Shown here: positions 1 through 34,958 of the stretch, one piece after another
How positions within the stretch are numbered: the first letter of the stretch is position 1
How the letters are laid out: each line of letters opens with the position of its first letter
IMG/VR virus record: IMGVR_UViG_3300035670_000750
Location: 1-34,958 of that record
Source of the DNA: a virus
Length of the DNA: 34,958 bases
Reading direction: 5' to 3' (one strand)
Translations under genes and position numbers: made by a program
Notes under the pieces: generated by a model
Seen by the model: only the letters and a program-made list of their open reading frames with translations
Databases searched by the model: none
Told to the model about the DNA's origin: nothing

Positions 1-16
1 AGGAAGGTTAGAAGTG

Positions 17-304
17 ATGATTGAGATTAAGAAGATTTGGAACGATTGCCTTGACGAAGATTTTTCGGAAATGGGTGATCCGCGCCGTTGGTCCTTCGGT
101 GGTGGTGGCGGTAAGTCCGCTCCCCCGCCACCCCCGCCGCCGCCCCCGCCGCCGACTGTTGAAGACCCGGCTGTTAAGGAAGCTTCGGACGAACAGCGCC
201 GCCGTATCCGACTGGCAAGCACGAATGAGAATACCATTCTGACCAGCACGGAAGGCGACACCACCAATCCGAACCTGAAGAAGAAGACCCTCTTGGGCGA
301 ATAA
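17..304 (+). CDS. Small Gly/Pro-rich virion-region protein
   Basis: 95 residues. The N-terminus is acidic and is followed by a GGGGGK segment (about residues 28-33), eleven consecutive prolines (about 36-46) and a basic stretch with ASTNENTILTS and a KKTLLG end. A similar layout (Gly run, Pro run, Arg-rich helix, TILT, K-T-L-L-G end) is, from memory, common in small proteins next to podovirus portal genes. Its function is not established; it may be a minor head or tail part. The ATG at 17 is preferred over GTG at 14 because AGGAAGG at 1-7 sits about 9 bases upstream. The start overlaps the end of the upstream acetyltransferase gene (stop at 22-24, the same bases as 34841-34843), so the two are probably translationally coupled. 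The C-rich proline codons are where the contig is broken. Confidence 0.8.
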   Translation: MIEIKKIWNDCLDEDFSEMGDPRRWSFGGGGGKSAPPPPPPPPPPPTVEDPAVKEASDEQRRRIRLASTNENTILTSTEGDTTNPNLKKKTLLGE

Positions 305-358
305 GGCCCAAGGGGGAACCCTTCCATTTGAAGAACGATATTTGTTTTAGGTGATTGT

Positions 359-2020
359 ATGGACGGAAAAGAACTTTGTGAACTCGCTGCGCAGTTGGAA
401 GCAGAGAGGAAGCCTATTGAGGAAACGTTGCAGGAGTGTTCCGATTATCTTGGAGCAATGCCTATCAACATCACGCGCCCAGCCAACAGCCTAAAGCGTG
501 GCGTGGACCTAAAGGACAACACCGGCATTATCGCATCTGAGCAATTGGCTCACGCGCTCAAGGGTGGTGTGACGAATCCGGCAACCAAGTGGATCAGCTA
601 TGAATCCACGGATTACGCTTTGCGTAACAACTGGAACGTTCAGCGTTGGTATGAAGAGTGTGCCGAAATCACTATGTACCATCTGAACCAATCCAACTTC
701 TATGATGCTATTGGTCCTTACTACAACGAGATTGTTGATTACGGTACGTCAGCCGTTTTGGTGGAGGAAGGAAAGGAAGAGATTGGTGAGGATATTCTTA
801 TCTTCAAGCCGCGCTCTATCTCGGAACTCTTCATTGCAGAAAACCACCGTGGGCAGATTGACACGGTTGTTCGCAAGGCGCGTATGACGGCACGCCAAGC
901 CTACGGTAAGTTTGGCCCTGCAACCTCCGAAGCGATTATGAAGGTCTACAAGAAGAAGCCTTATGAGTTCGTTGAGGTGTACCACATCGTTATGCCGCGT
1001 AAGGATTGGGTTCCGTCTAAGCGTCAGAACCCGAAGCATCGTGAGTTTGCCTCCTATTATGTTTGTCAGAAGGACAAGGTGATTATGGAGGAATCTGGAT
1101 ACGATGAGTTTCCGATTCCGGTTGGCCGTTGGGGCAGGATTCCCGGCTTCGTGTACGGCTATTCCCCAGGGATGCAGAACCTTCCCCTGTGTAAGTACCT
1201 GAACAGCGTCCGCACTGTGGAGCTAATGGGCAAACAGATGATGCTTGCCCCGCCTATGGTGGTTTCGGATGACAGCTTGCTTTCTCCCCCGTCCTTCAAG
1301 CCGTTCTCGGTGATGACTAAGCGCGCCGGTAGGGAAAGCCCGTCCTTCCTGACGCCGCCCATCGTCGCCCAGGCTGGACCGCAGGAAAGCGAATTCCTCC
1401 GCAGGCAGATTAAGGACGGTTTCTATAATGACATCATTATGATGCAGGATGTTCATTACAATCGTACTGCCACTGAGGTTGAGCAAAAGACGTATGAACG
1501 TCAAACCATTCTGTCATCTGTTATTTCGCAGATGCAGGCGGATTTCTTTGAGCCGTTGGTTGCGCGTGTGTTCAACATTCTGTTCCGCGCGAAGAAGTTC
1601 CCACCAATGCCGAAGGAGTTGCTGACCCAGGACGGAAAGCCGAACAGCAACTTCCGCGTTGTGTGGAAGTCTCCGCTTTCCCGTAAGTTTGAAGAGCATA
1701 ACATCAACGCCATTATTGGAACGATGGATGTTCTTTCTATGCTGGCTCAGTTCCAAATCCCTGTTTTGGACCGCCTCAACATTGATGAGTTGGTGAAAGA
1801 GGTTTCTCAGATCAAGGGTATGCCTAAGCGTTTGCTCTACAGCGATTATGAAATGGCTCAGAAGCGTAAGCAGCAGCAAGCCGCGCAGAATGAGCAAATG
1901 GAATTGATGAAGACGCAGCAAGTTATGGAAGTTGCCGACAAGGCCGCAGACGTTGAAAGCAAGACGGATGGAACGTCCGGTCCTGTAAACGCGATTATGC
2001 AGCAGTTGGCGGGTAAATAA
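359..2020 (+). CDS. Portal (head-tail connector) protein, T7 gp8-like
   Basis: 553 residues, close to the 536 of T7 gp8. The portal is a dodecameric ring at one capsid vertex through which DNA is packaged and ejected, and on which the T7-type tail is built. The N-terminal third reads as the head-to-tail connector family: an early helix (ELCELAAQLEAERKP), then a segment with LKGGVTNPATKW, and a region where a tryptophan/tyrosine-rich helix precedes YNEIVDYGTSAV. The C-terminus is Gln/Met-rich (about residues 500-545), typical of the flexible portal tail. The start is ATG after AGGTG. The gene is followed four bases later by the next gene, and it stands before scaffold and capsid, the usual T7 order. 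Confidence 0.93.
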   Translation: MDGKELCELAAQLEAERKPIEETLQECSDYLGAMPINITRPANSLKRGVDLKDNTGIIASEQLAHALKGGVTNPATKWISYESTDYALRNNWNVQRWYEECAEITMYHLNQSNFYDAIGPYYNEIVDYGTSAVLVEEGKEEIGEDILIFKPRSISELFIAENHRGQIDTVVRKARMTARQAYGKFGPATSEAIMKVYKKKPYEFVEVYHIVMPRKDWVPSKRQNPKHREFASYYVCQKDKVIMEESGYDEFPIPVGRWGRIPGFVYGYSPGMQNLPLCKYLNSVRTVELMGKQMMLAPPMVVSDDSLLSPPSFKPFSVMTKRAGRESPSFLTPPIVAQAGPQESEFLRRQIKDGFYNDIIMMQDVHYNRTATEVEQKTYERQTILSSVISQMQADFFEPLVARVFNILFRAKKFPPMPKELLTQDGKPNSNFRVVWKSPLSRKFEEHNINAIIGTMDVLSMLAQFQIPVLDRLNIDELVKEVSQIKGMPKRLLYSDYEMAQKRKQQQAAQNEQMELMKTQQVMEVADKAADVESKTDGTSGPVNAIMQQLAGK

Positions 2021-2024
2021 ACAT

Positions 2025-2306
2025 ATGGATGAGATTGATAAAACAAAATCAGCATTGATTGACCAGTGGCACGCATTCAACGACACCTTCAACTCCGAGA
2101 GTGGGAAGAAGGTGTTGGATGCGCTGGAACGTGAATGCCATTGGACAGAAACAACGATGCACGAAATTCCTCACTACGTCTATGCGTTGGAAGGAAAGCG
2201 TTCGGTGCTTCTCTACATCAAGGGAATCTTGGCGGATACGCCGGATAAGATCACGGAACGATATGAAGCCGTTAAGGCAATGAACAATATTCAACAGGAG
2301 TTTTAA
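2025..2306 (+). CDS. Hypothetical protein between portal and scaffold
   Basis: 93 residues, charged and probably helical, with no motif I recognise. It lies between the portal stop (2020) and the scaffold start (2309), leaving 4 and 2 bases, so it is in the same operon and probably works in head assembly. There is no Shine-Dalgarno sequence before the ATG; instead TAAATA (2014-2019) overlaps the portal stop codon and ends 5 bases before the start. Translation may depend on coupling with the portal, or the start may be leaderless if TAAATA is a promoter -10 element. Either is inference. Confidence 0.75.
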   Translation: MDEIDKTKSALIDQWHAFNDTFNSESGKKVLDALERECHWTETTMHEIPHYVYALEGKRSVLLYIKGILADTPDKITERYEAVKAMNNIQQEF

Positions 2307-2308
2307 GT

Positions 2309-3208
2309 ATGGATGATGTTAGTAACGTTGGGGTAGCGGCACCGGAAACGGGTGTTGCCCAACCGGCATCAAATGATGTTGCCGCGTCTGCTACCCAGGA
2401 AAGCACGGCAACCCAAGCCCAGGTTCAGAAGGCAACCCTTCTGTCCAGCAAGGAACCGAACACGAAATGGTTTGAAGACCTTTCGGACGAATTCAAATCC
2501 TCCCCGATGCTCAAGGGTCTACAGGGCAAGGACATTAACGACCTTGCGAAATCCTATATGAGCGCGGTTCAGAAGATGGGGGAGAAGGCTTCCCTTCCTG
2601 GCGAGGGCGCTACCCCGGAACAGTGGAACGAAGTTTGGCAGAAGCTTGGAAAGCCTGCGGACAAGAGTGGGTATGAGTTCAAGGCCCCCGAAGGCGTGAT
2701 CTTGGATGAGGCGCAGTTTGAAGCGTTCAAGGATGTGGCCTTTGACGCCAACTTGACCAAGGACCAAGCCGCCACCCTGGCGGAATGGAAGGTCAAGGAA
2801 GACCTCAAGGCGATCCAGGCCGCGAATGAGCGTTTGGAAGCCTGGAAGGAAGCCAAGGGCGCGAAGGTGCAAACCATCGTGTCTGACGCCACCAAGGCTA
2901 TTGAAGCCTTCGTTCCTGACGTGGAGTTGCGCGCCTATCTGGCACAGAACTACGGCGGTGAACCTGCCTTCCTTGAAATGATGGCAAGCATTGGCCGCGC
3001 TATGACGGAACCCACAGTGGATGACCGTGGCGGCTCCGGTTCCTTGTCTCCCCAGGATGCGCAGTCCGAGATTCAGCGCATTATGTATGAGGCAAAGAAG
3101 GAAGGAAGCAAGCATCCAATCTACAACAAGCTTCATCCTGAACACCAGAACGCGCTTAAGCGTTGGAATGAATTGAATAATATCATCAATTCAGCCTCTT
3201 CCCGATAA
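2309..3208 (+). CDS. Capsid assembly scaffolding protein, T7 gp9-like
   Basis: 299 residues (T7 gp9 is 307). The protein has a low-complexity Ala/Thr/Gln/Val-rich N-terminus (about residues 1-50), acidic central helices and a C-terminal helical segment (KHPIYNKLHPEHQNALKRW), as in podovirus scaffolds that bind the capsid protein through their C-terminus. It contains FKAPEG near residue 125, seen in many phage scaffold or assembly proteins. The start ATG follows AGGAG by about 8 bases. Position between portal and major capsid protein supports the call. It should act inside the procapsid and leave before packaging. The stop TAA lies within an ATAAATA motif. Confidence 0.85.
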   Translation: MDDVSNVGVAAPETGVAQPASNDVAASATQESTATQAQVQKATLLSSKEPNTKWFEDLSDEFKSSPMLKGLQGKDINDLAKSYMSAVQKMGEKASLPGEGATPEQWNEVWQKLGKPADKSGYEFKAPEGVILDEAQFEAFKDVAFDANLTKDQAATLAEWKVKEDLKAIQAANERLEAWKEAKGAKVQTIVSDATKAIEAFVPDVELRAYLAQNYGGEPAFLEMMASIGRAMTEPTVDDRGGSGSLSPQDAQSEIQRIMYEAKKEGSKHPIYNKLHPEHQNALKRWNELNNIINSASSR

Positions 3209-3223
3209 ATAGGGGAAGAAGCA

Positions 3224-3424
3224 ATGGATAAGCGTTTGCTTGCATTGGAAGTTTTGAAGCTGGTCGTAACCAGCGGAAGTGAAATGGTTAAAGGTTCACC
3301 ACTTAAAACCGCCCAAGAGTGGTTTGAGTGGTGCGCCACCAAGGAGGGAATTGTTCCCTCCGAGGATGCCGGTAAGGAAATTCCCTCCAAGCCAGCATCA
3401 AACAAAAACAAACAGCAGGGATAA
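3224..3424 (+). CDS. Small hypothetical protein between scaffold and capsid
   Basis: 66 residues. The N-terminal half is a predicted helix (RLLALEVLKLVVTSG), followed by LKTAQEWFEWCATKEG and a Lys/Asn/Pro-rich tail. No family recognised. The start ATG follows a purine-rich ribosome site (GGGGAAGAAG). Position suggests a head-assembly role, but nothing in the sequence proves it. Confidence 0.7.
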   Translation: MDKRLLALEVLKLVVTSGSEMVKGSPLKTAQEWFEWCATKEGIVPSEDAGKEIPSKPASNKNKQQG

Positions 3425-3597
3425 CGACACACGGCATAACCGTGTGTTGCCCTGTCCGAAGTCAAAGGTAAGGACCGCGTAAAACACTGCGTTATGTTGT
3501 TAGGTTTGCCCACAAGGAACTCATTTTAGTTCCGCGAAATGTGGGGTAGCGAACCGATGCTAATAAAGACAACAGCCTATTTTATAAGGAGTTTATT
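3425..3597 (+). promoter_or_regulatory. Structured gene-free leader of the capsid gene
   Basis: A 173-base gap with no gene. It holds a perfect 7-bp hairpin (CACACGG / CCGTGTG, about 3428-3446) and a two-part stem at about 3509-3545, in which CCCACA pairs with TGTGGG around an inner GGAAC / GTTCC. It ends in TAAGGAG before the capsid ATG. It could act as an mRNA-stability or processing element for the most highly expressed gene. No clear -35/-10 pair was seen. Confidence 0.45.
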
Positions 3598-4473
3598 ATG
3601 GCTGAGAATGTATTTTGGACAAACCAATATACGAACAACATTATGTTGGCATCACAGCAGCTTCAAGGCGTGGTGCGCGGCAATGTTCGTGAAGAAACGT
3701 TCGTTGGTGAGCGTGAGTTTTTTGATTACTACGGTGAATCTACCGCTGTAGAACTGGCTACCCGCTATGCGGATACCCCGAATATCGCCCAGGATTACAA
3801 CCGCCGTTCCGTGACCACCACTCCGCTGGTTTGGTCCACGCTGGTTGATCGTCAGGATAAGGTTCGTATGTTGGCCGATCCTAACTCTTCCCTGGTTGCG
3901 ACTGGTGCGGCTGCGATTGCCCGTAAGGTTGATGATGTGATTATCGCTGCGGCTCTCGGTACTGCCTACGGCGGTAAGGATGGCACCACGGCTTATACGT
4001 TTGACCCAAATCAGACTGTTGCCGTTGACTATGTTCACACTGGTTCTGCGGTGAATTCTAATCTGACTGTGCCGAAGATTGTTGAGGCTCAGTATCTTAT
4101 GGATAGCAAGAACGTTGATCCGTCTATTCCGCGTTTCATCGTTGCTCACCCGTCTCAGAAGAAGTCTCTCCTGAATACCACTCAGGTTACTTCCTCTGAT
4201 TACAACACGGTTAAGGCTCTGGTGAACGGTGAAATCAACACCTTCAACGGCTTCACCTTCATTTGGTCCACCCGCGTTCCTCTGGAATCCGGCAACCGTG
4301 CGGCTTTCGCGTTCGCACAGGATGGCCTTCTGTTGGGTCTGCGTGATGGTCTGTTCGGTGCGATCACTGAACGTGAAGACAAGAACTATGCTACGCAGAT
4401 TTATTTCCGCGTTGAAGCTGGTGCTGTCCGTATGGAAGAGGCTAAGGTTGTGAAGATTCTTTGCGCTGAATAA
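3598..4473 (+). CDS. Major capsid protein
   Basis: 291 residues. The protein begins MAENVFWTNQYTNN and carries the pattern of the P22/podovirus-type phage capsid family: an early segment with QGVVRGNV and EREFFDYYGES, then RRSVTTTPLVWSTLVDRQDK, DDVIIAAALGTAYGGKDG near residue 120, and a basic C-terminal VRMEEAKVVKILC. It should form the icosahedral shell with an HK97 fold. It is shorter than T7 gp10A (345) and has no obvious Ig-like extension. The start follows a strong TAAGGAG, and the gene is closed by a 15-bp-stem terminator. Confidence 0.93.
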   Translation: MAENVFWTNQYTNNIMLASQQLQGVVRGNVREETFVGEREFFDYYGESTAVELATRYADTPNIAQDYNRRSVTTTPLVWSTLVDRQDKVRMLADPNSSLVATGAAAIARKVDDVIIAAALGTAYGGKDGTTAYTFDPNQTVAVDYVHTGSAVNSNLTVPKIVEAQYLMDSKNVDPSIPRFIVAHPSQKKSLLNTTQVTSSDYNTVKALVNGEINTFNGFTFIWSTRVPLESGNRAAFAFAQDGLLLGLRDGLFGAITEREDKNYATQIYFRVEAGAVRMEEAKVVKILCAE

Positions 4474-4504
4474 GTGTGAAGTGTCGTTTACGACTTAGAA
4501 GAAT

Positions 4505-4538
4505 AAATAGGGATGGGGAGTGTTCCCCATCCCTATTT
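4505..4538 (+). terminator. Rho-independent terminator after the capsid gene
   Basis: Perfect 15-bp stem (4505-4519 with 4524-4538) around a GTGT loop, followed by TGTTTTG. The left arm begins inside an ATAAATA motif. It probably lets capsid mRNA dominate over the downstream tail genes by partial termination, like the terminator after T7 gene 10. Confidence 0.85.
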
Positions 4539-4555
4539 TGTTTTGAGGTGTTTGA

Positions 4556-5119
4556 ATGGCGAGTAAGGTTGATATTTGTAATCGCGCATTGGACTTGATT
4601 GGGGCGGAACGTATCACTTCGCTGAATGAGGATAGTAAGTCCGGTAAGTTGTGCCTTCGTAACTATGATAAGTCCCGTGATGCCGTGTTGGAGGCTCACG
4701 ATTGGTCAAGCTGTGTGAAGCGCACCACCCTTGCGCCGCTCGCGGAAGCGCCTGAGTTTCAGTATGCCAATCAGTTTCAATTGCCGTCTGATTGTATCCG
4801 TGTGTTGGAAGCATATAGCGCAACGTCCTTGCCGGAGAAGGAAGGCCGTCGCCTCCTGTCCGATGACAACGCCATCAATCTTAAATACGTGGCGCGTGTG
4901 GACGATCCGAACGAATACGATCCGGCCTTGCGGGAGTTGATTGCGTATAAGTTGGCGGCTGATATTTGCTTCGCCATCACCAACAACTCTTCAATGACAC
5001 AGTATATGGCGAACGAATACCGCGTTCAATTGGCGGAAACCCGTTCCATTGATTCGGCGCAGGCCCGCACAGACAAGACCTATATTAGTTCGTCCGGTAT
5101 TTTTAACGTAATTCTTTAA
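4556..5119 (+). CDS. Head-to-tail adaptor (tail tubular protein A), T7 gp11-like
   Basis: 187 residues (T7 gp11 is 196). It opens with SKVDICNRALDLIGAERITSL, then LRNYDKSRDAVLEAHDWSSCVKRTTLA, the typical N-terminal pattern of podovirus adaptors (short helix, D-A-V-L-x-x-H/Y-D/P-W, then R-x-x-L). A QLPSDCIRVLEAY segment follows near residue 75. It should form the ring joining portal and nozzle. The start ATG follows GAGGTG. It is followed directly by the nozzle gene. Confidence 0.88.
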   Translation: MASKVDICNRALDLIGAERITSLNEDSKSGKLCLRNYDKSRDAVLEAHDWSSCVKRTTLAPLAEAPEFQYANQFQLPSDCIRVLEAYSATSLPEKEGRRLLSDDNAINLKYVARVDDPNEYDPALRELIAYKLAADICFAITNNSSMTQYMANEYRVQLAETRSIDSAQARTDKTYISSSGIFNVIL

Positions 5120-5128
5120 GGTGTTTTG

Positions 5129-7129
5129 ATGCCACGTATTCAGAAAATCCAAAACAGCCTAACGGGCGGTGAAATCTCTAACCGTATGTTTGGCCGTACC
5201 GATCTAACGCAGTACGGCAATTCTGTTGAGACAATGGAGAACTTCGCCATTTGGGTTGAGGGCGGTTCGTTTCGTCGCCCAGGAACCAAGATGGTTGCAG
5301 CGGTTAAGGATGCGTCTAAGAAGGCAATCTTGATCCCGTTCAAGTTCAATACGGAACAGGCTTATATGTTGGAGTTTGGGCACTTGTATATGCGTGTCTA
5401 TAAGGATCGTGGACAGGTGTTTAATGCGAGTAACGCAGTTTATGAATGCGTGTCTCCTTACAGTGAAAGCGATTTGCCGAATATCAAGTATGTTCAGAGT
5501 GCAGACGTTATGTATTTCGTTGACGGAAAACATATTGTTTGGCGTTTGGAACGAACGGGTCATTCCGCGTGGTCCTTCGCCAGTGCGGAACCGAATGGTC
5601 CGTATATGGATCAGAACGACACTGACACCACGCTTACCCCGTCCGCTACCAGTGGCAACGGCATTAGCATTTCCGCATCTTCCAACCTGTTCGCGTCAAC
5701 GGACGTTGGGCGCTTGGTCACGATCAAGCATTCCAACACCTGGGGATATGCGAAGATCACGGCTTATGGCTCCCCCACCAGTGTAACGGCTGACGTTGTG
5801 AAGAGCTTCGGCGCGATCACGGGGGAAAAGGCGTGGAAGCTTGGTGCCTTCTATGGGGAGAATCAGCCTCGCGCTATTGGCGTGTTTGATTCCCGCCTCT
5901 GGCTGGCGGGCACGAAGAAGAAGCCCAACACCCTGTATGGTTCCAAAACCAACCAGTGGGAAGACTTCTCTGTATCCAGCCCGGTTGTGGATACCGACGC
6001 CCTGAACCTTGCCATCAATGACGGACAGGTTAACGCAATCCGTTGGTTGGAAATGCACAAGGGTGCGTTGTTCGCGGGTGTGTCTGACGGCAACCACCGC
6101 ATTTATTCTTCCGATAAGGCTTCCTCTATCACCTCAAAGACTGCGGTTAGAGAGAAGATTCAGACGGAAGGATCGTCAACGGTACAGGGTAGGCAGATTG
6201 GTGACGCTATCGTGTTCTTGCAGGATGGCGGCAGGCAGATTTTGGAATTGGCATATGAATACACCACTGATGGTTGGCGTTCTCCGAACCTGAACCTGTT
6301 GGCGCGTCACATCACCAAGCGTTATCCAATTACCGCTATGGCCTATCAGCGCCGCCCGGATGGTATCGTTTGGTTCCTGCGTGAAGATGGTGTGTTGGTA
6401 GGCATCACGTATAAGCGTGAAGAAAAGGTTGTTGGTGTTCATCGTCATATCATCGGCGGATGCAATGCGAAAGTTGAGGCCATCGCAACTTTGCCTTCAC
6501 CGGATAACGCCCGTGATGATCTTTGGATGATTGTGTCTCGCACTATTGATGGCGAGACAAAGAAGTATGTTGAGTATCTGACTTCCTATGAAGAGTTTTA
6601 CGATCAGGAAGATTGCTTCTATGTGGATAGTGGATTGACCTACGAAGGCACGCCTAAGACCGTCATCACTGGCTTGGAACACCTCAAGGGGGAAACGGTT
6701 TCCATCCTGGCTGATGGTGCCGTGGTGCCCAATCAGGTTGTCACCAGTGATGGGAAGATCACGCTACCCCGTGCGGCTTCCAAGGTTCACGTTGGCTTGC
6801 CCTATGTGTCCAAACTCAAGACCCTTCGCATTGAGGCTGGTCAGGCTGCGGGCACGGCACAGGGCAAGATGAAGCGCATTGATACGGTGATCTTGCGCGT
6901 TGTGGATAGCCTTGGCGGTAAGGTGGGCACCGACAAGAGCCAAGAACAGATTGTGTGCCGTTCCACGGCAACCCCGCTTGGACAGGCCCCCGCCCTAATT
7001 AGCGATGATGTTAAGGTTCAGTTTGATGGTGGTTGGGATGATGACGGTCAAGTGGTCATTATTCAGGATCAGCCGCTTCCTATGAACATCACTGCGATTA
7101 TCACCCGTGTTAATACGAGTGAGTCCTAA
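5129..7129 (+). CDS. Tail nozzle (tail tubular protein B), T7 gp12-like
   Basis: 666 residues (T7 gp12 is 794). The N-terminal pattern is characteristic: QNSLTGGEISNRMFGRTDLTQYGNS, then ENFAIWVEGGSFRRPGTKMV, then the beta-rich IPFKFNTEQAYMLEFGHLYMRVYKD. Proteins of this family form the hexameric end of the short tail, bind the fibres and gate the DNA. I use ATG 5129 rather than the TTG just before it, because AAGGTG at 5118-5123 is then well spaced. The stop TAA overlaps the next ATG by one base. Confidence 0.92.
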   Translation: MPRIQKIQNSLTGGEISNRMFGRTDLTQYGNSVETMENFAIWVEGGSFRRPGTKMVAAVKDASKKAILIPFKFNTEQAYMLEFGHLYMRVYKDRGQVFNASNAVYECVSPYSESDLPNIKYVQSADVMYFVDGKHIVWRLERTGHSAWSFASAEPNGPYMDQNDTDTTLTPSATSGNGISISASSNLFASTDVGRLVTIKHSNTWGYAKITAYGSPTSVTADVVKSFGAITGEKAWKLGAFYGENQPRAIGVFDSRLWLAGTKKKPNTLYGSKTNQWEDFSVSSPVVDTDALNLAINDGQVNAIRWLEMHKGALFAGVSDGNHRIYSSDKASSITSKTAVREKIQTEGSSTVQGRQIGDAIVFLQDGGRQILELAYEYTTDGWRSPNLNLLARHITKRYPITAMAYQRRPDGIVWFLREDGVLVGITYKREEKVVGVHRHIIGGCNAKVEAIATLPSPDNARDDLWMIVSRTIDGETKKYVEYLTSYEEFYDQEDCFYVDSGLTYEGTPKTVITGLEHLKGETVSILADGAVVPNQVVTSDGKITLPRAASKVHVGLPYVSKLKTLRIEAGQAAGTAQGKMKRIDTVILRVVDSLGGKVGTDKSQEQIVCRSTATPLGQAPALISDDVKVQFDGGWDDDGQVVIIQDQPLPMNITAIITRVNTSES

Positions 7130-7566
7130 TGGAGTTCGTACATTTTAGGGCCGAACATATAAATACATTGAAGGTTGAAGGCCCGAACGTTGAGGAACTT
7201 CAATACATCCCCCGTGACGTGTATTGGCCGCTTATGGAGGCAGGATATGCGTTCACGGCGATGGATGGGGAGAAGGTGGTTGCCTGTTTCGGAATGGTTC
7301 CGTTGTACCGGAAGGTTGCGGAAATCTGGTTGGTGGTTGGAAGTGATGCAGAAAAGCACGCTATTTCAATCGTCAGGGAAATGAAGAGGCAGCGTGATTT
7401 CTTGATGGAACATTATGACGGATTGGTGGCCTACACGATTGCTGAATGTGAAAAGTCAAAAAGGTTTGTTCAGACGTGTGGATTTGAGCAGTGCGGAATG
7501 ATCCCGGTTTGGGGTAACGCAGCGAAACCATTCTACGTGTGGCAGTATAAGAAGGAAGGTGTTTAA
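7129..7566 (+). CDS. T7 gp13-like internal/assembly protein with GNAT-like fold
   Basis: 145 residues (T7 gp13 is 138). It carries the pattern seen in phage gp13-family proteins, which look like diverged N-acetyltransferases: a strand pair GYAFTAMDGEKVVACFGM, AEIWLVVGSDAE in place of the usual acetyl-CoA region, and a C-terminal FVQTCGFEQCGMIPVWG that matches the end of GNAT domains. The canonical Q/R-x-x-G-x-G/A loop is not visible, so enzyme activity is doubtful. In T7, gp13 is needed for assembly of internal proteins. It overlaps its neighbours by one base on each side (TAATG). Confidence 0.8.
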   Translation: MEFVHFRAEHINTLKVEGPNVEELQYIPRDVYWPLMEAGYAFTAMDGEKVVACFGMVPLYRKVAEIWLVVGSDAEKHAISIVREMKRQRDFLMEHYDGLVAYTIAECEKSKRFVQTCGFEQCGMIPVWGNAAKPFYVWQYKKEGV

Positions 7567-8225
7567 TGGCAGCAGCAGCTTTGCCCTTGGCTTTGGGTGC
7601 CGCTACAGGTGGCGTGGCATATTTGGGTTTTGGTGCAACGGCAATGACCGCGCTTGCGATGGGTGCCGGTGTTGCCGGTGCCGTTGGATCAGTCCAGGCA
7701 GGCTATCAGCAGCAAGCCCTTATGGAATACAACGCCAAGGTTTCTGAGAACAACGCCCAGGCGGCGATTATGCGCGCACGCTATGAGGAACAGAGACAAC
7801 GCACCCTCACCAAGAAGTTCCTTGGAAGGATGGAAGCCGCCCAGGCTAACACCGGCTTTGCTCCCGGTGGTTCCCTCTTGGAAGATTTGGCGGATGCGGC
7901 TGGACAGGCGGAACTTGATGCCTTGGCGATCCGCTGGAACGGCGACGTTGAGTATAACCGCCATATGAGCGAAGCCGCTGTTTCCAGGTGGCAGGGCAAG
8001 CTTTATGCGCAACAGGGTTGGGTGAAGGCCGGTCAATCGCTTCTGATGAGCGCAGCCGCAGCAAGCGCCCCCGGTGCCTTTGGCGCGGAAGCTGGCGCGG
8101 GTGGACATTCCGCCTTTGGTGAATGGGTTCCGGTATCCGGTATGGAAGGAGCTTCCAGCCTTCACGCATCTTCTCAGAGTTGGGCGCAGTACGGTTCTAA
8201 CGTCACTGTTTCGCCTCTCCCGTAA
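7566..8225 (+). CDS. Internal virion (ejection) protein, T7 gp14-like
   Basis: 219 residues (T7 gp14 is 196). The first 45 residues are hydrophobic and Ala/Gly-rich (LALGAATGGVAYLGF, then AGVAGAVGSVQAG). Then follow a helix with YNAKVSENNAQAAIMRARYEEQRQRTLTKKFLGRM and the segment ANTGFAPGGSLLEDLADAAGQAELDALAIRWNGD. This is the common pattern of small podovirus ejection proteins that leave the head and make the outer-membrane pore. The start overlaps the previous stop (TAATG). Confidence 0.87.
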   Translation: MAAAALPLALGAATGGVAYLGFGATAMTALAMGAGVAGAVGSVQAGYQQQALMEYNAKVSENNAQAAIMRARYEEQRQRTLTKKFLGRMEAAQANTGFAPGGSLLEDLADAAGQAELDALAIRWNGDVEYNRHMSEAAVSRWQGKLYAQQGWVKAGQSLLMSAAAASAPGAFGAEAGAGGHSAFGEWVPVSGMEGASSLHASSQSWAQYGSNVTVSPLP

Positions 8226-8245
8226 TTCGTTAAGGAGTTTAGTTA

Positions 8246-10447
8246 ATGGCTCGTATTCCCGATTATGTACCGCAGCAGACGCTTCAAGGTGGCGCTACAG
8301 GTGCGAAGGCTGACCCAACGCCAATGTTCTATCTTGAATCCGAGAAGGAACAGTTGGCTCAAAAGGCATCGGCTCTTGCTGAAAAGGTGAACTCTCAGTT
8401 CAAGGAAGCCGAAGACCTTAAGACCGTTATGGCGGAAGAGAACGCTATGATGGAGCACTTTGAGGGTATGCGTAAGAAGGCGGCAGAAAGTCCAACGGAA
8501 GAAGCTTACAACGGATACAAGAACGAAGCTGATTTGTATTTCCAGGGCTTGAGTGAGCGTCACAAGGATAAGCCGCGCGTTCTGGCTCAGTTGCAGAACA
8601 AGTGGACGTTCTACCGTGAAAGCGGCGCACAGGCAGTTTGGAAGGATTGGCGTGAGCGCGTCCTTCAAGAAACTACCGCAACGCTGAATGACGGTAACGA
8701 TAAGTTCCTTAATGCGGCCTACGGTATGCCTTCTGAGAAGGTTTATGTTGGATTGACTGAGCGTTTCAAGAACATTGACGAAATGGTTTCTAAGGGAACG
8801 CTGCGCCCTGACCTTGCTCAGACGATGAAGGATAAGTTGGGTCAGTCTGTTGATAGGTCGCTTGCGCTTCGTGAGTTGGAATCAAACCCGAAGGCAGCGT
8901 TGCAGTTCGTCAGCAACCCAAAGAACCTTCCATATATGGATTCGTCTGAGCGTTCCAATTTCATCAACACGATTCAGCGCCAGATTAAGAGTGATGAGGC
9001 GGAAGCGCGTAGGGAAGCGCGCATTGCCAAGATGGAGCGTGAGCAGAACTTCCATAACAACGTTGTGAATGGAGCCGCTACCGCTCTTAAGGGCTACATT
9101 GAGACTGGCAAAAAGAGTAAGGAATATGAGGTTTATAAGAACCTCGTTGCTGAGAACAAAGACCTCACTGCGGCTAAGACGCTTCGCAAGATGTTTGATG
9201 AGGCGGAAGCCGATATGCCGGTGTTGGTTGAGGCTCAGGGCCTTTCTCTAAAGGAACTTGGCGCGAAGGTGAATGACTTGGCTTCCCGCAATCAGGCGGG
9301 CAACCTTTCCGGGGTTGAGCAACGCCAGTTTGAAAAGTTGAAGGGCCTTCACGAAGGTATGCAGGGCTTCGCGGCTTCCGGTGATTTCTTGTCCTTCTAC
9401 CAGCGTATTGGTAAGGATGTTGGTTCGCTTGACCCGAACGCAGGTATCTCTTCGGAAGACATTGCCAAGCGCCGTACTTGGATGGGTGTTGGTAAGAATC
9501 AGTTTGGAGTTGAGCCGCTTCCTCTGACGAAGAAGGAAGCCGCCGCATTCCGTGAATCCCTTGAGAACGCCAATCCGCAGCAGAAGGAACAGTTGCTTGG
9601 TGTCCTGGGGGCGCTGACTGCCACCACCAAGGAAGATGGAACCGTGACGATGGATAGGAAGCGCGCGGAAAACCTGTTGCGCGCGGTCGGTGGTAAGGAA
9701 GGCTCCCTCACCACGGAAATCTTTGCCCGTATCCAGGGTGATCCGGGTTCCAAGCTGTTCGCTGACAATCTGGCGAAAGGCCGCGATCTACAGAAGAACG
9801 TGAAAGAAAGCTTCCCATCCCGCGAGAAGATGAAGGCGAAGGTACACGAAGATTTGCGTGGCCTTGGTATTGAGTTGGTTGACCCGAACGGCGAGAGTGC
9901 TTCGCAGTTGGTCAACAGCGTGGTTGATGCTTATGTGGGTAAGAACCCACAAGGCTTTGGTGAGTTTGATATGAACACGCAGGGCACCATTAAAGAGTTC
10001 TTCGGTTTGCGTGAGGATGACGAACTTCTAAAGATGAAGGGTAAGAACCTTCTTCCGGCCTATCCCGGTCAGAGACAATCAGAGTTTGATAAAACTTGGT
10101 TGTGGATGAATGACGATATTTTCGCCAAGGCGGCTTCCTCCGCTAAGGCATTCACCTTTGAAGGCTCAACCGCAACGCCCAAGACGTTGAGTGAGATTAA
10201 GAAGAAGGGTTGGTTGGCACCAATTGATGGTGAAGGCAATTACGTTATTCAGATGCCAAGGGCTTCCGGTTTTTGGGGTGATGACACTTCCAATCCGTTG
10301 CTTGTGAAGGATGAGAACGGTAAGGCGGTTGTCATAAATATTAGAAAGGCAACCAAGGAAGTGAATGCGCTTTCTGATAGCCTCTCTGTGTATCAGAGAA
10401 ACCTCTACGAAACCGAACAGAAGATTAAGAAATCAAGGGGCGAATAA
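8246..10447 (+). CDS. Internal virion (ejection) protein, gp15-like
   Basis: 733 residues, close to T7 gp15 (747). Almost entirely helical and charged, with no catalytic motif visible. The N-terminus has RIPDYVPQQTLQGGATGAKADP, and the middle has long Lys/Glu-rich helices. Assignment rests on length, helix content and position after the gp14-like gene and before the gp16-like pair. It should form part of the DNA-ejection tube across the periplasm. The start ATG follows TAAGGAG. The stop TAA overlaps the next ATG. Confidence 0.75.
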   Translation: MARIPDYVPQQTLQGGATGAKADPTPMFYLESEKEQLAQKASALAEKVNSQFKEAEDLKTVMAEENAMMEHFEGMRKKAAESPTEEAYNGYKNEADLYFQGLSERHKDKPRVLAQLQNKWTFYRESGAQAVWKDWRERVLQETTATLNDGNDKFLNAAYGMPSEKVYVGLTERFKNIDEMVSKGTLRPDLAQTMKDKLGQSVDRSLALRELESNPKAALQFVSNPKNLPYMDSSERSNFINTIQRQIKSDEAEARREARIAKMEREQNFHNNVVNGAATALKGYIETGKKSKEYEVYKNLVAENKDLTAAKTLRKMFDEAEADMPVLVEAQGLSLKELGAKVNDLASRNQAGNLSGVEQRQFEKLKGLHEGMQGFAASGDFLSFYQRIGKDVGSLDPNAGISSEDIAKRRTWMGVGKNQFGVEPLPLTKKEAAAFRESLENANPQQKEQLLGVLGALTATTKEDGTVTMDRKRAENLLRAVGGKEGSLTTEIFARIQGDPGSKLFADNLAKGRDLQKNVKESFPSREKMKAKVHEDLRGLGIELVDPNGESASQLVNSVVDAYVGKNPQGFGEFDMNTQGTIKEFFGLREDDELLKMKGKNLLPAYPGQRQSEFDKTWLWMNDDIFAKAASSAKAFTFEGSTATPKTLSEIKKKGWLAPIDGEGNYVIQMPRASGFWGDDTSNPLLVKDENGKAVVINIRKATKEVNALSDSLSVYQRNLYETEQKIKKSRGE

Positions 10448-12807
10448 TGGCAAGTCCTTGGATGGGGATTTCCGAGAGTGGCAGGCAGCTTATTGATAGC
10501 GATGCCACGAACGGACGTATTGAAACTGATTATAGCGAGAACGTAAATGCTGCGTTTGATTTCGCAATGTCAAACCTTCGTTGGAGTGCGGATAAGTTCG
10601 TATACAACGATGAGTTTGATAAGTTGTGGGATGAGAACAACGCTAAGATTGTTGCGGCTGGTGGTCAGGCGCTAACGCGAAAGGAATTGTGGGAAGCACG
10701 TTCTGACTTGGACGAAACGGGTGGTATGTTCGGCGGTCAGAAGGTCATTGATGCTCACCGTTCCGCAATCGGTAAGTTGAAGGAAAAGGATGGTGGCATT
10801 CTTGACCTTTACGAAATGGAATCCGAAGCCAAGAACCGCGCCAAGGCAACCGCCTTGAAAGACCGCGCTACCTACAATGACGTTTCCTCCCGTGCCGGGT
10901 TTGGCGGCTCCGTGGGTGGCTTCGTGGGTATGGGCGCGGGTTCTATGCTGGACCCTATCAACATCGGTGTGACCCTGGCCGCAGCGCCCTTGGCGCTGGA
11001 AGGATGGGGCGCGGCGATCCTGGGGAACGCGGCGATCAACACGGCGGCTGAATCCGGTATCCAGTTCCTTCCTGGGGGAACCCGTGATTGGGCGCGTGAG
11101 TTGGGTGTGTCGGAAGATGAGATCAACCGCGATTCCGTGATGGCGATTGGTGGCGCGGCTGTGTTTGGTGGCGCTATTGGTGGCGGTATCAAGGGCCTTG
11201 GTGCCGGTGGTAAGTGGGTTGGCCGGAAGCTGTTCGGCACCCCACAGGAAGCCCGTGCGGCGGCTCAGTCCCTACAGGGTGCGAACCTCTCCCCGGAACA
11301 GAAGGAAGCCCTTGACGTGATCCTTCGCGCCCAATCCGTTGAGGATGCGGCGGCTTTTGACGTTCTTCATACCAAGTTTGGTTCTGTTGATGGTCAGCAG
11401 ATGATGAAGAACCTACAGGACTTCCAAGAGGTTTCCAGGGCAGTTGCGGATTTGTCCTATGATCCGAAGGCCCGTGCTATCACACCGGAAGATATTGCGG
11501 TGATTGATAGGCGTCTTGGCGACATTGATACAGTCATTCGTGAGATTGAGACTGGCAACATTGCCCCGGATGAGTTGGATAGCTTTGTTCGCACTTTCAC
11601 CACGGAAGAGCGTTATCAACGGTTCAATGAATTGGTGGACGATTACAAGGCCGCTCAGTCTCCAAACCGTCTTTCCACGCTGGCTGAAACTGAGCGCCGC
11701 CTTGAAGGGATGCAGGCACAGAAGGCAGACGCCATCAACGCCTTGGATGAAGCCAAGGTTCAGTTGGAGCGTATGAAGGAAATCCAGGCGAAGAAGGCCA
11801 AGGATTTTGATGATGCGTCCGCGATCCTGAGTGACTATGACGCTCAGATTAAGGGCTTGGAACGTGACGTGTTGGCGGTTCACGAAGGCCATTATGGAAT
11901 GCTTCCACAGGAAGCGGTTGATGATATTCACCGTTCTCTGATGGAACAGATTACAGCCCTCAAGAATGAGCGTGCCACTTTCGCAAAGGAAGCGAAGGGC
12001 ATTGAGCGTGATCTTGCCGAGTTCAATAAGAAGGTTGAGAAGGCGGAACGTCGCGCTTCTAAAGACCCGGCTGAAAAGATCAGTGAGATTGAGCGCGATA
12101 CTCTGAACGATATTGAGATTGCGCGTGATGAGGCGAACTTTGCCAATCAGGCGGAACGCAATGCGGCCTTGGAAGTGCTGCGTGAAATGCGCCTCATTGA
12201 TGAAAACAAGAAGCTGTATGCCGAATTGTTCGCATCAAATCCCCGTGTCTCCGTTGAGCGTATGCGTGAGATTGTTGGCTTGCAGGAAATGCGCAACCGC
12301 CTTGCTGATGGTGAAGAGCTAACCGCAAAAGACTTTCTGGACATTCTCACCGATGAGAAGGCTCAGAAGTTGGATGAGTTGTTTGACAAGCACGGAACCT
12401 TGTTGGAAGCGGTTGATGATTTCCTCAAGCGGGAGAAGACTGGTATCAGCAAGGAAGGCAGGAAGCATATTGACGCAGTGGCAACGCGGGTTAATGAAAT
12501 CCTGGCATCACTGGATGAAAGCCTGACGATCAAGGACGTTGCCGACACGGTTCAACGTGTGATGAACAATCCGCCTCCGTCGCCTAAGCAGGTTGCCGAA
12601 GCGGTGAAGACGTTTGTTGATGGTCTTGGAACGCCAAAAAGCGTTGCTGAACTAAACGGTATTTTGGAAAGCAATCTAAATATGAGTGTGTATCACGGTG
12701 TTGATGCTGACGGTAAGCCGATTGTGAAGACCGTTGATGAAATCAAGAAAGAGATTGAGGCAGAGGAAATGCTGGCCGAAGTTCTGGAAGCTTGTAAGGT
12801 GGGGTAA
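10447..12807 (+). CDS. Internal virion protein, N-terminal part of a split gp16-like ejection protein
   Basis: 786 residues. Roughly residues 150-270 are Gly/Ala-rich and hydrophobic (GSVGGFVGMGAGSMLDPINIG, then AIGGAAVFGGAIGGGIKGLGAGG), a pattern found in the large gp16-like ejection proteins of podoviruses. From about residue 360 to 640 the protein is a long charged coiled coil. No lytic transglycosylase motif (catalytic Glu with a G-L-M/F-Q loop) is visible, unlike T7 gp16. It shares a one-base overlap with the next gene; together the two are 1641 residues versus 1318 for T7 gp16. The split is inferred. Confidence 0.7.
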   Translation: MASPWMGISESGRQLIDSDATNGRIETDYSENVNAAFDFAMSNLRWSADKFVYNDEFDKLWDENNAKIVAAGGQALTRKELWEARSDLDETGGMFGGQKVIDAHRSAIGKLKEKDGGILDLYEMESEAKNRAKATALKDRATYNDVSSRAGFGGSVGGFVGMGAGSMLDPINIGVTLAAAPLALEGWGAAILGNAAINTAAESGIQFLPGGTRDWARELGVSEDEINRDSVMAIGGAAVFGGAIGGGIKGLGAGGKWVGRKLFGTPQEARAAAQSLQGANLSPEQKEALDVILRAQSVEDAAAFDVLHTKFGSVDGQQMMKNLQDFQEVSRAVADLSYDPKARAITPEDIAVIDRRLGDIDTVIREIETGNIAPDELDSFVRTFTTEERYQRFNELVDDYKAAQSPNRLSTLAETERRLEGMQAQKADAINALDEAKVQLERMKEIQAKKAKDFDDASAILSDYDAQIKGLERDVLAVHEGHYGMLPQEAVDDIHRSLMEQITALKNERATFAKEAKGIERDLAEFNKKVEKAERRASKDPAEKISEIERDTLNDIEIARDEANFANQAERNAALEVLREMRLIDENKKLYAELFASNPRVSVERMREIVGLQEMRNRLADGEELTAKDFLDILTDEKAQKLDELFDKHGTLLEAVDDFLKREKTGISKEGRKHIDAVATRVNEILASLDESLTIKDVADTVQRVMNNPPPSPKQVAEAVKTFVDGLGTPKSVAELNGILESNLNMSVYHGVDADGKPIVKTVDEIKKEIEAEEMLAEVLEACKVG

Positions 12808-15374
12808 TGGTAGAAAAGTGTCTTGCTAATTTGGTTAGTCAGGGTGTTATCACGCGACAAGAGGCGGATGTTCAACTGAATAGCTACAATCAGTTGATTC
12901 AATCCAAGTTGGCCGGTGGTCAGACGAACCCGCTTATTGCAGCCGCCCAGGCTCAGAAACAGCTTGCGGGGCAGTTGCGCGAATCGGCGGAAGTTAAGCG
13001 CCTTCGTGCGGCCCTACAGACCAAGAGCCAAGCTGATTTGCTCAGTTGGGTGAACAAGGTGGATGACGTGAAGGCCGGTGTGGATGCGATCTTCACGCCT
13101 GATTGGCGTGACCGCTACCACAGGCAATCCCTGGAATACCGTGTGAAAAGTCACCAAGACATTGCGCTTTCCTTCCTGGCGGAAGGCTTCGCCAATGTGA
13201 AGCGGACGTTCACAGGTGAGGTGGAAACCCTCACACAGCAGGCAATCCACAAGGAACTTCAAGGTGTGAACACCGGCAACGCAGCCGCCAAGGCTTTTGC
13301 CGAAGGGTTGCGCCGCACCTACGATTATTTGGATACAGTTCACGCGGCTGCGGGTGGTGCGAAGGGCAAGATTGCGAACTATGACGTTCCACACAAACAC
13401 TCAACCGTGAAGGTTCGTCAGGCCACTAAGGATGGATGGGTCAATGAGGTTATGCCTATGTTGGATAGGCAGAAGATGCTTGACCATTACACCGGCCTTC
13501 CAATGAATGACGTTAAGTTGCGTTCCGTGTTGGAAGAAGTGTGGGAAAGCATCGCCCGTGATGGAATGAACAAGCGCAATGCGGGAACGTACCGTTCTGG
13601 CTCAGTGGCAAACCGCTTTGATAAAGAGCGCGTTCTTCATTTCAAGGATAATGCGTGGTTTGACTACAACACTAAGTATGGTGAAACGGATATTGTCTCC
13701 GCTGCGTTGGATGACATTACGGTAATGAGCCGTGACATTGCTATGATGGAAACGTTTGGTCCTAATGTGAATGGCGGCATTCAGTTCCTCAAAGACATTT
13801 CCGTTATGAGGATGCAGGACAAGAACATTGCCGATGCTGCGAACCCACAGGCGCACGGTGGTGGACTGTTGAACACGGTTACGAAAGCCTGGATCAAGGA
13901 TGAGAACCTTCCGGCTTGGCTTGCGTACCGTAAGGAACAGGGAATGCCCAAGCGCATTGATGAATGGTTGGACATTGCCCAAGGCCGCACATTTGATCCA
14001 GGCGGGGCACGATCCGCCTATGTGTTTGACCAAGTGCGCGGTGTGTTGGCATCGGCTCAGTTGGGTTCCGCGATCCTCTCCGCAACTGGCGACTTGGGCA
14101 CGATGGGTTGGACCGCCAAGTTCAACGGGTTGGAAGCCACCAAGATTATGAAGGATTACGTGAAGGCTTTGACGGCTGGTAAGTCAAAGGAAGAACTTCG
14201 CGTGTTCGCGGCTGAGTTGGGGTTGGTGGTTGAACACCTTCACGGAAACATTCTCGCCAAGGCTCAGTTTGATATGCAGTTGAACAAGGGCTTCGGTACG
14301 GTGATGGCTGACAAGGTATTGCGTTGGCAGGGTTTGACCCGTCACACCGACGCAATGAGGATTAGCTTCTCTGTTCATATGGCGCAGAACATCGCCAAGA
14401 ACTTTGGAAAAGAGTTTGCTGACCTCCCATCCGAACTTCAAAGAGGTTTGAAGATCAACGGCATTACGCCTGACGAATGGAACATTGTACGTCAGTCAAA
14501 TACGATTGATCGTGATGGCGTGGCTCACGTCAACATCGCAGACATTATGCGAATGGAAGATATGATGCCGGGTGCCCACGATGCAGCCCTTAAGGTAAGT
14601 CAGTATATTAAGGCTGAAACCGATAAGGCTATCATTACGTCAGGTTGGAAGTTTGAGCGCGGGTTTATTGATAGGGTTGGCGTTCGCAATCAGGCCGGTA
14701 GGTTTATGGCTCAATATAAGAGATACCCGGTTCTTATTCTTTACAACCACGTTGGGCGTATGTTTAGCCAGGAAGCCGGTGGGGCGGAACGCGCCCTTTA
14801 TGGCGCTGGCTTCGTGGCGACAATGACCCTCTTGGGTGCATTGGCGTTGACCCTCAAGGATTTGGCGGCTGGACGTGATCCGCGTTCCTGGGATAGCCCA
14901 CAATTCGTGTTTGATGCGTTCCTTCAAGGTGGCGCGGGCGGCATTATTGGCGACTACGTGAAGACCGCCTTTGATAGCGCCCGTCAGAAGCGTTACGGGG
15001 ATGCTATGTCTCCGTTCGCTGCGGCAACGCTTGGGCCGATTTGGGGCCTTGGTGGTGATGCCATCAACGCGATTGGCTTGCACAACATCACCGATCTTCT
15101 GAACGGTGAGCCGTTGAGCAAGGTTGAGAAGAAGGCGGGTGAAGACATTTACAAGATGGCTAAGTATCTGCCTGGAAATAACCTTTGGTATTCCCGTTTG
15201 TTCGTTGACCGTTGGATTGAAGACGGCTTGGTGAAGATGATGGGTAGCAACCCAAGGGAAACGTTTTCCAGACGTATCCGTAACTATAAGAACAATTACG
15301 GACAGGATTTCTGGTGGCGTCCAGGCGCACTTTCCCCGCATCGTGGTCCTGATATTGGAAGTGATGGTGAATAA
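12807..15374 (+). CDS. Internal virion protein, C-terminal part of a gp16-like ejection protein
   Basis: 855 residues. The N-terminus is helical (VSQGVITRQEADVQLNSYNQLI). A central block with LEYRVKSHQDIALSFLAEGF and VLASAQLGSAILSATGDLGTM is followed by RFMAQYKRYPVLILYNHVGRMF, and then a hydrophobic segment near residue 670 (FVATMTLLGALALTLKDLAAG). The Q/A-x-x-S/R-F/Y-P-x-x-x-x-N-H pattern near the C-terminus recurs in gp16-like proteins. The start ATG overlaps the previous stop (TAATG). It should be ejected with DNA into the host envelope. No enzyme motif recognised. Confidence 0.72.
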   Translation: MVEKCLANLVSQGVITRQEADVQLNSYNQLIQSKLAGGQTNPLIAAAQAQKQLAGQLRESAEVKRLRAALQTKSQADLLSWVNKVDDVKAGVDAIFTPDWRDRYHRQSLEYRVKSHQDIALSFLAEGFANVKRTFTGEVETLTQQAIHKELQGVNTGNAAAKAFAEGLRRTYDYLDTVHAAAGGAKGKIANYDVPHKHSTVKVRQATKDGWVNEVMPMLDRQKMLDHYTGLPMNDVKLRSVLEEVWESIARDGMNKRNAGTYRSGSVANRFDKERVLHFKDNAWFDYNTKYGETDIVSAALDDITVMSRDIAMMETFGPNVNGGIQFLKDISVMRMQDKNIADAANPQAHGGGLLNTVTKAWIKDENLPAWLAYRKEQGMPKRIDEWLDIAQGRTFDPGGARSAYVFDQVRGVLASAQLGSAILSATGDLGTMGWTAKFNGLEATKIMKDYVKALTAGKSKEELRVFAAELGLVVEHLHGNILAKAQFDMQLNKGFGTVMADKVLRWQGLTRHTDAMRISFSVHMAQNIAKNFGKEFADLPSELQRGLKINGITPDEWNIVRQSNTIDRDGVAHVNIADIMRMEDMMPGAHDAALKVSQYIKAETDKAIITSGWKFERGFIDRVGVRNQAGRFMAQYKRYPVLILYNHVGRMFSQEAGGAERALYGAGFVATMTLLGALALTLKDLAAGRDPRSWDSPQFVFDAFLQGGAGGIIGDYVKTAFDSARQKRYGDAMSPFAAATLGPIWGLGGDAINAIGLHNITDLLNGEPLSKVEKKAGEDIYKMAKYLPGNNLWYSRLFVDRWIEDGLVKMMGSNPRETFSRRIRNYKNNYGQDFWWRPGALSPHRGPDIGSDGE

Positions 15375-15396
15375 CCATCCAAAAGAGGGTAATGGG

Positions 15397-15420
15397 ATAA
15401 ATACGCCTAAAGGGCGTTCT
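15397..15420 (+). terminator. Weak hairpin before the fibre adaptor gene
   Basis: ATAAATA (15397-15403) runs into a 5-bp stem ACGCC / GGCGT (15403-15407 with 15413-15417) followed by TCTTGTTT. It could be a weak terminator or processing site between the ejection and fibre genes. Confidence 0.4.
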
Positions 15421-15436
15421 TGTTTGAGGTGTTTTT

Positions 15437-16315
15437 ATGGCAATTGAGAACGGTGTTATTGAAATCCAATATGCCGCAAATGGGTCACAGAAGGTTTTCA
15501 CGTACCCATTCAAGGTAGATTTGGACAGCGAGGTTCGCGTTATCGTCACCACATCCGGTGTTGATAGCGTGAAGAGCCTTGGCACTGATTATTCCGTGTC
15601 CGGTGTCGGCAATGCGGCTGGTGGTGAGATTACGTTTGTGACCGCACCAGCAGCAGGAACGCGCGTAACGATCAAGCTGGATATGAGTTTCACTCAGGGT
15701 TTGGAGTTGACGGAGAACGATGCTCTCCCGGCTGAACCTCTTGAGGCGGCTCTTGATAGAAACGTGAGAATGGCCCAGCAGCTTAAGGCGCTGATGGATC
15801 GTGCGCCTAAGTTTGCGGAAGGATCAACCTTCAAGGGAGTTGCGTTCCCTGAATTGGTGCCCAATAGGGTGTTGAAGGTCAATGCGGCTGGTACTGGTTT
15901 GGAAATGTCCTCAACGGACCTTGATTCCGTTGTCGCCAATCTGAATGCGAGTGTTGCGACGGCTGCGAATAATGCGGCGGTGAGTGCGGTTGCTGCGGTT
16001 CAGACCAACCTAACTGCGTTGAGCAACACGGTAACGAGTGGAGTTGCTACGGTTCAGTTGGCGCAAGCGGATGTGACGGCTTCCCGCACCACTGTTCAGA
16101 ATGCACAGGCTGACGTTACCTCAAAGCTTTCCAGTGTTCAGACGATTTACAACAATGCCATTACGACTAAGAACGATATTGCATTGTTGGAGCAACAGAC
16201 TGTCGCCGCATCTATTGCGGCATTGTCTGCGGCACAAGCAGCCGAAGGTTTGATTGATTCGGTGGGCAATCCTGAGAAGTATTATTTCAAGCAGAGATTG
16301 CTAAATATTTGGTAA
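15437..16315 (+). CDS. Tail fibre adaptor, N-terminal T7 gp17-like
   Basis: 292 residues. The first 130 match the T7 fibre N-terminal domain: GVIEIQYAANGSQKVFTYPF, then VIVTTSGVDSVKSLGTDYSV, AAGTRVTIKLDMSFTQGLEL and ALDRNVRMAQQLKALMDRA. Residues 180-275 form an Ala/Thr/Val-rich coiled coil (repeated QLAQADVTASRTTVQNAQADVT). This domain anchors fibres to the nozzle. The protein ends without a receptor-binding tip, which is probably supplied by the next gene. The start follows GAGGTG. Confidence 0.88.
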   Translation: MAIENGVIEIQYAANGSQKVFTYPFKVDLDSEVRVIVTTSGVDSVKSLGTDYSVSGVGNAAGGEITFVTAPAAGTRVTIKLDMSFTQGLELTENDALPAEPLEAALDRNVRMAQQLKALMDRAPKFAEGSTFKGVAFPELVPNRVLKVNAAGTGLEMSSTDLDSVVANLNASVATAANNAAVSAVAAVQTNLTALSNTVTSGVATVQLAQADVTASRTTVQNAQADVTSKLSSVQTIYNNAITTKNDIALLEQQTVAASIAALSAAQAAEGLIDSVGNPEKYYFKQRLLNIW

Positions 16316-16345
16316 GAACCTTTATATTTAAGGAGTTTAAGTTAG

Positions 16346-18145
16346 ATGGCTACTTTGAAAGAAGCTACCGACGCAATCATTAACAGGGCTGAGACGGCTG
16401 CGGCGAACGCCTCCCCGGAAGACCTTGTGTATCTTGCGAAGGCCACGGAGGCTGTAGGTGTTACCTCCGCTGTGAACTTTATCAACACCACTACCCAGGC
16501 TCAGAAGCAATTGATTGTTGATGAGGCGGCTCAGAAGATCACTGCCATTCACGCGGCTGGTGATGCGGAAGTGGTTCGCGTCAATAACACGATGGGTTCC
16601 GCAGTTGGTCAGTTGACCGCTCGCGGTGATTTGCTGACCCACAACGGCACTGGTGCGGCGAAGGTTGCTCTTGGTGCGGCTGGTCGCGTGTTGACCTCCA
16701 ACGGCACCGATCCGGTTTGGTCCGTGGTTGATAGCCGTAGCGGCACCACTGTTGCCAAGTTGCCGGATGTGGTCACTGGTGGTTGGACCGGCTCCCACTT
16801 CGCTTACCTGATGAACAACGGTTTGATTAAGACGGTTGGTTCCTTCAACGGTGGCGCACTGGCTCACGGTAACGATTCCAACGCCTCTTACCTCCCGAAC
16901 AACGTTGTGTTTGATAGCACGTATGATCCGAACTCCGATGTTGTGAAGCAGGTTCTTGTTGGTATGGGTTGGATTGGTGCCGTTATGACCAACGGTAAAG
17001 TCTACTTCTCCGGTGGCAATGGCTATGGTCAGTTTGGTTTGGGCGATACCACCAACCGTTATATGATGACGAAGGTAACGTTCTTTGACACAATCGGTAA
17101 GACGGTTGATAAGATTTACGGTACTGCCGATAACTCTTGGAACTATGTAACGATCTTCTTCAAGACCACCGATGGCTTGCTGTATGCAGCCGGTTACAAT
17201 GGTAACGGTGATCTTGGCGACGGTACGACCACCAACCGTTCCACGCCGGTTCGCGTTGGTGCCCTCACTGACGTTCAGGAAGTGTATTGCGGCAACAACG
17301 GTCACGGCTCCGTGTTCGCTACCGTAGGCGCTGCAAAGTACTTGTATGCGTGGGGTTACAACGGTTCTGGTGAACTTGGTTTGGGTGACACCACCAACCG
17401 CACCACTCCAATCAAGACCTCTCTCACTGGCGTGACGAAGGTTGTTCGCACTGGTGGTGGTTACTACAACGGGACCAACTACAACTCTTATACCGGCGTC
17501 ACTCTGGCGATTGCCAACGGTGCCCTTTACGGCACTGGTGTAAACGGTCACGGTCAGTTGGGTGTTGGCGATACGACCAACCGCACTTCTTGGACTGCCG
17601 TTGCCGGTGGTTTGGGTGTTGCCGGTGTGGTTGCCGATGTGAAGGCTACCGCTTCCATCCCGTCCGTGTATGCGCGTCTGAATGACGGCACGATTCGCGT
17701 TTGGGGTGATAACTCCACTGGCGGCTTGGGTATGGGCGATACCGTCCAGCGCAACGCGCCTGCGATCCCGACCCTTCCGACCGGCTTCGGTTCCGTCGCT
17801 GGTGTGTGGTGTGCCGGTGGTGCTGCGAATGGCTGCTACTCTGCCGCAATCATCGTTTCCACCACTGGCAAGGTTGCCGTTGCTGGTTACAATGGTTATG
17901 GACAGTTGGGCCTTGGTGATGCGACTAACCGCACTGTGTTCACTCTGTTGACCACTCCGTTTACCAATGCTGCAAACATCATTAAGGACGTTGTGATTGT
18001 GTCGGAGCCGCAGGGCTACCACCGCGCTTACTACCTTCTGAATGATGGTCGCGTGTTCGCAACTGGTTATGGCGGTTCTTATTGCTTGGGTGTTGACGCC
18101 AACGCTTCCGTGAACGCTTACACCCTTCACCAAGTTCTGTTCTAA
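16346..18145 (+). CDS. RCC1-repeat beta-propeller tail protein (probable receptor binding)
   Basis: 599 residues. Residues 1-90 are helical. A stretch near 92-125 (ARGDLLTHNGTG, then GAAGRVLTSNGTDPVW) is a linker type common in phage tail fibres. From 223 on, seven RCC1-type repeats occur at about 60-residue spacing, each with a G-x-N-G-x-G-x-L-G-x-G-D-x-x-x-R core, at about 223, 283, 337, 398, 454, 514 and a degenerate one at 574. A weak eighth may sit near 165. RCC1 repeats fold into a seven-bladed propeller; in this position it probably recognises a cell-surface ligand. The start follows TAAGGAG. Thr/Asn/Gly-rich codons differ from the charged proteins upstream. Confidence 0.85.
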   Translation: MATLKEATDAIINRAETAAANASPEDLVYLAKATEAVGVTSAVNFINTTTQAQKQLIVDEAAQKITAIHAAGDAEVVRVNNTMGSAVGQLTARGDLLTHNGTGAAKVALGAAGRVLTSNGTDPVWSVVDSRSGTTVAKLPDVVTGGWTGSHFAYLMNNGLIKTVGSFNGGALAHGNDSNASYLPNNVVFDSTYDPNSDVVKQVLVGMGWIGAVMTNGKVYFSGGNGYGQFGLGDTTNRYMMTKVTFFDTIGKTVDKIYGTADNSWNYVTIFFKTTDGLLYAAGYNGNGDLGDGTTTNRSTPVRVGALTDVQEVYCGNNGHGSVFATVGAAKYLYAWGYNGSGELGLGDTTNRTTPIKTSLTGVTKVVRTGGGYYNGTNYNSYTGVTLAIANGALYGTGVNGHGQLGVGDTTNRTSWTAVAGGLGVAGVVADVKATASIPSVYARLNDGTIRVWGDNSTGGLGMGDTVQRNAPAIPTLPTGFGSVAGVWCAGGAANGCYSAAIIVSTTGKVAVAGYNGYGQLGLGDATNRTVFTLLTTPFTNAANIIKDVVIVSEPQGYHRAYYLLNDGRVFATGYGGSYCLGVDANASVNAYTLHQVLF

Positions 18146-18157
18146 GGAGTGATTGAT

Positions 18158-18529
18158 ATGAAGTTGTTTAAGTTCAAAATCGTTCCGGGCCTTTCCATCC
18201 AGATCAATGGATGGGAAGGAACCGACCCGGTTCTTCACTGTGGTGATGCCGGTGAATGGCGTTACTACTCAATGCCGGATGCCGTGGATTACACGATTGA
18301 TCCGGTGTTGGAATTGCAGGAAGTTGATGTTGTTGCAGAAAAGGCAACTATCAAGACCCTGTTTGCATACAAGGACATTAACGAAGCCGTGAAGGCAACC
18401 ATCCGCGCCAAGTATGAGGTTGAGGATGAGTTGAAGGCTATCCGCACCAGTGATGCGGAATACATTGCGTTCGTTGATGCGGCTATTGCAGAAGGCACGG
18501 CTAAGAAGCAGGCTCTTGGGTTGGAGTAA
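18158..18529 (+). CDS. Small hypothetical protein after the RCC1 tail gene
   Basis: 123 residues. The N-terminal half is beta-like (LFKFKIVPGLSIQINGWEGTDP), the C-terminal half helical and acidic. No family recognised. The ATG at 18158 is chosen because TAAGGAG (18143-18149) is 8 bases upstream; an in-frame GTG at 18149 overlaps the ribosome site and is less likely. Position right after a receptor-binding gene suggests a fibre assembly chaperone, but this is context only. Confidence 0.7.
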   Translation: MKLFKFKIVPGLSIQINGWEGTDPVLHCGDAGEWRYYSMPDAVDYTIDPVLELQEVDVVAEKATIKTLFAYKDINEAVKATIRAKYEVEDELKAIRTSDAEYIAFVDAAIAEGTAKKQALGLE

Positions 18530-18536
18530 AACAATG

Positions 18537-18569
18537 GGTGTTTGCTCCAACACCATCATTCCATAAATA
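18537..18569 (+). other. Short hairpin and TAAATA before the lysis genes
   Basis: A 6-bp stem GGTGTT / AACACC (18537-18542 with 18549-18554) lies in the 55-base gap and is followed by ATAAATA (18563-18569), 16 bases before the next ATG. It lacks a T-tract, so it is not a convincing terminator. Confidence 0.35.
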
Positions 18570-18584
18570 GATTGGAGGCTTCTA

Positions 18585-18872
18585 ATGACGCAGCCAATTG
18601 ATCTATTGAGGGATATGATGGACCGACTTGAAAACAAGATGGACCGCATTGACGAGAAGGTTGATGCGGTTTCCTTGGAGGTTGTGAGCGTCAAGCACGA
18701 CGTTCACGATCTTCGCAAGGAACTCCAAGACCATATGAAGGAAGAAGGTTCAACAATGAAGAAGGCTGCGCTTCTCGTTGTCGCGGTTCTGACGTTGCTA
18801 ACGGCAACTGGTGTTGGTGTGATCGTGGTGTTCGCCCCAAAGGTCATTGTTGCCTTGGCGGCGTTGCTGTAA
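18585..18872 (+). CDS. Coiled-coil membrane protein, XhlA/holin-like
   Basis: 95 residues. Residues 5-55 form an amphipathic coiled coil (LLRDMMDRLENKMDRIDEKVD and a VKHDVHDLRKELQDH segment). Residues 58-95 are hydrophobic (KKAALLVVAVLTLLTATGVGV and VIVALAALL), giving one or two membrane segments at the C-terminus. This is the layout of XhlA-type haemolysin/lysis proteins. It stands before a second membrane protein, so the pair may act as holin and partner. The start follows TTGGAGG. No enzyme motif. Confidence 0.7.
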   Translation: MTQPIDLLRDMMDRLENKMDRIDEKVDAVSLEVVSVKHDVHDLRKELQDHMKEEGSTMKKAALLVVAVLTLLTATGVGVIVVFAPKVIVALAALL

Positions 18873-18884
18873 GGGTGGTGTGAT

Positions 18885-19196
18885 ATGGGTATTCCGATTC
18901 TGGATGGTCTTTTCAATCTTGGTGGAAAGTTGCTGGATAAATTTGGTCCAGCGGACGCCAACAAGGTACAGGATCAGGGGCACGAAGAGCGTAAGAAGCA
19001 GATTGACGCAACCGCAGAGATTGACCGGAACAAGTCCTATGGTGGACCGAAGGCAATCACCCTATATGCGATGGCGTTTGCTGTGATTTATGGCGTTGTC
19101 GTTCAGCCGTTTGCGGTTGCCTTCGGGTTGCCTCTACCGCCTGTTGACATTACGGCTCCGTTGAAGATTTTGCTTGGTCTGTTTGGATTGGTTTGA
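18885..19196 (+). CDS. Putative holin, three-TM gene-transfer-agent type
   Basis: 103 residues. The N-terminus is amphipathic (IPILDGLFNLGGKLLDKFGP), then a charged stretch (EERKKQIDATAEIDRNKSYGG), a strong membrane segment (AITLYAMAFAVIYGVVVQPF, about 57-76) and a hydrophobic C-terminus (LKILLGLFGLV). The layout matches the GTA-type three-TM holin family known mainly from alphaproteobacteria and their phages. The holin would let the cytoplasmic lysozyme (19679-20110, other strand) reach the cell wall. It follows the XhlA-like gene by 12 bases. Confidence 0.75.
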   Translation: MGIPILDGLFNLGGKLLDKFGPADANKVQDQGHEERKKQIDATAEIDRNKSYGGPKAITLYAMAFAVIYGVVVQPFAVAFGLPLPPVDITAPLKILLGLFGLV

Positions 19197-19253
19197 GTAT
19201 ATCGTTAGATATGTTGACAGTCTTAGTTTGTGTGATAGGTTTGAATGCAGGAA

Positions 19254-19312
19254 GGATGATTGGCGTCATCCAAAGGCGTGGGGAAGTAGGGCACCCCACG
19301 CCTTTCCTATTT
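19254..19312 (+). terminator. Tandem hairpins / terminator at the end of the lysis membrane genes
   Basis: A 6-bp stem GGATGA / TCATCC (19254-19259 with 19266-19271) is followed at once by a perfect 12-bp stem (19272-19283 with 19294-19305) and CCTATTT. The second is a good terminator. A TTGACA at 19214-19219 lies upstream, but I see no good -10, so a small RNA from here is only possible. Confidence 0.7.
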
Positions 19313-19337
19313 GTGGAATAAGGGTTATAAGGATCGT

Positions 19338-19682
19338 ATGTTCCTGATAGCCATTCCCACCGATTCCGCCTCTGAGGCGATTTCAGCCGTTTCCAGCGGG
19401 GTTGATGCCCGGTTGGGGGTTCCGATGCCCGGACCCGCCTTCCTCGCCCCTACGCCCTTCCTGGCGGCTTTGGCGGGGCACGGGGAGGGGGTTTCCCTCT
19501 TGGTGCTGGACACGCCTTCCCGATCCGCCCTTGTGGCGTGGCGCGGCACCTATGCGGGTGACGTGTTGGGAATGTGGGGGCCGTTTGAAGCCGGTCAGAT
19601 GGATGAATGGTTATTGGATGTGGCGGACTTGGCTTCACGGAATTTGTATACCGCCAAGATCGTTGATCGTTGGCGGGTTTAG
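19338..19682 (+). CDS. Hypothetical protein convergent with lysozyme
   Basis: 114 residues, Ala/Leu/Pro-rich, with no recognised family. It reads MFLIAIPTDSASEAISAVSS, then PGPAFLAPTPFLAALAGHGEG and LLVLDTPSRSALVAWRGTYAG. The ATG at 19338 follows AAGGA by a few bases; an in-frame TTG at 19311 falls inside the terminator and is unlikely. It comes after a strong terminator, so it needs read-through or its own promoter. Its codons are richer in G+C than its neighbours. Its stop overlaps the stop of the opposite-strand lysozyme by 3 bases. Confidence 0.65.
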   Translation: MFLIAIPTDSASEAISAVSSGVDARLGVPMPGPAFLAPTPFLAALAGHGEGVSLLVLDTPSRSALVAWRGTYAGDVLGMWGPFEAGQMDEWLLDVADLASRNLYTAKIVDRWRV

Positions 19683-20110
19683 GCCAGGAACAAAGCGCCT
19701 TCCGCTTCACGCCTGCGTGTCAAACCATTCAGGACTTTTCCACCAGCCTTGTTCCAGCGGAGCAATTGGGCGGGAACGGCTTCATAGTCGCCTTGATTGA
19801 GAAGCTTCAAGAGGGTGGACGATTTGAAGGCCGCTTCACCCACGTTGAAGGTGAAGCATACCAAGGCGGCAAACTGGTTATCGGTTAGGGGAACCTTCAC
19901 AGATGCTTCAACGCAACGTTCAAAGCGTTGAAGATCGGAACGAAGGAGGGTTTCCGCCTCGCGTTCCGTGATGGTCATTCCCGGCTTTACGTGTTGGCCG
20001 GTTGATCCATAGCCGATTGTGAGGATGCCAGCCGGGCAAAGGTAGGCTTTGAGTTCAATACCTTCAAAGTTTTTGAGTAGGTCAATTCCCTTCTGATTGA
20101 TGACGCGCAT
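19679..20110 (-). CDS. Endolysin, T4-type lysozyme (GH24)
   Basis: 143 residues, normal length for a phage lysozyme. It hydrolyses the MurNAc-GlcNAc bond of peptidoglycan. The catalytic triad is E16 (NFEGIELKAY), C25 in place of the usual Asp (YLCPAGILTIGYGST) and T31, with E-8-C-5-T spacing as in P1/P21-type lysozymes. FTFNVGEAAFKSSTLLKLLN and the C-terminal RRxAEGALF motif complete the domain. There is no signal-anchor, so it needs a holin. It is on the strand opposite to the holin genes. The ATG has no ribosome site and lies 8 bases downstream of a terminator hairpin (20119-20144). Confidence 0.93.
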   Translation of the reverse strand: MRVINQKGIDLLKNFEGIELKAYLCPAGILTIGYGSTGQHVKPGMTITEREAETLLRSDLQRFERCVEASVKVPLTDNQFAALVCFTFNVGEAAFKSSTLLKLLNQGDYEAVPAQLLRWNKAGGKVLNGLTRRREAEGALFLA

Positions 20111-20118
20111 AAGATAAA

Positions 20119-20144
20119 ACCCGCAACTTGTGGAAGTTGCGGGT
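20119..20144. terminator. Bidirectional terminator between lysozyme and integrase
   Basis: Perfect 11-bp stem (20119-20129 with 20134-20144), loop GTGG. On the - strand it is followed by TTTATCTT and then the lysozyme ATG; on the + strand by ATTTATC. It should stop integrase transcripts before the lysozyme gene and rightward transcripts that run antisense through lysozyme. ATAAATA overlaps its base on the - strand. Confidence 0.8.
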
Positions 20145-20183
20145 ATTTATCTCCGTCATAAAGACGGCGTTTTGTATGCGTGA

Positions 20184-21614
20184 TTAGTTTGGTTTCGGAA
20201 TATCAACGTCAAAGGTGATGCGGTCCAGCCATTCCTTTAGCGTTGCGACTTCGTGACCGTCACCATAGGAATCGTGAACATCCTTAGATGCGTGCCCCAT
20301 AAGGCGCTTGCCGATTTCACGGTCAATCTTGTGCCTGCGGATGGCATCGCGGAAGGTATGGCGGAAGGAATGAAACACCTTGTCAGCATTGGTGATGCCC
20401 ATTACCTCGCGTTGTTCCCCCCACCACGTTGAGAAGTATTGCGCGGAAGTGTAGGTTGGGAACAGACGGGTTTCACCGGCTTCCTTTACCGCCTCATAAT
20501 GTTTGAGGAAGCCAAGTTCAATAAGGTGGCGATGAATTGGAACCTGACGGACTGAAGACTTGTTCTTAACGCGCTTCACAACCTTACCCGCATCATTGGT
20601 TTTGCGGATATGGAAATACCAAATACCATCAACCTGTTTCACGTCTTCAACCAGCATATTGCCGATTTCACCACTGCGAGCGCCGGTATAAAGGGCAATG
20701 GCAGGAAGCCATTGGCGATGGTTCCAAGTGGGTTCACGGAATGCAGGATGGGCGAAGATACCTTTTAGGTCCGCAAGCGTGTATGCGGGGCGCGTTTCCT
20801 CGGTATCAATCCTAATCTTGCAAATACCGGAAGAGGTTGGATCGTCTTCACGGTCGCCGTTGCGAACCGCGTATTTCAGGACGGCGGAAATAGCGGCAAG
20901 ATACTGTTTGAGCGTCTTGGGGCTGATTGGGGTGAACTTGGTGGTTCGTTCTGGATTGGCATATTCCTTGCGCGCATATTCAAGGGTCTTGTGAACTCCA
21001 TCCTCACGCATCTTCTTCGTGGTGGCGGAAGGATAGTCAACGATAGCGCGCTTGAAATCTCTAATCATCGCAATGGTTGGAAGCTTAATGGAATGATCCA
21101 GCGTTAATCCGCTGAACTCGCAGAATAGCGCCCAATGCTTCCGATATTTGAAGGCGGTTTCCTCTTCAATGTTTTGTTCACGAACATAGGCATCAAACAC
21201 AGCGTTGATGGATTCCCCCTTGTTGGTGGTGGGGGCCTTGCGTGTGATGGGGAGGGATGCAGGGGCGGGGGCTTCATCCTGCGGGGGAGTGAAGCCGTAG
21301 TTGATGGAGATAAAGAAATCATCCTGCGGGATCGTTAGGGGGATGTGCCCCATATTGATCCTGATAGCGCCATCCTGGGGATTCGCTTTGGCGTGTTCCC
21401 GTTTGGCGTGGTCAATGAGTTTTTCGGCTTCGTGGGCAACCTCAATATGAATGCGCTTGGCATCACTGAGGTTCTTGGTGCGAAGGCTGAAAATCAGTTC
21501 GCGCTTTCCCGTGTGGGGTTCGGGAAGGTAGGGGCGTAAGTGTTCAGGAACGCCCTTGCGGTAACGGTAAACCCCGGATTTGGGGTGACGATCCATATTC
21601 ATCTTAGCGGCCAT
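20184..21614 (-). CDS. int: Tyrosine-recombinase integrase
   Basis: 476 residues from ATG 21614. The N-terminus (HPKSGVYRYRKGVPEHLRPYL) is the short arm-type domain found at the start of many proteobacterial phage integrases. A SAM-like core-binding domain spans about residues 155-275. The catalytic domain has all expected residues: Arg in LYTGARSGEIGNM, a Lys-bearing hairpin before SSVRQVPIH, H-S-F-R in HSFRHTFRDA, His in LMGHAS and the nucleophile Tyr in VHDSYGDG. It integrates and, with a helper, excises the genome. The reading frame continues 70 codons upstream to 21824, but that part is Gly-rich repeat and GGGG at about 9 bases before 21614 supports the shorter start. Confidence 0.93.
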   Translation of the reverse strand: MAAKMNMDRHPKSGVYRYRKGVPEHLRPYLPEPHTGKRELIFSLRTKNLSDAKRIHIEVAHEAEKLIDHAKREHAKANPQDGAIRINMGHIPLTIPQDDFFISINYGFTPPQDEAPAPASLPITRKAPTTNKGESINAVFDAYVREQNIEEETAFKYRKHWALFCEFSGLTLDHSIKLPTIAMIRDFKRAIVDYPSATTKKMREDGVHKTLEYARKEYANPERTTKFTPISPKTLKQYLAAISAVLKYAVRNGDREDDPTSSGICKIRIDTEETRPAYTLADLKGIFAHPAFREPTWNHRQWLPAIALYTGARSGEIGNMLVEDVKQVDGIWYFHIRKTNDAGKVVKRVKNKSSVRQVPIHRHLIELGFLKHYEAVKEAGETRLFPTYTSAQYFSTWWGEQREVMGITNADKVFHSFRHTFRDAIRRHKIDREIGKRLMGHASKDVHDSYGDGHEVATLKEWLDRITFDVDIPKPN

Positions 21615-21616
21615 CT

Positions 21617-21850
21617 TTGTATCCCCGTTTTGTATCACCAGCCCCCTCGGAAGCCAAGGGAAACCGGGCATTTCCGGTGATACAGCCGCTTTTTTCGTGC
21701 CTACGCCTCCACCTCCATTTCCACCTCCAATTCCACCTCCAGTTCCACCAACGGGTGGTAACTCGTTGATTTCTTTGGAGAAAAAGACTTTGGGCAAAAA
21801 CGGGCGAAAACGGCTTTGTATCACCTTGCCAGGGCTAAACGTGTATCATC
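21617..21850. promoter_or_regulatory. Candidate attP arm region with TGTATC boxes
   Basis: Just upstream of the integrase start, five TGTATC-type boxes occur: about 21618, 21630, 21676 (inverted), 21816 and 21842; four read TGTATCA(C/T)C and one TGTATCCC. Between them lies a 12-bp tandem repeat. Clustered short repeats beside int are typical of arm-binding sites of tyrosine integrases. I could not find a core or a tRNA-like target. Confidence 0.4.
21709..21749. repeat. 12-bp tandem repeat (CCACCTCCANTT)
   Basis: Three full units at 21709-21720, 21721-21732 and 21733-21744, differing at two positions, plus a partial fourth. If translated on the - strand it would give Gly-rich GGTGGGIGGGNG as an N-terminal extension of the integrase. 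I regard it as noncoding. Confidence 0.8.
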
Positions 21851-21884
21851 TTGGCGGCTATCCTGTCCATAGCGGGTAGGGGCG

Positions 21885-22166
21885 TCAGTGGTTGGCGTAT
21901 GGGCCGGTGCGGTTGCGAATGGCGCGGATGGTGTGCGGCTTACACCCCACCTTGGGCGCGAGAACCGTAGCGGGTTCCTTACTGGTGCGAATGTAGGCGA
22001 TCACTTCCGGGTCATTGATCTTCGGAAGCCTCCCCCGTGCCCGCTTGTTCTTATAATACACCACACCAGCACTGAGGTTTTGCAAGTCTATAAGTCCGCT
22101 CCCCTTGGTCCAACCGTCCTGCGGACCAAGTGATTTCAAAATGCGCTCAAACTGTGCTTTGTTCAT
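21885..22166 (-). CDS. Small helix-turn-helix protein (regulator or excisionase candidate)
   Basis: 93 residues. Residues 55-86 (NDPEVIAYIRTSKEPATVLA, then KVGCKPHTIRAIRNR) fit a helix-turn-helix: helix, short turn with VGCK, and a basic recognition helix. The start at 22166 is chosen over the longer frame because the extra 74 codons cross a hairpin-rich region and the terminator. GGGA lies about 9 bases upstream. It precedes int on the same strand, the usual place for an excisionase or a lysogeny regulator. A 7-bp palindrome (22182-22199) just upstream could be its operator. No CI or Cro family was recognised. Confidence 0.65.
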   Translation of the reverse strand: MNKAQFERILKSLGPQDGWTKGSGLIDLQNLSAGVVYYKNKRARGRLPKINDPEVIAYIRTSKEPATVLAPKVGCKPHTIRAIRNRTGPYANH

Positions 22167-22181
22167 TCGTGAATCCCATTC

Positions 22182-22199
22182 AATACACTTCCGTGTATT
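22182..22199. promoter_or_regulatory. Palindrome upstream of the HTH gene
   Basis: AATACAC / GTGTATT (22182-22188 with 22193-22199), perfect, 4-base gap. On the - strand it overlaps the end of a CTAAATA motif. It may be an operator or an RNA hairpin that controls the HTH gene. Confidence 0.4.
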
Positions 22200-22209
22200 T
22201 AGATTTTTC

Positions 22210-22345
22210 TTGACGTGCCGGGGGTGCTGTGGTAGTAAGGGCGTCGGAATGTCCCCATCCGGGGCGGGTGTTGCTACCACCCGAAGGAACCCAGCTTCCT
22301 TCCTTCCTTCACAGTCAAAGGGCGCGGAGCAATCCGCGCCCTTTG
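22210..22345 (+). ncRNA. Possible small RNA between the HTH gene and the small-gene operon
   Basis: TTGACG (22210-22215), a 17-base spacer and TAGTAA (22233-22238) resemble a promoter on the + strand. The transcript would contain a GTGGTAG / CTACCAC inverted repeat (22229-22235 with 22274-22280) and end at the 13-bp hairpin at 22316-22345. No gene is encoded. The -10 is poor, so this is tentative. Confidence 0.3.
22316..22345. terminator. Terminator at the end of the leftward early operon
   Basis: Perfect 13-bp stem CAAAGGGCGCGGA / TCCGCGCCCTTTG (22316-22328 with 22333-22345), loop GCAA. It lies just past the stop of the last small gene on the - strand. T-tracts on either side are weak. Confidence 0.7.
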
Positions 22346-22350
22346 TTCGT

Positions 22351-22641
22351 TCAAGCATCCTTCTTCGTGATGGCGTCACACGCCTCAATCACTCCCTTGG
22401 TAGCTTCCTGGCGTGCTTTGAATGCCTGGATGACCTCAAAGTGACGCAAGCGCGCCTCAACCTCTTCCATCGTTTCCCGTCTAAATCCAAACAACATTCC
22501 GCCGGTTGGAACATAGCGGGGAAGCGTTGGGTCTTCCTCGCAACGCTTGTTGTATTCACGCCACTCATTATTTCGCTGTTTCGCTTCTTCGGCCTCACGC
22601 TGTTTCCTCTCTTTCCACGCATTCATAATCTTCTTAAACAT
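22351..22641 (-). CDS. Small charged coiled-coil protein
   Basis: 96 residues. The first 35 are highly charged helix (MFKKIMNAWKERKQREAEEA), then a PRYVPTGG turn and a second helix. No family recognised. ATG 22641 is chosen because GAGGAG is about 9 bases upstream; the frame opens at a TTG just before. It is the last gene of the overlapped leftward operon. Confidence 0.7.
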   Translation of the reverse strand: MFKKIMNAWKERKQREAEEAKQRNNEWREYNKRCEEDPTLPRYVPTGGMLFGFRRETMEEVEARLRHFEVIQAFKARQEATKGVIEACDAITKKDA

Positions 22642-22643
22642 AA

Positions 22644-22862
22644 TCAAATCTCCTCAATTGAATATCCAGTTACGTTATTTTCAAAACGTTTGCGGGCAAC
22701 CAACCAGTTCACCTTGCAATCCGTTTCCATCGTGCAAATGTCCAAATGTTCCGCCGTATACCAACACGCCTCAATTTCGTGTCTCTCGGTCCACTGGCGG
22801 AAAGCCTCCTTCGTGGCGTCATCCTCGGTGGGATGGAAGGTTAGGTGAACGATGTAGTTCAT
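22644..22862 (-). CDS. Small hypothetical protein of the early operon
   Basis: 72 residues (MNYIVHLTFHPTEDDATKEA). An alpha/beta-looking small protein with two cysteines (ACWYTAEHLDICTMETDCK has three). No family recognised. Its ATG overlaps the previous stop by 4 bases (ATGA), so it is translationally coupled. Confidence 0.75.
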   Translation of the reverse strand: MNYIVHLTFHPTEDDATKEAFRQWTERHEIEACWYTAEHLDICTMETDCKVNWLVARKRFENNVTGYSIEEI

Positions 22863-23110
22863 TCGCCACCTTCCATCTTAAGCTTCGCCAAAACCAAATC
22901 TTCACCGTCATACCAAGCGTAAGCCAATTGAATCATTTGGGTGAGGGTGTCCTTCCATTCGCGGTTCAGCGCCTCATAACTCTCAAACCAGTCCTTGGCT
23001 TGGGGGCAACCGCGCTTCGCCTCAAGTTCATCCCTCACAATGCGATAGGCGCGGGCATCAATGACGAACCGGCGAAGCGCCTTCAACATAGCCTCATCGT
23101 TCTTGGTCAT
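22859..23110 (-). CDS. Small hypothetical protein of the early operon
   Basis: 83 residues, helical, mixed charge (KNDEAMLKALRRFVIDARAY, then WKDTLTQMIQLAYAWYDGED). No family recognised. ATGA overlap at its start with the upstream gene and another with the downstream gene. Confidence 0.75.
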   Translation of the reverse strand: MTKNDEAMLKALRRFVIDARAYRIVRDELEAKRGCPQAKDWFESYEALNREWKDTLTQMIQLAYAWYDGEDLVLAKLKMEGGE

Positions 23111-23424
23111 TCGCCACCACCCCCGCCGCTATCGGAGCCGCAGTCAGACCCACAGGACGAATAAGGACCGGAACCCGATGATCCGCGCTTGGGCCTTGGT
23201 TGGTAGGGTTCCGGCTTCGGTGGTTCCGCACTACGTTCAATGTGTCCGCACTTCACACATTCCTGTTCAACAAAGTGGATCGGCATTTCAAAGAACCTCT
23301 CCAATGCTGGATTGTTCGTGAAGTCATATCTCGTCAAATCCATTCCCATCACCAACCAGAACGCATAACGGCTTCCATAATAGCGGCTCGTTAGCGTGGT
23401 GAAGGAGTGGTCACACTCCTTCAT
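23107..23424 (-). CDS. Small zinc-ribbon-like protein
   Basis: 105 residues. C4 and H6 (ECDHSF) with C56-x-x-C59 (EQECVKCGH) can form one metal site, a pattern common in small phage zinc-ribbon proteins. The C-terminus is Pro-rich and then Ser/Gly/Cys-rich (SSCGSDCGSDSGGGGGE). It may bind nucleic acid or host RNA polymerase, as some such phage proteins do; this is not shown here. ATGA overlaps on both sides. Confidence 0.72.
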   Translation of the reverse strand: MKECDHSFTTLTSRYYGSRYAFWLVMGMDLTRYDFTNNPALERFFEMPIHFVEQECVKCGHIERSAEPPKPEPYQPRPKRGSSGSGPYSSCGSDCGSDSGGGGGE

Positions 23425-23660
23425 TCAAACACCTCAAAGTAACGCTTCTTCAAAAACTCAATCATACCCAACAGTTCAAGCATATTCTCGCCATCAACAA
23501 CAACGTGAACGTTTTCGTCTTCTGTTGTGTAGGATGCTGCGATTGACTTTACCTCACCGGCTTCAAGGCGTTCCAACAGAGTGTGCAAACCCGCAATCAA
23601 ATCCGGGTTCACTTCCCGCTTCTGTGGCTTCGTGGGGATCAGGGTGAATACGTTATCCAT
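23421..23660 (-). CDS. Small hypothetical protein of the early operon
   Basis: 79 residues from ATG 23660 (MDNVFTLIPTKPQKREVNPD). The pattern is strand, helix (LIAGLHTLLERLEAGEVKS), then strands with a conserved-looking ENVHVVVDGENMLELLGMIEF. The start overlaps the upstream stop by 8 bases; the junction is identical over 16 bases to the one at 23864-23871. No family recognised. Confidence 0.72.
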   Translation of the reverse strand: MDNVFTLIPTKPQKREVNPDLIAGLHTLLERLEAGEVKSIAASYTTEDENVHVVVDGENMLELLGMIEFLKKRYFEVFE

Positions 23661-23871
23661 TGTTCTTCTCCATACCAAACAGAGTGCGCAGATTGCGCAT
23701 AAAGATGATTCTGTCAGTGTTGATGTGATGACCGTAATGCGCGCCTACCGTCTCAGGGCTGTTGGTGGTAAGCATATCATCCTTCATACGTTCAAGGACT
23801 CGCGCCTCTTCCACAAGATGAGCGCGAACGGTTTCAATAAGCTTCGTTACGTCAATGTTGCTGTTATCCAT
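23653..23871 (-). CDS. Small hypothetical protein of the early operon
   Basis: 72 residues (MDNSNIDVTKLIETVRAHLV). Helical, ending in GMEKNNG. The start overlaps the upstream gene by 8 bases; AAGGATAAGAAC upstream serves as the ribosome site. The ends KNNG and the MDN starts are shared with the neighbouring gene, so a short duplication may have built this junction. Confidence 0.72.
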   Translation of the reverse strand: MDNSNIDVTKLIETVRAHLVEEARVLERMKDDMLTTNSPETVGAHYGHHINTDRIIFMRNLRTLFGMEKNNG

Positions 23872-24067
23872 TGTTCTTATCCTTCAAATCGTCATTAGCC
23901 AAATCAACAATAGCGGCGATACGTTCAACGATACTCTTATAATCCGGCTCACCCCTATACAGCGGTTTCGGGCTGGTGCCATCTGAAACAACCAGCACAG
24001 GAGCCTTGTAGATATGATAATCGGCCAATGCCTTGTTGATGTGAGTGAGATACTTTTCCATATTCAT
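23864..24067 (-). CDS. Small hypothetical protein of the early operon
   Basis: 67 residues from ATG 24067 (MNMEKYLTHINKALADYHIY). AAGGAGG lies 6 bases upstream of this ATG; another ATG (24073) abuts the ribosome site and is less likely. Helix, then a strand (APVLVVSDGTSPK), then helix. It ends DKNNG. No family recognised. Confidence 0.72.
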   Translation of the reverse strand: MNMEKYLTHINKALADYHIYKAPVLVVSDGTSPKPLYRGEPDYKSIVERIAAIVDLANDDLKDKNNG

Positions 24068-24078
24068 AATCATCCTCC

Positions 24079-24390
24079 TTAAAAAATACCTTGTAGGTCT
24101 TCATATTCCGGGTTGTTGATGACCGGCCTTACCTTCTTCGCCAACTCATCATCAATCCGCTTGGTCAAATCCTCAATCAACGTCACCTCAACGCGGTTGG
24201 ACGCTTCGGGCAGGCAATCGCAGGCGCGTTGGCGCAGCGTGAGAAGCGTTGCGGAAGGTACGGATGTGCGGTCCTTATGATTGGAATAATAGTTGGCGGC
24301 ACAGCCGATGACGTTGGTTGAGAAATCCGCCTGTGTACGGACCTTCCCCAAAATGCGGAAGGTCAGATAGGCGCGTTCAAGAATGTTCAT
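24079..24390 (-). CDS. Early protein with putative DNA-binding helices (DUF6626-like)
   Basis: 103 residues. The segment GKVRTQADFSTNVIGCAANY followed by YSNHKDRTSVPSATLLTLRQ resembles, from memory, a family of small proteins in alphaproteobacteria and their phages (R-T-Q-x-x-F-S, then Y-Y/F-S-x-x-K). Some look like a helix-turn-helix. It is the first gene of the leftward operon, behind a promoter-like sequence and a strong AAGGAGG. It may be a regulator; function unknown. Confidence 0.72.
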   Translation of the reverse strand: MNILERAYLTFRILGKVRTQADFSTNVIGCAANYYSNHKDRTSVPSATLLTLRQRACDCLPEASNRVEVTLIEDLTKRIDDELAKKVRPVINNPEYEDLQGIF

Positions 24391-24415
24391 TGGAAACCTC
24401 CTTTGTTGATAAAGT

Positions 24416-24444
24416 TATTTATCATCGGTCGGAGGAAAAACCTC
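24416..24444 (-). promoter_or_regulatory. Promoter of the leftward early operon
   Basis: On the - strand: TTGAGG, a 17-base spacer, GATAAA (inside ATAAATA), then about 25 bases to the ATG at 24390. This fits a sigma-70 promoter for the eight-gene operon. It lies back to back with the promoter at 24484-24512, so the two control regions are divergent. Confidence 0.55.
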
Positions 24445-24483
24445 AAAATGGGGTGAAAATGGTTAAATTCAAGAATGTTTTCC

Positions 24484-24512
24484 TTGACAGGTTGGAAGGA
24501 AAGGTGTATGGA
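24484..24512 (+). promoter_or_regulatory. Promoter of the 24567 gene
   Basis: TTGACA (24484-24489), 17-base spacer, TATGGA (24507-24512). A strong -35 and fair -10. The start of transcription would be about 24519, so the repeated hairpin element at 24517-24554 lies in the 5' leader. Confidence 0.65.
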
Positions 24513-24516
24513 TAGA

Positions 24517-24554
24517 TCATCGCAACCGGATTGGAAGGTCAATCCACGTAAGTG
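24517..24554 (+). repeat. Copy A of a 38-base hairpin element
   Basis: Matches 25118-25155 at all but about 4 positions. It carries the stem GGATTG / CAATCC with a 6-base loop and the tail CACGTAAG. It lies in the 5' leader of the gene at 24567, just before its ribosome site. Confidence 0.85.
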
Positions 24555-24566
24555 AGGATAAACAAT

Positions 24567-25085
24567 ATGGGACAGGCTAAGATTAAGCGTATGCAGGGTA
24601 AGGTGACGAACACCATCAAGTATGATGGTCGTCAGGTTGTTTTTGTTGATAACTCGGAGGCGAAGCAGTATGCCGTTCCGGCTCCGGGGTTCCCTGCAAC
24701 GGTGTTCCGTGCAAGCCCGGAAAGCAAGGATGCGTTCCATAACAACATTGAAGGTGTGATGAGCGTTCAAATCTTCCTGGCCGGGAACAACACCTACATT
24801 CCGAGTTGGTGTATGGATACGGAACTTGGGTTGTCGTATTACCCAGGAAAGGCGATGAGTGGGAAGGTGATGGATGAGTGGTGCATTCATTCAACCCACC
24901 TTGGGAACGAAGTGCAGATTTTTTATGCGGGTCGTTTGCCGAGCGAGAAGTTGGCGAAGGAAATCATTACGAAGGTTGCGCTTGCATTGATGGACAAAGG
25001 ACACAACCTCCTTACGATGTTTGGTGGGCGTGTTGCCGTTATGAAGGCACCCGTTCCCCTTGGCTATTCGGCAAACATCTTTTAA
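24567..25085 (+). CDS. Hypothetical protein with its own promoter and terminator
   Basis: 172 residues. The N-terminus is basic (MGQAKIKRMQGKVTNTIKYD), the centre has strands (VMSVQIFLAGNNTYIPSWCM) and NEVQIFYAGRLPSEKLAKEI, and the C-terminus is LTMFGGRVAVMKAPVPLGY. No family recognised. It is the only rightward gene in this region, flanked by two copies of a hairpin element and closed by its own terminator. That isolation is typical of a gene expressed in the lysogen or in the first minutes of infection. ATG 24567 follows GTGAGG by about 10 bases. Confidence 0.75.
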   Translation: MGQAKIKRMQGKVTNTIKYDGRQVVFVDNSEAKQYAVPAPGFPATVFRASPESKDAFHNNIEGVMSVQIFLAGNNTYIPSWCMDTELGLSYYPGKAMSGKVMDEWCIHSTHLGNEVQIFYAGRLPSEKLAKEIITKVALALMDKGHNLLTMFGGRVAVMKAPVPLGYSANIF

Positions 25086-25117
25086 GGGGGTTTAAATGCT
25101 GAACCGTTAGGGTTTCA

Positions 25118-25155
25118 TCATTGCAAACGGATTGAAAGGTCAATCCACGTAAGAG
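25118..25155 (+). repeat. Copy B of the 38-base hairpin element
   Basis: Same GGATTG / CAATCC stem and CACGTAAG tail as 24517-24554, here 33 bases after the stop codon. The intervening gene is therefore bracketed by two almost identical RNA hairpins. Confidence 0.85.
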
Positions 25156-25158
25156 ACA

Positions 25159-25197
25159 AGGGGCCGGGTAACACCGGCCCTTCTCATTTTTTTATTG
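25159..25197 (+). terminator. Terminator after the 24567 gene
   Basis: Stem GGGCCGG / CCGGCCC (25161-25167 with 25174-25180, extendable by two pairs), followed by TTCTCATTTTTTTATT. A classical rho-independent terminator. Confidence 0.85.
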
Positions 25198-25206
25198 GAG
25201 TGTATT

Positions 25207-25236
25207 TTGACAAATTCGGTTCCGTGAAGGTATGAT
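25207..25236 (+). promoter_or_regulatory. Promoter of the replication-operon leader
   Basis: TTGACA (25207-25212), 18-base spacer, TATGAT (25231-25236). One of the best sigma-70-like promoters in the window. Transcription would start near 25243, about 280 bases before the first gene of the operon. Confidence 0.7.
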
Positions 25237-25242
25237 TGCATA

Positions 25243-25508
25243 TGTCCGTTATTGAGTGGATGTGCGTTAAACAACAGGATGTGGGGCGGCGAAGAGAGTG
25301 GACCGTTTTTAGCCGCCCCATTATCTGCGGTTTTAATCTTTCAAGCGTTGCGGACTAAATAACTATGATCGGAGACTGAGCCTGGAAACGAAGTCACCAT
25401 AAGAGCGTAACGGACACGCCATTTCATTAACCGTGCCTATCATAACAGGCGTGTCCTATTAGACCCCCAACAGAGGCTTTCCAGGCTCACTCTGTTGGGG
25501 GTTTCTCA
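25243..25508 (+). ncRNA. Structured leader RNA with terminator, replication operon
   Basis: A gene-free stretch of about 265 bases with four perfect helices. Stem A is TGGGGCGGC / GCCGCCCCA (25282-25290 with 25312-25320). Stem B is 9 bp (25412-25420 with 25448-25456). Stem T is a 13-bp terminator stem (25463-25475 with 25490-25502) followed by TTCTCATTTT. Helix U pairs 25377-25388 with 25478-25489, that is with 12 of the 14 bases of the stem-T loop. U is completed before the right arm of T is made, so it could act as an antiterminator, or form a pseudoknot. The gene start at 25524 lies right after the terminator. I did not recognise a known riboswitch class. Confidence 0.65.
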
Positions 25509-25512
25509 TTTT
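25463..25512 (+). terminator. Terminator in front of the replication operon
   Basis: Perfect 13-bp stem (25463-25475 with 25490-25502), 14-base loop, then TTCTCATTTT. Its position between promoter and first gene implies regulated read-through. Confidence 0.85.
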
Positions 25513-25523
25513 GGAGGTTTGTG

Positions 25524-25835
25524 ATGGGTAAACGAAAAATCAGGGTTAACAATCCCGAGTTCACTCCCGAGATTGAACGGGATTGGGTCAGGGTTTGGTA
25601 TCCGTATGACGAAAATGCATTTACGGATGTTGTTCTGTCGCTATTGGAGCGCAACGACTGTGTGGTGATTGGGCGAGGGGCGCAGATTAAAAGCCTGAAA
25701 AGACTGTTCAGCGTAACCATTCGGCTTCGGTTGATGGATGTGTTACCAGATTGCCCGCACGAATTGGGCGTTGAGGTTTATTTCAAGGAACTTTCAGAAG
25801 CCGTGTTGTTCAAGCTGACGTATGGAGGTGGGTGA
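25524..25835 (+). CDS. Small FKLT-motif phage protein, paralogue 1
   Basis: 103 residues. The C-terminus (YFKELSEAVLFKLTYGG) matches those of the genes at 25835 and 32729. Proteins with an F-K-L-T-x-G-G end after an acidic E-A-x-L segment are, from memory, common in phages and of unknown function. The N-terminal half is basic, then WVRVWYPYDENAFTDVVLSL. The start ATG follows GGAGG by about 7 bases and comes right after the leader terminator. First gene of the replication operon. Confidence 0.75.
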   Translation: MGKRKIRVNNPEFTPEIERDWVRVWYPYDENAFTDVVLSLLERNDCVVIGRGAQIKSLKRLFSVTIRLRLMDVLPDCPHELGVEVYFKELSEAVLFKLTYGGG

Positions 25836-26089
25836 TGGAATGGACGCCTTCACGCCTTTATAAAGAGCTTATGAGCAAGAAATCATACGATGATATGGAG
25901 AGAGTTGACGTTATAGGAACATTGAGGGTTGGTGGTTGGTATATGCTGAATAAAGAGAGGCGAGATTGGATTGAGGAACACGTTTCCGCTGGCGAGTGTG
26001 AGATTGATTACTACATTCGCGTTCCGTTTGTACGTTTCGCCAATGTTGATGATGAGTTGTTGTTTAAACTGACATTGGGAGGTGTCTAA
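25835..26089 (+). CDS. Small FKLT-motif phage protein, paralogue 2
   Basis: 84 residues, ending RFANVDDELLFKLTLGG, which aligns without gaps to the C-termini of the proteins at 25524 and 32729. The rest differs (SRLYKELMSKKSYDDMERVD, then WIEEHVSAGECEIDYYIRV). ATG 25835 overlaps the previous stop by one base; GGAGG is 6 bases upstream. Its stop overlaps the primase ATG (TAATG), so it is coupled to replication. Confidence 0.75.
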   Translation: MEWTPSRLYKELMSKKSYDDMERVDVIGTLRVGGWYMLNKERRDWIEEHVSAGECEIDYYIRVPFVRFANVDDELLFKLTLGGV

Positions 26090-27027
26090 TGAGGTGGTCA
26101 TATGTGAAAAGCTTCTATAGCGCGAAGGCTCAGAAATGGGTTCCAGCCGCGCACTTGGTTTCCAACCGGGAAAGCACGGATTGGAACGCCTTCGTGGTGG
26201 AAATGATTGGGATGTGGGAAGCCCCCCAGGAAGAGAAGGCCAAGGCCGATCTTGTCAGCCCTGCCTTCTATGGCGGCAACCAGTACCGCAAGGATGAGAA
26301 CGTTCTTGGGTGGGATATGTTGTTCTTGGACGTGGATAACGATGACCCATCTAAATACCTCAGTCACGCGGGGATGATGGAGTTCCTTGGGGCCTTCGGG
26401 CTGAACTTCCTCATCTACAACAGCCCCTCATCTACGGTGGATGCGGAGCGTTATAGGGTGGTGATCCCACTGAGCCGCACGGTTGATGCGGATGAGGTGA
26501 AGCCCTTGTGGAAGGCGATGTGGCAATTCACCGGGGGCTTGGGTGATCCAGCCTGTAAGGACCGCTCACGGGCCTATTACGTGCCCGGTCAGTATCAGGG
26601 GTGTGATAGCCCCTTCATTGAGGGAGAGGTGAACGGCAAGCCCCTGGATGTGGATTGGTTGATTGGGGCCTATCCTCCCCCGGCTCCGGTGGTTCCCCAG
26701 GCGGCGCAGGAAACGGAAGGGATGGATGGGTTTAGGGACAAACTCGTTAAGGCGTCCGTCAAGGCGTATCACCGGGGGATTTTTGATAGCAACCTTGTGA
26801 CCAAGACCATCTTGGAAGATTACACGTCTAACAAGGCCGGTAGCTATCACCTGGGAATGTATACGGCATTGTGCCGCATCGCAGGACGGGCAAAGACGAT
26901 GGGTTATCCGTTGACGGAAGCGGAGTTGTTCCAGATTGCCCGTGAGATTGATTTTTATGATGGTGGTTTTTATTCAGACGAAAAACTTAGAGCCGAAGCG
27001 AAAGACGCTATGGCGTATGTGTTTTAA
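26089..27027 (+). CDS. Archaeo-eukaryotic primase (AEP)-like replication protein
   Basis: 312 residues. The N-terminal domain carries AEP-type signatures: MLFLDVDNDDP with D81 and D83 as likely metal ligands, LIYNSPSSTVDAERYRVVIP near 108-127 (the S-x-x-x-x-x-x-x-R-Y/x-R-V/h-V-I/h-P-L motif of primase-polymerases from plasmids and phages) and CKDRSRAYYVPGQYQG near 156-171. The C-terminal 100 residues are helical. Such proteins prime DNA synthesis at plasmid-type origins with a helicase. The start overlaps the previous stop. A helicase follows after a 12-base gap. No separate DNA polymerase exists in the genome. Confidence 0.8.
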   Translation: MRWSYVKSFYSAKAQKWVPAAHLVSNRESTDWNAFVVEMIGMWEAPQEEKAKADLVSPAFYGGNQYRKDENVLGWDMLFLDVDNDDPSKYLSHAGMMEFLGAFGLNFLIYNSPSSTVDAERYRVVIPLSRTVDADEVKPLWKAMWQFTGGLGDPACKDRSRAYYVPGQYQGCDSPFIEGEVNGKPLDVDWLIGAYPPPAPVVPQAAQETEGMDGFRDKLVKASVKAYHRGIFDSNLVTKTILEDYTSNKAGSYHLGMYTALCRIAGRAKTMGYPLTEAELFQIAREIDFYDGGFYSDEKLRAEAKDAMAYVF

Positions 27028-27039
27028 GGAGGATTGATT

Positions 27040-28521
27040 ATGAAGTGTGGAGTTGATTCAAACATTTTCAGCAAGTACGAATTCAACGATCAGGCTTGGG
27101 GTGATCCCTTGAAGCCGGGTCACAATGAGTTGTGGTGCTATCTGGCCCAAATCTGTGTCGCTAAGGCGAACGGTGGGTTCTCGGTCAAGGATAAGGTGAC
27201 TGGACGGTTCACCGAAGTGAGTAGTGCCAAGCTGGCTATCAACAAACTGACGAACGAATGGGCCGGTATGGTGACGCTAAAGAGCGGTGCCAAGCAGGTT
27301 GTGACCAGAAAGGAAATGGAAGAGTTCGTCAATACCGTGTGCCCGATCTTGGAACAGACCGTGTGCATTCCGTTCGCAGAACCGTTCTTGGTCTTCAATG
27401 CCACCAAGCGCCTAAACACCTTCGTGGACACAATCAAGCGCCCGGTGGAAGGAAATGTGGTCTATCTGGAAGAGTTCTTGCGGATGATCCGTCAGGCATT
27501 GTGCGCCCAGGAAGGTGAAAAGACGCTTGAGGAAATGATTGACGAAATCAACAACCCCAATGGCTCTAAGGAATTTCGTTTCGTCATCCACTGGTTGGCG
27601 GCGATCTACCAGAACCCAGGCATCAACCTTCAAACCAATATGTGGTTGGTCGGTCGGATGAAGGGCATTGGTAAGGGTACGTTGATGCGCGTCCTGGCGG
27701 GGATGTTCGGTTGCCTGATGGGCAAAGCCTCGCAATCCGATATGGAACGCGGTTGGAATGACTTCGTAGAGGGCAAGCTGATTGTGGAGGCGGATGAGTT
27801 CAAGGCTACCAGTAAGGTGGACTTCAACGCCCTGATTAAGAGGGATACCACCAACCCAACAATCTCAATCGCCAAGCGTGGCGTTACCCCCTATGTGGTG
27901 CCCAACATCACGAATTGGATTTTCACCACGAACGATGAAGAGCCGATCATTCTGGAAGATGATGATAGGCGTAACGTGATGATTAAGACCACCACGGATA
28001 GTGCGTGGAGAGAACGAAGCATCCGTTTCAATCTGTGGCTGGATGAAGACGGCAATATGATGAAGGTCGTTACCGGCTTTGCAGCACTCTTGAATAACGT
28101 GGTGGTGGATAAGGTGTTGATCCAAAGGGCGTTTGAAACTGAGTTGCGTAAAGATATGCGCGATAGCAGCAAGAATGCCGTTGAGGTTTGGGTTGAAACC
28201 CATATGGACAATCGTTTCCGTGGTCGGGAAATGACGCCGGAAGAGTTGTATGCCGATTATTTCGCCCCGTGGGCTGCGGTCTACTATGAGAACACCTCTA
28301 TCAAGTCCGCGAAGGCGTTGGGTAAGGCACTCACTGCCCTCACGGGTATGGATGGGATGGTGAGTAAGCGCCGTGCCAATTCAGGTATCCGCTACACCAT
28401 CGCCCCGGTTGACATTGAGTATGAAGGCGAGGTTACGACTGATTGGAAGGCCAATGCCTGTAGGGTCGGATATGACAAAGTGACGGATTTGAACGCCATT
28501 CGTCGCAGATTGAGGGATTGA
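27040..28521 (+). CDS. SF3-type replicative helicase (P4/D5-like)
   Basis: 493 residues from ATG 27040, 8 bases after AAGGAGG. Walker A is GRMKGIGKGT (about 205-214), Walker B is KLIVEADEF (about 246-254), and motif C is NWIFTTNDEEP with sensor N298. An arginine finger DDDRRNVM follows at about 307-314. The K-x-D-T-x-N-P region between them (ALIKRDTTNPTISIAKRGV) is characteristic of phage/plasmid primase-helicases of this group. It should unwind the origin in the 3'-5' direction as a hexamer. The primase-like partner is immediately upstream and the putative origin immediately downstream. Confidence 0.88.
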   Translation: MKCGVDSNIFSKYEFNDQAWGDPLKPGHNELWCYLAQICVAKANGGFSVKDKVTGRFTEVSSAKLAINKLTNEWAGMVTLKSGAKQVVTRKEMEEFVNTVCPILEQTVCIPFAEPFLVFNATKRLNTFVDTIKRPVEGNVVYLEEFLRMIRQALCAQEGEKTLEEMIDEINNPNGSKEFRFVIHWLAAIYQNPGINLQTNMWLVGRMKGIGKGTLMRVLAGMFGCLMGKASQSDMERGWNDFVEGKLIVEADEFKATSKVDFNALIKRDTTNPTISIAKRGVTPYVVPNITNWIFTTNDEEPIILEDDDRRNVMIKTTTDSAWRERSIRFNLWLDEDGNMMKVVTGFAALLNNVVVDKVLIQRAFETELRKDMRDSSKNAVEVWVETHMDNRFRGREMTPEELYADYFAPWAAVYYENTSIKSAKALGKALTALTGMDGMVSKRRANSGIRYTIAPVDIEYEGEVTTDWKANACRVGYDKVTDLNAIRRRLRD

Positions 28522-28724
<203 letters not shown>

Positions 28725-28937
28725 ATGAGAGACAATGAGTTGACAAGGGCCTTCGGGGCAAGGTTCTACCAAGCCGCCAGGATAGCCGCGAAGGTCAGGA
28801 AAGCCCACCGGGCACGAACCTTTGAGGAAGTGGAGGCCGCAGCCCAAGCATTCAATGCGGCGGTTCTGGCAAAGGTAGATTGGGACATAAAGAACCAACA
28901 GTTAAATATTGAGATTTCAGATGAGGATGTGGTATAA
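28725..28937 (+). CDS. Small hypothetical protein after the origin
   Basis: 70 residues, helical and basic in the first half (RDNELTRAFGARFYQAARIA and KVRKAHRAR), acidic at the end. It could bind DNA but has no recognisable motif. ATG 28725 follows GGAG by about 12 bases. Its stop lies in a TATAAATAA sequence that may be the -10 of the next leader. Confidence 0.6.
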   Translation: MRDNELTRAFGARFYQAARIAAKVRKAHRARTFEEVEAAAQAFNAAVLAKVDWDIKNQQLNIEISDEDVV

Positions 28938-28938
28938 A
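28910..28938 (+). promoter_or_regulatory. Promoter of the TerS leader
   Basis: TTGAGA, an 18-base spacer and TATAAA, followed at once by TAATACT. A fair sigma-70-like match, located at the end of the small gene. Transcription would start at about 28946 and meet the terminator at 29043-29075. Confidence 0.5.
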
Positions 28939-28940
28939 TA

Positions 28941-29169
28941 ATACTGTGAATGAGGTGGTTGTTGTTCTGAGCTTTTCAAAACCTCGTTCTCTTCAAGCGG
29001 TATTGGGACAAGTACGTTAGTTTGAATCAAATCCTCCCTAAGACCCCCAGGTTCCTCCAAGCCTGGGGGTTTTTCTTTGTAAAACGCTAAATTGTGCCCC
29101 GTTTACGCTAAATAGGAAGGAAGAAAAAACGCAAATTGCGTACACGCACTTTTTACAGGGAGTGATTTA
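28941..29169 (+). promoter_or_regulatory. Gene-free TerS leader with internal terminator
   Basis: About 230 bases without a gene except a possible 6-codon ORF (MRWLLF). It contains a GAGGT / ACCTC pairing in the first 60 bases, the terminator at 29043-29070, TAAATA at 29109-29114 and GCAAATTGCG. It mirrors the replication-operon leader: promoter, structured RNA, strong terminator, then genes. Late genes may be switched on by antitermination here; this is inference. Confidence 0.5.
29043..29077 (+). terminator. Terminator upstream of TerS
   Basis: Perfect 9-bp stem ACCCCCAGG / CCTGGGGGT (29043-29051 with 29062-29070), loop of 10, followed by TTTTCTTT. A strong rho-independent terminator. Confidence 0.85.
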
Positions 29170-29814
29170 ATGGCGGATTTCAGGGATGAAGATGAGAGAA
29201 AGCCTCTCAGGATCGGCGGGAAGATTGGTGAGAAGCTGATTGAAACAGCCGAAATGTTGGGTGTTTCGCCCAAGGATGTGCCGATTTCTGAAAATGGTGA
29301 GATTGAGATTTCGGAAGCAACATTTCGCCCACCTGTTAAGAAGGGTTTGCCTCGCGGAAAGCCCTTTGAGAAGGGTAGTGCCCCCGCTGGCCCTGGTCGC
29401 CCGAAGGGTGTTAGCAACCGTGCAACAATGTTGAAGGACAAATACGAGGCATTGGGTTTTGATCCGGTTGTGAAGTTGGTCAAGTTGCAGAATAAGAAGG
29501 CGTTGACCAAGGATGACAAGATTAAGGGTGATTGGTGTTTGGCGATGATTTCCCACGCCTATCCGAAATTGAAGCAGATTGAAAGCCATTCCACGGAAGA
29601 CAAATCAATGACTATTACGTGGAACATTCCTGAACCTACGGCTATTCAAATTCAGATGATGGAAACGGAAATGGGATTGATTGAAAGTCCGTCTGCCGAT
29701 AACGGCGGCGGCATTATTGATGCTGACATTTTGGAAAATGAAGAAAGTGGTGAGCGTCTGCCGATAAAGGAGGATGATGATGAGCGTTCACCGTCTGCCG
29801 ATAGTGATGATTAA
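29170..29814 (+). CDS. terS: Terminase small subunit (TerS)
   Basis: 214 residues. The N-terminus is acidic and basic mixed (DEDERKPLRIGGKIGEKLIE). A linker PPVKKGLPRGKPFEKGSAPAG leads into the GPGRPKGVSNRATMLKDKYE motif typical of podovirus small terminases. A helix with GDWCLAMISHAYPKLKQIES then corresponds to the usual A-P-Y-x-H-P-K-L-x-x-x-E segment. The tail is acidic with repeated SPSADN/SPSADS. TerS binds the genome at the packaging site and recruits TerL. TerL is about 3.2 kb downstream, separated by the - strand operon, an unusual split. The start follows AGGGAGTG. Confidence 0.75.
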   Translation: MADFRDEDERKPLRIGGKIGEKLIETAEMLGVSPKDVPISENGEIEISEATFRPPVKKGLPRGKPFEKGSAPAGPGRPKGVSNRATMLKDKYEALGFDPVVKLVKLQNKKALTKDDKIKGDWCLAMISHAYPKLKQIESHSTEDKSMTITWNIPEPTAIQIQMMETEMGLIESPSADNGGGIIDADILENEESGERLPIKEDDDERSPSADSDD

Positions 29815-30000
29815 ATGTTTGAGTTGAAGTTGAGGGATTGGGACAAGTGGTTGCCGATCCTGATTGTTGAGTTGGACGCCAAGCCGTCGGGGCTTTCAGG
29901 GGGATTGAGGAAGCATCACCCCTCATTGCTATTGGGTCTTGTGATGGAACTTATGCGTATGAAGGTAGTGGGGAAGGTTGGACCGATAGAGCCGTTTTAA
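29815..30000 (+). CDS. Small hypothetical protein after TerS
   Basis: 61 residues (MFELKLRDWDKWLPILIVEL). The centre is Gly/Ser/His, the end helical (LLGLVMELMRMKVVGKVG). The ATG directly follows the TerS stop (TAAATG) without a good ribosome site; AAAGGAGG at 29766-29773 would rather serve a 17-codon ORF that ends at 29827. Coupled translation is likely. No family recognised. Confidence 0.5.
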   Translation: MFELKLRDWDKWLPILIVELDAKPSGLSGGLRKHHPSLLLGLVMELMRMKVVGKVGPIEPF

Positions 30001-30053
30001 AGGCCAAGGAGTGCCCTGAAATAGTTTTGGGGTAGTGGGGTAGCGGAAACGAG

Positions 30054-30100
30054 AAAGGCCCCTCAGAGGGCCTTAAATCGCCTCTGAGGGGCCTTTTGGA
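30054..30100. terminator. Bidirectional terminator between convergent units
   Basis: Perfect 15-bp stem (30054-30068 with 30082-30096), loop of 13, T-tract on the + strand (CCTTTTGG) and a matching GAAA on the other side. It ends both the TerS unit and the leftward resolvase unit. Confidence 0.85.
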
Positions 30101-30110
30101 TTGGAGGGTA

Positions 30111-30782
30111 TCAGGATCGTGAAAGGATGCGTTGAACGGCGGTTGGATGCCACTGACCACCACGGGGAGTTTGGATGCCCCTACGGTTCAGTTCCTTAGC
30201 AATGCCGGTGTTGGAGGTGAAGCCCTCATCCTTCAACTGGCTCAGGATCGGCGCGAGGGCCGCCGCGAAAGCATCCGCCTTCTCCTGACGAACCTTCACA
30301 CTCTTGGTGGCTGCGTCCGCTGCGTGGGGCACCAGCCGCGTTGATCCCTTGGGGGAACCCAACTGGACACCACGGGCCTTCGCAGCCCGTAGCGCAGCCC
30401 CGGTGCGTTCACTGATTGCTTTGGCTTCGTGTTCAGCCACAGCCGCCAGGATGTGAACGGTCAACCTATTAGCGTTGGGCATATCGCAAGCCGTGAACTC
30501 AACTCCACTGTCCATAAGGTTTGCGATGAAGGCAACATTACGCGCCAACCTATCCAGCTTGGCGATGAGCAACGTTGCCCCGTGCATCTTGGCAACGTTG
30601 ATAGCCTTCAACAATTCGGGTCTATCGGCTTTCTTACCACTCTCAACCTCAACAAACTCACCAACCAGTTCAGAACCTCCGTTGATGAATCTCTTCACGG
30701 CTTCCTTCTGAGCGTCCAATCCAAGACCGGAACGCCCTTGCTTGTCCGTACTGACACGGTAGTAGGCTGCGTATCGGCGCAT
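30111..30782 (-). CDS. Serine recombinase (resolvase/invertase family)
   Basis: 223 residues. The catalytic domain reads YYRVSTDKQGRSGLGLDAQ with nucleophile S11 and R9, then LLIAKLDRLARNVAFIANLM (the D-R-x-x-R motif), EFTACDMPNANRLTVHILAA and the E-helix AEHEAKAISERTGAALRAAK. The C-terminus (TSNTGIAKELNRRGIQTPRG and GGQWHPTAVQRILSR) is the usual Hin/resolvase-like DNA-binding helix-turn-helix. It could resolve genome dimers made by plasmid-like replication, or invert a segment; no inverted crossover sites were found. It closes the leftward operon. Confidence 0.92.
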   Translation of the reverse strand: MRRYAAYYRVSTDKQGRSGLGLDAQKEAVKRFINGGSELVGEFVEVESGKKADRPELLKAINVAKMHGATLLIAKLDRLARNVAFIANLMDSGVEFTACDMPNANRLTVHILAAVAEHEAKAISERTGAALRAAKARGVQLGSPKGSTRLVPHAADAATKSVKVRQEKADAFAAALAPILSQLKDEGFTSNTGIAKELNRRGIQTPRGGQWHPTAVQRILSRS

Positions 30783-30885
30783 AGCGGCACCCCCTCACAA
30801 GAACCACAAGGAACGTTGTGGTTAATGTGACCCTCCCGTTCCCAGGCGTCAAGCCCCCACGGAGTTCCGGGGGTTGACAAAGAAG

Positions 30886-30914
30886 AAGGCCCCCAGGACG
30901 CGCCTGGGGGCCTT
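30886..30914 (-). terminator. Terminator after the 150-residue gene
   Basis: Perfect 12-bp stem (30886-30897 with 30903-30914), 5-base loop. On the - strand it is followed by CTTCTTTGTC. It lies 28 bases past the stop of the gene at 30943 and upstream of the recombinase, which therefore needs read-through or a weak promoter (TTGACG near 30846 on the - strand). Confidence 0.8.
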
Positions 30915-30942
30915 GTGAGGCTTGGAGAAGGATGGGGAGGGG

Positions 30943-31395
30943 TTAGGCGGCTTTGCCCTTACCCTTGCCCCTGCGGCCCTGTAGGCGGGCGCTGATAGCC
31001 TGGAACGCCTCTTCCACGGCTTGGACCAAGGCCGGTTCCTTGGCGTCCGCAGCCGCCTTGATCGTGTTGAGAACCTTTTCCACGTCTTCCAGGGTCTTGC
31101 CCGCGTTGATGACGTTCCGATGTTCCGCCTTGGGATCGGGGTTCAGGTTCACCGGCTGTGTGCCGTAGTTGACCCACACAGCGAACAGACCTTGGCGGTT
31201 CTTCAAGTACCACAGGCGCGGAGCGCGCCCGGAACCCGTGGTGATGGGGTTCCCCGAAATCTGCATCTTCACATAGGCCAACTGAGTTTCCACACCCTTG
31301 GTGAATTCCTTCATCGGGTCTTTCTTCACACCCGCCGAACCCGTGGGCTTGGCAATGTCAACGAAGTTCAGGGTGCCCAACAGAGATTTGGTCAT
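30943..31395 (-). CDS. Hypothetical protein with basic tail
   Basis: 150 residues. The N-terminus (MTKSLLGTLNFVDIAKPTGS) precedes a charged helix, a central aromatic segment (RAPRLWYLKNRQGLFAVWVN), a helical region (KTLEDVEKVLNTIKAAADA) and a lysine-rich end (GRRGKGKGK) that suggests nucleic-acid binding. No family recognised. The start follows AAGGAGAG, the same leader type as its neighbours. The largest protein of the operon, and the one most likely to be a regulator or replication accessory. Confidence 0.75.
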   Translation of the reverse strand: MTKSLLGTLNFVDIAKPTGSAGVKKDPMKEFTKGVETQLAYVKMQISGNPITTGSGRAPRLWYLKNRQGLFAVWVNYGTQPVNLNPDPKAEHRNVINAGKTLEDVEKVLNTIKAAADAKEPALVQAVEEAFQAISARLQGRRGKGKGKAA

Positions 31396-31416
31396 TGCTA
31401 CTCTCCTTCACAGGCG

Positions 31417-31434
31417 GAACCTATCGCGGTTCCG
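31417..31434 (-). other. Hairpin between small genes
   Basis: GGAACC / GGTTCC (31417-31422 with 31429-31434), loop of 6. It lies in the leader of the gene at 31395. Confidence 0.6.
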
Positions 31435-31482
31435 TGATCTAATCGTTATGCCATCATTCCAACCTTGTCAATGATAAAATGG

Positions 31483-31507
31483 GGAAGCTTATCGCCTCCC
31501 CATTTCG
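31483..31507 (-). other. Hairpin after the 56-residue gene
   Basis: AAATGGGGA / TCCCCATTT stem with an 11-base loop, at about 31478-31506, just past the stop at 31508. It may end or stabilise the mRNA. Confidence 0.55.
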
Positions 31508-31678
31508 TCAATGTGTCAGGACACTTCCGGGCATCCTATCGGCATAATCCCTCGCATCCTGATAGGTGGAAAACTGCGAAACGGAGCCGTTCCGTTCCCA
31601 CACGCGGAACTTACCGTCCGCTTGCCTGCCATCCTTCACGTTCAAGACGATGGCAAAGCCGAAAACACGCAACGTCAT
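31508..31678 (-). CDS. Small protein, 56 residues (short gene)
   Basis: 56 residues from ATG 31678: MTLRVFGFAIVLNVKDGRQ then FRVWERNGSVSQFSTYQDAR and a DRMPGSVLTH end. It looks like a small beta-rich fold with an aromatic turn. A second in-frame ATG at 31687 would add three residues. Neither has a ribosome site; the ATG is 7-16 bases past an 11-bp hairpin. Real by its amino-acid composition and place in the operon; no family recognised. Confidence 0.6.
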   Translation of the reverse strand: MTLRVFGFAIVLNVKDGRQADGKFRVWERNGSVSQFSTYQDARDYADRMPGSVLTH

Positions 31679-31685
31679 TGTGAAC

Positions 31686-31714
31686 ATATGAGGGGGTTGT
31701 TAGCCCCCTCATAT
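31686..31714 (-). other. 11-bp hairpin between small genes
   Basis: Perfect stem ATATGAGGGGG / CCCCCTCATAT (31686-31696 with 31704-31714), loop of 7. It separates the gene at 31718 from the 31678 start. The ATG at 31687 lies in its stem, so the hairpin would block that start. Confidence 0.75.
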
Positions 31715-31717
31715 CCC

Positions 31718-31909
31718 TTAGTAGGCAGGAACGCGAACGGTTCCGTTGAAGTTGAACATTCCGACCTTCGCGGTATATGCGCCGATCTTTTGGCGCGTCT
31801 TGCGAAGAACGAAAGCCGTAAACGTTTCCATCATCTTCGGGTGTTTCATAAACACCGTTTGGTGAAAGATGACTTGTCCACCCGCATAGATGCAGATTTC
31901 TACGTTCAT
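31718..31909 (-). CDS. Small hypothetical protein, 63 residues
   Basis: 63 residues: MNVEICIYAGGQVIFHQTVF, then KMMETFTAFVLRKTRQKIGA and VGMFNFNGTVRVPAY. Strand-helix-strand pattern. No family recognised. The start overlaps the upstream 42-residue gene by 4 bases (ATGA). Confidence 0.72.
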   Translation of the reverse strand: MNVEICIYAGGQVIFHQTVFMKHPKMMETFTAFVLRKTRQKIGAYTAKVGMFNFNGTVRVPAY

Positions 31910-32034
31910 CGGCTTATCCCCACATAACAGCGAGTGTATCCAATCAACGGGAGAACCGTTGCCGTGCCCATCATTAGGGCGAACAGAACAACGTGTTCTT
32001 GCGCGTGCCCACTCTTACGAATGAAGTTACCCAT
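31906..32034 (-). CDS. Very small membrane protein, 42 residues
   Basis: 42 residues: MGNFIRKSGHAQEHVVLFAL then MMGTATVLPLIGYTRC. Residues about 15-34 form one membrane segment after a basic N-terminus. The start follows AAGGAAAG by a few bases, and the stop overlaps the next start. Small single-span phage proteins often act as superinfection-exclusion or toxin factors; nothing here proves that. Confidence 0.62.
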   Translation of the reverse strand: MGNFIRKSGHAQEHVVLFALMMGTATVLPLIGYTRCYVGISR

Positions 32035-32068
32035 TCTCTCTTTCCTTCACTTAAGGAAGGGAGGAAAG

Positions 32069-32088
32069 AGGGGGAGTTTCCTCCCCCT
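32069..32088 (-). other. GC-rich hairpin between small genes
   Basis: AGGGGGAG / CTCCCCCT (32069-32076 with 32081-32088), loop TTTC, within a wider imperfect stem. It lies just past the stop of the gene at 32097. Confidence 0.65.
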
Positions 32089-32096
32089 CCCGATGG

Positions 32097-32267
32097 TTAC
32101 GCAACCATCTGACCGGAACCTTCACCTTCTTCCGCGATTTCTTCGCAGTGCCAGATGACCTTATCTTGGGCGACTTCCGCCAGAACTCCGGTGTGTTTGC
32201 ACCGGAGGAAGGTGCGTTCGTCTTCCTTGATAAGTTCAAGGTTCCACTCAGGCTTGGAGTAAGCCAT
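32097..32267 (-). CDS. Small acidic protein, 56 residues, first gene of the operon
   Basis: 56 residues: MAYSKPEWNLELIKEDERTF then LRCKHTGVLAEVAQDKVIWH and an acidic end. It has the look of a small, compact beta protein with C23 and C41. The start follows GAAGGAGAAGG, the strong ribosome site shared by this operon. Two leader hairpins precede it (32295-32316 and 32320-32341). No family recognised. Confidence 0.68.
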   Translation of the reverse strand: MAYSKPEWNLELIKEDERTFLRCKHTGVLAEVAQDKVIWHCEEIAEEGEGSGQMVA

Positions 32268-32349
32268 CTATCCTTCTCCTTCACAGTTTTTAAAGAGCCG
32301 GAACCGTTCCCGGCTCCCGTCAGTCCGTTGCTACCGGCTGACAAGAACG

Positions 32350-32378
32350 CTTATATCCTTCCTCCTATCCGCTGTCAA
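32350..32378 (-). promoter_or_regulatory. Promoter of the leftward small-gene operon
   Basis: On the - strand: TTGACA (32373-32378 complement), exactly 17 bases, TATAAG (32350-32355 complement). The best promoter match in the window. Transcription would start near 32343. One copy of a 16-base purine-rich box lies in its spacer. Confidence 0.8.
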
Positions 32379-32422
32379 ACACCTTTTTTGAAGTTATCTC
32401 ACTTCCTATCCTTCCTCCTATC
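32354..32422 (-). repeat. Two copies of a 16-base purine-rich box at the operon promoter
   Basis: The 16-base sequence GATAGGAGGAAGGATA (- strand) occurs identically at 32354-32369 and 32407-32422, 53 bases apart. The first overlaps the promoter spacer and the second lies about 30 bases upstream of the -35. This layout fits operators for a dimeric or looping regulator. Confidence 0.75.
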
Positions 32423-32442
32423 GCAACGTATATAAGGTGGGC

Positions 32443-32728
32443 CATCCCCCCGGCTTGGCTGGTGGGGTGCGATGGTCTGCGCCCGTGATGGTGGGTGATG
32501 GTGGGGTGATGGTGGGGTGATGGATGGCGGATGTTGTCCGCGATGTTGCGCGAGGTTGGAAGGATGTGGCGGGCGGTAGGTATGGCGGGAAGGTGCCGCG
32601 CAGAGAAATGAAAATGCTTTTCTTGAAGGTGGTGGGGCCAAAAATATAGCCACCCTCACTTTTTTTGTCCCGATGTGGACATTTGGGGAGAACAACTTTG
32701 GAAAAGGCCCTCCGGTATAAATAACCGT
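32443..32728. other. Gene-free G-rich region before the TerL unit
   Basis: About 285 bases with no convincing gene on either strand. The + strand is G-rich, with an 11-bp tandem repeat TGATGGTGGGG (32486-32523), several GATGTTG/GATGG steps and, near 32650-32667, a GCCACCCTCAC stretch followed by seven Ts that resembles a terminator. It ends in TATAAATA just before the next ATG. It may hold a packaging site, G-quadruplex or regulatory region. Confidence 0.5.
32486..32523 (+). repeat. TGATGGTGGGG tandem repeat
   Basis: Two perfect 11-bp units (32496-32506 and 32507-32517), preceded by TGATGGTGGG (32486-32495) and followed by TGATGG. G-runs are of quadruplex type. Confidence 0.8.
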
Positions 32729-33037
32729 ATGAGTGAAATGACTTACATCCGCATTGCTGTTTCGCGCTCAAAGTTTGATGAACTCAGACACATTGCTTGC
32801 GCTGGTCTTGCGTCAGTGGGGTTGCCGGGTTGGCTACTGTCCACGGATAAGCTGTTGTCACTTTTGGAACAAAAAGAATTTGGTGAATGGTTTGCGGATG
32901 TGAGGCCGAACGCTTGCTTGGTTGAGATTGCCAACCCTCGCAACGGTGATCCGTCATTCACGTATTTGTTTTCAGAGAAATCAGAAGCCGCGCTCTTCCG
33001 CCTGTCATTTGAGGATGCGCGCGTATTGGAAGGATAG
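32729..33037 (+). CDS. Small FKLT-motif phage protein, paralogue 3
   Basis: 102 residues from ATG 32729. The C-terminus LFSEKSEAALFRLSFED aligns with the F-K-L-T ends of the proteins at 25524 and 25835 (F-x-x-x-x-x-E-x-x-L-F-K/R-L-S/T). The N-terminus (MTYIRIAVSRSKFDELRHIA) is different. There is no ribosome site; TAAATA ends 5 bases before the ATG, the same distance as in the gene at 2025. It leads directly into TerL. Confidence 0.7.
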   Translation: MSEMTYIRIAVSRSKFDELRHIACAGLASVGLPGWLLSTDKLLSLLEQKEFGEWFADVRPNACLVEIANPRNGDPSFTYLFSEKSEAALFRLSFEDARVLEG

Positions 33038-33038
33038 T

Positions 33039-34367
33039 ATGGCGAATATCGTTTTGGATTACACGCCGCGAACGTGGCAGTTGCTTGTTCACCATAAGCT
33101 TAAGCGTTTCAACGTTGTTGTTGTTCATCGTGGCGGCGGCAAAACGGTTTTCTGCGCTAACGAGATGGTTAGGAAAGCCACGCAAACGCCCAAGGGTGTG
33201 TATGGCTACGTTGCCCCTCAACGCGATCAGGCGAAGAAGGTGTTTTGGCGTCTTATCAAGGATGCCACCCGTCCACTTGGAAAAGTGGACTACAACGAAC
33301 AAGACCTTAAATGCACCCTGCCTAATGGCGCAGTCATTTACGTGATGGGCGCGGATAACCCGGATAGCCTTCGCGGCAATCACTGGGATGGGCTAATCAT
33401 TGACGAAACCCAGGACATTAACCCGATTGTTTGGGACATTCTTGAACCCGCTACGGAGAACCGTAAGGCGTGGGTGATCTTCATTGGAACCCCGAAGGGT
33501 CACAACTTCTTTTACAAGATGTTTCAGATTGCCACCGATCCCAAGAACGCAAACGCTTGGTATGGGGTGAAGCTGGATATTCACCAGACGAAGATTTACA
33601 GCCCGTCAGAGATTGAGGATATGCGTCAACGCAGCATCGCCCGTAACGGTGATGATGTGTTCTTCCGTCAGGAAATGATGTGCGACTTTGAAGGCGCGAT
33701 CCTGGGGGCGTACTACGTCAAGCAGCTACAGAAGTTGCAGGAAGAAAATAAGATCACCTCTGTTCCTTATGATCCTCGCTTCCCGGTCAATACGGCTTGG
33801 GACTTGGGTATGAGTGATGCTACCGCCATTTGGTTTTTCCAGTTGGTTGGTAATGAGGTTCGCATCATTGATTATGAGGAAGGATCGGGTATCGGTCTTC
33901 CCGAATGGGCGTCAATCCTTCAACGCCGTGGGTATCATTATGGTTCCCACATTGCGCCGCACGATATTTCAGTGCGTGAGATTGGTTCCGGTATGAGCCG
34001 TATTGAAACGGCTTATAGCCTTGGTATCAACTTTGACATTATCGCGCCAAAACTAAAGACGATGGAAGGAATCAACGCGGTTCGTATGTTGCTTCCGCGT
34101 TGTGCGTTTGACAAAGAGAAGGCGAATAAGCGCCTGAATAACGGTGATGTGGTTGGACTGGAAAGCCTATTCCAGTACGCGCCCAAGAAGGACCGCGAAG
34201 GCAACCCTACCGGCGAACCTGCCCACAACAAGTATTCCCACGGAGCGGACGCCTTCCGCTATCTGGCCTTGTGCGTGGATGACATTCGTAACCGTTCAAA
34301 CCCGTCTTACAACCATTCCCGCGTTTATCAGTCGCAGGCGTGGAACCCTTATGACATTACTTTTTGA
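33039..34367 (+). CDS. terL: Terminase large subunit (TerL)
   Basis: 442 residues from ATG 33039, 5 bases after GGAAGG. The N-terminal ATPase has Walker A HRGGGKT (about 30-36) and Walker B GLIIDETQDI with D122 and E123, then the coupling motif FIGTPKG (about 148-154). The C-terminal RNase-H-like nuclease has D255 (NTAWDLGMSDATA), D309 (APHDISVRE) and D404 (YSHGADAFRYLAL). It cuts and pumps the genome into the head. This is a short Terminase_6 type, not the longer T7 gp19. The 442-residue frame is preferred over the upstream extension because that overlaps the 32729 gene. Confidence 0.95.
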   Translation: MANIVLDYTPRTWQLLVHHKLKRFNVVVVHRGGGKTVFCANEMVRKATQTPKGVYGYVAPQRDQAKKVFWRLIKDATRPLGKVDYNEQDLKCTLPNGAVIYVMGADNPDSLRGNHWDGLIIDETQDINPIVWDILEPATENRKAWVIFIGTPKGHNFFYKMFQIATDPKNANAWYGVKLDIHQTKIYSPSEIEDMRQRSIARNGDDVFFRQEMMCDFEGAILGAYYVKQLQKLQEENKITSVPYDPRFPVNTAWDLGMSDATAIWFFQLVGNEVRIIDYEEGSGIGLPEWASILQRRGYHYGSHIAPHDISVREIGSGMSRIETAYSLGINFDIIAPKLKTMEGINAVRMLLPRCAFDKEKANKRLNNGDVVGLESLFQYAPKKDREGNPTGEPAHNKYSHGADAFRYLALCVDDIRNRSNPSYNHSRVYQSQAWNPYDITF

Positions 34368-34381
34368 TTGGATGAATAAAT

Positions 34382-34843
34382 ATGTTCGTTAGGTCTATTG
34401 AGTTGAGTGATGTGGAGGCAATTACGGAGTTGGTGAAGCTTCATATTGCTGAGACTAACCCGCATATGTGCGTTGAAGAGGATGTTGTTAGGTACTACGC
34501 CGAAATGGGCGCTGACCCTCAATCCACCTATAAAATCTTCATCGCTGAGAATGATAGCGGGATGGTTGGTTATCTTGTGGCTCACGCTGCGCCGTATATG
34601 TATTGCCGTGAGTATTCAGCGGGTATGGAGGCGATCTTTGTTCATCCGTCATCCCGTGGAAGCAAGGCCGCAATGATGCTCATTCGTGCATACGATGAAT
34701 GGGCAACGAACGTTATCAAGGCCAAGGAAATTTATGTTGGTGTCAATCACGGAATGAATACCAACAGGGCGGAACGTTTCTTCGCCCATATGGGATTTAA
34801 GCCAACTGGATCATTTTTTAGGAAGGTTAGAAGTGATGATTGA
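34382..34843 (+). CDS. GNAT-family N-acetyltransferase-like protein
   Basis: 153 residues. It begins FVRSIELSDVEAITELVKLH (the usual GNAT first strand and helix) and has FIAENDSGMVGYLVAHAAPY, then GMEAIFVHPSSRGSKAAMML, the acetyl-CoA region with R-G-S-K-A-A in place of the common Q/R-x-x-G-x-G/A. The end RAERFFAHMGFKPTGSFFRKV is typical for GNAT proteins. Substrate unknown. It is in the late operon between TerL and the polyPro gene, and its stop overlaps that gene's start. The ATG overlaps ATAAATA and has no clear ribosome site. Confidence 0.82.
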   Translation: MFVRSIELSDVEAITELVKLHIAETNPHMCVEEDVVRYYAEMGADPQSTYKIFIAENDSGMVGYLVAHAAPYMYCREYSAGMEAIFVHPSSRGSKAAMMLIRAYDEWATNVIKAKEIYVGVNHGMNTNRAERFFAHMGFKPTGSFFRKVRSDD

Positions 34844-34958
34844 GATTAAGAAGATTTGGAACGATTGCCTTGACGAAGATTTTTCGGAAATGGGTGATCC
34901 GCGCCGTTGGTCCTTCGGTGGTGGTGGCGGTAAGTCCGCTCCCCCCCCCACCCCCCCC
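34820..34958 (+). repeat. Terminal overlap with bases 1-139 (circular assembly)
   Basis: 34820-34945 equals 1-126 exactly. From 34946 on, the copies differ only where the first has G or A within C-runs (the last 13 bases here are nearly all C). The overlap lies inside a gene, so it is an assembly overlap of a circular or circularly permuted genome, not a direct terminal repeat of T7 type. The C-rich tail at the end looks like sequencing error. Confidence 0.9.
34836..34958 (+). CDS. Partial second copy of the Gly/Pro-rich gene (cut by the window end)
   Basis: Same reading frame as 17-304, truncated at the proline run. The last bases lose the CCG pattern and become poly-C, so the final codons should not be trusted. 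This is the same gene, not a duplicate. Confidence 0.85.
   Translation, partial: MIEIKKIWNDCLDEDFSEMGDPRRWSFGGGGGKSAPPPTPP

Follow-up and report, generated by a model that had tools for sequence, protein, structure and literature searches.

In a temperate phage, the leader ahead of the DNA-replication genes contains a segment, here designated U, that is complementary to the loop of an intrinsic terminator located just before the first gene. Whether those genes are switched on is probably decided by RNA pairing. The reading we prefer is a transcription attenuator in which pairing between U and the terminator loop would drive read-through into the operon, and we give it a probability of about 0.5. 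We hold with more confidence than this that the pairing of U and loop has some function. The window analyzed is the entire 34,958-nucleotide stretch of DNA, IMG/VR record IMGVR_UViG_3300035670_000750.

Positions 1-138 and 34820-34958 carry the same sequence (97.8%, with the differences in a C-run), despite which IMG/VR records no end repeats, and the record in effect covers a whole genome of about 34.8 kb, circular or permuted. Among its genes are a tyrosine integrase and a serine recombinase, and the integrase marks the phage as temperate. The terminase resembles those of HTVC010P-type and Rhodoferax phages, and the nearest plasmid relatives of the serine recombinase occur in Alphaproteobacteria. 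The genome is that of a podovirus related to HTVC010P, probably with an alphaproteobacterial host. Among the ORFs scanned, which lie between 18.5 and 33 kb, no repressor gene was recognizable. An unrecognized DNA-binding protein is possible, for example the product of ORF103, the first gene of the leftward operon, which a single-sequence structure model renders as all-helical with low confidence.

Features of the leader and operon are collected in Table 1. Its promoter scores highest of six candidates found in the right-hand 15 kb (20000-34958). An earlier note, made from the letters of the sequence, had placed a primase/helicase operon 22 bases past the terminator stem; an operon does begin there, but ORF104 and ORF85 come first, and primase follows only at 26089. 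ORF104 may start at GTG 25521 or at ATG 25524, the latter being better spaced from GGAGG. The primase is a distant relative of the Vibrio phage V6Aob primase (about 30%), and the helicase has a weak match to the P4-family primase C-terminal model TIGR01613 (7.9e-5, below the model's cut-off). Directly after the helicase gene, at 28600-28650, lies a TAT/TTA-rich repeat, TATTATTATTATTATTATTATATATATATA, possibly an AT-rich origin.

Table 1. Features of the leader and the replication operon, in window coordinates.
Feature	Position	Strand	Basis
Sigma-70-type promoter TTGACA-18-TATGAT, predicted start about 25242-25244	25207-25236	+	11/12 consensus
Strong leader hairpin 1, GGGGCGGC...GCCGCCCC, no T-run	25282-25318	+	inverted repeat; 25272-25330 folds at -26.8 kcal/mol
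Weak hairpin GGAGACU/AGUCACC showing U in its loop	25371-25398	+	fold -6.2 kcal/mol
Segment U (core 25377-25388)	25373-25388	+	15/16 complementary to 25478-25493; duplex -24.6 kcal/mol
9-bp hairpin GGACACGCC, 27-nt loop, between U and terminator	25412-25456	+	perfect inverted repeat; P 0.99 in nascent folding
Intrinsic-terminator hairpin, 13-bp perfect stem, 14-nt loop	25463-25502	+	repeat search; fold -25.8 kcal/mol
Terminator-loop segment complementary to U	25478-25489	+	repeat search
Shine-Dalgarno GGAGG (25513-25517) and start codon	25513-25526	+	sequence
ORF104, 104 aa, first gene of the operon, no family match	25521-25835	+	family searches
ORF85, 85 aa, no family match	25832-26089	+	family searches
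DNA primase	26089-27027	+	PHROG primase 1.5e-27; tblastn
DUF5906/VapE-type helicase	27034-28521	+	PF19263 1.2e-13

The other elements described in the earlier note were all recovered: the promoter, the perfect terminator stem, the intervening 9-bp stem (25412-25420 with 25448-25456, 9/9) and the complement between U and the loop. In the terminator, ACCCCCAACAGAG (25463-25475) pairs with CTCTGTTGGGGGT (25490-25502) at 13 of 13 positions, by direct reading as well as by repeat search, and closes a loop of 14 nt, 25476-25489. A GC-rich perfect hairpin is followed, as in intrinsic terminators, by a T-rich tract, which here is interrupted (TTTCTCATTTT). The tail, TTCTCATTTT, recurs as an identical 10-mer behind a terminator at 25159-25182, and this common tail supports both hairpins as terminators. 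The core of U, TGAGCCTGGAAA (25377-25388), matches the loop segment TTTCCAGGCTCA (25478-25489) in 12 of 12 bases, and the pairing extends to 15 of 16 between 25373-25388 and 25478-25493, with a single C.C mismatch and with three pairs reaching into the top of the terminator 3' arm. No significant partner for U was found elsewhere in the leader.

Contiguous complements of this length are unusual. The loops of other terminator-like hairpins in the window find at most 8 contiguous complementary nt in the preceding 300 bases, the longest loop complement among 602 terminators in 2.63 Mb of other loci is 9 nt, and the best among 1344 general hairpins in 1.68 Mb is 10 nt. When random 14-mers of the genome were compared with their own 300 upstream bases, a complement of at least 12 was seen in 5 of about 34,500; with about 20 terminators, the chance for the window is therefore about 0.3%. 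The pairing is less striking by an energy criterion that allows bulges, under which about 3% of terminators, some 18 of 675 at -20 kcal/mol or better, equal or surpass the -20.8 kcal/mol of U with the loop. Those terminators are mostly GC-rich, and one other hairpin of the window also reaches this energy. A 153-nt segment has a folding z of -4.2.

The order of events claimed in the earlier note, with the U helix forming before the terminator is finished, agrees with the folding predicted for a lengthening transcript. U is predicted to be unpaired with a probability of 0.72-0.84 for RNA ends at 25440-25480, and of about 0.83 in the complete leader. The helix between U and loop reaches a predicted probability of about 0.86-0.89 in nascent folding for RNA ends at 25489-25499, and the terminator displaces it from 25500 on. 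About 14 nt of RNA sit inside the polymerase at the T-stretch, so that, with the enzyme at about 25508-25512, the decision should fall within the range that favors U. At equilibrium, the complete leader prefers the terminator over a forced U:loop helix by 8 kcal/mol, and the effect of U may therefore be small and kinetic only. Along nested paths, refolding from the U helix to the terminator has to cross 23-28 kcal/mol; since the model leaves out pseudoknotted intermediates, this value is an upper bound.

The further claim that the two helices are mutually exclusive stands on geometry more than on shared bases, which are limited to three pairs. A-form geometry should leave no room for a 12-bp helix in a loop of 14 nt while the full stem is closed, and pairing of U should therefore delay or open the terminator. 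The exclusion would be mainly topological, and a partial kissing contact of 6-8 bp could coexist with an intact stem.

The attenuator would work as follows. Transcription of the leader would start at the promoter at 25207-25236. With the polymerase moving past the loop of the terminator, U (25373-25388) in the nascent RNA would pair with freshly made 25478-25493 before the 3' arm is free, and the full helix of 12-15 bp would exclude the full stem, with read-through into ORF104, ORF85, primase and helicase. Were U occupied or sequestered instead, the terminator would form and transcription would yield just a leader RNA of about 265 nt. Control of U would most likely be exerted by an RNA in trans, such as leader RNA that has been released and binds nascent leaders through its exposed loop or U, and such control would make the leader an RNA immunity or copy-control switch that works much like the leader of P4. 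In support of the attenuator are the unusually long complement, the predicted dominance of the U:loop helix in nascent RNA, and the strong promoter and replication operon that flank these elements, together with the guanidine-IV and P4 precedents, the temperate and in effect complete genome and the lack of a recognizable repressor among the ORFs scanned. Against it are the failure to find a relative that covers the leader and could show covariation, the equilibrium preference for the terminator, the interrupted U-tract, and a bulge-allowing energy that is only in the top 3%.

Several further features of the leader were observed. The 5' end of the transcript, 25243-25251, is complementary in 9 of 9 bases to 25408-25416, overlapping the 9-bp stem; this pairing is dominant solely when the RNA ends near 25420, being displaced afterwards, and it is possibly an extra switch or a chance match. 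A 38-codon ORF, 25242-25358, opens at the predicted transcription start and stops 12 bases ahead of the U hairpin. It is a possible leaderless leader peptide, with a codon score of -0.13 per codon (coding 0.46, out-of-frame -0.99). Rfam models found no family in the leader even at an E-value of 10, evident chance matches aside, and nothing in the window at gathering score.

Two kinds of known system, P4 and the guanidine-IV riboswitches, are closer parallels than pT181 and pIP501. In P4, as here, the leader belongs to the primase/helicase operon of a temperate element. The seqB segment (C4 RNA) of P4 has its complement in the loop of a perfect 9-bp hairpin (seqC) directly before the Shine-Dalgarno sequence, just as U has its complement in that of a perfect 13-bp hairpin in the same position, and the duplex energies are -23.5 kcal/mol for seqB:seqC and -24.6 kcal/mol here. 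An antisense segment and its target loop within one leader, ahead of a phage replication or antirepressor operon, is the layout of the C4/CI systems of P1, P7 and P4, and it is seen here too. However, P4 has two targets, the upstream seqA (isrK-like RNA, RF01394) and the downstream seqC, whereas here there is one; a second target upstream of U (25242-25368) was no better than in shuffled sequences, 252 of 300 of which were as good. The target hairpin here, unlike that of P4, is itself a strong terminator, and U lies in a small hairpin rather than in a C4 fold. Models for C4 (RF01695) and isrK do not hit 25150-25560 even at E=10, while the P4 immunity leader, as a positive control, yields both C4 RF01695 (74.9 bits) and isrK RF01394. 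Because the family model match, the second target and the isrK part are all missing, we do not claim C4 membership; the leader is P4-like in layout, with no sequence relationship.

Guanidine-IV riboswitches resemble the leader in that the loop of an upstream hairpin pairs with a terminator loop, a loop-loop complement that is present here as well, and in them this kissing contact keeps the terminator stem from completing and so acts as an antiterminator that gives read-through (PMC7736828, PMC11611296). That contact needs guanidine, whereas the proposed pairing is of 12-15 bp and would need no ligand, and the gene context differs. Among the Rfam models searched, which may not include one for the conserved guanidine-binding motif, no riboswitch matched the leader at E<=10. 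In P4, by contrast, it is termination that results when CI RNA pairs with seqA and seqC (PMC4825925), so that the direction here could be the opposite one. These two precedents have opposite signs; on steric grounds we favor read-through for the leader.

The earlier note had inferred a replication-control attenuator and had cited plasmid replication genes of the pT181 and pIP501 type as known cases of control by mutually exclusive RNA helices. An attenuator is still the best reading, with the U:loop helix forming first in nascent folds, but the pT181/pIP501 models fit poorly. Those systems likewise place a replication gene under a leader terminator with an earlier competing RNA helix, and they combine a pre-emptor of the 5' arm with a counter-transcribed antisense RNA. 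The pT181 pre-emptor pairs with the terminator 5' arm (PMC5703833), whereas U matches the loop, and the only inverted repeat of the 5' arm here (25463-25475) is with its own 3' arm. An antisense RNA over U that blocks pairing and so causes termination would need a minus-strand promoter. The candidates within the leader are only weak extended -10 sites, of which TGTTATGAT (scan start 25466) would drive transcription over U; its score of 8, including the TG bonus, and its poor -35 put it at the level of other chance sites, and we consider this explanation improbable.

C4/CI antisense RNA is processed by RNase P to a stable RNA of about 70-80 nt. An analogous U RNA, cut from the leader, might bind the terminator loop in trans and promote termination, the sign opposite to that of the attenuator, and so silence replication in the lysogen. 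We rate this as unlikely, although it is the foremost of the rivals: P4 has the same gene class and the same order of antisense segment, loop-target hairpin, Shine-Dalgarno sequence and replication operon, its CI RNA does terminate by pairing with seqA and seqC, and no repressor is recognizable among the ORFs scanned. Weighing against it are the lack of any C4 or isrK match at an E-value of 10, where P4 yields both, the second target that was not found upstream of U, and the expectation that full-length loop pairing should hinder the stem rather than help it. A structured leader with a constitutive terminator, in which U and loop make a stabilizing kissing contact in a finished small RNA and do not control read-through, would fit a minimum-energy fold that leaves U and most of the terminator loop unpaired, as well as the room for a 6-8 bp contact beside an intact stem. 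However, such a terminator, 22 bases before the operon, would silence it, and in the stretch from the leader promoter to the start codon the plus-strand promoter candidates are weak (at most 8/12) and all upstream of the terminator; we think this quite improbable, if slightly less so than an antisense RNA over U. Least probable of all is that the 16-bp inverted repeat is a DNA feature, such as a protein-binding or recombination site, and its position in the loop incidental. The phage does encode a tyrosine integrase and a serine recombinase, but one copy of the repeat fills the terminator loop almost exactly, which is unexpected for a DNA site, and the genome holds no other exact copy, matches with two mismatches being near chance level.

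Searches for relatives of the leader found none by blastn in 50,697 phage records. In IMG/VR, single-protein scans with the helicase and connector gave none, nor did an exact U pattern. The primase, terminase and helicase, used in alignment scans there, brought up only proteins 25-46% identical and no locus with the leader. The genome collection yielded one 25% primase match and plasmid records only weak primase matches, in both cases without the leader. The sole sister contig, L090/L175, with proteins about 23-68% identical, ends about 815 bases after its early-operon element, before the leader region. Finding no relative that covers the leader is not a negative result for covariation.

That early-operon element is one of a repeated type. 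A 49-nt element with the core TCATCGCAACCGGATTG-loop-CAATCCACGTA occurs twice in the window, 84% alike: at 24507-24555 in the ORF177 5' UTR, directly after a TTGACA/TATGGAT promoter, and at 25108-25156 in the ORF177 3' UTR, ahead of the terminator at 25159. The copy in the 5' UTR of the sister contig's early operon (L175:814-859, minus strand) is 88% alike over 43 nt. In the search of the window, no Rfam family matched the element at gathering score; it might be an RNA element, perhaps nut- or put-like, or an operator. The U hairpin was rejected as a copy (model score about 0 bits), as was a weak match of the element model in contig L171, which lies inside an ORF. In Moraxella phages and similar prophage contigs (L179:3744, L181:3429, L194, L197, L198, L200), a 16-bp terminator lies about 0.3 kb after a DUF5906-type gene, and 9 nt of its 19-nt loop have a complement upstream.

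Carried further, the attenuator might be an immunity switch that runs on RNA alone, with no repressor, and that does not belong to the C4 family; we regard this extension as rather doubtful. Terminated leader RNA, which holds both U and its complement, would titrate U in new transcripts and so increase termination, a self-reinforcing lysogeny; on first infection U and loop would pair in cis and the replication operon would be read.

P4 and the P1/C4 family already provide cases of RNA-based termination control of phage replication, and guanidine-IV riboswitches a case in which contact with a terminator loop brings about read-through. If the attenuator is real, a ligand-free terminator-loop antiterminator in an HTVC010P-related podovirus, a group with few genetic studies, would join both principles, and would point to more than one origin of RNA immunity.
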